Source: Polychytrium aggregatum (taxonomy: Eukaryota > Chytridiomycota > Chytridiomycetes > Polychytriales). From it: 64,000 nt of DNA. Below are positions 1-64,000 of this stretch, in pieces (within the stretch, counting starts at the first letter, position 1; every line of letters starts with the position of its first letter). Position numbers and translations under genes: made by a program. The notes beneath the pieces are model-generated. The model did not search any database, was not told the origin of the DNA, and was given only the letters and a program-made list of their open reading frames with translations. The stretch covers positions 1 to 64,000 of the forward strand of contig NW_026516258.1 of the NCBI RefSeq assembly GCF_025602895.1, in the 5' to 3' direction.

Positions 1-3000
1 AAGACCGCCCTGTCCGCCGCTGCATCAGATGCGCATCCCCGAGGAGTACCGCGACGAGTACGACTCGCTCCTCAAGAAGGCCCTATCCGGCAAGGAGGTC
101 AAGCGGGGGACATCACCGCCGTCCCACAAGGTCCCTGGTTCTGCCGCTGCCGCTGCCTCGTCGTCTGCCTCTGCCGCTGCCGTACCGCTGCCCCTGCCGT
201 TGTCGTTGCTGTCGCTGCTGCTGCTGCCCCCGCCGCTGGTGCCTCGTCAAAGCCCAGCAAGCCTCACCCCGCCTACAGAGTCCCGCTGTCCGTCATGGAC
301 ACTGACTCTGAAGGAGAGGGCCCCCGGGCCAGCAGCAGCGCTGCACGACTCCAATGAATCCACACCCCTCGCAGGGAGGCGGCGGGCCCAGACATCCCTG
401 ACCGTCGCTTCCTTCAATGTCTGTGGCATCAACGTCAACGACGTTGAACTCAAGAACCTCATCGACACCAACGACATCGACTTTGTCGGTGTCCAAGAAA
501 CCCTCGCCGACCTCGAACCCCGCAGCCCTCTGTGGCTATGCCGTCAAGGTCCCTGGTCCCCGTTGCCGCGCCGGTAGAGGCATCGCCATCCTCCTACAAC
601 GGCCAGGATCGACCCGCACGACTTCACCAACATTGAAGTCAGCGACAAGGGCGACGCCATGTGGGTGACATAAAACACGTCATCCACATCGGCAACTTCT
701 ACCTGTCCCCGAGCCTCAAGCTGGACGACTACCGCGAGGCCCTCCAGTCGATCCACACCAAGGCCGCCCTCCCCGACGCCCAGGTCATTGTGGTGGGTGA
801 CTTCAATGCCCACCTCAGTGCCCTGAGCGGACTGCCCACGCCGCTCCGTGGCAGGGAGAAGATCCTCGAGGACACTGTCTCCCGCGCCGGTCTCCGCGTT
901 GTGCCTCCAGCTGTGATCCCGACCCACACCCGGCAGCGGGGTCCCAGCTGGACAACGATCGACTACATCTTTGTGTCGCATCGCCAGGCCAACAACGACC
1001 CGCTGCTGCAGGTCGACACTGCCGGTGCCTTCCGTGGCCAGTCCGACCACTTCCCCATCTGGGCGACTCTGCGGGTACAGCCAAAGTACTACCCAAAGGT
1101 CGACCAATGGCAGTGGAAGATCGCCCAGCTCGAGGATCCCGCCGTCCGCGCCCAGTACCTCTTGGCGCTGCTGGACGAGCGCGAACGCGGTCTGCAGCGC
1201 ATACAGGCTGCACTCCGGCCAATCTCAAGGGGATCGGTCATTCCGATCTCGGAGAGTGCGGCCCAGGACTGCATCGACCGCGCCTGGTCCATCATGATCG
1301 CCCTGATCACCACCGCTGCCGACTCCACCATCGGCAAGGCTTCCATCAAGACCGTCTGGAAGGACCCGGCCCTGATCCCCGAGATGCGGCAGCTTCGCGA
1401 GAGGCGCCGCGATCTCATCTACCAGCTCAAGTTGCCCGGGCTCTCCCTCCGCGTCGCCGAGGACAAGCGCGCCGAACTCCGCGCTGTCCGCAAACAAGAA
1501 AAGAACCTCATCGTCCAGTCCCGCCGAGCAGCCGAGACCCTGGCCATGAACAAGCTGCACTCACTCAACGCTTCCGAGGTCGCCAAGTCCCTGGCCGCCA
1601 TGAAGAAGCGCAAGGAGCTCGACGACGCCTTCCACTTTGACAACTCGGACGAGGCCCTCGAGCGACTTGTGGTCCACTACGGCAAGGTCTCCTCGCACTC
1701 CCAGGACACCCCCGGTGCCGCCTTTGACCGGACCGTCGGCCCAAGACCCCTGGACACTGTTCCGCGCCTGCTCCCCGAGGATCGATCCATTCCCCGCTTG
1801 TCGTCGGACGAGGTGGCCGATGCCATCGTCAAGTCCCCCAAGCGCAAGTCCTCCGGCCCGGACAAGATCAAGGCCGAGATGCTGCACCCTGTCGCTCCCG
1901 TGGTCGCTCCCTGGCTCCGGGCCATCCTGCTGGCCGCCCTCAAGGCCTCCGTCGTCCCGACCGAGTGGAACACTGTCCTGATCCACCCGGTCTACAAGAA
2001 CAAGGGTTCGATCCTCGATCCGGCCATGTACCGGCCCATCGGGTTGACCCAGGTCCTCCGCAAGATCGCCGAGCGAGTCCTGCTGCCGTTCCTCACCCGC
2101 GAGATCGGCATCATGGACATTGCCCAGGGAGGCTTCCGCCCGGACCGAGGCACCCTCGACCAGGTGTACTCGCTCGACGCTCTTGTCCGCATGAACAAGA
2201 TCTGCGACGACGAGTACAGCCTGGTCTTCCTCGACATCAAGGCCGCCTACGACACTGTCTGGCGGGAGCGCCTCTGGGACAAGATCGCCGCCCGAGGTGC
2301 TGGTCCGGTCGCCGTCGGGGTCCTCAGGGCCATGTTCGACCGCACTCTTGTCCGCGTCGCCAGCAAGGGCCGCACGTCACAGCCTGTGTGGCTGCAGAAG
2401 GGTCTCATCCAAGGCTCGGTCCTGAGTCCCCTTCTGTTCAGTGCCCACATTGACGACCTGCCTGGACTGCTCCGAGCCGAGGACGGACTTGTGCTTGCCT
2501 CCAGTCGCCACCACCGTCTCCGGGTCAACTCGCTCTGGTTTGCCGACGATGGTGTCCTCATCTGTCCGGCTGGCCGCACCCAGGCCATGCTGGACATCTG
2601 TGAGCGTCACAGTGTCGACAATCGCTACCGCTTCTCGCCTCCCAAGTGCGAGGTGCTGTACTCGGCCTGCAACGTCGACCAGCTCCATCCCGCCAAGCTG
2701 TACGGCACCGAGCTGCCCAAGGTCCTCCAGTTCCGCTACCTCGGTGTCATGGTCGACATTGACGGATTCCGCCCGGACCTCCAGTTCGACAAGCTCCTCC
2801 GCAAGGTCCACATGGTCACCGACACCGTGGTTGGACTTGGCATCACCCTCGGCAAGGTCTCGGCCAAGACCATCACCCAGGTCTACAAGACCTTTGTGCG
2901 GCCGACCCTCGAATACGGGATGGCCATGGACATCCCGGACCCGGCTCTGCGCGACCGCCTCGACGACGCCCAGATGACGGCCCTCCGCACCATGTTCCGC

Positions 3001-4023
3001 GTCGGCCCCGGCACTCCCGTCGGTGCCATGCACCTCAACTGCGGCCTCCCCAAGATGTCCGTCCGTGTCAAGATGCTGGCCCTGCAGAACTGGGCCCGCT
3101 GGGACGACCAAGTCTCTGACGGCGACAAGATGCTGTCGATGATCCTGCGCAACAAGATCATTGCGCCCTACCACCCCGACCAGTTCCTCGGCCAAGGAGT
3201 CCGAGCCGATCCGCACTGGGCCATGGTGGTCCGCCGACAAGAGGCCGACCACTCCCTCACGGCCACGGAGATCTACCGAGGCAAGACCCGACACCAGCCG
3301 CCGCCGCCCGGACCGCCCCGACCCCAGCCCGTCCCGATCAAGACCCTCATCTTCGAGGACCACATGAAGAACGGCTTCGACCGCTCCAAGCAGCTCACCG
3401 CCGCCTGCACCCCGTCGACCAAGATGTCGGGACTCTGGGAGGCTCGCGGGTACCAAGGATCCATGGTCATGCTCATGTTCATGGTCCGATGGCGACTCGG
3501 TGCTCTCCCAGGCCACTTCAGGTTCGGATACCGCAAGTGCAAGAACCTGGCTCGACACGGATCCGGGATCGACTTGACCAGGACCCACGCACAGCAATGT
3601 GTGGATCCGCATCAAGTCCTGGTCCGCAAGGTCGCAGCCCTCAAGACGGCCCACCCGACTTGGGTGGAAAGTGGTATAGCCGGAGTGGGACCAGTGGACA
3701 AGCTGCTGGACCTGCTCTCTTTCGATCGCACTCCCCCTCGCACTCGCACCCCTCCCGCACTTGGATCGCTTGCTGCTCATGTACCCGCTCCCCGCACTGC
3801 CTTCCGAGCATTCGCACTTGGTGCACACCCAGTACCAGCACCCACTCCCACAACCAGTGTAGTCCCACCCTTGCAGTCTCTCCCTGCACCCTCATCACAG
3901 CGTAGTATAGTGCCAGCACTTGTCACTCCACCACCCCGACCTCCCGTCGATCCTGCTATTCCCTTGTGGGAACTGCTTGAAAATGTGTTCACCCGCTTGG
4001 TCTCAGACCTTGTGGGCAGCTGA
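1..4023 (+). pseudogene. LINE copy 1: ORF1 tail plus ORF2 (endonuclease-reverse transcriptase), broken at 5' end
   Basis: Bases 1-350 match the C-terminus of ORF1 and the rest matches ORF2. Relative to copy 2 there are indels near 20, 110-150, 385, 533, 590-600 and 669. They split ORF2 into several frames, and one of them creates a stop at about 670. From 661 to 4023 the frame is open for 1,120 codons. This part contains the second half of the apurinic-type endonuclease (VVVGDFNAH and SDHFPI) and the reverse transcriptase (GSVLSPLLFS, catalytic FADD). The protein would nick target DNA and prime reverse transcription on it. Because the indels cluster at the window edge they may be assembly errors rather than true decay. 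Confidence 0.85.
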
Positions 4024-4152
4024 GGCAGCACTAGGCTGCAACAGGAGTAAAATAGGCTTGCCTGTGTACTCAACGTGCCGGGGTACCAACCTGTTGGACC
4101 TGATGGCTTGTCTTCTTAAATAAAGTTGACTATAGTAACAAAAAAAAAAAAA
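1..4152 (+). mobile_element. APE-type LINE, copy 1 (5' part outside window)
   Basis: This is a non-LTR retrotransposon that runs off the left edge. It matches copy 2 (about 8948-13105) almost base for base, including the 3' UTR, an AATAAA signal near 4118 and a 13-A tail at 4140-4152. The tail directly abuts host sequence that continues as a D5-like helicase reading frame, so this insertion disrupts that gene. The first 670 bases contain many small indels relative to copy 2, whereas the rest is nearly identical and open. Confidence 0.93.
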
Positions 4153-4154
4153 CA

Positions 4155-5260
4155 AGAACACAGTTCGACTGGAACATGCGCTACTTTGCCAGCCTGCTGG
4201 ATGGATCCAATGATGAACAGTTCCTCGTCCTCGGTATCGGCGATTCATCCAATGGCAAGTCCCTGATCATCAAGATTCTTCGAATGACTCTGGCTCCGCT
4301 TATACTAAAATGCTGCCCAGCAGTCTACCTGTTCACAGCTCCAACAGCAGCTCGACGGCGACGCCAGAGGTGGCATCGATCTCGAATGCGCGATTTGTGT
4401 ATGTGTCCGAGCTTGAGCGGAAGGGAAACAGGCCTCGACCATTGAATACAATGCGCATCAAGAACCTTGTCGGCGGCGACGAGGTCGGCTTTCGCGACGT
4501 CTACCAGGGTCATAGTTCAAAGGAACTCAGGATCAAGTTCATGATCATGTGCAACCCTGAAGACATCGACCTGGCCCACTTGACCAAGTACGATGCAGTG
4601 TATCGACGAGTCGTATTCAATCCCTATCGCTCAAAGTTTGCCATGAACCAGGATCAATATCGCGCTTATCAGCAGAAATATCCTGGAGCACCTGTGTTTA
4701 TGAAGGACGAGACTCTGGGAAGTATTATGGAGCGACAGGAGTACAAAAATGCGATGCACTGTCTCATGTGCCAATGGTACCCCAAGTACAGCAGCGGCGG
4801 CTCGTTGCTGAGGACAAGGCCGCCGATCATGAACGAGAAGGCGATCCAAGATATGGGTCCCAGCACTGATAGTGTGGCCGAGTTCATTGAGTCAACCTTC
4901 ATTCTCCACCAACCTCAATCTGAAGGCTACGACCATAAGGACTTCATCATCATGCTTCCTGCACTCTCCATGGAATTCTATCAGTGGTTCAGGGACAATG
5001 GAAAGGACGCTACCAACACCGACGAGATTGCCAGGACAATCACTTCCAAGCACGCTGCTCGACCGGGCCATAACCTCACTGAACACCAATTGAAGTTGGT
5101 GATTGGTCCGATTTTGAGCAGCCACAAGAAGCTACTCCCTCACTTTATTGAGAAGACCAGTCCCGGGGGAACCAGGTCCTTCAAAGGGCTTGAACGAGTT
5201 GTGGGCAGTGGACACCAGGATACTACGGAAACTACCGAGGCTGTTGGGGCAGCTGATTAG
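4155..5260 (+). pseudogene. D5-like SF3 helicase-primase fragment, NCLDV type, broken
   Basis: The first piece starts right after the LINE tail and carries a D5-type Walker A (GDSSNGKS, about 4236-4259). The frame then shifts by one base near 4296-4303. The second piece, 4310-5260 (about 316 codons), carries the features expected downstream in this family: a YTK-LPSSL-like segment at the junction, a VYVSELE Walker B-like segment, IKNLVGGDEVGFRD, MCNP (sensor-like) and a YRRVVF arginine region. D5 ATPases unwind DNA in poxviruses and other NCLDV and in some plasmid-like elements. The N-terminal primase/D5_N part is missing because the LINE is inserted there. The closest type appears to be that of giant viruses; whether this is an endogenous virus or another mobile element cannot be decided here. 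Confidence 0.72.
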
Positions 5261-6780
5261 TGCTGCTGATGTAGAACAGTATCATTCCTTTCTTCTCGAC
5301 GGTTTGTTGTATATTCGAGACACTATTGAGGTTGTTTGTTTTCATGAGTCGAGGTTTCAAGTGTAGATCCAGTTGTCAGACTTGGGTTTCCGACTAACTC
5401 TGTAGCCGGGTCTGAGTCTCCAGTTGTTGATCCGTTCTTTGAGTCTGATATTCACTATTCAACTTATTCAGTACGTTTCTTCAGTACCCTCTTGTTTGAC
5501 CATTCTACTCTTGCGATTATGGCTGGACTTTTCTTTCTGTTGTCGATGTATTGGTTCAATAAAAACACACTGTCGGGGAGGCTCCAAGCCTTGGCCGATG
5601 GTACAAAATCAATCATGTCCACCCCACTGCCACATCTTGGCAACAGTATCACAGCAGGCTTAGCATGAGTTGGTTAGGCTTAGAGGGTTTAGGCTCAGGG
5701 TGCAGCACTTGTCCACTCTCCCTCTACATGCTCTGCCTGTTGGCCTTTGGTTTGAGTGGGAGTGTGTCTTGACTACTCGCTGAGTACCCTCCGCTCTTCC
5801 ATCACTGATATCACTACATAACTGCAATAACACCAATGCTGACCCTTGATTGATATGTGTGACTCTCTTGCCATCGCCACATACTGCCACCATCACTGTC
5901 CTTCCCTGCATGTGTTCAGTGAATGATGTCGCGATGCCTGGTACCATGTCCAAGTCCGAGTTCATAGTGCTCAACGGCGTCTGATGCCTTCCAGAGTCCG
6001 ATGCATGACGCAATCGGCCTTCGAGATAATGCCACCTTACCCTGCCATCATTGGTTGGGGTAGTGGTATGCCAGAGGATGGACACAATGGCATATCATAC
6101 TGACTCTATGACTAGTCAACGCAAGGTGCTCTGAGGAGTAGTCTCGACCTTGGGATCGTGGGAACTCCATGCTTTGGGGCAGACAGTGCATCCACGATGA
6201 CGCATGCATGACTGGTGCATTGGCAATCGACTTGTCATGAACGGTGGATGAACCAATGGTCTTCGCCAGGGTTGAGACTCGGCGATGGATCATGGCATCT
6301 CCATGCACTTGTCTCATGGATGATGAGTCTGATGGGGCATCCCACATGCCATTCCGACCTCACACTCCGATCATCGGGTTCGTATCTCCCCCAAACCGAC
6401 TCAGATTGGGGTATCCGAGGGCGTATCTGCCGTGGGAAAGCTGCGTCTGGGGTGTCATGGGATGTGAATTGCATCATCCATGCATCGTGGATGCGTAAGG
6501 TTTGGCCATGGATGGGGAGGGTATTGGTCATCGTCGATGCTGATTCGTGCGATATCGGTGCGCAGACTGTGACGTTGATCACGATGGTCGATCACGATGG
6601 CAGATAAGTCTGGTTGGGGCGATTCCCACGATCGTTGACGCTGGCGGCGATGCAGACTGGGAAACGATAAATACGGCAGCGAGGAAGACCAGCTTGACTG
6701 ACATCGCCAATGCGAGTTTCGGATCGCCAACGCGGGATCGGATCGTGAAACACAGGTTCATCGCACATCGAGTTCTCTGC
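5261..6780. other. Intergenic, no gene recognised
   Basis: Only short uninformative frames are present on both strands. I see no kinase or Sel1 sequence here, although the left flank of LINE copy 2 would be expected to hold the missing 3' part of the kinase gene it interrupts. Confidence 0.6.
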
Positions 6781-6912
6781 TCCTGCCGCACCTATCCTGC
6801 TCCTGCTGCACCTGTCCTGCTCTTGCTGCACCTGTCCTGCTCTTGCTGCACCTGTCCTGCTCTTGCTGCACCTGTCCTGCTCCTGCTGCACCTGTATTGC
6901 TCTTGCTGCACC
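6781..6912 (+). repeat. 20-bp minisatellite, about 6.5 units
   Basis: The unit is TCCTGCTGCACCTGTCCTGC with few changes, repeated head to tail and ending about 110 bases before the ORF1 start of LINE copy 2. It may be the 5' UTR of the LINE or pre-existing host sequence; the 5' boundary of the element is not visible. Confidence 0.9.
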
Positions 6913-7020
6913 GTGTGGCCTGCACCACACTGCTTTCACCTCTGTGTTTGTTCCAGCTCTGCCCCTCCAGTTCCCCGCCCTCGCTCCCACACTCCCTGTC
7001 CCCTTCCCCACTGCTGAGCG

Positions 7021-9306
7021 ATGTCCAAGGACAGACCCCAGCAGTCCCTTCTCCCGGCCTCGACCATCGCTGTCGGCAGCTTGATCTTCAAGCGCAAGGA
7101 GCGACCCGTGGCCACCCCTTCCTCCCCCGCCAAGCGTCGCCTGTCCTTGCCCGACGCAATGACCATGCTCCCCAGGCCGGAGCATGACGAGCGTCTCCCC
7201 GAGTCCGAGTTCCCGTCCGTGTCCGTGCCCGAGTCCAGGCTCCCGGCCCCGCCCGAGTTCAGGTTCCCGGCCGAACCCGACTTTTCGTTCCCGCCCTTGG
7301 ACCGCGCTGCCGCCCGTGCCGCCGTCGACATTGATGAACTGGAGGACATCAATGTCGAAGAAGACCTCAGCCCGGACCAAGAGCCTGACGCTGAGCCCTC
7401 GTCCTCCTGTGCCGACCAAGACCACCCTGCCGAGTCCCTGGCTCCCGTGTCCTCCTCCGCCGCTCCCCACCAAGACCACTGTGCCATGGACATTGTTGTC
7501 CAGCCCAGTGCCGACGTCGTCTCGGTTCCTTGGCGCGACGAGTTCTGGCGCAAGTGGCACGCCTCGTCCGACGTCGATGATCAGAAGGCTGCAACCCAGA
7601 TCATCGACGTCACCAAGATGAACAACCAGCTGTGGATGGCCGTGACCGCCAAGCTGCAGTGCACTGTCCTGTGCCGCAAGTGCAAGCTCGCCTCGGCCGA
7701 TCCCTGGATCGTCGTCAAGCACGGCAAGGACGAGCTCCAGCTCAAGTGTCCCCAGGCCCTCGAGGACGGACCCTGCCCCGGCCAGATGTCGGCCTTCCAG
7801 TTCTGGGCCCACATGAGCCGCACCACCAAGGAGTCCCGCAAGCTGTTTGTGGATGCGTTCTCGGACAAGTTCAAGGAGAACTTCCACACCAAGTGCGGCC
7901 TCAAGACCATGGACAAGCAGCGCGCCGTCCCCCGTGGTGCCTCTGAAGGCGCCCCTCGAGCAGCCCCTGCTTCCACTGCTGACCCCGTCGATCCAGCTCG
8001 TCGAGCTGTTGATGCTGTTGGCACTGCGTCCCCTGTCCCCAAGGCCAGGCCCGTCCTTCCGCCCCGACCCGTCGTCAAGGCCAAGACCCCTCCTCCGTCC
8101 CAGGCTCCCGTCCCTGCGATGAAACCCGAGGAGGCCCTCGCTATCCTCAAGCGAGAGGCTGACCGGGTGCAGTCCATCCTGTTCGAGGCACTCGTGGCCG
8201 ACAACATGGATGCTGCCACCAAGGCCATGGTCCAGAAGATCGCCAAGTCCAATGTGGCAATCAGCCGTGCCACGGAGCAGCTCCGCAAGTCTGTTGCCAA
8301 CAAGACTGCCACCCCCAAGACCCAGTCCCCCGGTTCCAAGACCCAGTCCTCCGGCTCCCTCCCTGGCTCTGCCCCTGTTTCCGCCCCGTCTCCCTCGTAC
8401 AAGGCCGCTCTCTTGAAGAACGTTCGGGAGGCCGAGAGCCGTGTCGGCCGCATGTCCGAGGCCAGCCAGCTCGACGAATGGAAGAGGATGCTGACCACCG
8501 GCCGAATGCCAGGCTCCTCCAAGCCGATCCAGCCCAACCAGCACCGCCAGCCAGTCCTTGTCCCCGGGACGGTCGCCAACTCTGAGCTCCGGAACGACAA
8601 GTTCAGGGAGGCCGTCACCAACATGGACTGGCTGTACGTCGAGGGCATCCGCTGTGGCGACCTCGGCAGTGTCCGCCGCAACCTCAAGCGATGCGGCATC
8701 GACACCAGGGAGTTGGCCGAGATCAACTTCCCTGAGGCCACGGTCATGGAGGTCCTTGTCCGCGACAAATCCAACAAGGCCGACCTTGGTGCCCGTCTGG
8801 AGTCGCTGTCGTCCACACATGGCAGGGTCAGGGTCGTACCGGCCTACGACGTCATCCATGGTCTCAAGCACCATGGACTGGCCCTGTCCCGATCCGATGC
8901 CATCAAGAACTTTATGGCAAAGTCCCTCCGCCAGGCAGCCAAGGCCAAGACCGCCCCTGTCCGCCGCTGCATCCAGATGCGCATCCCCGAGGAGTACCGC
9001 GACGAGTACGACTCGCTCCTCAAGAAGGCCCTATCCGGCAAGGAGGTCAAGCGGGCGGACATCACCGCCGTCCCCAAGGTCCCTGGTTCTGCCGCTGCCG
9101 CTGCCTCGTCGTCTGCCTCTGCCGCTGCCGCTACCGCTGCCCCTGCCGTTGTCGTTGCTGTCGCTGCTGCTGCTGCCCCCGCCGCTGGTGCCTCGTCAAA
9201 GCCCAGCAAGCCTCACCCCGCCTACAGAGTCCCGCTGTCCGTCATGGACACTGACTCTGAAGGAGAGGGCCCCCGGGCCAGCAGCAGCGCTGCACGACTC
9301 CAATGA
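7021..9306 (+). CDS. LINE ORF1 protein (copy 2)
   Basis: This 761-aa protein is rich in Pro, Ala and Ser in its N-terminal quarter. A Cys-containing segment (CRKC followed by KCPQ and GPCPG, about residues 220-260) could bind metal, and the C-terminus is an Ala-rich low-complexity tail. LINE ORF1 proteins usually bind element RNA and form the RNP; I see no gag knuckle of the classic kind, so the role comes from position. The stop overlaps the ORF2 start in an ATGA arrangement. The C-terminus of the same ORF is present, with indels, at 1-350. Confidence 0.88.
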   Translation: MSKDRPQQSLLPASTIAVGSLIFKRKERPVATPSSPAKRRLSLPDAMTMLPRPEHDERLPESEFPSVSVPESRLPAPPEFRFPAEPDFSFPPLDRAAARAAVDIDELEDINVEEDLSPDQEPDAEPSSSCADQDHPAESLAPVSSSAAPHQDHCAMDIVVQPSADVVSVPWRDEFWRKWHASSDVDDQKAATQIIDVTKMNNQLWMAVTAKLQCTVLCRKCKLASADPWIVVKHGKDELQLKCPQALEDGPCPGQMSAFQFWAHMSRTTKESRKLFVDAFSDKFKENFHTKCGLKTMDKQRAVPRGASEGAPRAAPASTADPVDPARRAVDAVGTASPVPKARPVLPPRPVVKAKTPPPSQAPVPAMKPEEALAILKREADRVQSILFEALVADNMDAATKAMVQKIAKSNVAISRATEQLRKSVANKTATPKTQSPGSKTQSSGSLPGSAPVSAPSPSYKAALLKNVREAESRVGRMSEASQLDEWKRMLTTGRMPGSSKPIQPNQHRQPVLVPGTVANSELRNDKFREAVTNMDWLYVEGIRCGDLGSVRRNLKRCGIDTRELAEINFPEATVMEVLVRDKSNKADLGARLESLSSTHGRVRVVPAYDVIHGLKHHGLALSRSDAIKNFMAKSLRQAAKAKTAPVRRCIQMRIPEEYRDEYDSLLKKALSGKEVKRADITAVPKVPGSAAAAASSSASAAAATAAPAVVVAVAAAAAPAAGASSKPSKPHPAYRVPLSVMDTDSEGEGPRASSSAARLQ

Positions 9307-12300
9307 ATCCACACCCCTCGCAGGGAGGCGGCAGGGCCCAGACATCCCTGACCGTCGCTTCCTTCAATGTCTGTGGCATCAACGTCAACGACGTTGAACT
9401 CAAGAACCTCATCGACACCAACGACATCGACTTTGTCGGTGTCCAAGAAACCCTCGCCGACCTCGAACCCCGCAGCCCTCTCTGTGGCTATGCCGTCAAG
9501 GTCCCTGGTCCCCGTTGCCGCGCCGGTAGAGGCATCGCCATCCTCTACAACCCGGCCAGGATCGACCCGCACGACTTCACCAACATTGAAGTCAGCGACA
9601 AGGGCGACGCCATGTGGGTGACATACAAACACGTCATCCACATCGGCAACTTCTACCTGTCCCCGAGCCTCAAGCTGGACGACTACCGCGAGGCCCTCCA
9701 GTCGATCCACACCAAGGCCGCCCTCCCCGACGCCCAGGTCATTGTGGTGGGTGACTTCAATGCCCACCTCAGTGCCCTGAGCGGACTGCCCACGCCGCTC
9801 CGTGGCAGGGAGAAGATCCTCGAGGACACTGTCTCCCGCGCCGGTCTCCGCGTTGTGCCTCCAGCTGTGATCCCGACCCACACCCGGCAGCGGGGTCCCA
9901 GCTGGACAACGATCGACTACATCTTTGTGTCGCATCGCCAGGCCAACAACGACCCGCTGCTGCAGGTCGACACTGCCGGTGCCTTCCGTGGCCAGTCCGA
10001 CCACTTCCCCATCTGGGCGACTCTGCGGGTACAGCCAAAGTACTACCCAAAGGTCGACCAATGGCAGTGGAAGATCGCCCAGCTCGAGGATCCTGCCGTC
10101 CGCGCCCAGTACCTCTTGGCGCTGCTGGACGAGCGCGAACGCGGTCTGCAGCGCATCCAGGCTGCACTCCGGCCAATCTCAAGGGGATCGGTCATTCCGA
10201 TCTCGGAGAGTGCGGCCCAGGACTGCATCGACCGCGCCTGGTCCATCATGATCGCCCTGATCACCACCGCTGCCGACTCCACCATCGGCAAGGCTTCCAT
10301 CAAGACCGTCTGGAAGGACCCGGCCCTGATCCCCGAGATGCGGCAGCTTCGCGAGAGGCGCCGCGATCTCATCTACCAGCTCAAGTTGCCCGGGCTCTCC
10401 CTCCGCGTCGCCGAGGACAAGCGCGCCGAACTCCGCGCTGTCCGCAAACAAGAAAAGAACCTCATCGTCCAGTCCCGCCGAGCAGCCGAGACCCTGGCCA
10501 TGAACAAGCTGCACTCCCTCAACGCTTCCGAGGTCGCCAAGTCCCTGGCCGCCATGAAGAAGCGCAAGGAGCTCGACGACGCCTTCCACTTTGACAACTC
10601 GGACGAGGCCCTCGAGCGACTTGTGGTCCACTACGGCAAGGTCTCCTCGCACTCCCAGGACACCCCCGGTGCCGCCTTTGACCGGACCGTCGGCCCAAGA
10701 CCCCTGGACACTGTTCCGCGCCTGCTCCCCGAGGACCGCTCCATTCCCCGATTGTCGTCGGACGAGGTGGCCGATGCCATCGTCAAGTCCCCCAAGCGCA
10801 AGTCTTCCGGCCCGGACAAGATCAAGGCCGAGATGCTGCACCCTGTCGCTCCCGTGGTCGCTCCCTGGCTCCGGGCCATCCTGCTGGCCGCCCTCAAGGC
10901 CTCCGTCGTCCCGACCGAGTGGAACACTGTCCTGATCCACCCGGTCTACAAGAACAAGGGTTCGATCCTCGATCCGGCCATGTACCGGCCCATCGGGTTG
11001 ACCCAGGTCCTCCGCAAGATCGCCGAGCGAGTCCTGCTGCCGTTCCTCACCCGCGAGATCGGCATCATGGACATTGCCCAGGGAGGCTTCCGCCCGGACC
11101 GAGGCACCCTCGACCAGGTGTACTCGCTCGACGCTCTTGTCCGCATGAACAAGATCCGCGACGACGAGTACAGCCTGGTCTTCCTCGACATCAAGGCCGC
11201 CTACGACACTGTCTGGCGGGAGCGCCTCTGGGACAAGATCGCCACCCGAGGTGCTGGTCCGGTCGCCGTCGGGGTCCTCAGGGCCATGTTCGACCGCACT
11301 CTTGTCCGCGTCGCCAGCAAGGGCCGCACGTCGCAGCCTGTGTGGCTGCAGAAGGGTCTCATCCAAGGCTCGGTCCTGAGTCCCCTTCTGTTCAGTGCCC
11401 ACATTGACGACCTGCCTGGACTGCTCCGAGCCGAGGACGGACTTGTGCTTGCCTCGAGTCGCCACCACCGTCTCCGGGTCAACTCGCTCTGGTTTGCCGA
11501 TGACGGTGTCCTCATCTGTCCGGCTGGCCGCACCCAGGCCATGCTGGATATCTGCGAACGCCACAGCATCGACAACCGGTACCGCTTCTCGCCTCCCAAG
11601 TGCGAGGTGCTGTACTCGGCCTGCAACGTCGACCAGCTCCATCCCGCCAAGCTGTACGGCACCGAGCTGCCCAAGGTCCTCCAGTTCCGCTACCTCGGTG
11701 TCATGGTCGACATTGACGGATTCCGCCCGGACCTCCAGTTCGACAAGCTCCTCCGCAAGGTCCACATGGTCACCGACACCGTGGTTGGACTCGGCATCAC
11801 CCTCGGCAAGGTCTCGGCCAAGACCATCACCCAGGTCTACAAGACCTTTGTGCGGCCGACCCTCGAATACGGGATGGCCATGGACATCCCCGACCCAGCT
11901 CTGCGCGACCGCCTCGACGACGCCCAGATGACGGCCCTCCGCACCATGTTCCGCGTCGGCCCCGGCACTCCCGTCGGTGCCATGCACCTCAACTGCGGCC
12001 TTCCCAAGATGTCGGTCCGTGTCAAGATGCTGGCCCTGCAGAACTGGGCCCGCTGGGACGACCAAGTCTCTGACGGCGACAAGATGCTGTCGATGATCCT
12101 GCGCAACAAGATCATTGCGCCCTACCACCCCGACCAGTTCCTCGGCCAAGGAGTCCGAGCCGATCCGCACTGGGCCATGGTGGTCCGCCGACAAGAGGCC
12201 GACCACTCCCTCACGGCCACGGAGATCTACCGAGGCAAGACCCGACACCAGCCGCCGCCGCCCGGACCGCCCCGACCCCAGCCCGTCCCGATCAAGACCC

Positions 12301-12977
12301 TCATCTTCGAGGACCACATGAAGAACGGCTTCGACCGCTCCAAGCAGCTCACCGCCGCCTGCACCCCGTCGACCAAGATGTCGGGACTCTGGGAGGCTCG
12401 CGGGTACCAAGGATCCATGATCATGCTCATGTTCATGGTCCGATGGCGACTCGGTGCTCTCCCAGGCCACTTCAGATTTGGCTACCGCAAGTGCAAGAAC
12501 CTGGCTCGACACGGATCCGGGATCGACTTGACCAGGACCCACGCACAGCAGTGTGTGGATCCGCATCAAGTCCTGGTCCGCAAGGTCGCAGCCCTCAAGA
12601 CGGCCCACCCGACTTGGGTGGAAAGTGGTATAGCCGGAGTGGGACCAGTGGACAAGCTGCTGGACCTGCTCAGTTTCGATCGCACTCCCCCTCGCAGTCG
12701 CACCCCTCCCGCACTTGGATCACTTGCTGCTCATGTACCCGCTCCCCGCACTGCCTTCCGAGCATTCGCACTTGGTGCACACCCAGCACCACCACCCACT
12801 CCCACACCCAGTGTAGTCCCACCCTTGCAGTCTCTCCCTGCACCCTCATCACAGCGTAGTATAGTGTCAGCACTTGTCATTCCTCCACCCCGACCCCCCC
12901 TCGATCCTGCTGTTCCCTTGTGGGAACTGCTCGAAAATGTGTTCACCCGCTTGGTCTCAGACCTTGTGGGCAGCTGA
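9303..12977 (+). CDS. LINE ORF2: apurinic-type endonuclease and reverse transcriptase (copy 2)
   Basis: This 1,224-aa polyprotein is intact. The N-terminal endonuclease shows the family motifs SFNVCGIN, GVQETL (metal-binding Glu), VVVGDFNAH and SDHFPI. The reverse transcriptase follows with GPDKIKAEML, GGFRPDRGTLDQV, FLDIKAAYDTVW (first catalytic Asp), GSVLSPLLFS and LWFADDGVLI (catalytic FADD). The C-terminal region has Cys/His residues (FRFGYRKCKN and THAQQC), possibly the LINE zinc knuckle. It acts by target-primed reverse transcription. The start codon overlaps the ORF1 stop, which suggests stop-coupled reinitiation. Confidence 0.95.
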   Translation: MNPHPSQGGGRAQTSLTVASFNVCGINVNDVELKNLIDTNDIDFVGVQETLADLEPRSPLCGYAVKVPGPRCRAGRGIAILYNPARIDPHDFTNIEVSDKGDAMWVTYKHVIHIGNFYLSPSLKLDDYREALQSIHTKAALPDAQVIVVGDFNAHLSALSGLPTPLRGREKILEDTVSRAGLRVVPPAVIPTHTRQRGPSWTTIDYIFVSHRQANNDPLLQVDTAGAFRGQSDHFPIWATLRVQPKYYPKVDQWQWKIAQLEDPAVRAQYLLALLDERERGLQRIQAALRPISRGSVIPISESAAQDCIDRAWSIMIALITTAADSTIGKASIKTVWKDPALIPEMRQLRERRRDLIYQLKLPGLSLRVAEDKRAELRAVRKQEKNLIVQSRRAAETLAMNKLHSLNASEVAKSLAAMKKRKELDDAFHFDNSDEALERLVVHYGKVSSHSQDTPGAAFDRTVGPRPLDTVPRLLPEDRSIPRLSSDEVADAIVKSPKRKSSGPDKIKAEMLHPVAPVVAPWLRAILLAALKASVVPTEWNTVLIHPVYKNKGSILDPAMYRPIGLTQVLRKIAERVLLPFLTREIGIMDIAQGGFRPDRGTLDQVYSLDALVRMNKIRDDEYSLVFLDIKAAYDTVWRERLWDKIATRGAGPVAVGVLRAMFDRTLVRVASKGRTSQPVWLQKGLIQGSVLSPLLFSAHIDDLPGLLRAEDGLVLASSRHHRLRVNSLWFADDGVLICPAGRTQAMLDICERHSIDNRYRFSPPKCEVLYSACNVDQLHPAKLYGTELPKVLQFRYLGVMVDIDGFRPDLQFDKLLRKVHMVTDTVVGLGITLGKVSAKTITQVYKTFVRPTLEYGMAMDIPDPALRDRLDDAQMTALRTMFRVGPGTPVGAMHLNCGLPKMSVRVKMLALQNWARWDDQVSDGDKMLSMILRNKIIAPYHPDQFLGQGVRADPHWAMVVRRQEADHSLTATEIYRGKTRHQPPPPGPPRPQPVPIKTLIFEDHMKNGFDRSKQLTAACTPSTKMSGLWEARGYQGSMIMLMFMVRWRLGALPGHFRFGYRKCKNLARHGSGIDLTRTHAQQCVDPHQVLVRKVAALKTAHPTWVESGIAGVGPVDKLLDLLSFDRTPPRSRTPPALGSLAAHVPAPRTAFRAFALGAHPAPPPTPTPSVVPPLQSLPAPSSQRSIVSALVIPPPRPPLDPAVPLWELLENVFTRLVSDLVGS

Positions 12978-12984
12978 GGCAGCA

Positions 12985-14031
12985 CTAGGCTGCAACAGGA
13001 GTAAATAGGCTTGCCTGTGTACTCAACGTGCCGGGGTACCAACCTGTTGGACCTGATGGCTTGTCTTCTTGAATAAAGTTGACTATAGTAACAAAAAAAA
13101 AAAAACTGGGTTGAGAATTATCGCGAAGCGGAGAAGCAAGAGGGGCGTTCTTGTATGCATCAAGAGAGACGATGATACTGCTGAAGGTGGGACGCATGGC
13201 GGGATCTTGATGCCAGCAAGCTTCGATGAGCGACCAGATCTGATCGGGGATGCCGTCGAATCGGGCAGGTCGACGGCCATTGCAAACCATCCGCTCGATC
13301 ACTCGGCTTCTCAATGCTTGACCATCGGCGGAAACCCAAACCGGATCGGCGTTATTCAGGACCTCGTACATGGTGATGGCGAAAGCATAGACATCAGTCT
13401 TCATCGTGGTGCCAGATGGATTTTCGTCGTCGAGCATCTCGGGAGCCATATACCCCTCGGTACCTCCAGAGGGACCGTTGGTTCGATTGGGGTTCATCGA
13501 GGCTGAGGTGTGCTTGGTTCTGGATAAGCCAAAGTCGGTGACGACAGCCTGGAAGGATCTGTCCAAGAGGACGTTCGCTGCCTTGAGGTCGCCGTGGATG
13601 ATTCTTCTGGCGTGCAGATAGGCCAGGGCCGACGCAACCTGGTACAGAAGACTGAGTTTCTCCTCGAGGGAAATGTTGCTATTGGCCACATAGTCACGAA
13701 GCGTGCCGTTTGGCATGAACGGAGAGACCATGAAAGGAGTGATCTTTTCGCCGGCGTCGCCCCTGTCGCAGGCTCCGAGGAGGGGGAGAACATGGGGGTG
13801 GCTGAGATTCTGCCAAACCCCAATCTCATGGTGGTAGCTGGCGAGCTCGCGGTCGTTTGGAGCGCCGAGAAGTTGCTTGATGGCGACTTGGGTGCCAAAG
13901 TAGTTGCCAGTGAACACCTCACCAAACCCACCACGGCCGATGGGGTTGGCTGAACGGTCGGTGATGTCGCTGGGAGAGATGTACCATGGCGGTCTGTCTT
14001 GGCGCTCGCGGATAAGGGGTTTGCTGCTCAT
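12985..14031 (-). pseudogene. Protein kinase gene, C-terminus replaced by antisense LINE
   Basis: The start at 14031 (MSSKPLIRERQDR) aligns with the start of the kinase at 19325, which favours it over an upstream in-frame ATG. The kinase domain is complete: glycine loop GRGGFGEVF, VAIKQLL lysine, HGDLKAANVLL catalytic loop (HGD in place of HRD), DFGLSRTK and MAPEM, giving a TKL-like Ser/Thr or Tyr kinase. After LRDNSQP at about 13108 the frame enters the LINE poly-A tail read backwards (four Phe) and ends with about 35 LINE-derived residues. The paralogue at 19325 continues into Sel1 repeats, which are absent here, so the gene was probably truncated by the insertion. Confidence 0.82.
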
Positions 14032-14557
14032 GTTGAAGGAGATGGAGGAGCGAGAGCTGCAAGGAGGAGCGGCGGAAAGCGGGCATTTTCGTTTTGGTTC
14101 TGGAGGCGAAGCCTTTGTCAGAGTGACTCCTGCGCCAACGACAGAAAGCTCTGCCCCATTTGGCAGCGCGACTCTGAAACATGCGCGCACAGGAACGTGT
14201 TGTTTGTGCTGCGCATGATCACGTGGTAGAATGCGCAGCAGGTCCAAGCCACACCACGTGGGTGGCGGTCCAACTCAAACACAAGGCACACACAAATGAT
14301 TGGGACAGCCCAAAGAAGCAGCCACCAACTTCCATCATGACAGCGCGCAACACGATCATCCTGTGCAGGGCGACAGGAATGTTGTCGAGGCGACCTCTTC
14401 GAATGGACATACAGCGTTTCCAAAATGAAATGGGACACCTCGTTTTGAGTCATGACTATGTTTTTTTCTGTGACCTGTATACACACACCCACCCACTCAT
14501 TGCAATCAAGGCCAAACATGGCACCGTCGTCGTTTCGCACTGCGGCACTGCGATGCT
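14032..14557. other. Intergenic between kinase and coiled-coil genes
   Basis: Upstream region of the minus-strand kinase and downstream of the minus-strand coiled-coil gene. No gene or repeat recognised. Confidence 0.5.
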
Positions 14558-15763
14558 TCACACCAATGGTTCCTGCGCTTGCTGCTTTCCCTTCTCAGCC
14601 CCACCCATCCAGTCGCGAATGACACCAAGTCGCTCGATGAACCCACGACCTGCCTCTTTCCACTGGCCATTCAGCACCGCGAGTTCTCTGTTGAGACCCT
14701 CCAGTTCCGCCACCCGTTCTGCCGTTGCCATAGGGCTGCCGGCCGGTGCCCCCATGCTGGTGGCGGTGGATGCATCTGCCAAGACCACCGGCTCATCTGT
14801 CATTGTTTCAGAGACCGTTGTCGATGGCTTTTGCCGCTGCTCAACACCTCCCAGTTCCTCCTCCAGTTGCTTGATCTTGTTGTCGCGGTCGAGTAGCTCT
14901 GCCTCCAACCCTCTCACTTTCGCTTCCAACGTCGCTTGCTGGTTCTGAAGCTCTTCCTCCAACTCCTTCACCCTTGCTTTCAGTGCACTCTGCTCATCCA
15001 AGAGAACTGCATGTTTCGCTTCATGTTCTTGCACCGCCGTGTCCATGTCGTTCTGGAGTCTCTCCTTCTCCTGGCTTTTGCCGTCGAGTTGCTCTTGGCA
15101 CGCCTTTGACTGCTCCTCGAGTGTCTCGATCTGTGTGGTGTACCTCGTTGCTTGCTGAGTGCATTCGTTGAGCTTTCCTACCAGTTCATCCACCTCTGCC
15201 ATCTTCTCAGCTGTAGCAGCTGCGGCTTCCTCTGACGCAGCGCCGGCACTCTCCACATTGTCCTGGAGACTCGCGATTTGCTCCTTGAATCGTGCGATCT
15301 CGCCCTCGTACTCTTTCGCCCGGGTTTGGCTGTCCTAGAGCTCGCTCTGCGCATCACCCAACCTTTGGTTCAGCTCCGATAGCTCTTGTGCAAGCCTGGT
15401 GTTTTCTGCGTCAAGCTCCTGCTGCTTGGTTTCTGTCTCCGACTGACTCGCTTTGTGCTGCTCCGCCAACTCTTCCATGGCCTGGGCATTTTTCTTGATC
15501 TGCGCTTCCAAGGAATCGTTCTCAATCTCCAATGTCCCGATCATCATTTGGCACGTAGTGAGGGAGTCGCGCAGTTCTGCGGCCTGCTGCCGCGTGGCAA
15601 TGTGCGTTTGGGTGAGGGTGTCCAGCTTGTCCTGAATGGCCTTGTGGGTCAGCGCACAGCCCGAGTGCGCTTCATTCAACTTTTGCAGTTCGTTGGCACT
15701 GGCTTCGTCGCGGGTTTGCTGCTCTGCATGGAGGGTCTCGATTTGCGCGGCGGTATCGGCCAT
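14558..15763 (-). pseudogene. Long coiled-coil protein, one in-frame TAG
   Basis: Two collinear frames (15763-15335 and 15334-14558) are in the same phase and separated only by one TAG at 15337-15335. Heptad-rich sequence continues on both sides, dominated by Glu, Gln, Leu, Lys and Ala, with a Leu/Glu coiled coil through about residue 330 and a short globular tail near RLGVIRDWMGG. The reading frame is also open upstream of the ATG at 15763 to at least about 15845 and encodes Cys-containing residues (KCGCAYYS), so the true start may lie in an upstream exon. The function is unknown; tethering or cytoskeletal roles are typical of such proteins. The single stop could be a real nonsense mutation or a base error. 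Confidence 0.6.
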
Positions 15764-15845
15764 CAGCTGCTCGTATGGTGCGTGCAGGTGAATCTTGTAT
15801 TTCCGACGCCTATTGGTCCTGGAATAATATGCGCAGCCGCATTTT

Positions 15846-16141
15846 CTTTCGAACGGCGATGACCTTGTTAAACGACTCAGAATCGATCATGCTCTCGTTC
15901 GGCACGAAGCATTCCCTCATAACACATCATCCTGGTGAGATATTGGCGTTCAAAATGAGGTGATTTTAATAATGATGACTCAAAAACTGGCCGGTGCCAC
16001 GCACAATACACGCTTTCGGTCACACAATCCAAGCGCGTTAACGCGCGTCCCTCCTTGCTCACCTCCCTCCAACTCAGACCTCCTCGCCTCCTATATAGCC
16101 GGTGTCTCTCGTCGATCGCCCATCACCAACGCATCCTCATC
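15846..16141. other. Short intergenic region
   Basis: Separates the coiled-coil gene from the transposase. It contains AT-rich sequence and no recognisable gene or terminal repeat. Confidence 0.4.
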
Positions 16142-18918
16142 ATGGGACGAACATCCAGGAATAAAAAGCGATTTCAGAAGGCTAGAGAAACTGCCCTCCG
16201 AAATGCAGCTTTTCGGGCCGAGTTGAGGAGATCTAGTCACATTAACACAATTCTCCTCGACGTCAGCACGCAACCAGCTCGCGAACTCCCGCCTCTCCAG
16301 GACAAGAATGCATCTGGCGCCTCCTTGGCGAGACCAGAGAATGCTCAACCAGACAGAAAAATCATAGTTTACGATCTGGATGCCGATGAAACCATGGATA
16401 CTTCAGCTACGAGCTGGGCTCCCGCAGTCGATATCGATCATGATTGTTCTGTTCTCATCAACGGCACTGAACCTCAGCCACGCCCGGCTCCTCGTCAGTC
16501 AGAGCATCCGTTGCTCGCGTGGCCGATCCGTTTCCCGTCCTCCTTTCCCGAACCTCCTGTCAAACATCGACGACGGCCTTATGTTGGAAATTCAGAAAGT
16601 AGTCAGCGACGAGCCAATGCCGAGTCGCGTTCCCGGGCTTTGCAGCACGGCACCTCCAAAACGATTCCCGAATACTTCGGTTCCCAATGTAAAGCGGCAG
16701 CCCAAACTTCCTTTGAAAGAACAATCGAGGACAGCAATTTGCAAGTCTTCGATATTGACGCTGACCATCCACCACCCAAATTCCCCTCCGATTACATCGT
16801 GGGCTTGGATGGCTGCTATCCAGTCCGGATGTGGGATGCTCAAGTCGTTGACCTGGATGACGGTCATCAGGCGGCTGGAGTCTCCACTGGCATGAGAAAT
16901 TACGAAAGAAACGAGCCGTCCGACGAGGCCCCTTCCAATGTGATATTCGAAATTGATGGTGATCAGGAGTCGGTGTCCTCAGACGACACGGAATCCACCG
17001 ACTTTGAACAACAGATATCGATGGAAATCGACTCGGCCATCGGGCACCTCAGAAGTGAGACATGCGCACGATGTGCAAACACATCTCTTGGGAAGGAGCC
17101 CAACTATAGAAAGACGGTTATGCACCATGCTATATACCTCTACCTTCGAGAGAAACGAAGAAACACGGAACTCACGGTCGCTAAGATCGGTGTCGAAGTC
17201 GCCCGTCAACTTGCTATGGGAAAGTCGTTGCCATATTTCAGTCGGATCATAAGGAAAGCAGCAACTGAGTATTTGAAGACAGGATATATTCCTGATACAT
17301 ATACGTTGCTTCACCCAAGAGAGACATCCCTGTTGTCGGATAAAACAGTTGCGGAAATGTGCTTGGAATATCTGAGTGATAACAAGCAGCGCAGCCCGGT
17401 GAAGTTCGCCAAGTTTGTCAATAGAAAAATATTGAAAAGCTCAAAACCGAGAGGAACCTTCGAAGATATCGGCTCAAACACGGCAAAATATCATACCGCA
17501 CTGCCTTGCGTTGGATGAAGCACCTTGACTACAATAAGACCAGGGACAAGAAAGGGGTATATGTCGATGGCCACGAGCGTAGCGATGTTGTCGATTATCG
17601 CCGTGCATACCTCCAGAAGATGAAAATTTATAGACGACGTATGACTCGATACGTTGGGACGGATCTTCAAGAGGAACTTCCCCCGAAATGTAAATCCCTG
17701 CCTCGCATCGTCCTCGTCACATATGACGAGAGCACTTTTTACACCAATGAATCAACCAACTACTCATGGCAACGGAAGGGCGAATGCAGACTGAAACCAA
17801 AAGGCCTGGGATCAAGCCTCATGGTCAGTGCATTTCTATGTGAATGTCATGGTCTATTGAAGGTCGACGACACGAATGGCTCGACCAAGATCATCAAGCC
17901 TGGGCGTCAAAACTGGTGGACATGCCGAAATTTAACTGAACAACTCGAGGAAGCCATCCCTATATTTGAACGGATGCATCCCAATTGTGTTGCACTGTTT
18001 CAGTTCGACAACTCATCCAACCACCGGGCCTTCGCTGACGACGCTCTCAGAGCGGAGAACATGTCACTCTGGCCAGGAACAGGAAAGAAGTTTCGGCCTA
18101 CATCCTTCGGGCCAGATAACGTTCCTCAGGCGATGTGCTTTCCGGAAGAGATGGACGGTGAAATGCACGAGGTAATATGATTGATTCGATGAGTGAATTG
18201 ACATCAATGGAGCCAATATGATCTAACCAACGATCCTCTTCACGACTCCCTCGAGCAACAATGGGCAGGGCAGCCCAAAGGACCTTACATCGTGCTAGAG
18301 GAACGAGGGCTCTGGGTAGATGGGCTGGGGGTGAAGTGCAAGAGAACCTCCGAAGAAACCGAGAACTCTGATGGCCCAACACGCACCCCTTGTTGTGCCA
18401 GGCACCTGATGAAGGTCCAGCCAGACTTCCAGAAACAAGAGCCATGGATTGACGAGACCATTCACAGTCGAGGCCACAAGGTTATCTTTCTCCCCAAGTT
18501 CCACTGCGAGCTGAACTTCATCGAACGATTTTGGTGCGACGCCAAGCGATACACCAAAGATATGTGCTTCAACAGTTTCCAAAATCTCGTGAGGTTACTT
18601 CCAATAGCCCTGCGGAGAGCAGGAGATATCAAACGAGTCCGAAGGCATGCAAGGACAACATGGAGGTACATGCGTGCTTACAGACGAGGCATTGCATTGA
18701 CTGAGATCCAGGCATATGTAAGGAAAAGGTACACCTCCCACCGGAAAACCTATCATACTGTCGATGCCGCACTGAGCAGGGACGGTGCAGATGACACAGA
18801 CTCTGAATGCGAACCGAATTGTGATGCAGAAAGTGACCGGGATACTGACAGAAGCACGGGGGTGGGGAGCACAGAACTGCTATTGACACCTATGGCTCGA
18901 GCCGGTTCGAATATATGA
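16142..18918 (+). pseudogene. DDE transposase of a fungal IS630/mariner-like type, broken
   Basis: The start at 16142 (MGRTSRNKKRFQKAR) opens a 459-codon frame with a Lys/Arg-rich start and a disordered middle. Near 17424-17440, at a run of A, the frame shifts; the second frame continues through RLKHGKISYRTALRW and KKGVYVDGHER. The RNase H-fold triad is visible as TYDESTF (17723-17743), FQFDNSSNH (about 18001) and LNFIERFW (about 18514). A cluster of stops at 18178-18201 interrupts the frame between the second Asp and the Glu, then 18292-18918 continues in the same phase. I tested the cluster as a short intron but found no frame-consistent GT-AG pair. The element is probably dead; I did not find its terminal repeats. 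Confidence 0.75.
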
Positions 18919-18999
18919 CTCATTGTGTTTCACGAGGTCGAACTCTCGAATTTGGCCGCTGTTCAGCCTCGTCAAAGATTCGCTGGCACGCACCATACA

Positions 19000-19073
19000 T
19001 CCACTGCCCAGTACCGCAAGGTGCTGATGGCCGGTTGAATGTCTCGAATATACAACTATCGTTAACAGAAAAA
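19000..19073 (+). mobile_element. Severely 5'-truncated LINE tail
   Basis: The sequence closely matches the 3' end of the LINE relic at 24555-24622 (CTGATGGCCGGTTGAAT, then TCGAATATACAACTATCGTT). It ends in a short A run at 19069-19073. It lies just downstream of the broken transposase and upstream of the kinase-Sel1 gene. Confidence 0.7.
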
Positions 19074-19324
19074 CCCCCCGTACTACCATAGGGTGTTAAC
19101 CAGTTGATCCGCCGGGCACGCCCAGCCCGATTGAGCTGCTGCTGCGCTCGTGTGTCGCGCATCTGAAACTGTGTCACCGGCAATGATTCATGATGGTGTG
19201 GCGAGGATCCCCGCCTGCTTTTTCTTCGCTCATCGCCCGTTTTCCCCCTCTTCCCTCGCCGGCTCCCACCTTTCGCCATCATCCACATCGGTACTCTCCT
19301 ATCCAGCTGCCTCCCCCGTACAAC

Positions 19325-21325
19325 ATGGCCAGCAAACCCATCATCCGTCCCGCTCCTGAGCGCCCGTCCTGGTACATCGCGCCCAGCGACATCACCGACC
19401 GCTCGGCCAAACCCATCGGCCGTGGTGGCTTTGGTGAGGTCTATACTGGCTCCTACTTTGGTACCAAAGTTGCCATCAAGCAGCTCCTCGGCTTCTGCAA
19501 TAAACGCCAGCTCGCTGAGTACAACCATGAAATTAGCATCTGGAAGCAACTCAGCTACCCGCATGTCCTCCAGCTCATCGGCGCCTGCGACCAAGACGAA
19601 GACGGGAGTCCTGTTCCTCCCTTCATGGTCTCGCCCTTCATGCCCAACGGCACCCTTCGCAACCATGTTGCCAATAACAACGTCCCACTCAAGGAGAAGC
19701 TCCGTCTCCTCTTCCAAGCTGCCTCGGCTCTGGCATACCTCCATTCCCGCCGCATCATCCACGGCGATCTCAAGGCCCTGAACATCCTCCTGGATGCCTC
19801 ATTCAACGCCGTCGTCACCGACTTTGGCATGTCCCGCACCAAACACACCTCTGCCTCGCTGGACCGCAACCGATCCATGGGCCCGACCGGCGGTACCGAT
19901 GGTTACATTGCCCCCGAGATGCTGGACGACGATGATCCCAGTGGCACCACCATGAAGACCGATGTCTACGCCTTCGCCATCACAATGTATGAAGTCCTCA
20001 ACGATGCCAAACCCGTATGGGTCACCAGCAACGGACAAGCCATGCTCGGCCGAGTTATTGAACGCATTTCATGCAACGGCAAGCGCCCCAAGCGTCTCGA
20101 TGGCATCCCCGACGATATCTGGGCTCTCATCGAGCGCTGCTGGTCCCAAGATCCCGCCGCCCGCCCTGCCTTCACCGACATCCTTGCCGTCCTCCAGCCA
20201 TACAACCGTGCCGCCGTCCCTGCTCTCGCCGTTCCCGCCGCCGCCAAGTCCCCTTCCGTCAGTCAGGTTGTTGGTCATTTCACCACTCTCAGTGTGAACA
20301 ACCAACCCACGTCCCAGTCCAGTCGACCCGACGAGCTCAAGTTTGATGGCATCGACGATGCCGTCCATATCCCTGGCACCATCGTCTCCGACGCCAAGCA
20401 AGGTGATCCCGATGCCTGTCTCGAAGCCGCCAAGTTGATCTCGGAGGGTCTCCCTGCCCGCCACCAAGATTGGAAGCTCGTCGGCCAGCTCTACAAGACC
20501 GCTGCCGACCGCGGCAAACTCGAAGCATCCTTCCAGATGGCCTGGCTCGCGTTCCTGGGTGAGGGAGTGGCCAAGAACGACCGCAGCGCCTTCTGGCTCT
20601 GGCAGGAAGTGAGCACCAAGTCAGATGACAAGGTCCTCAAGCCCATAGCCACGCATATGGTCGGATGGATGCACTACCTCGGCAGGGGTACCCAGCAGGA
20701 TAAACAGAAGGGTATCAAGATCATCCGAGACAACAAATCGTATGAGTTCACACTTGGGGAAAACGAATGTCTGGCCAATTGGAACTCGGCCGACTCCGAC
20801 TCACCCGCATCCCGGAGGTTCTTCAAGTTGTGCCAATTGGGATCGGAACATGACTGGCTGTGCAGGCATCTCATGGCCGTGTGCTTGTTTCAAGGATTTG
20901 GAACCACACAGGACCAGAAGAAGGCAATCGGCATATTCGAGCAGCTCGCCAACGAAGGCCACAGCGACAGCCAGTTTTGGATCGGAATGTGCTACCTCCA
21001 TGGCGGGGGAGTATCTGAGGGCCGCAAGAAGGCATTCGAGTGGTTTCGCAAGTCGGCTGACCAAGGCAATTCGTATGGGCAGTGCTGGGTTGGTTTTTGC
21101 TACCGCCTTGGATACGGAGTTACCCAGGACCGCACCAAGGCAGCCGAGTGGTTCCGTAAGTCGGCCGACCAGGACAATCGATACGGACAGTTTTGGCTCG
21201 GTTACTGCTATAGGAGTGGGTATGGTGTCCACAAGAACATCGAAACCGCCGTTTTCTGGTATAGCAAGTCCGTCGACCAGGGTTTCCAAGATGCCATCGA
21301 CAAACTCAAAGAACTCGGCAAATGA
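19325..21325 (+). CDS. Protein kinase with C-terminal Sel1 repeats
   Basis: The start at ATG 19325 (MASKPIIRPAPERPSW) gives 666 aa. Residues about 30-290 form a TKL-like kinase: GRGGFGEVYTG, VAIKQLL with Lys52, HGDLKALNILL, DFGMSRTKH and IAPEM. A linker leads to Sel1 repeats from about residue 355 to the end, with the usual A-x-x-W-x-x-K-A-A/S-x-Q-G pattern (FEWFRKSADQGNSYGQ, AEWFRKSADQDNRYGQ). Sel1 repeats form alpha-solenoids for protein binding. The architecture suggests a signalling kinase with a scaffold arm. The Sel1 half is very similar to the kinase-less gene at 33326, and even the 3' flanks of the two genes align, so they are recent paralogues. No introns are apparent. Confidence 0.92.
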   Translation: MASKPIIRPAPERPSWYIAPSDITDRSAKPIGRGGFGEVYTGSYFGTKVAIKQLLGFCNKRQLAEYNHEISIWKQLSYPHVLQLIGACDQDEDGSPVPPFMVSPFMPNGTLRNHVANNNVPLKEKLRLLFQAASALAYLHSRRIIHGDLKALNILLDASFNAVVTDFGMSRTKHTSASLDRNRSMGPTGGTDGYIAPEMLDDDDPSGTTMKTDVYAFAITMYEVLNDAKPVWVTSNGQAMLGRVIERISCNGKRPKRLDGIPDDIWALIERCWSQDPAARPAFTDILAVLQPYNRAAVPALAVPAAAKSPSVSQVVGHFTTLSVNNQPTSQSSRPDELKFDGIDDAVHIPGTIVSDAKQGDPDACLEAAKLISEGLPARHQDWKLVGQLYKTAADRGKLEASFQMAWLAFLGEGVAKNDRSAFWLWQEVSTKSDDKVLKPIATHMVGWMHYLGRGTQQDKQKGIKIIRDNKSYEFTLGENECLANWNSADSDSPASRRFFKLCQLGSEHDWLCRHLMAVCLFQGFGTTQDQKKAIGIFEQLANEGHSDSQFWIGMCYLHGGGVSEGRKKAFEWFRKSADQGNSYGQCWVGFCYRLGYGVTQDRTKAAEWFRKSADQDNRYGQFWLGYCYRSGYGVHKNIETAVFWYSKSVDQGFQDAIDKLKELGK

Positions 21326-21660
21326 ACCTGATCGTCGAGCACCACTTTCCCCGCCCAATAAACCAAGTCGCAACACTGAATATGCAAGCAGTCAAGCAAG
21401 CCTCGCCTCCCACACCCATCCCAGACACCGTGATACCAAACAGTGGACTTGTAAAGTGATTCCGATAAATCGGCAATGGCCGAGTGATGTTGTATTTGAT
21501 ACTCAATACATCCAATACATCCAATATACAATAGTGCCGTCCCATAACAATCGCTGATGTTGATCGACCGAGGAGAAAACATCCGATGACTCGACAACGA
21601 CAACTCGACATTCACAATCGATACTCATTCTATAACCAAAGATAGTGGAAAGAGTTAGCA
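21326..21660. repeat. 3' flank duplicated downstream of the Sel1 gene at 33326
   Basis: Bases about 21535-21720 align with about 35055-35250: shared blocks include CTGATGTTGATCGAC, GATGACTCGACAAC and ATGGTACC-GAGAA-GCAGGCAG. No protein frame is conserved between the two, so this is non-coding DNA carried along with the duplicated gene. Confidence 0.7.
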
Positions 21661-22079
21661 CGACCCAGACATCCCTCGCCACATGGTACCGGAGAAAGCA
21701 GGCAGCAAGCCACCAGCCTTCCCCGGCACCAAGACCATCCTCCCTCGATCCGACACCCGGCAGCGTGCCCTGATCAGCATCGATGGACCGACAAAAGGAT
21801 GGCAAAGGCGACGAATGGCCTGGATCCAAACGAGCATAGGTTCGCCTCTACAGCCGCCAAAGGAAAGAAAATGACCACACTGCAGCTTTCTGGTCCACCC
21901 TCGATCCGACCCAGGGACGCTAGGGCACGCCAGCGTATGTGGTAAGACCATGCGAGGATGAAACCAGTCCACTGCAGTGCAGCCTGGCGACTGAGAGGGG
22001 ACTCTTTGGACCACGAATGACAAGAACCACTCCTCTCGATCCACAGCTGCCAGGATACAAGTGCCATCAAGAATGATGT

Positions 22080-22740
22080 CCTCCGTATCTATGCCCACCT
22101 CAATACCGGTGCCCACGACCTTGCCCAGTTTACCACAAGGCTGATATCACCATGGGCTATCTATTCGAGTTTCCGGTGTGGAAAGAGCTACGACTCTCAA
22201 ACATCCTTGACCGTCTCCTTCGGGACGAAAACCTGGTATTCACCAAGGCACTCAATACCGCCAAGCACTAGTACCAGACCCCATATCAATACGATCCCAC
22301 ACAGCAATCGGAGCTGCCCAGATCGACAAGATCCACTGTGACGTGATCACCAAGGACGGTAGCGGACTCGCCAACCACCACTCGTCGTTCAAGACCGTCG
22401 TCGCCAAGGATACAAGGCCTTTGTGGGCACCCTGGACACATCGGCGGGCAGCGTTGTGTTCAGTGATGGCACTCTCATCAATCTCCTGGATGGCACACGG
22501 CGCATGGCCACGGCAGAGGACATTTCATGACGACGCTCGAGGTCCGATACAACCATGCGGCACTGACTGCCGAACGCAACGGGGAAATGATCACGTTCCT
22601 TGTGGTTGACACCCAGAACGGCAAGTCAATGCTGCTCAATATCATCGAGGCCGTGCTTAGGGGTTTGTTTGTCGTTCGATGGCGACAAGCTCCGCGATAT
22701 GAAAAGTGGCATGTCCTTACTTGATCTCGATATCCGCGGG
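22080..22740 (+). pseudogene. Second D5-like helicase relic
   Basis: Decayed coding blocks in different frames: a start at 22151 (MGYLFEFPVWKELRLSN) ending at a stop near 22269, a block at about 22420-22530 with FSDGTLINLLDGTRR typical of the D5_N region, and a Walker A-like block FLVVDTQNGKSMLLNIIE at about 22590-22650. The order matches a D5-type primase-helicase, the same family as the fragment at 4155-5260, but this copy has several stops and shifts. It ends where a LINE relic begins. Confidence 0.58.
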
Positions 22741-22889
22741 ATCATCAGGGTGAGAGAGCACACCGGAGAATGAACCGCACCCTGCCGACTATCCCACTGC
22801 CAGCGATGGTCGCCAAAGCGCAGAACAACAGAAACCTACCAAGGGGCCATCCAGCATCAGCCCTGGTCGGATCGAGGGCACACTGTGAC

Positions 22890-24630
22890 TCCAAATCCGA
22901 CGCTTGGAACGAGAGCGGCGATGCCTGAGCAGAATGCTCGCCCAAACCCCCGAGTACGACACGGAAGAGTTGGACGACCTGCGTCGTCAGCTTCGGTCCA
23001 CGAGAAAGGCCATCACCCAGCTCAAGCGCAAGAACGGCATACGGTCATGGAAGGAATCCATGGCCACCATGGACACCTAGAAGTGCTCCGAGATGACCAA
23101 GACCATCGGAGCGATGCGCACGAGGAAGGAGAGGGAAGGATCCCATCTCTTTGACAACTCGGATCCGACTCTCGAGAAACTCGTGGTGCACTTTGGCAAG
23201 GTATCCTCTGCCTCGCAGGACAGCGGGACAGAGTACAACAGAAGTATGACCCCACCCCTGAGCACGGAGGCGACCCTCCTGCCGCCCGACAAGCGGCTCC
23301 CAGAAGTATCGATGGAGCACATCCAAGAGACCATCGAGAAGGCACCACGCCGCAAGGCAACGGGGTCCGACAAGATCAAGAGCGAAATGCTCATACCAGT
23401 CGCACCAGTGATAGCCGAGTGGCTCCGCCTGATCATCATGGCGGCGCTCAAGGCCAGTGTGGTGCCAAGCGAATGGAACAGCGTGCTGATCCACCCAGTG
23501 TACAAGCAGAAGGGATCGACCCTGGACCCGACCATGTATCGCCCGATCGGTCTCACTCAGACTTGCAGGAAGATCGTGGAAAGGATCATGCTCCCCTTCC
23601 TGGCAGAACAGGCAGGAGACATGGACGTCGCCCAAGGCGGATTTCGAGCCAGACGAGGAACCCTTGACCAGATCGTCGCCCTGGACACCCTGATCAAGCA
23701 CCACAAGATGAACGGTGAGGAGTACTCTCTGATCTTCCTCGACATCAAAGCCGCCTATGACACAGTATGGCGCGAGCGACTTTGGACCAAGCTCAAGCAG
23801 CGAAGAATGAACGGCATCGCCCTCGGCTTCCTCAAAGCCATGTTTGACCGGGTATCCATCCAAATGGTCAGCAAGGGCCGAAAATCCAAGCCAGCATGGC
23901 TCCGGAAAGGACTGATCCAGGGATCGGTGCTGAGCCCACTCATGTTCAGCGCCTTCATCGACGATCTACCAGGACCGAATGGTGACCAGGACAAGAGAAG
24001 CAGCATCCAACATGGCCAAGATGGGCCTGACTCTTGGGAACCTCACGCCAAGACACTGACGATTGCCTACCGCACGTTCCTGCGGCCGATGATGGAATAC
24101 GGCCTCGCCCTCGACGCCATCCCAAAGAACGAACAGAAGCGGCACCACCGGACACAAACCTTCTGCCTGAACTTGCTGTTCCGCACAGCCCTCACAACAT
24201 CACACGGAGCACTGCACCTCAACTGCGGATTACCTACACAGAGCGGTGGACACACAACTTCCCACGACCAGCAGGAGAGACAACCCTCTCTTCGCACCAA
24301 GCAGAATGCCAGGCAGATGGAGTGACTGGGACGCTGAGAGGCACTAGGCCACGACAGCGAGCCCAACGAACAATTGGCTTTGAGGAGATCCCTGAGAGGA
24401 TCTCCCATGGCCAGAGAGAAAGGATCCCCGAGCGGGACCTGGAGACATGCGAGTCCCTGTGGGACCTCTTGGAGGAAGTGTGTACCCGCATGGTCCGCCG
24501 TGTGGGCTGGAGAGTCGGTAAGAGCCGCAACAGGGGTGTGAGCTTGCTTGAACGCCCACTGCTAGGTACCGCATGGTGCTCATGGCCGGTTGAATAATCT
24601 TGAATATACAGCTATCGTAAACAAAAAAAA
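22890..24630 (+). mobile_element. LINE relic, second subfamily, with internal deletion
   Basis: A reverse-transcriptase fragment with a 3' tail ending in A's at 24623-24630. The tail ends in CTATCGTAAACA, resembling the tail of the intact LINEs (CTATAGTAACA). It is 5'-truncated, without an endonuclease, and is joined to the D5-like relic. Its tail is shared with the short copy at 19000-19073. Confidence 0.8.
23093..24325 (+). pseudogene. LINE reverse transcriptase lacking its catalytic FADD segment
   Basis: The 410-codon frame matches the RT of the intact LINEs from HFGKVSSASQD through GSDKIKSEML, FLDIKAAYDTVW and GSVLSPLMFSAFIDDLPG. It then jumps to YRTFLRPMMEYGLALD, so the block containing the second catalytic motif (FADD) and the sequence around it is deleted. 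A short in-frame portion lies upstream (about 22930-23080) before a TAG. The protein cannot be active. Confidence 0.85.
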
Positions 24631-25209
24631 GGACATTCCTGACCGGGACTTTCAGCTCATACATAGTCTATCACCAAGAACGATCGCCCTGGTCCTCGGC
24701 CAATGTAACCAGCGTTGATGTAAGCGCCATGAAGTTTCTCGATATGAAAGGAGATATCCAGTTCTGATCACAGATGGTGAGGTTTTTCGGAGTTTGAGTG
24801 TATAATCGCATTAACAATCTGGATTTTCGAGAATCTCGAGAGCCAGAAATCGACAGTTAACCACACACCTACCAGCGACTCACTCCCTGCTGACTGAGTC
24901 ATTCAAAGTGTAGATATAACAACAGAGTCTCCTCCAAGGGCGATGCCTGTCCGCGCCATGTCCTACCACCCTCCCCAAAGTCTTCAAGCGCATGGAGTGC
25001 CATGCGTTTCAGAACCCTCATGGCTCTTGGCTGATGGTGGACTAGTCCAACGAGCCAGGGACGCCGCCAGCAGCAACTTGCCACTTGCTGTGGACAGGCC
25101 GCTGCGGCTGAGTGCAACGAGACTAATGTACAAAAATGGGGGAGGGCGAAGAAGCCGGCCGCAACCAAACAGAGTCGGGAAAGCTCAGCCCAGTCTCGTG
25201 CCGGAGTGC
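24631..25209. other. Intergenic, nothing recognised
   Basis: Downstream of the LINE relic and of the minus-strand Cys-rich gene. No supported frame, RNA or repeat. Confidence 0.5.
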
Positions 25210-25861
25210 CTAATAGTGCCGGGGAAAGCAGAAGGTCTTGTGGTCGTCGACGGCCTTGACACACTGGTCGACGGAGTGGTCGACGGCGTTCATGCAGGCG
25301 ACGGCATGATCGGAGCCACCATCCTGGCAGAACAGCTTCTTGAGCTCAGCACGGAGGTAGGTACACTCGGTATAGGTGGAGACGGCTGAGACAGGTCGGA
25401 TGAAGATATCGGTGAGCAAGCTGGGTCAGAGAAGCAGCCGAATATGCAAGCCAGAAAGGGATGTGGCTCGGCCAACCTTCGGTGATACTTACAGAAGCCG
25501 CTCTCGCAGCTATCGTCAGAGGTCGAGCCCTCGACGGCAGCAGAGGACTTCCAGGAAGGCTTGGCGCACTTGTCCTTGGTGCAGACGAGATCGTCGGAGC
25601 AGTCGTGCTCGCTGCTGCAAGAAGCACCCTCGCAGTGGCCCTTCCAGGAGCAGTAGTCGTCCTTCTTGGCACACTTGCCCTTGGAACAGATCAGCTCACC
25701 AGAGCAGTCGTTGTAGTTGTTGCACGAGGCACCTCGCAGTGGCCAGGCCAGGCACAGCTGGAGCCGTGCGAATCAAGCTGGGAAAGATCAAAGAAGGGGG
25801 CAGCGCGAGCAACAGCGAGGAAGGCAGCGGCCGAGACGCAGATGAGCATGATGGACTTCAT
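25210..25861 (-). CDS. Secreted Cys-rich repeat protein (one intron, one probable frame break)
   Basis: The start at 25861 gives a signal peptide (MKSIMLICVSAAAFLAVARA). Two Cys-rich modules follow: the pattern GHCEGASC...DC...LxCxKxKCAKK is seen fully in the second (GHCEGASCSSEHDCSDD). In the first module one G appears to be missing near 25732-25736, which shifts the frame at GHCE. Intron 25492-25386 has GTAAGT and CAG ends. The last exon (25385-25210) encodes a tail with spaced Cys and ends FCFPRHY. The protein is probably extracellular and disulphide-bonded, as in fungal effectors or wall proteins; the family is not recognised. If the indel is an assembly error the gene is intact. Confidence 0.7.
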
Positions 25862-26711
25862 GGTGACGATGGAGATGTGCGCAAAACGAGGGAATCAGAA
25901 AGTGGTATGTGGGCGGCCAAATGGAGGCTGGAGCGGTGTTTGAGCGGGTTTGGCTGTGAGGTGTGGTGGTGAGGAATTGATGCCAGGTTTATATCAGACA
26001 GGCGATGCGGTGGCAGAGCGATCACCGCCCCTAATCTTGCATGGAAGTGCCCGGACCACAGGGATCTTTCGTCAGCGTCCTGCCACTGAGGTGCATGTCC
26101 AATCCAGAGGGATCTATCTGGCATCGGTGTGATCATGGGCAAGCGAGTTAGTGGCGCTGCAGACGAGTTGGATGCAACGAGAGACGACGATTGAAACCGA
26201 GGACGGCCATCGACACAGGCGGGAGTTGACAGAACGAGTGATGCTACGACCATGACGAGTGATGCAACGATCATGACGAGACAGGATCAAGACATGGCAC
26301 ACATGGCGATGCGCCGAGCTGCGTTGATTTGGTGTCGTTGTCTCCTGGCATCGACAGCACCATGTCTGGTCCCTGTCCCCACACCTCAGCAATCCCACCG
26401 CCCCATCCCACGCTGCATGGATTCATGGTTATCGTGGGTGCTATGGCTCCATACACACATGTATCGCCGTCCCTGTCCTCGCCACCCTGCATCTCTCCGT
26501 CCACTGCCACCATCGCAAGCTCGCTCTGGGTTGTCACGTTCTCGATTCCGAACGGGGGCGGTGCTTGGTCGCCCACTTGGCACGCGCTTTCCGCTTGGCC
26601 CGATGTTCGGTGCCTCTCCCTCGTCTCCATCTGTCAACCTCCAACCCATCCAGCTTTCCATCGATTCTTTCATCGATCCGTCCGCACATCCCATCCAGCA
26701 GCCAGCGTGCC
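25862..26711. promoter_or_regulatory. Divergent intergenic region
   Basis: This region separates the minus-strand secreted-protein gene from the plus-strand SAM-TIR-NACHT-WD40 gene and must hold both promoters. No core promoter motif is clear enough to place. Confidence 0.4.
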
Positions 26712-29700
26712 ATGTCTGCGGCCACAGGTGAGACTCTGTTGATGATGTATCACCGATGGCGGGTGACGACAATGTCTGCTGCTGACCCTTGTGCCAGACT
26801 TTGATGCCTTCCTGGACAAGCACGATCTCACCAGGAACAAGACCCTCCTGGTCGACCACGAGATCAACAGCACCGACCTGGTGGGTTGCTTGACTCTGTC
26901 GCCGATGGCATGATGCACTCGATGGTTGGCGATGTCCGTGCTGGCGATGGAATGTCGCCGACACTGCGGCCGTCGATGCCCCTGGCCATCTAGACATTGT
27001 TGCTGAACAACGGCTGCCTGTCCAGGTCCTCTCTCTGACCGAGCCAGAGATGAAGCAGATCGGGCTCAAGCTCGGCGCCATCAAGAAGATCCAGCGAGCC
27101 CAGCGCCAGAACACCGAGCCGCCTGTTGTCGTCCACAAGAGCGAGCCACCGCCATCCAAGACACCCGATAGCAGCGAGAATGCTGTTCTCCCTGTGGTCC
27201 GATACAGACCGCCTCCGCTGGCGAGGGGATGGAAGTGCCAGCTGGGCAACAGGGACCACGAGGTGTTCATCAGGTGCGGCGATGTCTGTGGTGCAGTGTG
27301 GGGTGTCTGCACTCCAGCCGGTTGATCATCAATCCATGTCCATGTCTGCACTGGCAACATCGACATCCAGAGTGTCCACTGACCATCGCCTCTTTGCCCA
27401 GCTATCGAGTCTTCAGCGACGAGATGCCCGCAATCAAGCTCTACGCCGCCCTCAAGTCGTCCAGCCAATACGACAAGAACCTGTGTCCGTACCTCGACCA
27501 GCTGTGTCTCGTCGATGCCATGAACTGGGAGACGGGCTTCATCAACGGCCTGGTCAACTCGCAGGTCATTGTGCTGGTTCTGTCGGAGTGGGGACTGAGC
27601 CGCACCCGCGAGGCACACCTCAAGCCAGACAACCAGTTCCTGGAGGTGAGCAAGCGAGCGGTTGGCCAAGCCATCCATGTCGATGCACTTGCACTCAATA
27701 GTCCCCACACTCACACTCACACTCACACTCACACTCACACTCACACTCAGGTCCAGCATGCCCTGCGTCGGATGCGAGAGTCGGCCACCACCGGCCGCCC
27801 GGTGACCGTCCAGCCCGTCTATATGTGGTCGACCCGCATCATCAACAACCAGACCTATGCTTCCAAGTACTTCCCCAACCCCGACGACTTTCCCGACGAG
27901 CCGCCCTGCCACGATCTGAGTCCCCTCGTCGACGGCAAGCCCGTATCGATCCGCCAGACCATCCGAGATGTCCTGGCTCTCCAGCAGTTCAATGCAGCCG
28001 ATGGGACGGCGGTGATGAGGTGGGTGGCTGCTGTCATCCCAGTCGATGGCAAGCCATTTCTGCTGCATTGCTGTCATGCTGATCGCACATCCTGCACACC
28101 ATCAATGCCATACACACCATCAATGCCATGCGCACCATGCTGCATCAGACTCCTCTCACAACACCACAAGACACCATACACATCGCCTCACCTTGCTGCA
28201 CATCCATCTGACCACATCTAACTGACCACATTCCCTTTCGCACTCGTCCATCCCCCGCCACCACACAGGCTCTCTCCGTACATCCGAGTGCTTGTGGCCA
28301 AGACCGAGAGGGCCATCGCCGAGGGCATCCTCTACCACCAGAGCCGACCCATCGTCCTCGCTGCCGACGAAGACTCGCAGCTCCGCGTCCTGCTCGATCC
28401 CATCGACTTTGACCCAGACAGGAAGGCGCTCGAGGATCTGTATGTCGAGGGAACCCGCCAGTGGCTGTTTGACCATGTCACTGCCTGGGTCGACGACGAC
28501 GACAACGCCGACCTGGTCCTGTGGGTCAATGCCGTCGCCGGTGTCGGCAAGTCCGTCGCTGCCGCCCAGATCGCCAACATCCTGCTTGGCCGGGACCAGC
28601 TGGCGACATCGCTGTTCCTCAAGTACAACGACACCCGCAAGAACAACCCCCCGCATCCTGCTGACCACGATCGCATATGGACTGTGTCGCTGGTACGCAC
28701 CGATCGGCCGTCGGCTCCTCGATGCTGGCCACTCCAAGGACGACCTCGACAAGATGAGCATCCCGGACCTGTTCAAGGCCGTGATTGAGGATCCACTCGA
28801 GGCACTTGGCCAGTACCGGCCCAAGGGAGCCGTCGTGGTGATGGTCGATGGACTGGACGAGTGCCATCCGCGCGACGAGATCCTGTCGCTCCTGGCCTGG
28901 CGACTCACGCAGCTGAAGGACGAGTCCCGGATCAAGCTGCTGCTGACGTCCCGCCCCGAGGCCGACATCAAGGACGGCATTCGATGGAGTGCCGACCACG
29001 ACGATCGAGCCGTCGAGCGAGGACAACATCCGCGACCTCCGGGTGTTCATCGACCATCGTCTCAGGGACCATCCCAGCCTCAGCGAGTCGGACCGCACCC
29101 AGGCGATCTCGGTGCTGCTGGACCAGTCCAAGACATTCGTGTGGATCAACCTGATCCTCAACACCGTCGAGCACGAGCTGGAGACTCCCGAGCCTGGATC
29201 GACGCCGTGCGAGGAGAGCAACGCAGCACACGAGCCACGGACACTGACCCTCGAGATGATCCGAGAAATCAACGACTCGTCGGTGGATCTCAAGGGACTG
29301 TACCACAAGACATTCGCCAAGATCCACTCGCAGTCGAGCCACCCGGCCGAGCTGGTCACGGTGGTGTCGGCGATCGCCACGGCCCAGTCGATCCTGACAA
29401 CACAGATCATCGCCGATGTGTTTGGACTCGAGATCGGGGTCGTTCGCGAGTGTCTCAAGAGCCTCAGTCTGGTCCTCGATCCTGGTGCCAATGGACTGGA
29501 TCCCCGAGGCAGCCAGTCCACCAACACCGAGGTCAAGTTCAACCACAAGTCGGTGGTGGACTATCTCCTCGGCGACGCATCGACTGGCCATCCGTGGCAT
29601 GTGTCGACCTCGTTCCACACGGTGTTTGCCAAGGGATGTCTCGGAGTGATCCTCTCACACGAGCCAGTGATCAATATCTGCGATATCTACGAGTTCCACG

Positions 29701-31598
29701 ACGATATCCCCGACCTCGAGGACAGGGTCGCAGCCAAGATCACACCGTCGCTGCGATACAGCGTCGCCCACTGGATCACACACTTTGTGTGGTGTGTGGA
29801 AGGAGTGGCCGAGTCGAGTCCGGTGTGGCAGTCGGCCGAGATGGTCGATGTGGCAGCGGTGCTCACTCGGTTCGTCAAGACGCATGTGTTCTTCTGGCTC
29901 GAGTGTGGATCGCTCACACATGTGGTCAAGCCGATCATTGAGCAACTGGCTGTGCTTCGAGGAGTGATCGACAAGGCACCCAGCACCATCGTCGACGACA
30001 CCACGAAGGAACTGGTCAAGGACACGTATCGATTCATCCGCGAGTTTGCCGACCCGATCATCAAGAGTGCACCACAGTTGTACAACTCGGGATATGCATT
30101 CACACCGAAGGAGACGGCGATCTACAAGACATATGCCACCCAGCTCGAGGACAAGATCCCGTTCCTGGTCACGGCTGGCCCAGAACCCACCTGGGATCCG
30201 TGTGAGATGACCATCACTGGACATGGATATGAACTGAAATCGGTGGCGATCTCTCCCGATGGCAAGTGGATTGTCTCTGGTTCATGGGACAAGACCATCA
30301 AGTTATGGGATTCCACTACTGGGCAAATGATGCACACCCTCGAAGGACACACGGGCAGCGTGAACTCCGTGGCAATCTCATCCGATAGCAAGTGGATTGT
30401 CTCTGGCTCCATGGACTACACCATCAAGGTGTGGGATGCCGCCACAGGCCAGGTGAAGTATACTTATAACGCGCAATTCGGAGTGACTTCCGTGGCGATC
30501 TCACCGAATTGCCAATGGATTGTCTCTGCCTCTCACGATGTATCGATCAAAGTATGGGATACCATTTCGGGACAACTGAAGCACTCCATTGAAGGTCTCC
30601 AACGAGAAGTTCGCTCGATATCCATCTCGTCCGATGGCAAGTGGATTGTCTCTGGCTCTAATGATCTGACCATCAGAATATGGGATATCCTCACTGGCGA
30701 GCTCATGCGCAGTATCACGGAGCACCAAGATTTTGTGAACTCCGTTGCAATCTCGTCCGATGGCAAGTGGATTGCCTCTGGCTCTTGGGACAAAACCATC
30801 AGAGTGTGCGATGCCACCACTGGCGAATTATGCCACACTCTCGAGGGTCACAAAGATGCTGTACGCTCGGTTGTGTTCTCGCCTGATGGCAAGTGGATCG
30901 TCTCTGGCTCGAGCGACAAGACCATCAAGGTATGGAATTTCATCATGGAGCGAGTCAATCGCCCCCTCAAAGGGCACACAGATGATGTGAACTCCGTGGC
31001 GATCTCACACGATGGCCAGTGGATTATCTCTGGTTCATGGGACAAGACCATCAAGGTTTGGGATACCATTACGGGCCAGCTGAAACACACCCTCGAAGGG
31101 CACAAAGGGACAGTAAACTCCGTTGCAATCTCATCCGATGGAAGGTTGATTGCTTCTGGCTCAAATGACAAGACCATCAAAGTGTGGGATGCGACCACGG
31201 GCGAAGAACATTACACACTCAAGGGACACAAAAGGATCGTCGTATCTGTGGAAATACCGCCTGAGGGCAATTCAATTTTGTCTCGGGATGAGAAGGGTAT
31301 TCGATATCTCTGGATTTATCGTGAAGGGCAGTATATTCGGACCGACGATATCCCAGCCAAATGCTCGGCGGTATCAAGCCCCCTGTTTTCAGTCGGCTGG
31401 ATCCAAATTGATATTGGAAGCGAATCCCAGTGGATCCGCCATGGCATTCATCCTGTCAAAATTCCATTCTCCCTATTCCGTAATTTGAACAAAACTTTAT
31501 TCACCAAAGCTGAAGGAGCCATTATGATCAACTCTTGGCCATGTATAATTCTGGTGGGTCTAACTATCAATCGAAATCCCTTTATTCGGCTCATCTAA
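26712..31598 (+). CDS. SAM-TIR-NACHT-WD40 NLR-type receptor, two frame breaks in NACHT
   Basis: Frame-consistent GT-AG exons join as 26712-26727, 26798-26880, 27026-27273, 27402-27645, 27751-28019 and 28269 onward. Order of domains: a SAM-like helical domain (exons 2-3, FDAFLDKHDL to LKLGAIKKIQRAQ), then a TIR domain (HEVFIS joined to YRVFSDE, LCLVDAMNWETGFINGL with a candidate catalytic Glu, VIVLVLSEWGL). Next is a NACHT NTPase (VNAVAGVGKS Walker A, about 28530; VVMVDGLDECH Walker B, about 28850; TSRPEA sensor), then a helical stretch and eight or nine WD40 repeats (about 30200-31320). One extra base at the C run 28647-28652 and another near 28980 shift the frame; both sides align well with NACHT, so these may be errors or recent mutations. 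Fungal NLRs of this type sense non-self and trigger cell death; TIR domains can cleave NAD+. The role here is inferred. Confidence 0.83.
27702..27750 (+). repeat. (CACACT)n microsatellite forming an intron acceptor
   Basis: About eight hexamers run to the end of intron 27646-27750, so the final ACTCAG is the splice acceptor of the SAM-TIR-NACHT-WD40 gene. Confidence 0.85.
30205..31320 (+). repeat. WD40 repeat array, about 126-bp units
   Basis: Eight or nine consecutive units share VNSVAISSDGKWIVSGSWDK and IKVWDATTG-like cores with high similarity at DNA level too. Such near-identical repeats are typical of fungal NLR receptors whose repeats diversify by recombination. Confidence 0.85.
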
Positions 31599-31782
31599 CC
31601 CACCTACTTGAACAGCCAATTCACCTCAACACTCCAAAGATTGGAACCGAAGTCACGCCTGTTTGAATTCATGATAACAACATCCATACCCGCATCCCCA
31701 GCGCACTGGTTATAGAGACAAAGTCAGGCAGCTCACCGTAATGCACAAAGTGGAAATAGGCTTCAAAGGGGTGTTTGCGAGG

Positions 31783-32786
31783 CTACACCATGCCCTCGCC
31801 AAGAATGTCCTCCGTGCTCGCATTCTTCAACAGAATGTTACGAGCCCCATTGATGTCGCGATCTATCATCAACCCACACTCCCTGCAATGATACACCTTG
31901 GCTGCTCCCAAGTCCCGGTTGATGTACCCGTACCGAGTGCATGTCTTGCTCGTGTACTCGTCCCGTGTCCTGGGCTTGGCTTTCGCCCGGACGGACAAGT
32001 GGCTCCGAGACCACAATGTAAAACTTGCCGGTCTTGGTCCGCATGATGCGAGTCTCGCAGAGGAAGGGAAGCTGCAGTCGGCGATCCTCGATGGTCCCGT
32101 CGGCACGGAGGCGGGAAGGAATCTCCTTTCCATCCGGCTGTGCTTGGGTGGTTTCTTGACACATTTCATGCTTCTGGACAGCATGGGGTCGCCATCAGCA
32201 TCCACAGGCTGTGGAAGGGGCGGACGCAGAAGCTGCACAGGAGTGTCTTGTGCACCAGGAGGAGCGACACCGAGGAACTCGCGGATGTTGACCTGGTTCC
32301 AGAAGCTGGAGGTGGACTGGACAGGGCCCAGTAACGCTTCCTCATGTAGCAGGACTCGGAGGTGGATCGCTTCTTGCTGAGATAGCGGAGGCGGAAATGC
32401 TTGACCTTCTCACCACGGGCCTTCATGGCCGCACACTTGGCGAGATTGGAAGCCAGGCTCTCGACAAACTCGTTGATGATTCCGTCGAGGAAGTCGTAGG
32501 CGTACTTCTCGGTGGTGATCCAGTGCTTGTCGGAGAAGACCCGGGTGCCGGCATTGACATAGCGCTGACGGAGCTGGGTCAGGACCATGTGGCAGAAGGA
32601 GAGGCACTTGCCAGGATGCGGGACCGGAATGGCGTCGACCAAGGCTTTCCACTGGTCCTTGTCAGACTTGGATAGACCGGGATGGGCCAGCTTGAGAGCG
32701 TCCAGGTAGGGAGTGTACGCCTCGGTCATCTGGGACCATAGAGTCTGTCGAAGAATAAGCACCGAGGAGATGCTTGGTAGGAACAT
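31783..32786 (-). pseudogene. Fanzor/TnpB-like nuclease relic, different clade
   Basis: Three minus-strand frames in collinear order look like one decayed OrfB/Fanzor gene. The first (32786 onward) has an N-terminal helical part with FLDGIINEFVESLASN and the wedge-type FRLRYLSKKRSTSES. The second (about 32100) has IMRTKTGKFYIVV, the strand just before RuvC. The third ends with the RuvC-adjacent zinc ribbon: DEYTSKTC, then YHCRECG, then MIDRDINGARNILLKN with the last RuvC Asp. The RuvC-I Asp segment is deleted between the second and third parts, and one ribbon Cys is changed (CTRYG in place of C-x-x-C-G). It resembles the TnpB-like Fanzors more than the two large Fanzors in this window. Not functional. 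Confidence 0.75.
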
Positions 32787-33325
32787 GGTGTAGCCTGGTA
32801 AACACCCATTTGGAGACGATTACAATCCTTGTGATGCAATACGATTGCCTGTGTTACTTTTGTTGCTGATAACAGTTCGTTGAAGCGGCAGGTATGCGAA
32901 GCAATGGGTGGGAAGTGACATTCGTTGGGAGAGGCAGATATCTTCGCTGAGGGCCCTGCTTGATACCCTCGGTCAGCATGTTGCGATGAGGAAACGGATG
33001 CTTGGAGACGAACTGGTTGTGCTCGGTGCAGCAAGCTGGAGCCAGGGTGTCGCAGTCGATGTGGAACTGGATGGAATGGCTGTTACATCTTGCCTTGGCG
33101 AGAATGCAGGACTCGACACGATGTTCGATTCCATGATCGATTTCATGTATGTGGCAGTGTATGTGGCAGTACTTATACAACAACGACTCCAGCCAGCAAA
33201 CCATCGGATCGAGCCAGGCTTGTGTGTGTGTTCGATGGCCAGTGTTTGGTTTGCTTCGACACAAATTCCCTCACTGTCTCCTGTCCAGCTCCGTCACCAC
33301 TTGTCTCCATCCAGTCTCCGTCAAC
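32787..33325. other. Intergenic upstream of Sel1 gene
   Basis: No gene recognised; it probably includes the promoter of the downstream Sel1-repeat gene. Confidence 0.4.
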
Positions 33326-34894
33326 ATGGCCAGCATGAACGAGCCTGCTTCAACTACAGCATCTGCCACCCACCAAACCCAAGCTGTGGCCAGATCGACC
33401 TCGTCAATGCCCAATATCAACCAGCTCTCACTCGAACACAACCCAGACATCTTCACTATCATCTGCTGCAACGACAGCTTCCAACTTGCCCTCGATCACA
33501 ACACCATCAAGACCCTCCTTCGAGTGTGCAAGCGAGCCCGTCCTCTCCTGAGCTCCAAGCTGCCTCGATTCAACAGTTGGTGCCAGAAGGCAGGACTGTG
33601 TCATCCAGATGGACAGCTGAAGTTCGGGCTCACACCGATCGACAAGATTACCCTCTCGCTACATTGCAAGGATGCAGTCACAACCGACCGATCTTGGCTT
33701 GAAGATCTTGCCGACCAAGGAAACCCATCAGTCTCGTATTTTTTGGCACGGATCTTTCAAGTCGAACTCGCTATCGATCAGTCTGCAGACAAATCAGAGG
33801 CCATCCGCCAGCAGATCTTCCATCTTTTGGAGAGTGCCGCCGAAGCCCAACATCCGATGGCACAGTTTCGCCTGGCCGAGTGCTATCGCAACCAAGTCGG
33901 AATCGGCCAAGACCACACCAAGGCCGTCGAGCTGTATCGCAGTCTTGCAGATGGCGGAATGCCTCAGGCTCAAATCGCCCTCGGAAGTTGCTACGAGAGC
34001 GGCGAAGGTGTCGAACAAGACTACGACACAGCCATCGAGTGGTATACCAAAGCTGAAAACCAGGGCAGCGAAGACGGTCGACTCCACATCGTGTTCCTCC
34101 GAGGATGGTTCTCGTTCATCGGCCATGGTGTCGAACAGAGCGATGAAACTGCGTTCAATCGCTGGCAGGAGGTCAGCACCAAGTCGGATGACGATGTCCT
34201 CAAGCCCATCGCCACACTCATGGTTGGATGGATGCACTACCTCGGCCGGGGCACCCAGCTCGACAAACAGAAGGGTGTCAAGATCATCCGAGATAACCAA
34301 TCGGATGAGTTCAAGCTTGGGGAAGCCCAGTGTCTGGCAGCTTGGAGCTCGGCCTCATCCGACACACCCGCAGCCCGCAAGTTCTTCCAGGTTTGCCAGT
34401 TGGGATCGGAACGAGATTGGTTGTGCAGACACTTGATGGCTGTGTGTGTGTTCCATGGATTCGGAACCACGATGAACCGGAAGAATGCAGCGGGTATCTT
34501 TGAGCAGCTCGCCAACGAGGGCCACAGTGACAGCCAGCTTTGGATCGGAGAATGCTGCTTAGATGGCCGAGGAGTATCGATGGACTACGAGAAGGCATTC
34601 GAGTGGTTCAGCAAGTCGGCCAACCAAGATAACTCGTATGGACAGTTGATGGTTGGTCGCTGCTACTTCGGGGGATACGGAGTGCCCCAGGACCACACCA
34701 ATGCAGCAGAGTGGTGGCGCAAGTCGGCCGAACAGGGCAATCGATACGCACAATATTGGCTCGGCAACCGCTACAAGAATGGCGAAGGTGTCCCCGAGAA
34801 CATCGACACCGCCGTCTTCTGGTATCGCAAGTCCGCCGAACAGGATTACCAACTTGCCATCGACAGTCTCAAGTATCTCGGCAAGTGGCCCTGA
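33326..34894 (+). CDS. Sel1-repeat protein (kinase-less paralogue)
   Basis: The start at ATG 33326 (MASMNEPASTTASATHQ), chosen because the ATG sits in the same position as in the paralogue, gives 522 aa. An N-terminal region of about 130 residues has no kinase motifs. Sel1 repeats cover about residues 140-515 (AVELYRSLADGGMPQAQIAL, FEWFSKSANQDNSYGQ, AEWWRKSAEQGNRYAQY). From WQEVSTKSDD onward it is closely similar to the C-terminal half of the kinase-Sel1 protein at 19325. It probably acts as a solenoid scaffold and arose by duplication with loss or replacement of the kinase part. Confidence 0.9.
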   Translation: MASMNEPASTTASATHQTQAVARSTSSMPNINQLSLEHNPDIFTIICCNDSFQLALDHNTIKTLLRVCKRARPLLSSKLPRFNSWCQKAGLCHPDGQLKFGLTPIDKITLSLHCKDAVTTDRSWLEDLADQGNPSVSYFLARIFQVELAIDQSADKSEAIRQQIFHLLESAAEAQHPMAQFRLAECYRNQVGIGQDHTKAVELYRSLADGGMPQAQIALGSCYESGEGVEQDYDTAIEWYTKAENQGSEDGRLHIVFLRGWFSFIGHGVEQSDETAFNRWQEVSTKSDDDVLKPIATLMVGWMHYLGRGTQLDKQKGVKIIRDNQSDEFKLGEAQCLAAWSSASSDTPAARKFFQVCQLGSERDWLCRHLMAVCVFHGFGTTMNRKNAAGIFEQLANEGHSDSQLWIGECCLDGRGVSMDYEKAFEWFSKSANQDNSYGQLMVGRCYFGGYGVPQDHTNAAEWWRKSAEQGNRYAQYWLGNRYKNGEGVPENIDTAVFWYRKSAEQDYQLAIDSLKYLGKWP

Positions 34895-35461
34895 TTCCCG
34901 AGTTCCTCCGAGCCCCACTCCCAAACAACCAAGCTGCAGCGCTGAACATTGAAGCAGAACAGCCAAGCAAACCGCACTGCCATCATCCGTCCCAGCCACC
35001 AGAGTCCCACAGTATATTTGACAGTAAATACATCTATTATATCGACTAAACAAAGCAGTGCTGTCCCATATCCATCACTGATGTTGATCGACTGAGAGCA
35101 ACATCGAATGACTCGACAACAGCGACTCGACCACCACACTCGATCCTCGTTCTGGAACTGCAACTGTTGGAAAGAACGAGAACAACCCAGACCACCCCGT
35201 CGCTATATGGTACCAGAGAATGCAGGCAGAAAACCACCAGCTCTCCACTCCTCCAAGAGCTTCCATTTCTGACTCCAGGCGTCTCCAACGGGCTCTGGCA
35301 CTGGGTGTGGGCTTGCCAACCAGGACATTTTACAATCGTCACTGCGGCGATGTCAAGTTTTGCCGAACTCATCCATCCAGTGACAGTTTGGAATCTGCAG
35401 CTCCGACTTCCATGTCCAGACTTGTGCTGATGTATGCCTGTGGCATTACTTCCTCAGGCTC
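34895..35461. other. 3' flank of Sel1 gene, duplicated
   Basis: Non-coding; about 35055-35250 aligns with the 3' flank of the kinase-Sel1 gene (about 21535-21720). The 3' end of the minus-strand LINE should lie near 35400-35461 but no poly-A tail is evident. Confidence 0.6.
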
Positions 35462-38400
35462 CTACTGTCGTGCGTGGCGTATCCGAGGGATTGGCGTCCA
35501 CGACAGACATTCAGTTGCGATGTCATCCAACACCGCCACGACATCCAGCCAGATCGCTGGTCTGTTGTTGAGGATTCGTTCGCGTTTGGCACGCCATTTG
35601 CTCAGTTTTTCCTGGTCGATGGTGGCTGGTCTTGCGGGCACTCGAGCCAGCTTGGGGAGTGCGTCGATTGCAAGGTCGATGTACGTGATGCCTTCGGGGA
35701 TCCTCGCAGGGTGTACATACTGCTCGAGGCGGTTCTTGGCTCGGACACATTCCGACGCATGTTTCCTGTTCACCGGGATTTTGGGACCATTGGGTCCGGG
35801 CTTTCTGCACGCTCCGTCAGGTTTGGGAGGGAAGCCACCGACCCGCCAGAGAAACATTCTTCGGGCTTGAGCGACTGATATCACTGGCATCTGCGCGGTC
35901 AGGATAGGGTCTCCATCCCATTTGTAGGTGCCTGCGATCGACATCACCTTGCTTGGGTTTCTTTCCTTTTCGTAGAAGCGCATAATCATTGCCTTCTTGA
36001 TGGGAACGCCTGTTCCTGTCCCCTTCTCGAATAGGGCCGGTCTTGAATGCTCTGGGGAGGTTCTGTGCTGCTGTTCCAGCTCTTTCCAGGTGGCGTTTCC
36101 GGTCAGCTTGGAGAGGATCCTTTTGTTTGCATCCCTTGCTGGGAGCTCCGCAATGTGTCTGAGCACCTGCGACGTGAGGAAGCCTGGGTCGCCCCTGCGA
36201 TCGTACCAGCGGCCGAAGCATTTGATCGTCAGTACTTGTTTCCGAGTTGACATGGAATATATCCCCGTGACCGCCTGTATCGCCGGCCCGGATATGTTGT
36301 GGCGGATGTTGAGGGCGGATCGAAGTGTCTCCATCATGCATCGTTGCAGATCGTTCATCGTGGGTCCGCTCAGATTGATGATGGCAAGGCCGTATTCCAG
36401 ACGCGGTCGGACAAAGGTCTTGTATATCTTGACTATCAGTCCGGGGTAGATGGATTTGCTGAATATCCCGTGCTTTCTGAGCTCCTTGGTTTGAAGCTGG
36501 GCCTTGTGTTTGAGCTTGCTTGCATGGGCTTCCACGTCAATGCCTTCGGGGCCGAATTGCACCCCAAGATATTTGAAGGTGGAGCGGACAAACTCGAGCG
36601 GTGTGTTGTTGAGGATGACAGGTGCCGGGTTGGCCTCTGCCGTTGTGACTTCGCATTTGGCTGGCGCGAACATGTAATGATGCTCCGCCGCATGCGCTTC
36701 GGATATCCTGATGAGGCTCTGCAGGTCTGCGTGATCTTTTGCAATCAACGCCATATCATCGGCGTACATGACGTTGTTGATGATAAGATCTCCTATTCGT
36801 GGCGAGGCGATCGCCCGGAGACGTTGTGAGAGGTCGTCCATGAAGAGGCTGTAAAGGGTGGGAGAGAGCACCGATCCTTGCAGCAGTCCAGTCTCAAGCC
36901 AGTATGGCTTGGAGCTGGTGCCGCTCACCAGGACGGTGGTGCTCACGTCGTCAAAGAGAGCACGGAGGATGCGGACCGTGTGCGCGGGGACGTTCCGGTT
37001 CTCGAGCTTGGGCCAAAGCAGCTGACGATCGACCGAGTCGTAAGCGGCCTTGATGTCCATAAAGGCAATCCACGGAGTGTGTCCGTCGTTCATCATCATT
37101 TTAACAATGGTGTCGAGTGCAAAGACCTGGTCCAGGGTCCCTCTGTTGTTGCGGAAGCCTCCTTGGGAGATGTCGATGGCGCCCATCTCCTGCTGCAGTC
37201 GGCTGTGAATGATTCGTTCAAAGACCTTTCGGACGACCTGCAGAAGCGATATTGGCCTGTAGGTCTTGATGTCGGCTTCTTCGCCCTTCTTCTTCCAGAT
37301 CGGGTGGTTGGTGGCGACATTCCACTCTCGAGGAACGACGCCGGTCCATAGGCACCAGCTGAAAAGCTGACACAGCCATTCGGAGACGTGATCTGTGACC
37401 GGGTGCAGGAGCTCGGCGCTGATCCCGTCCGAGCCGGGTGCCTTGCGCTTGCCCGTGTGCTTTATGGCAGACCGTACTTCATTTGCGGTGATTTCGTGGG
37501 CACTGGTTCGGCTGAGCAACACCTCTCGTGGTAACGGGGTGTTGTTTTTCTCTTGGACACCGTGGCGACTGGAGACATTACCAAAGTGCGTTCGGTATCG
37601 CTCCATGCTCTCCTGATCGTTTGGGAGGATCGACTGGTTGAAATAGCCACTCCTGATCTTGTTCCTCTTGCTGATTTCTTTGAGCAGATCGGTGTCTGAT
37701 TTGGTCGAGAGGGACTGCGCCCAGGAGTTGTAAAAGTCTTGCTTTTGTATCCGGATCCGTTGTTTCAGGACGCTGTTCCAGTGCCTGTAGTCGGCCATGG
37801 CCCGCAGCTGCAGCCTTGAGCCTTGCGGCAGCTGGTTGATCAGTCGATATGCCGCGTTCCGTCTTCTCTTGGCATCCGCCATTTCCGGGGTCCAGAAGCC
37901 GTTTTGTGGGACCGGGCCGTTTTTCTTGCGTTTGCAATCACGATGCTGGCAACCGTTGTGATGTGGTTTTGGATGATATTCCACCCTGACTCGACGAGGG
38001 CCACGGCTGCTTCGTACGCCATTGGTCCATCTTCTTGCGGCAGCCGGTTTCCCAGCCGAGTGATCTGCTCGACGACTGTCGGGTGATGTTCTTGTATGGC
38101 CTCCGTGTACTGTTCGAGCATTTCCGGGTCCTCGAGCTTTTTTGTCCGCCACACGAGGATTGGTGGCCGTTTGGGCTGCTTCGCAACATCCCACTCGAGC
38201 TCCATTGCCACTATGCGGTGGTCGGAGTTGCACGTATCGTTGAAGTGGACCAATGCCGACTTGATCTGGTTGATAAGGGCCGTGGACGCAAAGAACAAGT
38301 CGAGGACCGAGTTTTGCGTGTTTCGTCCCCTTGCGACGTGGGTCCAGTGTTGGCCATAGGGATTGGATGAGTCGACAAACTTCAAATGGCCTTCGTTGAT

Positions 38401-38739
38401 GGCGCTCAAGAGTGGTCTGAGTCGGCCGTTGTATATTTCTGTATCCCTGGTCATTCTTCCCATGCGGGTGTTGAAGTCGCCCATGATCACCGAAGGGATG
38501 GGAGCGTCCGTCTTGGTGGTGTTGTTTTTGATCACCGAGACTGCTTCTCTGAACTTTCGCAGTTCAGTGGCGTTGGCCGAGAGTGCAGGTCTGAGGTAGA
38601 AGGAGCCAAAGACAATGCCTCTGAAACTGAACCAGATGCTTGCTTGATGAGGTCCTACGTGGAAGTTGCTGAAGTCTTCGAGGTTGGTGGTTCTCGGATT
38701 CCGGATCAGGGCGATTCCGCCTTTGCCTCTTGCGAGGCC
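35462..38739 (-). mobile_element. APE-type LINE, third subfamily, 5'-truncated at a tRNA gene
   Basis: This minus-strand non-LTR element is divergent from the other two subfamilies. Its 5' side stops exactly before the first base of tRNA-Val (38740). The first part of the endonuclease, with the early catalytic residues, is missing. Confidence 0.85.
35462..38739 (-). pseudogene. LINE endonuclease-reverse transcriptase, truncated and frameshifted
   Basis: The frame entering from the tRNA carries endonuclease residues from GKGGIALIRNP through SVIMGDFNTR and a SDHRIV motif. Near a T run at 37920-37924 (poly-A on the coding strand) the frame shifts by one base. The second frame (38233-35462) carries the RT: KAPGSDGISAELLHP, GGFRNNRGTLDQVFALD, FMDIKAAYDSVD, GLLQGSVLSPTLYS and catalytic YADDMALIA. 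Apart from the shift and the missing 5' end it is intact, so it is a fairly young, dead copy. Confidence 0.88.
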
Positions 38740-38813
38740 GGTTTCGTGGTGTAGTTGGTTATCACGTGAGTCTAACACACTCAAGGTCTCCGGTTCGATC
38801 CCGGACGAAACCA
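38740..38813 (+). tRNA. tRNA-Val (AAC)
   Basis: A 74-base cloverleaf: acceptor GGTTTCG pairs with CGAAACC, the anticodon loop CTAACAC gives AAC, and the T arm carries GGTTCGATCCC (B box). A box GTGTAGTTGGTTATC. The discriminator is A; no intron. No Pol III terminator follows before the next tRNA. Confidence 0.93.
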
Positions 38814-38817
38814 TTCT

Positions 38818-38891
38818 GCTCCGCTAGCTCAGTTGGTTAGAGCGTGGTGCTAATAACGCCAAGGTCACAGGTTCGATCCCTGTGCGGAGCA
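38818..38891 (+). tRNA. tRNA-Ile (AAU)
   Basis: A 74-base cloverleaf: acceptor GCTCCGC pairs with GCGGAGC, the anticodon loop CTAATAA gives AAT, and the T arm is GGTTCGATCCC. It starts four bases after tRNA-Val and is followed directly by TTTTT (38892-38896), a Pol III terminator, so the two are probably co-transcribed. Confidence 0.95.
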
Positions 38892-38896
38892 TTTTT
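38892..38896 (+). terminator. Pol III T-run terminator
   Basis: Five T's immediately after tRNA-Ile, the only T run ending the tandem tRNA unit. Confidence 0.8.
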
Positions 38897-39887
38897 GCTT
38901 CCCTTCTCAGTTTTGCTCCATTTCGTCCATATTCCCATCCATTTTGATTGCCACACCCATTCCACTGCTGTTTTCACATTCCTACTCTTGTTGTCTGCCT
39001 CCCTTCGTTCCTCCGTCTCTCATCGATCATCATCCACTCGCTCACGCCAGTATCTCCCATCTGCCACAGCCTTGATCCATCTCACTGCACCTCATCCAGG
39101 CTCTCCACACCGACACCACTGCACAGACACCATCCCCAGCCACGGCGAATGGCATTCCATTATGCACCGAGATTTTCAGGTATCAATCGATTGAACAACC
39201 CTGTCCTGGTCCTCGCTGCCATTTTCACCACTCGCACCACTCGCACCACCTGTCCTCTATCACATACCCAGCCAACCCACCATCGACTGAAACAAAGTTC
39301 GTCGAGACATGTATCCATCGAGCCATCCTATACAAGCCATTTATCCCCTTGAATCATCCATATCCTCACCACTTGCAAATGCATCGAGTGATGGCGACTC
39401 CTGCCCAGTTTTTGGAGCCATTCGTTTCCCACCGTCGTGAAGCCTCACATCCAGCCAATCAGCCCTCGGCGCTTGCCCACGTTGTGGGCTGCAGCCGGCT
39501 CATCGTGACCCCTCCTTGTCGGTGCTTTTCGCATCATTCGATTTCGGGTCCTTTGTTGCAAATCTGGCTCATTCGACTCCATCGATCGCGCACAACCCTG
39601 CGGCGCATTGCCATCGCCCTCACAAGCGCCGCGTGCAATCCAAAATTGGTCGTGCATGCCCATTCGGTCCTCATGGGCCACACTTGCACTCTCGCCAACG
39701 TGCTCGGCAATGGCCGTTTTTCGTCTCCCCCCCCCAAACACCATCCCAAGTTGCTTCAAATTGCCTCGACCTGGCCTCGCCGCCTGTTGTTCGTCGCAGC
39801 GTCTCCTGCTCCAAACGGTCGGTCTCCCTGGCCCAGACTCGGACCTCTGGGCACCGTCCCGTTTTCACGCCTGCCCCACCGTTTGCC
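38897..39887. other. Pyrimidine-rich region upstream of the MLKL-like kinase gene
   Basis: Rich in C and T on the plus strand. The reading frame of the downstream gene is open back to 39516 but has no ATG before 39888; nothing else is recognised. Confidence 0.5.
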
Positions 39888-42800
39888 ATGGTGCTGACGC
39901 TCATTGCTGTGGCTGGGCTCTTTACGGGCCTGGCCCACCAGTTCCCCGGCAGCCCGTTCTTCGCCGCCGTCCAGATTCCTCTCCGTCTCATCCAGGCTAT
40001 CCAAGGCGTCAAAGTGAATCAGCAATGCTGGACCCTGCTCGCCAACAGGTCTCTCGAGATCTTCCAAGTACTGTCTCAGCACCAGTCCAGCGACCCAAAC
40101 TTTGCCCAGCATATCCACCGCCTCGGCAGTTTCTACCAAAAGATCCACGACTACTACCAGAACGACGTCGAGAAACTCAAGACTTTTGACAAGATCCTCA
40201 AGGGCCAGGCTATCCGTCGGCGGCTTGAGGACTTCAGCAACGAGCTCGACAGCACCTACCAGAGCGTCATGCTCGCCCTCGCCATCGGCACCTCAAACAA
40301 ACTCGATAGGATCGATCTCGCCGGGGCTATCCGCCAGGACGAGGCCAGGGAGGCCCAAATGTTCCAGAGCATTAACGAGCTTCTCGAGCAAAACAACACG
40401 AGCCTCCTTGGCGAATTCGGCATCATGCTTGACAGACAGCATGAATACCAGATCCGAGCCATCACAGTTGCACTTCAGAGTGCCCTCAGCGAAGCTACCC
40501 TCGACCAGATTATTGGAAAGGCCATCAACCCGCTTCTTCAAAACCTCCAGCGCTGCTCCCAAGCATCCAAATCTGTCCAGCCAGAGTCTTGGCGCATTCC
40601 TGCCGAGGCCGTCACTGACTGGTCCTCGACTCCGATCGCCCACGGCGGCTTTGGTCAGGTCTACACAGCCACATACTATGGCTCTCCTGTCGCCGTCAAG
40701 CAGCTTCTTACCAACCATAGCGAGGACGAGATCAAACAGTTCCGTAACGAGATCAACGTGTGGCACAAACTCAACCATCCCAATGTCCTTCCCCTCCTTG
40801 GCGCCTGCGACACCACCGAGAAGCCATTCATGGTCTCTCCATTCATGAAGAACGGCACGCTCCGCAGCTATGTTTCAAGCCCGCACGAGATCCGTCCCCT
40901 CGACGAGAAACTCAAGCTCATGTACCAAGTCGCCTCGGGCATGGCCTATTTGCATGAGATCAATGTCGTTCACGGTGACCTCAAGAGCGACAACGTCTTC
41001 ATCGACTCTGGATACCACGCTGTCCTCGCTGACTTTGGCATGGCCTACACCAAGCGAGCCTCCGTATCCACCAGGATTCTCGACAAAGGCCAAGCGCCGA
41101 GCGGGACGTTCGAGCTGATGGCACCGGAGATGCTCGGCCTGGATGGCAAGGATCCCGTGGGCTCAAACCGAAGGACGGACGTCTATGCCTATGGCATGAC
41201 GCTGTACGAGGTCCTCAACAACGGCAAGGTGTGGATGACAATTGACGGGCAGTTGATGAGCGAGCATGTGATCCAGATCCAACTCAGGCAGCACAAGCGT
41301 CCCAAGCGCACCGATGACCTTCCCGACAATATCTGGAACCTCATTGAGCTATGCTGGAGCCAAGACCCGTACAAGCGCCCCAAGTTCACTGAGATCGTTA
41401 CGCTTCTTCAAAGCTATCGCGATTACTCCGCACCGCCGGCCGTTACCCAAACCGGCTCACTTCGTCCCTCGCTTCGTCCCTCGCTGCAGCAAGAACTGGC
41501 GTCTGCGGCTGTTGCTTCGCCAGTGGCACTGCCAGCTCCGAGCCCCTTTCTCTCGTTCCCCCAGGTGCGAATGCCGGTCCCGGAAACCCAGGCGGTCCCT
41601 TCAGCAAGCCCCATGATGCTGGCACAGAGCCCCATGATCTCCATCGATTCACACGACTCTGCGCCACAAGATCGCCGGTCCATCCCAGCTCAGCGCCATG
41701 CCAGCCTCTTACCAGGCCAGGGCGGGCTCAGCGTCGAATTCCCAGGATTGGACCGCAAGCGCTCCATGACCCTGCCGACCATCCATGTTGACATGTCGCG
41801 CCAACACTCAGAGGTAGACAGGACCTCCATTCAAGACGTGCCCCGTCTGCTTCAGGTCAAGGCCGACAACGGCGATGCCGAGGCTGCTCTCGAGGTGGCC
41901 CAGATCATCGCTACCGACATGCCTGTCGACAGCCCTCGCTGGGACCAAGCCGCCAGGTACTTCCAAAAGAGCGCCGACGCTCTCAACATCGAGGCATGCT
42001 TTGAAGTTGCCTGGCTGCACTTTGTAGGCCTTGGGCTCCACAAGAGCGACCTCGACGGCTTCAATTACTGGAAGGAGGTTGTCCGCCGATCCGCCGATCC
42101 AGCCTTGCGTCATATGTCGCTGTACATGCTGGGCTGGTGCTCCTTTCTTGGCCGTGGTGCACCCTCCAACCGAGCGGTGGCCACGGAGTGCTTCCGGAGC
42201 AGTGCTCAGGACGGATTCGTCCTCGGCGAGCAGGCCCTTGACTTTATGTGGAACCAAGACGTTGACAAGATGCAAACTACCTCAGCTGTCGCCAAGCGCT
42301 TTTTCGAGCGGTGTGCTCTGCTGTCGCCAAGAGATCCGCTTCTTGCCCATCTGACGGCGGCATGCTTGCTCTATGGATTTGGCACTGCCAGGGACCAAAG
42401 TCATGCCCTCCAGATCCTTGAACAGCAGTCGGACCAGGGTTTCCACCCCAGCCAGGCGCTTCTCGGATGCTGCTACTTTTACGGCTTTGGAGTCAACCGA
42501 GACCACCGCACCGCGGCACACTGGTTTGCCCGTGCTGCCGAGCATGACAATCCGTACGCTCAGGTGAACTTGGCTCTGTGTTACGAAAAGGCCTACGGCG
42601 TCCCCCAGAACTTCTCGCAGTCCACCGTCCTCTACAAGCAGGCTGCCGTCCAAGGGAGCGCCGAGGGCCAGCGCAACCTCGGTCACTCGTATTTCTACGG
42701 CCGCGGCACTGCTAGAGACCACGCCAAGGCAGTCGAGTGGTACCGGCGTTCGGCCGACCAAGGCAACGTGGAAGCCTGCGATGACCTCGGCCAGTGCTTC

Positions 42801-43400
42801 AAGAACGGCCTCGGGGTGCAGCAAAACTACGCCAAAGCCATCGAACTGTTCAGCAAGGCCGCCAAGGGCGGAAATGTGGCTTCGCTCTATCACATCGGGC
42901 TCTGCTACTACTATGGCCACGGCGTTGGTCAAAGCTACGAGCTGGCGGCTCAGTTCTTGCAGAACGCCGCCGAAAAGGGCGACAACAATGCCCAGAACAG
43001 CCTGGCGATTTGCTATACCAACGGCCGCGGCATTCCAGTCGACTTGGTCAAGGCCGTCGAGTGGTTCCGCAAGGCGGCCGAGGGCGGCAATCCCGATGCC
43101 ATGCTCTGGATGGGCATCAACTATTCCCGCGGACACGGCGTCATGCAGGACAACAACGAAGCCAAACGGTGGCTCCTCCGTGCCGCCGACAAGGGCAACG
43201 CCAAGGCTCGTGAACTCTACAGCGATTTGATCCAGAAGGAGATCATGGCGAGCGACGGCCGAGGTGCTCGGCAGAACCCACCCCGAGCAGCCCAGCATAA
43301 CAATAACAGGGTCGCCCAAGGCAGCGGTGGCAGGAACGAGGGCAATCCTTTTGCACGACAACCCACTGTCAGCGAGACCCTGCCTCGCCTCCATCCTTAA
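39888..43400 (+). CDS. MLKL-like N-terminal helical domain, kinase and Sel1 repeats
   Basis: The first ATG in the frame, at 39888, gives 1,170 aa. Residues 1-200 form helices beginning MVLTLIAVAGLFTGLAHQFP, with VKVNQQCWTLLANRSLEIF. This has the N-x-x-C-x-x-L-x-x-R pattern of the MLKL-type four-helix N-domain used by fungal and plant relatives to act on membranes. A TKL-like kinase (about 250-515) has a complete catalytic set: GGFGQVYT, VAVKQLL, HGDLKSDNVFI, DFGMAYTK and MAPEM. A Ser/Pro-rich linker leads to about 12 Sel1 repeats (about 655-1115), for example AVEWYRRSADQGNVEACDDL. It is a candidate cell-death or stress kinase with a solenoid arm; the MLKL relation is inferred from pattern, not alignment. 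No introns are visible. Confidence 0.85.
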   Translation: MVLTLIAVAGLFTGLAHQFPGSPFFAAVQIPLRLIQAIQGVKVNQQCWTLLANRSLEIFQVLSQHQSSDPNFAQHIHRLGSFYQKIHDYYQNDVEKLKTFDKILKGQAIRRRLEDFSNELDSTYQSVMLALAIGTSNKLDRIDLAGAIRQDEAREAQMFQSINELLEQNNTSLLGEFGIMLDRQHEYQIRAITVALQSALSEATLDQIIGKAINPLLQNLQRCSQASKSVQPESWRIPAEAVTDWSSTPIAHGGFGQVYTATYYGSPVAVKQLLTNHSEDEIKQFRNEINVWHKLNHPNVLPLLGACDTTEKPFMVSPFMKNGTLRSYVSSPHEIRPLDEKLKLMYQVASGMAYLHEINVVHGDLKSDNVFIDSGYHAVLADFGMAYTKRASVSTRILDKGQAPSGTFELMAPEMLGLDGKDPVGSNRRTDVYAYGMTLYEVLNNGKVWMTIDGQLMSEHVIQIQLRQHKRPKRTDDLPDNIWNLIELCWSQDPYKRPKFTEIVTLLQSYRDYSAPPAVTQTGSLRPSLRPSLQQELASAAVASPVALPAPSPFLSFPQVRMPVPETQAVPSASPMMLAQSPMISIDSHDSAPQDRRSIPAQRHASLLPGQGGLSVEFPGLDRKRSMTLPTIHVDMSRQHSEVDRTSIQDVPRLLQVKADNGDAEAALEVAQIIATDMPVDSPRWDQAARYFQKSADALNIEACFEVAWLHFVGLGLHKSDLDGFNYWKEVVRRSADPALRHMSLYMLGWCSFLGRGAPSNRAVATECFRSSAQDGFVLGEQALDFMWNQDVDKMQTTSAVAKRFFERCALLSPRDPLLAHLTAACLLYGFGTARDQSHALQILEQQSDQGFHPSQALLGCCYFYGFGVNRDHRTAAHWFARAAEHDNPYAQVNLALCYEKAYGVPQNFSQSTVLYKQAAVQGSAEGQRNLGHSYFYGRGTARDHAKAVEWYRRSADQGNVEACDDLGQCFKNGLGVQQNYAKAIELFSKAAKGGNVASLYHIGLCYYYGHGVGQSYELAAQFLQNAAEKGDNNAQNSLAICYTNGRGIPVDLVKAVEWFRKAAEGGNPDAMLWMGINYSRGHGVMQDNNEAKRWLLRAADKGNAKARELYSDLIQKEIMASDGRGARQNPPRAAQHNNNRVAQGSGGRNEGNPFARQPTVSETLPRLHP

Positions 43401-43570
43401 CACCACCTAGCGCCCAACCCGATGATGGGTCCGTGCATGTATGTGCATGATATGGTCAGTACTGGGAATAAAACAAGACATCCTGTCCACTCTGGAACAC
43501 TGCGCGCAGTCCTGGACACACGACATCGGTGTCGATTGCAGTTGAGTTTGATATAAGAACCGATAGGGGG

Positions 43571-43637
43571 ATGCATGGATAACGAATGGATGCATGGATT
43601 ACGAATGGATGCATGGACTACCAATGGATGCGTGGAC
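43571..43637 (+). repeat. 19-bp tandem repeat, about 3.5 units
   Basis: Units of the form ATGCATGGAT-ACGAATGG end beside the left end of the Fanzor composite element. Confidence 0.8.
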
Positions 43638-43639
43638 TA

Positions 43640-43665
43640 CAGGCAATCCAATAAAAAACGGGACA
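43640..43665 (+). repeat. Left TIR of Fanzor composite
   Basis: 26 bases, outer CAGG and inner AACGGGACA, preceded by TA. Confidence 0.85.
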
Positions 43666-43723
43666 CCCGGGTTTTTGATCATTCATCGAATATTTTGTTA
43701 CCCAGTGTTATCGCGCGCTGGCC

Positions 43724-44650
43724 ATGACCATTCGCCACACATCCGACTTTCGCACCGCCGCATTGCGATGCTACGCCCTCATCCATAGCCTGCGTAAGGT
43801 CGCCTCCATATTCAGTGTATCCAAGAGCACCATCCATCGATGGCACCGAGGATGCAAGCTGGATGACCCACCCAGAGTCCCAGCTCGCAGATCCACTTTC
43901 TTTGAGCAGGCATGTCCAGTCATTCGCACCCTGATTGAACAGGACCCGTTCCAGACTGGTCCTGTGTTGCGATGCAAGCTCGAGTCCATCCTCCAGAGGA
44001 AAGTATCACTCTCACTCTGCCACACTGCCATCCACCGAGCAGGTCTCTCACACAAGAGGGCAACACACCTCTACAAGTCCAAGCGACTGGATGAGCGAGT
44101 GGCACAGTTCAGGGACCAGGTCCGCTCCATCGACCCGCGGCGATTCGTTTTTGTCGATGAGACAGGGATCAGACGAACCACCTTTCCGCTCTACGGATAC
44201 TCACCGAAGGGTGCTCCGCTTCGCCAGCGCAATCACATGAAGCACAAGTCTGTCTCGGCTGCATTTGCCATCAACCACTCTGGTGTGCTGCATCGCATGT
44301 ACATCCCCACATCATTCAAGACACACTCGATGGTCGAGTTCTTTGAGCGAGCGACCTTCCCAGACGACTCTGTGGTTGTGATGGACAATGTCAGCATGCA
44401 CAAGACAAGGGCTGTCCTGGACTGCATCGAGCGCCGAGGATGGTCAGTGATCTTCACCCCACCTGCCTCGCCCGACTTCAATCCCATCGAGAACTTCTTT
44501 GGGGTTGAGTCCCCATCAATTTTGGGGTTGTCCCTCCAATCACGCCGCCATTTTCACGCTCAAATCCCTGGCTTGAACCTCTCGGCGATTTTTGAACAGG
44601 GTCACTTCCCCAACCAGCCCGCAACGACGGGCTCCTGCTCTCGGGTATAA
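43724..44650 (+). pseudogene. Tc1/mariner transposase, C-terminus replaced
   Basis: This 308-aa frame has an N-terminal helix-turn-helix (RKVASIFSVSKSTIHRWHRG) and the catalytic residues FVDETGIR, VMDNVSMHK and FNPIENFF; 34 residues separate the second Asp from the Glu, the Tc1-type DD34E spacing. After IENFFG (about 44502) the sequence no longer resembles the family C-terminus, so the last portion is lost or replaced by DNA belonging to the Fanzor side. It would act on the element's TIRs, but its activity is doubtful with this end. Confidence 0.8.
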
Positions 44651-44651
44651 A
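44645..44651 (+). promoter_or_regulatory. Candidate TATA box of Fanzor gene
   Basis: TATAAAT lies 131 bases before the Fanzor ATG, followed by a pyrimidine-rich stretch suitable for initiation. It overlaps the transposase stop. Confidence 0.45.
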
Positions 44652-44781
44652 TGCCACACCTTCGTCCCTGCTGCTTTCTTCCCTCATCTCGCCTTGATCT
44701 GATCATCGCGCTATTGTACGATAAAAAAAAGTCTCTGCTCTGACCAGTACCACTGGCAGGCACCCAGCATCCTCTGCCCCC

Positions 44782-47154
44782 ATGCCTCCGAAGCGTAAGG
44801 GTACCGGTGATGGCCAGCCTCGGCCACCCAGGCCCAAGAAAGCCAAGTCACAGTCGGAGCCTGTCTCTGGTTCGTATTCTGACCCCACGCATGCTTGGTC
44901 GTCTGTTGCTCCGTCGCTCACCACCACTGCTTCTGCAGATCCAATGGATGTCGATCCCACCGAGCCTGGTCCATCTACTTCCTCGAGTACCGGCAAGCGA
45001 TGTCGCCAGTGCGATGGTACCGATCACGAGCGAAGCAACACCAGCAAGTGTCCCAAATACCGGCCCCTCAAGAGTTCTGTCGTCCCTCTCGTGGATGGAA
45101 GGTCATCCGCCCCTCAGTTCAGCTGCTTCAAGCAGACGATGGATGGCTGTTGTCTCAATCCCGCTCTCCGCGACAAGATCCAGGCCACCGTCGAGGCCAT
45201 GACCCAGATCCAGTTCGAGGCATCCAGGCTGCTCAACCTGCACATCCTCCGGTGCATCGAGCAGGATCTTCCCGTCCCCGTCATCTCCAAGTCCACCCCT
45301 GCTTTCGTTCGCCAATGCTTCAAGATTGTCGAGGCCGATGCCCTCTCCCCGACCGGGGACAATGAGAAATACAACGAGCATCTGGTCGATTCCTTTCGCG
45401 ACTACCAGACCACTCGGCACGCAGACCTGCCTCCGGCCCCTCGTCTGCCTGATGGTGCTCACAGTCAGCTTCTCACCCTGGCTGTCAATGCCTATGCCAC
45501 CAACTGCACCACCCACCTCAACCTGGCCTACTGGAGACTCCTTCGCCGCTTCTGCGCTGCCGTCTTCCCAGCCAACAAGCATAAGCACGAAGCCATCGAG
45601 GCCTGTCTCGAGCTCTTCGAGAAACCAGGGCAGACTCCACCCAAGGCCGATCTCGAGTTCCTCTATCCCGAGTTTGGCCACATCCTGGACGAGTTTCGGT
45701 ACAGCAACGACCAGGACCGCTTCCGGGCCCTCCATCGCCTCTCACACCATGTGAGAATCCTCGCCCGAGACAAGATGGTCGACAATGTCCACAAGTGGAT
45801 CGACTGTGACATGCCCGCCCTCCGAGTCACCGAGCTGCAGCGCCAGGCCAAGCTGGACGAGCTCACTACCCAAGGCATTCCCTCCGACGACAAGAGGTTC
45901 ACCAACGCCAAGTCTGAGCTCGGCACCACCAAGGCCAAGATCAACAAGCTGGCCGCCAGGATCAACTGGGCACCCAAGCAGCTCGCCGTCGACACTCCTC
46001 CGGCCGTGTGCACGATAGTTCCTCTATGCACTGCAAGGGCCAAGTATGTCAAGATTGACACGGTCACTCTCTGGGAACTCCTTGGTCCAAAGAAGCGCCT
46101 TGGACTCACCAGGGACAAGCTCAAGGAACAAGGTGATGACGGCATCAACAACCAGGATCGTCTCTGGCGCAGTTGCTTCAAGCTGCGTAGTTCCCTCTTC
46201 CAAGAGCGGGACGTGAACAAGAAGCTGTTCAACTACGAGATCAGCACCGATGGCATTGGATGCACCATCGGTCTCGTCAAGTTTGTGCCTCGAACCGATC
46301 ACACCGAGACCATCGAGCCTCCTCCGACTGCCGAGCAGCGCATCCAGGCCCACATCGGCGACCCAAACCCCAACCGCACCACTTGGATTGGCATCGATCC
46401 TGGAGTCGGCTCCATCTTCACGGCGGTCATCCAAGCACCGGGCCACCAAGACGAGGTGGTCTCATTCTCGAATGGCCACTACCAGCACATGTGTGGCCAT
46501 ACGTCCAACACCAAGTGGCACAACACCATGAAGTATCGACTCAGCATCGAGACCTGGATGTCGACCACTCCCTCGCCCAAGGTGTCGTCCTCGGAGGCTT
46601 TCAAGGTCCATCTCACCCATGTCCTGCGACCGGAGCTGCGAGTGCAGCTCGACTTCCACCTTGGCAAGAAGGCCCGTCACCATCGCTTCACGGGCCACAA
46701 GAGGCGCCAAGTGGCCGTCGACAGGATGTGCAAGGTCGTCCTGAAGCACGCCCCGATACGGACCGATGTGGTGATCGCCTTTGGCAATGCGTCATGGCGA
46801 CAGGGCAAGGGCTATGCATCCAGCCCTCGGAGGCAGCGGTTTGCTCGGTACTTTGAGCAATTCGAGCACCACCGACGCCGTCCCAATCACCATCATGGAA
46901 GCGTCAAGGTGGCCTCGACGAACGAGTTCAACACCTCGCAAGTGTGCTCCAAGTGCCTGGAGCCCTCTCGGCTGGGGGATCTGAAAGCGCCCAGTGTTGC
47001 GAATTCCCACTTTGTCAGGAGCTGCAAGAATCCCAGCTGCCGGACAGTGTGGAATCGCGACGTCAATGCGGCGCGCAACATGATCACAGTATGCAGGTCG
47101 ATTGTGGAGATCGGAGAGCGACCGGCGGTCTTCACTCGGAGGCTGCCAAAGTGA
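44782..47154 (+). CDS. Fanzor RNA-guided nuclease (eukaryotic TnpB relative), intact
   Basis: 790 aa, starting MPPKRKGTG with a basic, nuclear-localisation-like start (RPKKAK). A zinc knuckle sits at Cys74, Cys77, His82 and Cys90 (CX2CX4HX7C). A long helical recognition region follows, with a linker (about 330-400). The RuvC core has Asp539 in WIGIDPGVGS. The usual TnpB RuvC-II Glu position reads AFGNASW (about 667) without Glu; instead Glu715 lies in TNEFNTSQVCSKC, as in other Fanzors. The last catalytic Asp760 lies in NRDVNAARNM. The zinc ribbon uses the CSKC pair and CKNPSC. Fanzors use a guide RNA from the 3' end of their locus to cut DNA. Here the gene sits in a mariner-type element and its right TIR begins 72 bases after the stop. 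Confidence 0.93.
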   Translation: MPPKRKGTGDGQPRPPRPKKAKSQSEPVSGSYSDPTHAWSSVAPSLTTTASADPMDVDPTEPGPSTSSSTGKRCRQCDGTDHERSNTSKCPKYRPLKSSVVPLVDGRSSAPQFSCFKQTMDGCCLNPALRDKIQATVEAMTQIQFEASRLLNLHILRCIEQDLPVPVISKSTPAFVRQCFKIVEADALSPTGDNEKYNEHLVDSFRDYQTTRHADLPPAPRLPDGAHSQLLTLAVNAYATNCTTHLNLAYWRLLRRFCAAVFPANKHKHEAIEACLELFEKPGQTPPKADLEFLYPEFGHILDEFRYSNDQDRFRALHRLSHHVRILARDKMVDNVHKWIDCDMPALRVTELQRQAKLDELTTQGIPSDDKRFTNAKSELGTTKAKINKLAARINWAPKQLAVDTPPAVCTIVPLCTARAKYVKIDTVTLWELLGPKKRLGLTRDKLKEQGDDGINNQDRLWRSCFKLRSSLFQERDVNKKLFNYEISTDGIGCTIGLVKFVPRTDHTETIEPPPTAEQRIQAHIGDPNPNRTTWIGIDPGVGSIFTAVIQAPGHQDEVVSFSNGHYQHMCGHTSNTKWHNTMKYRLSIETWMSTTPSPKVSSSEAFKVHLTHVLRPELRVQLDFHLGKKARHHRFTGHKRRQVAVDRMCKVVLKHAPIRTDVVIAFGNASWRQGKGYASSPRRQRFARYFEQFEHHRRRPNHHHGSVKVASTNEFNTSQVCSKCLEPSRLGDLKAPSVANSHFVRSCKNPSCRTVWNRDVNAARNMITVCRSIVEIGERPAVFTRRLPK

Positions 47155-47252
47155 TCTGTTTTATTTCTTGTGGCTTTGCTTGACGCAAGCATAGCACATA
47201 CTACCTGTTCATGGAAACGGCTATATTGTCCCGTTTTTTTCTGAATAAAGTG
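47060..47252 (+). ncRNA. Candidate Fanzor guide-RNA region
   Basis: Fanzor guide RNAs derive from the 3' end of the ORF through the right end. This region is the part retained, with changes, in the 345-bp derivative at 47419-47763 and less clearly at 57191-57450. The exact RNA ends cannot be read from sequence. Confidence 0.45.
47227..47252 (+). repeat. Right TIR of Fanzor composite
   Basis: 26 bases TGTCCCG...AAAGTG followed by TA; it contains AATAAA, which could also serve as poly(A) signal of the Fanzor transcript. Confidence 0.85.
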
Positions 47253-47418
47253 TAAGAATGCATGTATATTCAAGATCTGGACCAAAGTAACCGCTGGCCC
47301 TGACAACTGGTCCTGCTTCGGTTTTGGACCGTTTTTGACAGAGCTACACTGGCCCGCGAGAGGAATAGGAAAGAGGTTGTGGGAAGACATCGTGGTGGCA
47401 GAAACCTTGGTCTGTATA

Positions 47419-47763
47419 CACTTAATCCAGGGGGGAAATGGGACACCACACCCGCTTCCATGAACATGTTGTGTGTAATGGCATGTGCCTAGCAGAGCCA
47501 TAAGGAATATATCAGATCACCTCCGAGCAATGACCACCAGCCGCTCTCCGGTCTCCACAATCGACCTGCACGCTGGTCTCGGAGCGCCAGCGGTGAATAG
47601 TGCTCTTGGACACGTTGAATATGGAGGCAACATCCCTCAGGCTACGGATGAGGGCGTAGCATCATAGCGCAGAATGGCCATGGCCAGCACGATGGTATTT
47701 GGCAACAAATTATTCGGTCAATGATCAAAGACCAAGGCGTCCCGTGTTTTATTGGATTGACTG
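47419..47763 (-). mobile_element. 345-bp non-autonomous derivative of the Fanzor composite
   Basis: It is in inverted orientation relative to the composite. The transposase-side TIR (47738-47763) matches the composite's left TIR at about 23 of 26 bases, and the Fanzor-side TIR (47419-47445) carries one extra G. Both ends are flanked by TA (47417-47418; 47764-47765). Internally, about 47590-47680 matches the 5' part of the transposase gene (CTCCATATTCAACGTGTCC) and about 47520-47577 matches the last codons of the Fanzor (GCAGGTCGATTGTGGAGA). Everything between is deleted. It lies 30 bases from the stop of the LRR gene. Confidence 0.85.
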
Positions 47764-47792
47764 TAATAGGGGGCTGATGGGATTGAGAGGCT

Positions 47793-49460
47793 TCAGTTCG
47801 GCGGTGGATCTGCAAGAACTTTGTAGGCGTGACGAGTGGTTGTCCTGGTGACGAGCGTCGACTTTGAGTGATCAAAGCGGCGATGAGAGCGTCTGCGGAG
47901 CACAATGAATGCTCCGATGGCGAGGGCTGCTATCACCAGGGCAACTACAACCCACAGCAGTGGAGATGACACCGCAAAGAAGGGCGGTGCGGCGCTCGAG
48001 GAGCACTGCAGGCCACCAAGGTTCCAGATGTTGACATTGGCGGGAGAGCACTGAGGCAGCGAGATGGTTCCGGTGAGGTTGTTGCCAGAGAGATCGCTGT
48101 GTCGACAAGGCCAAAGCCGATGTGCAGGAAGTAGGATTCAAGATGCAGAATGCAGCAGTGTCAGCGGATATCATCACTATCGAGCTGCGGCAAGCGGCGC
48201 AAGCAGTGCAAGTGTGGGAGCCTCACATCGATGTCAGGTTCGTCACGGACGACAGGTCGAGGGCAACGCTTCCCGCGAGGTTGTTCGAGTCAAGTTGCCT
48301 GGGAATCGAAGCATGGTATTGTCAGCCGCCATACGACAAGGCAATGGAGCGGCTGCCAGAGTCCTTCGGCAGCGAACAGGCGAGCGGAATGATTCCTGAC
48401 CAACACGCAAAGCAGACAGAGTCAACGACGGAACTCACAGAGTCTGAAGTTTCGCCAGCGACGACAGCGTTGCAGGTGGTGTCCCAGTCAATTGATTCCC
48501 AGTGAGGACGCTGGTGTGATTCGACACAACGAGATTCGTCAGAAGGAGCGATGGGCAAATCATCGAACGACAGCTGGGCGGATGGAAGCCGACATTCTGT
48601 CGGCTGGCCTGAGCGCCACAAAGAACTGGGAATAAGCTGCCTCGGTGTTTGGGGGTCGCTCCTGTCACCATATTACATGGATTGCAGGCTGGTGATGTTG
48701 CCTATCGAATCGGGAATCTCTCCAGAGAGCAGATTGTACTGCAGCGAGCTGTGGAGAGCAGAGGCGCATGTTGGTCAGTACAGAGCTGACCAAAGCGCCC
48801 GTCGGCAGCGATGACACCCAACCACAGCGACGATCGATATCCACGGCGCCGATCGATAGCTCCGCCGATAATCAATCGCCTCGACGTACATCTCGCGCAG
48901 GTTAGGCAGCAGTCCAATCTCCCGTGGTAGCGAGCCGTTGATGTTGTTGTTGTGGAGGTCGCTGGTCGACCGCAACAGATGTCCGTCGACAGGGGCAAGG
49001 GTATGGATCACAGTCCGAGAAGTGAGCAGAGGATGTTCAATACGAGCCAAAGTCCGCGCAAGCATCCAGTCAGCGGGCATGGTCGCCCGATGGATGGCGA
49101 TACCCGGTTCGCCCCGTCAACCATAGTTCACTTGGATTGGCCACATGTCCGACAACAGCAGGCCACAGCATTATCACCCACAGGACTCGGAGTTCGGTCA
49201 GGGTTGCTAGTTGCGTCGGAATAGAGCCGTTTATGCTTCGGCCGGATACGACGCTGCAAAGACGGAGGCAAAGGGTCAGCGACGACAGCAAAGCCAGCAG
49301 GCGGCCCGAGAGGAGGTGGATGGCGGCGATCGAGAACCTACATCATCAAGACTCGCCCGGCCGAGTCGCAGTCGACCATGACGGACGACGGGTCGCAGCA
49401 GGGAATCGACGGCAGCCAGGCCTGGATGACGGAGCAATCTGGAGAGGTGGCGTTGCTCAT
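47793..49460 (-). CDS. LRR single-pass membrane protein, one repeat per exon
   Basis: Seven frame-consistent exons were traced: 49460-49342, 49253-49182, 48961-48890, 48748-48677, 48510-48439, 48298-48227 and 48096-47793. The first has a Cys-capped N-terminal LRR module (DCSVIQAWLPSIPCCD). The next five are each exactly 72 nt, same phase, and each encodes one 24-residue plant-type LRR (for example INGSIPTQLATLTELRVL). The last exon has one more LRR, a Cys cap, a transmembrane helix (LLWVVVALVIAALAIGAFIV) followed by RRRSHRR, and a 40-residue tail. The topology suggests an extracellular sensor with no kinase. A signal-peptide exon probably lies upstream (49461-50014) but I could not place it. 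Confidence 0.87.
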
Positions 49461-50014
49461 CTCGATTGTTGGAAGAGGTCAGCGCAGAGCAGAGCCTGGG
49501 TACGACACAGGATATGGAGTTGGACGAGAGACGGATGGGTGCGTCCGTGGATGAGGTCGAGAATGTTCAGCCCGGAGCTGGACAGATCGAGAGCGGGACA
49601 GATCGAGGGCAGCTTGGGGACAGATCAGGACAGACGATGCGGGAAGCTTGGCGAGCCGACCGGGAACATACACCGGACGAACCGCCACCGAGGGGCCGTG
49701 CAGGCGCTGCCGAGCAGCATGAGATGGGGCACTGCAAACAGTGCACGACGGACCCAAACGACCAGGAGCCGCAAAGTGTATTGAGATCAAAAGCAAGGGC
49801 GACGCAGACGGAGGAATGGGCTGGGCCGGGCCGCAAGCCCGAGCGAGGTGAGTTCGAGCAGCTCGCATGTCCCTGCCGCAGCGATCGCCGAGCGGATGCA
49901 GTGCAGAGACGGTGTGGCCCAAGCCATGATTAGCGCCACGACGACGGCAGATCGAAGCAGCACAACCACGGCAAGGACGGCGGCAATATGGGGAAGATCG
50001 ACGATCGAGGCAAC
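49461..50014. other. Region expected to hold the LRR gene 5' end
   Basis: On the minus strand a hydrophobic stretch near 49970-49850 (AVVVALIMAWATPSLHC) could be a signal sequence, but no convincing splice donor links it to 49460. Confidence 0.35.
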
Positions 50015-51042
50015 TCAAGCCTGGACCCGCTTGGACGACATCTGGGGACGGTGGACGATGCCGACCTTGAGCTTGTAGGCGCGCTGCTTGCGGAGCCAGG
50101 CTCGATAGTCAGCCACCGACTTGACGTTCTCGCCATAAAAGTCCGGCATCGGGTTCTGCAGCGAGGTATTCTGGGTGGTTGGGCGGTGCTTGGCGATGCG
50201 GTCAAAGAATTCTCGTTCGCGCTGGCAAGCGGATGGGAATAGATCGAGCAAGTGTCAGTACCGGCAGCCTCTAACAGATCGGTTTTGGATGGACGACGCT
50301 GCTCCGGCAGGGCAGATGCGAAGGGCGCTAACTCACCAGATCCATACCCTTCAGGAGCTGTCTGTTGGTCGAGGTTGAGATCGAGGCAGATGAGATGTCA
50401 GATGTCAGATGCATGCAGTGTTGGAAAGTGCATCCGCGGCGGCGAGACGACAGCGGTCGCTCCCCCGTCATCGTGGTGGGCAAGTCCATGATTGCAGAGC
50501 CAATGCACTGATCAAGATGGCTCTATCGTCGCCATGCCGATGCCATGCCGATGCCACCGCCAAAAGCAGGGCGACACCAGGGCACTTCTTGCGAGAAACG
50601 CCTACTTGTTGGTAAAGAGTCTCCAGATCGATCCGCCGCTGAGGAGAGAGAGGCCGATGCCGCATCCCGTGGCAACAAAGATGCCGGCGCTGTAGGTCAC
50701 CATGGGATCCATGTCCATGATCATCTTGGTGGGATCGTAGTCGGCGATGGCAAAGACGTAGATCGATGCGGCAAAGAAGGTGACGGAACCACCTACGGCG
50801 GCGGCGGCGATTTCGGCATGGGACTTTGACTTTCGGAGCTCAAAGTACTGCTTCCAGGGGATGGTGGTCTGCGAAGACGGCCTCGCAGCCGACTGGGCTG
50901 AGCGGCTTGCTGAGCTCGAGAAGGACAGGGCCAACGTGGGCGCCCGGGAGCGCAGGGCCTTGGCTTTGAGTTGGAGGAGGGGATTGCAGCTCGAGACGGC
51001 CGGCGCAAACGACCGGCAGCGGAAAAACAGCTGGGACATCAT
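50015..51042 (-). CDS. PAM17: Pam17, TIM23 import motor subunit
   Basis: Three exons: 51042-50606, 50361-50337 (25 nt) and 50221-50015, with GT-AG introns and matching phases. Pam17 is an inner mitochondrial membrane protein that helps the presequence translocase motor of the TIM23 complex. The N-terminus is Arg/Ser-rich like a mitochondrial presequence. The core shows the family features: WKQYFELRKSK, two membrane segments (VTFFAASIYVFAIADYDPTK and a Gly-rich one ending SGGSIWRL) and the C-terminal signature NPMPDFYGENVKSVADYRAW followed by LRKQ. Length is about 220 aa, normal for the family. The tiny middle exon encodes KQLLKGMDL, which joins the membrane part to the REREFF segment. Confidence 0.9.
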
Positions 51043-51597
51043 GGTGAGCGGCTGGATGAATCGAGTTTGATCGATGTCGAGATGGATCTGTGTCGAGATG
51101 GATCAGTGTCGAGATGGATCACACTATCAATTTTTTCCGGCCCGCTCGCGGCTGCTCATCTCGGTCACCTGAAAGTCACGTTGTATGTGGCGCAGCAAAA
51201 GTTGGAATCCGGCCATGGTCGGTTGACGGCATTTGGTATCACCTTGAGCCGATTGACGGTGGTGGTGGGCAATTGGTGTGGAGGAATGACCAATTGTATC
51301 ATTGTTGGAAGCTCCACTCCGATTGCGGACAAGAACCACCACCATCTGAATCTCTCTGGTTGGAAACCTAGTCAAGCGTGGCTGTGTGTCAGCGAGATGA
51401 CATGATCGTTTGGCTATCAGGCAAGACTCACCTTGACAAGATGTCTTCCCACGACTGATTGAGCGAGCGATGCGTTTCTGGATCTGAATCAAGGACGCCA
51501 CTGCGCAGTATCTCTGCCAGCCCAAAATGCGCTGGTTTTGAGGAGATTCTTTCTTCCCCAAGGGCAGAACCAGCCATCGCTGCTATTTTCTCGCCAG
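51043..51597. other. Intergenic between PAM17 and Fanzor 2
   Basis: It contains a short tandem repeat at about 51070-51122 (TGTCGAGATGGATC units) and no left TIR that I can recognise for the downstream Fanzor element. Confidence 0.5.
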
Positions 51598-54195
51598 ATG
51601 GCTCCCAAGAGAAAGACACCCCCCGATCCCGACCCGGGATCACCCAATGACTCTCCTGTGGCCAAGAAGCCCACTATCAAATCGTGTCCCTCCTGTGGCC
51701 TGGCCAACCATGTTAGGCCCTTCACCAAGAAGTGCACAGCCAGAATCGACAGCAGCCCTGCCTCGGTCGCTGAAATGGTCAGCCAAGCACCCAAGGTCCC
51801 TGTATGTGCCACGTGCAAGCAAGAGGGCCATGCCAGAAGCAACACCCCAAAGTGCCGTTTCTATAAGCCACTCTGGAGCTCTACCTTGCCTGGCTGTGGC
51901 CCAAACGAGCAAGTCAAGGCCGACTACTCCACCGTCAAGTGCACCCTCGACGCCATCATCAAGAACGATGCCTTGCACGACAAGATCGAGGAGACTGTCC
52001 GAGCCATGACACACGTGCAGTACGAAGCATCTCGTCTCCTGGAGCTGCATCTCAGGCGGTGCTTGGACGAGGGCATCACCCTCCCCACCGTGTCATCAAC
52101 TACACCTTCGTTTGTTCGAAAGTGCTTCAATATGGTGCAGACAGGAACAGTGGGTGTCAGGACGAACACCCCGGAAGATGACAGGCACCTCCTCGACACA
52201 TATGAGCTGTATCGACGTGCATGGGGAAAGTCGTGTATCCTGCCTCCTGTGTCCCTCCCAAAGGGTACTGGCTCACAGGTCCTTGGTTTGGCTGTCAAGA
52301 CCTATGCAGTCAACTGTGAGACCCACGTTCTCGATCGGTATTGGTCTCTCCTCCGTCGATTCTGCAACCTGGCCCTGATTGCTCCCAAGGATGTGAAACG
52401 GCACACACACGTCGACGATTGTATGAAGCTGATGGAGAATCCCCTCTCCAAGACACTCCTCGTTGATCTGAGAAAATCCTTCGCCCACCATGCCGACCAG
52501 TTGTATGAGTTTCGGTACGAAAGCCACCAGGACCTGTACAAAGTCGTACCAATTCTGGCCAGTGAGGTCTCTCGCCTGACCCACCTGAAGGAGGCCCTCT
52601 TCATGGTGGTCTTTCAGAAGATGATCATTCCCAGGCTCGTGAGGGATACCGATGTTCTGAAAGGAGAGCGTGAGCGACTGAACGAGGAGATGTGTCAACC
52701 CATCCACCACATCGGGGCTGACAGACTCAAAGATCTCCAGACCCAGCGTGATGAGGTGGACAAGCAGATCACCATCAACACGAAGCGGATCAAGCGACTG
52801 ACCGATCGACTTGCCCAGACGAAGAAGCGACACAATGTCCCTCGAGCACAGTGCACCTTGGTCCCGCTCTGCGATGCCCGAGCCAAGTATGTCAAGCTCG
52901 ACACCACAGCACTGTACCAGATCCTTGGATAGCAGACTGGCACTGGTCTCAAGTGGGACGACCTGAAGACCAAGGTCAATGGCACCACAAAGCAAGAGAC
53001 CTTCTGGCAGACCAACTTCAAGCTGGATCCGAGACTCTTTGGTGCCAGGGAGAAGGGGAAGCAGCTCTTTGGCTGCGAGATCACCACCGATGGGGTCGGG
53101 TGCTCGATCACCACACTCAGATACAAGATCCTGAAGAAGGACCCTGATGCCAAACCAGAATCCGTGGACAAGGACGACAAGACACCCAAGCTCACTCCCG
53201 AGCAGAAGATCCAGACCAGGGTCGGTCCCATTGACGACTCTCGGATCACATGGATCGGGATCGACCCTGGTGTGGGATCGATCTTCACCGCTGTCATTCG
53301 GGCACCCGGTCAACCATCCATCCAGGAGCAAGACGGTGTCAAGGTGACCAAGGCACAGCGTGCAAACGAGAAGATCGTGTCATTCTCCAACAAGGAGTAC
53401 CAGCATCGATGTGGCACCAGCCAGGCGACCAGGTGGATCCAGAGCACCCACAAGATCCTTGGTCTGCAGAAATGGATGAGCACCACACCAAGTCCCAAGA
53501 TCCCTGGAGTGCCTTCTTTCTTGCGATACATCTACCATGTGTTCACTGGAGACATGCTGGAGAAACAGCTGTACTTCAGCCTGACCCGGCGACGGCGATT
53601 CAAGCGACTCGATCTCCACAGCAAGCGACAGCGCACCGTCCACGAGATGTGCAAGCAAGTCATCGACCAGGCACCAAAGGAAACCGAGGTGGTGATTGTC
53701 TTTGGGAATGCCTCGTGGAAGCAAGGGAAGGGATACGCATCCAGTCCCAGGAGACTCAGGTTTGCCAAGTATTTCGAGCAGTTCCACCATCACCAGAGAC
53801 GACCACCAGACCAATCCGTCTCCAAGATCCATGTGTGCTCGGTGAACGAGTTCAACACATCCCAGGTGTGCTCACATTGCCGGGAAGCCAAGCGACTCGA
53901 GAAGGTCGAATATCTTGATATCGAGAAACCACACTTTGTCCGGAGCTGTGCAAGCTGCCATACGCTGTGGGATCGAGACATCAATGCAGCCAGGAACATG
54001 ATCTCGGTATGCCAGTCGATCATCGCCACAGGAGATCGACCGGGTGTATTCAAGACTGTGCTTCCCAAACCAACCAAAACCACTCGATTGCCAACGAAGT
54101 CAGGAGTGCAATGCCATGGCCTACCCGCTGGGCCTACAAGTCAGTCAGCGGGCTTCAGAAGCCAGAAAGTGACTGTCCCGTTTCTTTCTGGATAG
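51598..54195 (+). pseudogene. Second Fanzor nuclease with a single in-frame TAG
   Basis: The frame from ATG 51598 (MAPKRKTPPDPDPG) would encode 865 aa but has one TAG at codon 445 (52930-52932), with homologous sequence on both sides. Two N-terminal zinc knuckles of the CX2CX4HX7C type are visible (CPSCGLANH and CATCKQEGH), one more than in the first Fanzor. The nuclease core has Asp556 (WIGIDPGVGS), FGNASW at the old Glu position, Glu751 (VNEFNTSQVC) and Asp794 (WDRDINAARNM), with the ribbon CSHC and CASC. It is related to but clearly diverged from the Fanzor at 44782. Its right TIR (54174-54199, then TA) overlaps the end of the frame; no transposase and no left TIR are seen. If the TAG is a base error the protein is intact. 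Confidence 0.88.
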
Positions 54196-54199
54196 ACTG
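54174..54199 (+). repeat. Right TIR of second Fanzor element
   Basis: 26 bases: starts TGTCCCGTTT, ends ATAGACTG, followed by TA. Its reverse complement matches the left TIR of the composite element at about 21 of 26 positions. Confidence 0.8.
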
Positions 54200-54331
54200 T
54201 AAGTATCTTGCACTGTTCCTTGAGTATTTCTACAGTGGATGCCGGGTCGCCCATATTCTGGGCAGTCCACTTCGGGGTTGCCATCCCTCTTGGGATGGTC
54301 GATGGGAGGTGTTTGACTCCCTTGTGCAAAG

Positions 54332-54381
54332 TGTGTGTGTGTGTGCAAAGTGTGTGTGTGTGTGCAAAGTGTGTGTGTGTG
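54332..54381 (+). repeat. Tandem (GCAAAGTGTGTGTGTG) repeat, three units
   Basis: Three units of GT-rich sequence with GCAAA spacers in the region between Fanzor 2 and the Serinc gene. The rest of 54202-54757 shows no gene and probably includes the Serinc promoter. Confidence 0.8.
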
Positions 54382-54757
54382 ACGGCGAGAGGCTTCTCGC
54401 CTTCCCTCGGGGGTCTCTCGCCAGAGACTGCTCTTCTCGCCGACCGAGGTGGCTCCGAGAGCGCGTTTTTTCGTTCTCGCTCATTTTATTAACAAGAAAT
54501 TTTTTCATAGTGTCAGTGTCGAGTCCAATCTGATCGGCAACGGAGCGAGGCAGTCACGTGTGTAGTTCACGTGGCAGTGCAGTCACGTGGTCAACGGCCA
54601 AGGCCGAAACTTCGATCCGGTGGCGGACCTTTGGATTGCTTTCAAGCCCTGTCCTCGTCCAACACCCTCGTCGCTCGACTCATCCACGGCCCACCGTAGA
54701 CCGTCGCTCCGGCCCGCACCCCTCGCCCGAACTCTCCATTTCGCTGCCTCCTCTGCC

Positions 54758-57013
54758 ATGGGCGGCCTATTATCCTGCTTCGCCACCGAGCTGGTATGTC
54801 CCGTCGGCGGCTCATCGCCCACAGCTGTTGCGTCAGCGCAGGTCGCAATTCATCTGCTCGCGCAGGCGGCTGTATCCACCATACATTGCAGCGGACTCAG
54901 CGTTTCTGTTCTTCCCAGGCATGCTGTTTCGGCAAGGCAGCTTGCAAGTGCTGCTTCAGCATCTTTGGAGCCAGAAGGTCGGCCAGACTTGATTCTCAGA
55001 CGCTGCTGCATCGGTCCATCGAGAGGGGCGTTGCGGGTGCTTTCTCATCCCGCCGCATGCCAAGACCGCCGTTACTGATCCCACCGAACCCCTGTTCTCT
55101 GCGGTGGCCATCCGCTCCCGCCCCGGTTCCTCGGTCCCTTTCGGCTCTCCAGCTCCATTGCCACCCGCCTGGGCTATGCCAGCATGTTCTTGCTCACCGC
55201 TCTGACCTCCTGGATCCTGCTCACCGACTGGGCCGGCAAGAAGCTCGAGTCGATATCGTACGGCTATCTGAAGCTCAACTGCCCAGAGGGCTCATGCTAC
55301 GGCGTGCTCGCCGTGTATCGGATCTGCTTCGCAACGTCGCTCTTCCACCTGGCCATGTCCGCGCTGCTCTATCGGGTCCAGTCCTCTCGGGACTGGCGCG
55401 CCTCCTTCCAGAATGGCTTTTGGGGCATCAAGCTGCTCGCCTGGCTCGGCCTCGCCATCCTCTCCTTCTTCATCCCAAACCCGTTCTTTATCGGCTGGGC
55501 CTCGGTCGTCGACATGCCGGGCGCCGTCATCTTCATCCTGATCCAGATCATTCTGCTCATTGACTTTGCATATGTCTTTAGCGAGTATTTGCTTGGTGAG
55601 TGCAATGGATCCCTCGCTGTGTCTGCATTGCCCGGTCGTTGTATGCGACCCTTCATTCCCAATGCGAGGATATATCGGACGATTGTTGAGCGTGGCACTC
55701 ATCCATGGTCGCCATTTGCGTCTGTCTGCTGCGTCACCATGGCTAACACAAACTGCCATGCGGCACCCCTGTCTCTCAGAGCAATGGGAGGCATCCGAGA
55801 GCAAGTGGTGGCTCCTGCTGCTCATCGGCATCACCGGCTCGGCATTCATCGGCACCATCGCCCTGACCGTGATCATGATGCTCTGGTTCGGCAAGGGTGG
55901 CTGCGGCCTCAACCAGTTCTTCATCATCTTCAACCTCATTCTCTCTATGATCGCCACGGGTGTGTCGATCCTGCCCTCGGTGCAGGACGTCAACCCGCGC
56001 TCCGGCCTGGCCCAGGCTGCCATGGTCACCATCTATGCCACCTATCTCATCGGCAGCGCACTTTCGAGTGAGCCGCTTGAAGAGTTCAACGGCCAGTGCA
56101 GCCCCAGCAACGAGCAGATGACCAACTCGACGGTCTTCCTGGGCACCATCTTCACCTTCCTCGCTTTGTGCTATTCAACCTCCGCCGCTGCGACCCAGAA
56201 CATGGCCGGTGGCAGCGCTGACGACGGCTCGACTCTCCCCCTCGTCGGCGGCCGCGACCATCTCTCCGATGCCGTCCAGGCTGGTGCCATCTCTTCCCGG
56301 GAGCTCCATACCTCTGACGATGATGACGACGACGATGGCTGTGACGACGAACGCGACGGAGTCCAGGTAGGCGTCGAAACGGTGTACTATGCCGTCAGCG
56401 CACCGAGGCACAGGCGGTCGCCCTGACTCCTTGTCGCGACCAAGCCCATCGATCCCGGACCGCCCGGTCAATGGGGGATGTGACTGCAGCGCCAGCTAAC
56501 CCAATCTCCTTGTGCAGTACAACTATTCGCTCTTCCACATCGTCTTTTTCTTGGGTGCTTGCTATCTGGCAATGCTCTTGACCAACGTAAGCACGCTTCC
56601 GCACCCGTCCTGCATTCCCCTCCAAAGTGCTCTACATCACGGCCGATGCTGAGCAGAATCGGCGCAGTGGCTATTTCCCTCAACACACCATCCACTTGCA
56701 ATGCTAACACTCACGAGCGACGCTCTATCGCTCCTTATTTGGCCGCCACTGGTACACCTGCAGTGGAACTCGGTCAATTACACCAACAAGGACGAGATTG
56801 CCACCGTCGGCAAGAGCATGGTATCCGTCTGGATGAAGGTCATCTCGAGTTGGCTGGTGCTGCTGCTTTACATGTGAGTCGTCGCCGCACGCCTGTTGCA
56901 ATCGCCGTTGCGATCTATCCCGCTTCTGTCTCGCTGCGGAGTGGCTCACCAATGACCTTCTTTGCAGCTGGACTTTGGTCGCTCCGATGGTCCTGACGGA
57001 TCGGGATTTCTAG
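54758..57013 (+). CDS. TMS1: Serinc/Tms1 family membrane protein
   Basis: Seven exons with consistent phases: 54758-54793, 54919-54977, 55153-55595, 55780-56366, 56518-56586, 56764-56873 and 56968-57013. Family hallmarks in order: MGGLLSCFATEL, a Cys cluster (ACCFGKAACKCC), SSIATRLGYA, the NCPEGSCYGVLAVYRI signature, FFIPNPFFIGW, FAYVFSEYLLGEQWEAS and a C-terminal membrane pair ending in WTLVAPMVLTDRDF. About ten transmembrane helices. Serinc proteins sit in endomembranes or plasma membrane; animal members are linked to phospholipid scrambling and yeast Tms1 is vacuolar. A Ser/Asp-rich cytoplasmic loop (SDDDDDDDG) is in exon 4. Intact. Confidence 0.93.
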
Positions 57014-57190
57014 GCACAAGGCAGGTCGGCACTGGTTATTGTCTCGGGTAGGTCCCTCGACGCTGTGCCTCCGAACTGATCAGACATCAAGCTCAATCAC
57101 CTCCCCCTTCGTGGCGACACTGCACTGCCTGCGAAGGTCGGGCGACCCTGGCGTTGTGGGCTGGTTTTGACGATGTGCAAACCTCCTATA

Positions 57191-57450
57191 CTCTACCCTC
57201 AGGAGAATGCGGGACACTGTTCCGTTTCAGCTGAGCATGTATGTAGTTTTTGAAAGCCCAGGTCCATTGAATAAAGAAATACCTCGATAATCCCCGAGTG
57301 AGGATGGCGATCGCCCTCTTTGATCTCTGCATGCGCCCTCTCTGGTCTCTGCAACCATGTCGCTCTTGGACACACTGGATATGGAAGCATCCCTTCTCCG
57401 ATGGCCATGGATCCGAATCAACCTGGTGTCCCGTTGTTATTGCCCTTGTC
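57191..57450 (-). mobile_element. Decayed short derivative of the Fanzor composite
   Basis: On the minus strand, CAATAACAACGGGACACC near 57427-57443 resembles the composite's transposase-side end, CCATATCCAGTGTGTCCAAG near 57360-57390 resembles the transposase 5' part, and a block near 57290-57330 resembles the Fanzor 3' end. The left side (57191-57216) ends in GCGGGACA after TA. This is the same join of transposase 5' and Fanzor 3' as at 47419-47763, but more diverged. Confidence 0.6.
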
Positions 57451-57791
57451 GTTTCTGCCAGTGGCCCAAGTCCCTAAGCCCATGGATGACGCTGGTCTGT
57501 GGTGCATGTGGGTGTGTGATTTACAGCAACTAGCCGAACAATCGTGTCATTACCACCGTGGCGACTGCTTCTACTTTTGGCAGAGTGAGCGTCCATGCTC
57601 GATTGCCCAATACCACGGGCCGAGTCAAATGCCATCGATCCTGTTGCTGGTGCTTCTTCGCGGATGGGTATGCGTTGAAGCGCGATTTGAATCACGAGCC
57701 TCCCAGAGTCCACTGACAGAACCAGGATGATATCAATGTCGGAACATCAGCGGCTTCGCTTTGGCATTGCACCACTCCCGATGATCGCGGT

Positions 57792-60700
57792 TCACGGCAT
57801 TCGCTTTGTCATTACCTGGAAGATCGATCCGTCTTCCGCTCCAACACTGATGACCGTCGTGCCGTCCTGCAGAAGCACCAAGTTGGATATGGGTCCGCCG
57901 TGGCCAGGGAACTTCTTGAACTGGGGCTACAGAGACCACTCTGTCAGTTCAGCACGAGTCGCTCGCAGTGCGTCGGGTCGCTACAATCCAGCGCCATGAG
58001 CACTTACCGCGGGGGTGCAGGCTGGGTACCGAAAGAGGAACACATCTCCGACAGTGGTTCCGACAAGCAAGACATCATTTCGTCGGCGTCGCTCGCACGA
58101 CGTGACCTGCAAATGCCATTGCCATTGTTGTTGTCGCATGTGAAGGAGAGATGTACTCAGCAGCAGCCGTGCGGTCGATCGTCGTCGGCAAGCAAAACTC
58201 ACCATTCGTAGCCCCAGCTGCATCTGGGTGCTTCCTGGTCCGCTGCTGGCTGGGAGCTCATAGACGCCTTTGGTCGCCCACTGGAGGACGCAGTTGGTGG
58301 TGTCCCAAATCACATCCTTGAATGCCACTGTTCCTCCCTTGGATGCTCGCTCCGTGTCGATCGTCCCTGCAACAAAAATCAGCCATCGCATGGATGAGGA
58401 GCCAACGAGGATCGTGCTGCCCAAGGCCCGACAAGCACATACAAAACATGATCTCGTTGTTGCCGCTGTTGGACTGCAGCCGGATCGAGTCAGCGCTCCA
58501 GTCGAGATGGGTGATGAAGCATGAGTGACCCTGCCGTCAGCGAGTCGAGGCATGGGAGTCGAGGCATGGGAGTCGAGGCATGGGAGTCGAGGCATGCGAA
58601 TGAGCCAGGTGTTAACCTCCACGACAGCAATATTGTGAGCCCACATCCATTTAATTGCGGGCGGGAGGCTATTCAGCCGATGCAATCATCAACCATCCAA
58701 CCAACCCGACCCATCGACCAGCTCGCTTCCATATACCCCTCCTGTCGCTCCAAAGCACCGACGTACCCGACAGCACATGATTCTTTGATAAAACCCCGTT
58801 GGTGTCTCAAGCGCATAGATGTCGATAAAGTTGTCGTGGCAGCCCGCAGCCAGGTACTTTGAGTTTGGGCTGTACTTGAGGTCGTGGATGGCATCCTTGC
58901 GGTGCTTGATCGAGATTTCAGTTTGCTTCAGGTCCGGTGATGTCACCACAATCTGAGCAGGCGAGAGACCCATCCGTTGATGTCGGGATTGACAAGAGGC
59001 ATCGAGGTTGGGAGGGAGGAGCAAGAACGCATCTGTTGTGAGATGGATGACTGCGGTATCCTATAGCCTCGCCCATATGTCGCAGGATACTGTTTGACGT
59101 GTCTGCCTACCAGTCCATCGTCTGTGCCTATGGCCACCACCGAGCCGTTGGGATTGTAGTGGCATGCCCTGAGTTTGTTGGGAAAGTGTCTTCGAAAGAC
59201 CTGGCTCGTCCGCAAAGCCATAAACGGTAAGCCAGCCGCCAGCAACATCGTACAGACATGCATCGGCGCTTTAGCGCAAGCCGCCCTGCTTGCTCCCGCG
59301 ACAGCAAACATACCACACACTGGGCTTGAGTGCTCCACACTTTGGCCCAGCCGTCATCTCCGACAGTGATAAACTTTGTAGCCTCGATAGGATGTGCGGC
59401 CAGTCCCCAGACTTCCCATTGATTGTCCGTGCAGTGTCCCTGTGTAAACCAATCAACCGAGCCATATGTATCAGTCCCGAGCCTCTCCACCAAGTGCAGC
59501 AGCCAAGCCCAGCAGCCCCGTGAGATGCGGCATCGCTCAGCCCAGTCGGCCATTCGCCTCCACTCACTTCCAGGAGAAGGGTCCGGTCGAGCTCGTTCAT
59601 GTCCAGTTCCCATATTGTCGAGTCGCTGCATCCAACAATCACCGAGACACTCTGGAATTGGTGCGGGTTCCGAACATTCGACGGCTTTCGACCGGCGTTG
59701 CCCTGGGGCTGGTTGAAGGTCGACGTGCGCGACAGGCTCGGGAACAGCGACGACGTGCTTTCATCCGGGATCGCCGGCACCTTGGATGACCGCCGCGGAG
59801 CTACACTGAACTTGCGGGTCGCCGACCGGGAGAGCAGGCCCGACGCTTTGCCCTCCGAATCAAAGTAGCAAATGTCCAGCGACCGGATCGCCCGAACCTG
59901 CCCCGGGATGGGCGGGATGCTCTCGAACGACACTTCATTGACCGGCTGGAGGTGCTCGTTCCAAACAACCACCCGGGCGTCGTCGCCGCCAGACAGAAAC
60001 GAGTACGGGGCTGGAACAGAGACCATGGCGTACACGGGGCCCTGCAGAGACGGTCATCATCTCTCAGCATCAGTTACAACATCACCTCGGCAATGTCGAT
60101 CCGCATACACTCGAATCTCATGGCCTCCAGACCCGGCCAAGCACCCCATTCGGCAACGAGGAAGCCATACCCTGTGCATGCGCCGACAGACGACTTGGAT
60201 AGAGTTTCTCTGCCAAAAGTAAATGTCTCCAAAGACAGATCCCGTGATGAGCAGCTTGTGGCTGTTGAAGATACCTGTGAAGAAGGTCTGGTGTACACAC
60301 GGGAGCAAGGATGTGCGTTGAATACAGGAATACAGGGGAGGGGCGAGATGAAGTGGCCAGTTGCAATGCTTGCTGCCTCAGCGTACGGCAACATCAGCAT
60401 GTGCATACCGGCGTGCTTTCTTCTGCTATCGGGGGCTTTCCGTCTGCCCAGGGGAGTTTTCCCAGCAGCGGCTCGATAAACGACCACCACTTGATGTGGC
60501 TGATCCCAACCGTCGCAAACTCCCGCTTGGCCCACGGATTGGCAATGACCCGAAAGATCTACACGATGGAAGGGGACAGTTCACACAGCGTGAGCTCAGG
60601 TCAGATACTCGCCAAGCCTCTGCAAGCAGGATCGAGCGCTCACAGTATCGCTGTGTCCCATGAAGGATGTAATGGGAAGGGACTTGCGCCGCCAGTCAAA

Positions 60701-62678
60701 GAGGTGTATCTGCAGTATCGACGTTGGTTAGTATCCGAGTCAAACTGCCTTTGCTGAGCATGCCAAACGCTGGAAATACAAACCAATGTGCCGAGCTTTG
60801 TGCTGATTGCGCAGACCAAAATCACACCATTCTTGATAAACGTCATTGCGCTGATCCAGGCATCTGGGTCATCTCTCGGCGAGTCGTCGATCGCCCCTGG
60901 CGAGCTCCCCGTCACCGTCAGCGGGGCTTCGAGAATGCCCAAGATCTCGCCGTCCTCGCGAATGTGTATCTCTTGCCCCGACGCAGTGGCAATGATGGTT
61001 CCTCCGGGATGGACGCATGCCGTCGTGATGAGCTGTGAGTGAGCGTGGTGGTCCTGCGGTATCGACGATACCAACGCCCGTGGGCCCGAGCCGGCTGTCT
61101 TGGGTGGAATCGCAGCCGTCACGGAGACCTTGGAGGAGAGAAAGTGGATGTATGTGGATGTTGTTGTGAGTGCCGAGAGTCTGGGCTTGAGCGAGTGTGT
61201 GAAGAAAACTGTGTTTCGGTCGTTCGCATGCGCGAATCCTGATGAATGCAAAGAGAGCGTATCCTGGTTAGTTGCGGCCACGGAGCTCGACAATCGACAG
61301 TGCGGCATGGTCAGCAAAGCTCAAGCGCCAAGCGCCTTTCTGACCGTATACGTGACTCAGCTCCAGGATCTCGATGGGAGCGGAGGGCAATGGTTCTTTG
61401 TATAGAGCTGGGCCAGTAATTTTACTCAGGAAACCGAGATGATTCTGGCTCCCGACAGGGCGATGAGCAAAAAAACGGCACGCCGTGCCGGAAGCGTTGC
61501 TGTTAGCCTGTACTCGACGTATCCGAGCAGCAGCGATGCAATGCACAGGGACGATGTAAGCGAAGCAGGCACTCGGGCTGCATACATATTTCATAAACTC
61601 GGGGGCCCATTTGGAGAACGAAAACTGGTGGTTGAGCTCTCTGACGATATCTACAGAGTGTTTGAACGCACAAAGGACTGTAAGCACTGATTTGGGATTC
61701 CAAAGAGCCACCTATACACTTCTTGATGATTCCTGCAGTAAGTCGAGTCCAAGCGCTCGCAGCCATTATCTGTTCCATCCAGTGCAGGCCGAGGCGGGCA
61801 AGAGTCCTCCTACTTTGCGGATTGTCTTGACCTCCATCCTGCGACAGTATGCTGTGAGGCAGGCTCTCGAACTTGCTGCCAAGATCGAACGAGGTGTTGA
61901 GATTGGTGCTCTGGCTTGGCCGTTTCTCGGCGATGCTGTCCTTGTGGACCGCGAGCGGCAGGTTGTCATCGTCGTCGGGCTTCTCGGCCGAATTGCTGAT
62001 ATCTGGTTGTGTGCCCACACGCCCCTGGGATTCGTTGCTATCATCGCTGCATTCTTCGCTGCTGGACTCGTCCAGAGAGTCGTCCTCGTCGTCATCAAAG
62101 GTGATCTCGTCCTTGGGTGCATTCGTGCCCTTCTTCTCCTCTGCCGACTGCGAGTTGAGTTTTTGAATCTTGGCTTTTTGCTTCAGCCGCTCGATCCGCT
62201 CCTCGTGCGACAGTTTTCGCTGTCGCCCTGTATTTGACGTGCTGTCTCGGGATCCTTCGCTGGTCTGTGAGGGAATCGGACTGGGACTGCGGTTGCTGCT
62301 GATGTTGCTGGAAGTCGCGAGTAGCGGTGTGTCTCGTTTCTCACGCACCTCGACGGTTCCTGGCCGCGTCGGCGGCTTGACTGCAGGCAATTTCGTGCCC
62401 AGCGTCGGCTCGACCAGCGGCAAGGGCCTTGCGGGCGGTTGGGTATCTGGACGAGCCTCATCGCTGCTTTGCTCCTTGGCCGGGAGAGGCCGGCTCTCGG
62501 AGATTTTGCGTTCCTCGCGAGCGTCAGGCTTGGGTTCCGGTGTCGGCTCGGGATTGACCCGCAGGAGTTGCTTGGAGTTGCCCTTGATGCTTGAGTGCTT
62601 GGGCAGCTTGCTTGCCGAGCCACTCTGGTGAGTGTCGAGGGTCTGGTCATCCCTCCGGGATGGGAAGCAACAAGACAT
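57792..62678 (-). CDS. EML-type WD40 microtubule-associated protein
   Basis: A large multi-exon gene; the ATG at 62678 starts a low-complexity basic region of about 290 residues with a coiled segment (HEERIERLKQKAKIQKL) and an acidic run. A HELP-like piece follows near 61390 (IEILELSHVYG). WD40 exons then run to the left: about 61000 (ITTACVHPGGTIIATASGQ), 60690 (IHLFDWRRKSLPITSFMGH), 60250 (HKLLITGSVFGDIYFW), 60000 (PYSFLSGGDDARVVVWN), 59390 (WEVWGLAAHPIEATKFITVG), 59130 (ACHYNPNGSVVAIGTDDG), 58880 (KYSPNSKYLAAGCHDNFI), 58500 (GHSCFITHLDWSADS) and a last exon near 57910-57792 (FPGHGGPISNLVLLQDG). The order and motifs match echinoderm microtubule-associated protein-like proteins. I did not fix all splice sites; no break was noticed. 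Confidence 0.8.
58545..58600 (+). repeat. 14-bp tandem repeat in an EML intron
   Basis: Four copies of GTCGAGGCATGGGA in a probable intron of the EML-type gene. Confidence 0.85.
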
Positions 62679-63635
62679 GATCGTTGATGCCCAGGGTCGA
62701 GGAACAGGTCAGGGTCGGGAATCAGGTCGGGGTCGGGAGCCGGGCGAGCAGGAGCTATCAGGACCAGAACGAGCGCAAGGGATATCAGCCGAGCCGTGGT
62801 CGAGTCGTGGTCGATTCGTGACTGAACGACGGCAGCAAATATCTGGGTCCGTGCGAGTGAGATGTTGCAGGATCAGCGTGGGAATGTGGCCGGAATGTGC
62901 GCCGGGAGGGCTGCCCACAGCGTCTGCATTCGTCAAATGCTCGCGCAGATCTGTGCGCCCTTGGTGCCCTGCCCATCACCGGCCCTCTCAATCCCGAGTG
63001 GCTCTCCTGTGCTTTGCCGCGGATCCGCTGCGAATCTGTCGCCGTCGATATCGAGCGGCCGTTCGATTGGCTGGGTGGGGCATGGAGCGGCCGGCCGTCA
63101 CCTGGGCCCACGTGGCAAGTCCCTGGTCCGGCGGACTGGGGTTGCTGCTCTGGCTGAGGTGATTCACACAGCAGCCAAGGTCCGTCTGCGCCGTTCACAG
63201 GTCCATCGCAGGTTGCCGACGCAAGAGGGACACACTGTCTGCATCGAGCTGCTCTGACGGCCCCCTCGGCTCTTTCTCTCTGCATTCACGACTCACCAGC
63301 ACCTTGAGTTGCCCGCACGACAGCGATTCGGCCGCCATTCCAGACACCCAGGTTCCCCAAAGCGACCTCTGATTCGGCATTGCACAACGACCACAGGGCC
63401 GACACAAGCACACTGACGTCTGCACCGCCAGGGGCTGCCCCAAAGACCATCAGAGTCCCTCGATCGCATCTTCTACAGGGCTGCCACGACCGGCATTTGG
63501 GCTTGAGCCACACTGTCGATTCAACATTCGCATTGCCAGCCGCTCTCCTCGAACACAGCTGGCCTACACAACCTCTCCGGCAACACAAAGCGGCATTAGG
63601 CATCTGATTATCCCAAAACAACACCTGACGTTCCG
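62679..63635. promoter_or_regulatory. Divergent intergenic region between EML-type and BLM10 genes
   Basis: No gene is recognised; the region lies between two divergently transcribed genes and probably holds both promoters. Confidence 0.4.
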
Positions 63636-64000
63636 ATGAACAGCACCTCGGCCATGGAAGGGGTCGCTGCAACACATCCTCTCCACAGCGCCGGCCACGG
63701 CTCCAATGCAGATCCAAGCCAGGCAACTATCTGGAACAGAGCCCTGCCCTACGACACCCTTCATGACCAGGGCGTGTTGCTGGGCGAAATCAAGACCGGG
63801 CTCGCCGTCTGTCTCGAGGCCGCAGACCACATCGGAATCATCCACTGGGTGGTCCAGCTCAGCCATTTTCTCGATCTCAAGTACCGGCTCTCGTACCAGG
63901 ACCGAGCCGTTTTCGTGCAGATTTTCACCGATCTGATCGTCCTGCCCTCGGTCGACAGCGCTACGCTCGAGAAATACATATCAATCACCTGCAAGCTTCT
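63636..64000 (+). CDS. BLM10: Blm10/PSME4-type proteasome activator, N-terminus (runs off window)
   Basis: From ATG 63636 the frame is open to the window edge (121 codons). After about 35 disordered residues it reads LPYDTLHDQGVLLGEIKTGL, then a Trp-containing helix and LSHFLDLKYRLSYQDRAVFV. This resembles the start of Blm10/PA200, a HEAT-like solenoid that caps the 20S proteasome. The family is normally about 1,800 or more residues, so most of the gene is outside. The call rests on a short segment. A second ATG at 63654 is possible. Confidence 0.65.
   Translation, partial: MNSTSAMEGVAATHPLHSAGHGSNADPSQATIWNRALPYDTLHDQGVLLGEIKTGLAVCLEAADHIGIIHWVVQLSHFLDLKYRLSYQDRAVFVQIFTDLIVLPSVDSATLEKYISITCKL

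Follow-up and report, generated by a model that had tools for sequence, protein, structure and literature searches.

The stretch of DNA analysed here (the window) comprises the first 64,000 nucleotides of contig NW_026516258.1 of Polychytrium aggregatum (assembly GCF_025602895.1). We confirm that a Tc1/mariner-type transposon carrying a DD34E transposase and a Fanzor nuclease lies at 43640–47252. End alignment places its left terminal inverted repeat (TIR), which starts CAGGCAATCC, at 43640–43665 on the forward strand and its right TIR, which ends AATAAAGTG, at 47227–47252 on the reverse strand. The initial annotation described matching 26-base ends; inverted repeats are indeed present, but they agree at only 19 of 26 positions (13 of the inner 14, the mismatches lying mostly in the outer 12 bases) and are therefore imperfect. 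As a control in the window, none of 8,922 random TA-bounded pairs lying 2–5 kb apart reached a score of 19. The TA proposed on both sides is found at 43638–43639 and 47253–47254; both were recognised as target-site duplications by copy comparison, and the duplication is read from the empty site of another copy, L019 (see below).

The first gene is a Tc1/IS630-type transposase ORF (43724–44650, forward strand), identified by its match to Pfam DDE_3 (E 6.6e-23), its motifs and copy comparison. In the numbering of a full-length copy its catalytic triad is D145, D221 and E256, with 34 residues between D221 and E256, and the full-length copy scores 125.3 bits against transpos_IS630 (cut-off 100). 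The D34E spacing, the TA duplication and the TIRs, imperfect as they are, place the element in the Tc1/mariner (IS630) group. The window copy is not the intact unit it had been taken for: it measures 3617 bp compared with 3742 bp in full-length copies, and the loss behind the glutamate (125 bp net, junction at 44507–44520, forward strand) removes the transposase C-terminus. The ORF follows the family register to about 44507, and the remainder is family DNA past the deletion, read in another register. The window copy keeps the three catalytic motifs. Among 24 copies sampled by their left end, the 310-aa transposase frame is present in 5 and absent in 19, and most copies must therefore move in trans, if they are mobile.

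The second gene, Fz-A (44782–47154, forward strand), is a stop-free ORF of 790 aa identified by Pfam, motif and profile comparisons; it is a full-length Fanzor in the same orientation as the transposase, as originally proposed. It matches PF07282, the C-terminal nuclease domain of TnpB/Cas12f, with E 7e-9 (36.2 bits, cut-off 26.3), and reaches only 25 bits against NCBIfam guided_TnpB (cut-off 100). The marks published for Fanzors include a DPG in RuvC1 and a glutamate six residues before the first zinc-finger cysteine (PMC10711439), as well as the pattern D-X(125,275)-[TS][TS]XX-[C4]-X(5,50)-RD (PMC3627910). Fz-A carries DPG at 539 and E715-FNTSQV-C722, and it fits the pattern with 178 residues from D to TS, four cysteines (the second pair being CX4C) and then RD. 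Both sets of motifs, together with the C-terminal nuclease domain, identify it as a Fanzor, and its carrier, a typical eukaryotic transposon with DDE transposase, TIRs and TA and not an IS607 element, would assign it to Fanzor1. An AlphaFold model of Fz-A (mean pLDDT 46.6) was of no use.

Both genes are constrained at the protein level. For the Fanzor, pN/pS is 0.28 in frame versus 1.36 and 1.49 in the other two frames (20 copies, chosen by protein score, a choice that favours a low value), and 48 of 57 scored Fanzor copies are free of internal stops. The transposase gives 0.31 in the same 20 copies; for the 24 left-end-sampled copies, corrected rates yield 0.305.

The family is abundant in the genome. 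When up to three mismatches are allowed, a 30-mer from the Fanzor active site matches 248 times, and no fewer than 100 of these matches are exact; exact left ends number 214 genome-wide. The search for copies with the same two ends, suggested in the initial annotation, was successful, and the ends do not derive from unrelated elements: all 21 copies first examined, at 20 distinct sites, share both ends and sequence of both genes, all 21 are flanked by TA at both ends, and transposase deletions are frequent among them. In a sample of 30 loci drawn by the left end alone, 24 continue from transposase into Fanzor. These comparisons support the view that the transposase and the Fanzor are held in one TIR- and TA-bounded unit. 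The scored copies are 94–97% identical to the window copy, which makes the family young-looking. A peptide-pattern search of viral contigs found no relative.

Four of the 30 left-end loci are short derivatives (ghosts) that retain the last 168–448 nt; ghost copies keep the 3' end, the expected place of the predicted guide RNA. Two others (L047, L050) can be followed for only about 200 nt, with the right end absent from the fetched stretch, and copies lacking the 3' end may therefore exist. Sequence comparison also revealed an older, internally deleted copy of the family next to the window element, inverted at 47419–47763 (reverse strand), with TA at 47417–47418 and 47764–47765 and a T before its left TA.

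The insertion sites carry a one-sided mark. Of the 214 exact left ends, 204 have a T directly before the left TA; these counts include allelic duplicates (the 10 others collapse to 7 distinct flanks; the 204 were not collapsed). By comparison, T precedes only 11.7% of the window's TA dinucleotides. The 10 exceptions include the window copy, which reads CTA at the predicted TAM position (43637–43639, forward strand; last left-flank base plus TA), and the ghost loci L060, L062 and L065. Of 20 distinct copies chosen blind to the left base, 19 carry T at the left and 4 carry A directly behind the right TA, a position that shows no bias. A left-flank table with T in 41 of 41 cases was not used, as a TTA pattern had supplied 25 of its flanks and it omitted both the window copy and the non-TTA loci.

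The comparison of empty sites, also proposed at the outset, could be made for one insertion. Copy L019 sits in another copy of a repeat whose end, which has at least 40 matches across the genome, lies at 54430–54515 (forward strand), the empty site being TA 54490–54491. This repeat and six further copies that we fetched all carry a single TA preceded by T (7/7), indicating that TA is duplicated on insertion and that the T belongs to the target. The idea that the T is part of the element was rejected for L019, the only insertion with readable empty sites. For 15 further insertions, no junction-spanning match to an empty site was present among the 40 listed of 180 candidates. At four of the 15 (L009, L014, L016, L020) a second contig holds both flanks 1.1–3.7 kb apart, so that these sites look occupied there too, which fits homing and old insertion alike. 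From the resemblance of the one-sided mark to the Spu-1 TAM, we predict a (W)TTA TAM with the right flank as guide.

The predicted guide-RNA (omega/reRNA) scaffold would span 47170–47254 (forward strand), including the right TIR and TA, a placement derived from folds and from published accounts of Fanzor1 RNAs (PMC10432273, PMC10711439). The predicted guide would follow in the right flank at 47255–47270 (forward strand), its length assumed from the 14–15 nt reported for SpuFz1 (PMC10432273). The conserved RNA structure anticipated at the 3' end did not emerge: the fold of the Fz-A 3' end has no statistical support against shuffles (z −0.89 and −1.00), and two-sided changes occur at 0 of 30 predicted pairs among 10 sequences of the family. 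The corresponding values are −0.65 and −2.08 for a second Fanzor, Fz-B, and −0.59 for the left end as a control, and the old inverted copy folds worse than its shuffles (z +0.76). The right arms (28 nt) of Fz-A and Fz-B differ at 4 positions, three of which, on a reading by hand, are paired in both separately predicted folds with the pairing kept, an observation that is only suggestive. A search of 43000–55000 against Rfam returned one match, to SCARNA2, far under its cut-off.

Comparison with Fz-A identified Fz-B at 51598–54072 (forward strand); the two proteins align at 41% identity over most of the Fz-B length, and Fz-B carries an in-frame TAG at 52933–52935. Motif comparison recognises a remnant of a transposase C-terminus (DVFPRLIERAMRFW) upstream of it at 51440–51481 (forward strand), and a Tc1-like right end (GTCCCGTTTCTTTCTGGATAGACTG-TA) lies at 54175–54201 (forward strand). 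Near-identical sequence follows this end in many copies, and the end appears to be frozen inside a larger repeat. A CACTA-type label for this repeat, considered for its CACTAT-like ends, was dropped: only a single copy offered a possible left end, and the alignment of the two ends did not bear it out.

The family is one unit with common ends, present in hundreds of copies, which duplicates TA and has a left T without a matching preference at the right. We interpret it, with a probability of about 0.62, as a cut-and-paste transposon of the Tc1/mariner (IS630) type whose second gene encodes a Fanzor1-type nuclease and which restores itself at (W)TTA sites. In this model the 3' end (end of the Fanzor gene, 3' UTR, right TIR and TA) would be transcribed as the guide RNA, and the flank beyond the right TA would serve as its guide. 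The nuclease target would be (W)TTA followed by the guide sequence, which is the site as it stands before the element inserts or once it has been excised; a copy in place would escape cutting because its right end sets GTA, not TTA, before the guide sequence. After excision by the transposase, or in a homologue without the element, the Fanzor would cleave the vacant site, and repair on a template that contains the element would restore it. Insertions at non-TTA sites could not be maintained by such cutting and would tend to be lost, leaving the TTA mark behind. Internally deleted ghosts, which retain the 3' end, could be mobilised and maintained in trans. A further-reaching version, which we hold tentatively and at somewhat less than even odds, is that the nuclease and not the transposase shapes the landscape: the Fanzor would filter Tc1 insertions made at any TA, mostly the TTA-oriented ones would persist, and a self-restoring homing element would result from which the ghosts profit in trans. 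In the sister family, Fz-B, the same module would be trapped in a larger repeat, so that in about half of its copies the guide would no longer vary with the site and would be copied along with the repeat.

Tc1/mariner target preferences are generally roughly symmetric about TA, which would speak against the transposase alone setting the one-sided left T. The left T could nevertheless also come from a transposase target preference, the Fanzor being a passenger in target choice and the transposase complex reading one base past TA at the left end only. Such an asymmetric complex is conceivable since the outer 12 bases account for most of the difference between the two ends, and the ghosts seen carry both ends, so that these data do not tell the effects of the two enzymes apart. 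The comparable purifying selection on both genes argues against a passenger role, as does the one-sided mark of Spu-1, which agrees with a measured TAM (PMC10432273), and we consider this explanation unlikely, though a serious one.

It is far less probable that the Fanzor serves another end, such as cutting rival elements or chromosomal sites, and merely rides on the transposon. Several unrelated transposon types are reported to carry Fanzor1 (PMC3627910), and the predicted L019 guide is a near-match to a repeat that has at least 40 matches across the genome; but the predicted guide of each copy is its own flank, and 20 different flanks in 21 copies fit targeting of the own site better than a fixed rival. 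That the remains of a Tc1 element and an independent Fanzor element simply lie side by side has a negligible probability. Two elements do adjoin in the window, as the inverted copy at 47419–47763 demonstrates, but the same two ends around both genes in 21 copies at 20 different sites, and the passage from left end into Fanzor in 24 of 30 left-end-sampled loci, rule out a chance pairing.

The described TnpB systems of IS200/IS605 and IS607 resemble the window family in placing a RuvC/zinc-finger nuclease next to a transposase, and their guide comes from the right flank with the TAM at the left, as predicted here (PMC10711439, in part). The window family differs from them by its DDE cut-and-paste transposase, TA duplication, eukaryotic host, DPG and shifted glutamate. 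The combination of a Fanzor with a mariner transposase is already known: Bao and Jurka (2013, PMC3627910) described the mariner elements PGv-1 and PUl-1, where likewise Fanzor1 and a mariner-type transposase share a single TIR element flanked by TA duplications. PGv-1 was described as single-copy, with a GIY-YIG nuclease as third gene (PMC3627910); by this description, the window family is set apart from PGv-1, having hundreds of copies, two genes, ghosts and the left T mark.

Another close parallel is Spu-1 of Spizellomyces punctatus, reported with inverted repeats, TA, conserved bases before the left end and ghosts that keep the RNA end (Saito 2023, PMC10432273). SpuFz1 and Fz-A share C-terminal Fanzor1 similarity, with a profile E of 0.0025 over 422–789 and a single-sequence E of 0.57. 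Spu-1 comprises 42 loci with Fz and 134 ghosts; its mark is a conserved CA upstream of the left inverted repeat, with a measured SpuFz1 TAM of CATA (PMC10432273), whereas the window family shows T-TA. In the account of Saito et al., no transposase was found between the Spu-1 inverted repeats, unlike in the window family, and the role of Fanzor for its transposon is given as unknown (PMC10432273). The window family joins a transposase, a nuclease, a predicted guide-RNA end and ghosts in one young-looking family, and the idea that Fanzor cutting decides which insertions are retained is therefore testable here, by means of the predicted TAM, the predicted guide of each copy, the natural exceptions (10/214) and the complete and broken versions of the genes.

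The window carries a Fanzor, Fz-A (44782-47154), inside a 3.6-kb Tc1/mariner element at 43640-47252 that has TA at either side and encodes a DDE_3 transposase and the 790-aa Fanzor in the same orientation, as the initial annotation had read it. The matching 26-base ends claimed there are present and imperfect, with 19 of 26 bases identical; 8,922 random TA-bounded pairs from the same window included no match as good. The DD34E assignment holds: the triad motifs are kept in the window copy, and a full-length transposase copy, which reaches 125.3 bits with the IS630 transposase model (cut-off 100), has 34 residues between the second D and the E. The unit is not intact as had been stated, since the window copy lacks 125 bp relative to full-length copies (about 3742 bp), corresponding to the transposase C-terminus beyond the catalytic glutamate.

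On its left side, a 19-bp tandem repeat (GGATGCATGGATTACGAAT, 43569-43640) stops at the element's left TA; the element was therefore probably inserted into one repeat unit, and the units carry TTA or CTA at the equivalent position. The right side is adjoined by an older, inverted, internally deleted copy of the same element (47419-47763), which likewise lies between TA dinucleotides and has a T ahead of the left one. Elsewhere the window holds LINE-like reverse transcriptase frames (1294-4023, 9303-12977 and 23093-24325, one with an endonuclease domain) and Sel1-repeat proteins (19190-21325, 33149-34894 and 39888-43400), two of the three with a protein kinase domain too.

We searched the assembly (64.7 Mb, 418 contigs), eukaryotic by its gene content, for related copies. 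In the protein search, 57 Fanzor copies were scored from 1277 first-look candidates, namely the window's Fanzor and 56 others at 94-97% identity, and 48 of the 57 have no internal stop. A 30-mer across the catalytic DPG site has 248 genomic matches with up to 3 mismatches, at least 100 of them exact, and exact left ends number 214; all such figures contain allelic duplicates, as some flanks are present on two contigs.

In a first set of 21 copies, comprising the window copy and the 20 copies that ranked next in Fanzor score (one site being common to two), the same two ends enclose both gene regions in every case. Transposase deletions are common in this set, and 18 of the 20 distinct copies retain a full Fanzor frame. 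To avoid selection by Fanzor, we took as a second sample the first 30 loci matching the left-end pattern: left end, transposase and Fanzor are continuous in 24, confirming one unit rather than two, while four are short derivatives (312, 313, 384 and 1114 bp). The remaining two stop at about 200 nt, and a right end is absent from the stretch read; judging by these broken-off loci, copies that lack a right end may exist. A 310-aa transposase frame is found in 5 of the 24 continuous copies. The same internal transposase deletions recur at identical places in several copies, indicating that elements whose transposase is broken have increased in number, presumably by moving in trans.

At two sites the flanks recur on other contigs. 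At one (L013, contig C23), the left flank also matches C81 and C346 and the right flank matches C334, each match adjoining another Fz-A-family copy, a pattern of either recombination between copies or assembly chimeras. At the other (L014; C375 and C93), one contig has a 3.7-kb copy between the flanks, which on the second are about 1.1 kb apart; this may reflect, at a single site, the kind of internal deletion that interrupted gap repair would be expected to leave.

Both genes show reduced amino acid change. The Fanzor pN/pS is 0.28 across 20 copies, a set chosen by protein score and thus biased towards low pN, and two wrong frames of the same alignment give 1.36 and 1.49. The first 75 Fanzor codons give 0.51 in the 24 left-end-sampled copies. 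The transposase value is 0.31, or 0.305 with corrected rates in those 24 copies.

The TA duplication that had been proposed can be read at one insertion, L019, which lies in a repeat end that has at least 40 further matches, one inside the window. All seven unoccupied versions of this site (the window's and six others) show the junction TTAACAAG with a single TA preceded by T, so that for L019 the TA was duplicated and the T is target-derived. For 15 further insertions queried, the matches listed included no readable empty site. Across the family, T precedes the left TA at 204 of 214 exact left ends; the 10 others, which include three ghosts (short internally deleted copies), represent 7 distinct left flanks. 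Among 20 distinct copies chosen regardless of this base, 19 have the T, the sole exception being the window copy with C, and only 4 have A after the right TA. TA dinucleotides in the window are preceded by T in 11.7%, the rarest of the four bases. At position -2, A or T stands in 33 left flanks out of 41; a TTA pattern that leaves -2 free supplied 25 of these 41.

These data are most likely explained by a cut-and-paste transposon whose nuclease restores it at its own sites. The transposon part follows from the anatomy; we infer the TAM (the Fanzor recognition motif), guide and restoration parts. The Fanzor would cut the element's own empty site, the break would be repaired from an occupied template and the element thereby restored, while GTG-TA at its right end would protect the inserted copy from cutting. 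The main rival is that the T mark reflects a preference that the transposase itself has on one side only. Were the target preference symmetric, both sides would be marked, whereas the mark here is one-sided. For such a mark, a precedent is Spu-1 of Spizellomyces, reported to have two conserved bases, CA, upstream of the left inverted repeat, in agreement with the measured SpuFz1 TAM, CATA (PMC10432273). By the same logic, the predicted Fz-A TAM should be (W)TTA, with W being A or T.

The RNA of Fanzor1 elements is described as being read at the 3' end, crossing the right inverted repeat and the TSD and continuing into flanking sequence (PMC10432273, PMC10711439). In the fold predicted for the Fz-A 3' end, the right TIR and the T of the TSD base-pair with sequence further upstream. 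The conserved RNA structure envisaged at this end did not emerge: the fold energy is unremarkable (z -0.89 and -1.00; +0.76 for the old inverted copy, -0.65 and -2.08 for the second family, Fz-B), ten sequences contain no two-sided changes at predicted pairs, and Rfam gave no match above any cut-off. All four short derivatives among the 30 left-end loci retain the last 168-448 nt, consistent with a needed RNA end, but transposition needs the right end too, and the two broken-off loci suggest that some copies may lack it.

Fz-B (51598-54072, one in-frame TAG) is 41% identical to Fz-A across most of its length and 47% in the C-terminal half. Its family is large as well, with 109 matches scored among 1420 candidates and with the right end occurring exactly 125 times. 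The one recognised transposase remnant upstream of Fz-B is 14 residues of C-terminus. Near-identical sequence (up to 3 mismatches) follows the TA of its Tc1-like right end in 101 places, and at 51 of the 100 listed among the 125 exact right ends; in roughly half of the listed copies the right end lies within a larger repeat that has been amplified (51598-54201 in the window). Of five further copies, L075 and L077 have the common downstream sequence, and L011, L076 and L078 have differing flanks. The shared sequence is also present at L019, and 34 of 40 listed repeat ends of the L019-site type sit 150-420 nt downstream of an Fz-B right end. It therefore seems that an Fz-B element, after insertion, became trapped in a larger repeat and was amplified with it, freezing its would-be guide. 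The frozen stretch varies among copies and so shows no sign of conservation as a guide.

The short derivatives of the Fz-A element resemble the ghost loci of Spu-1. The pairing of Fanzor1 with a mariner transposase is already known, having been reported in 2013 for PGv-1 and PUl-1 (PMC3627910). Among the open-access titles listed for Fanzor transposons, none points to the Fz-A family, which is unusually suited to testing Fanzor's role.
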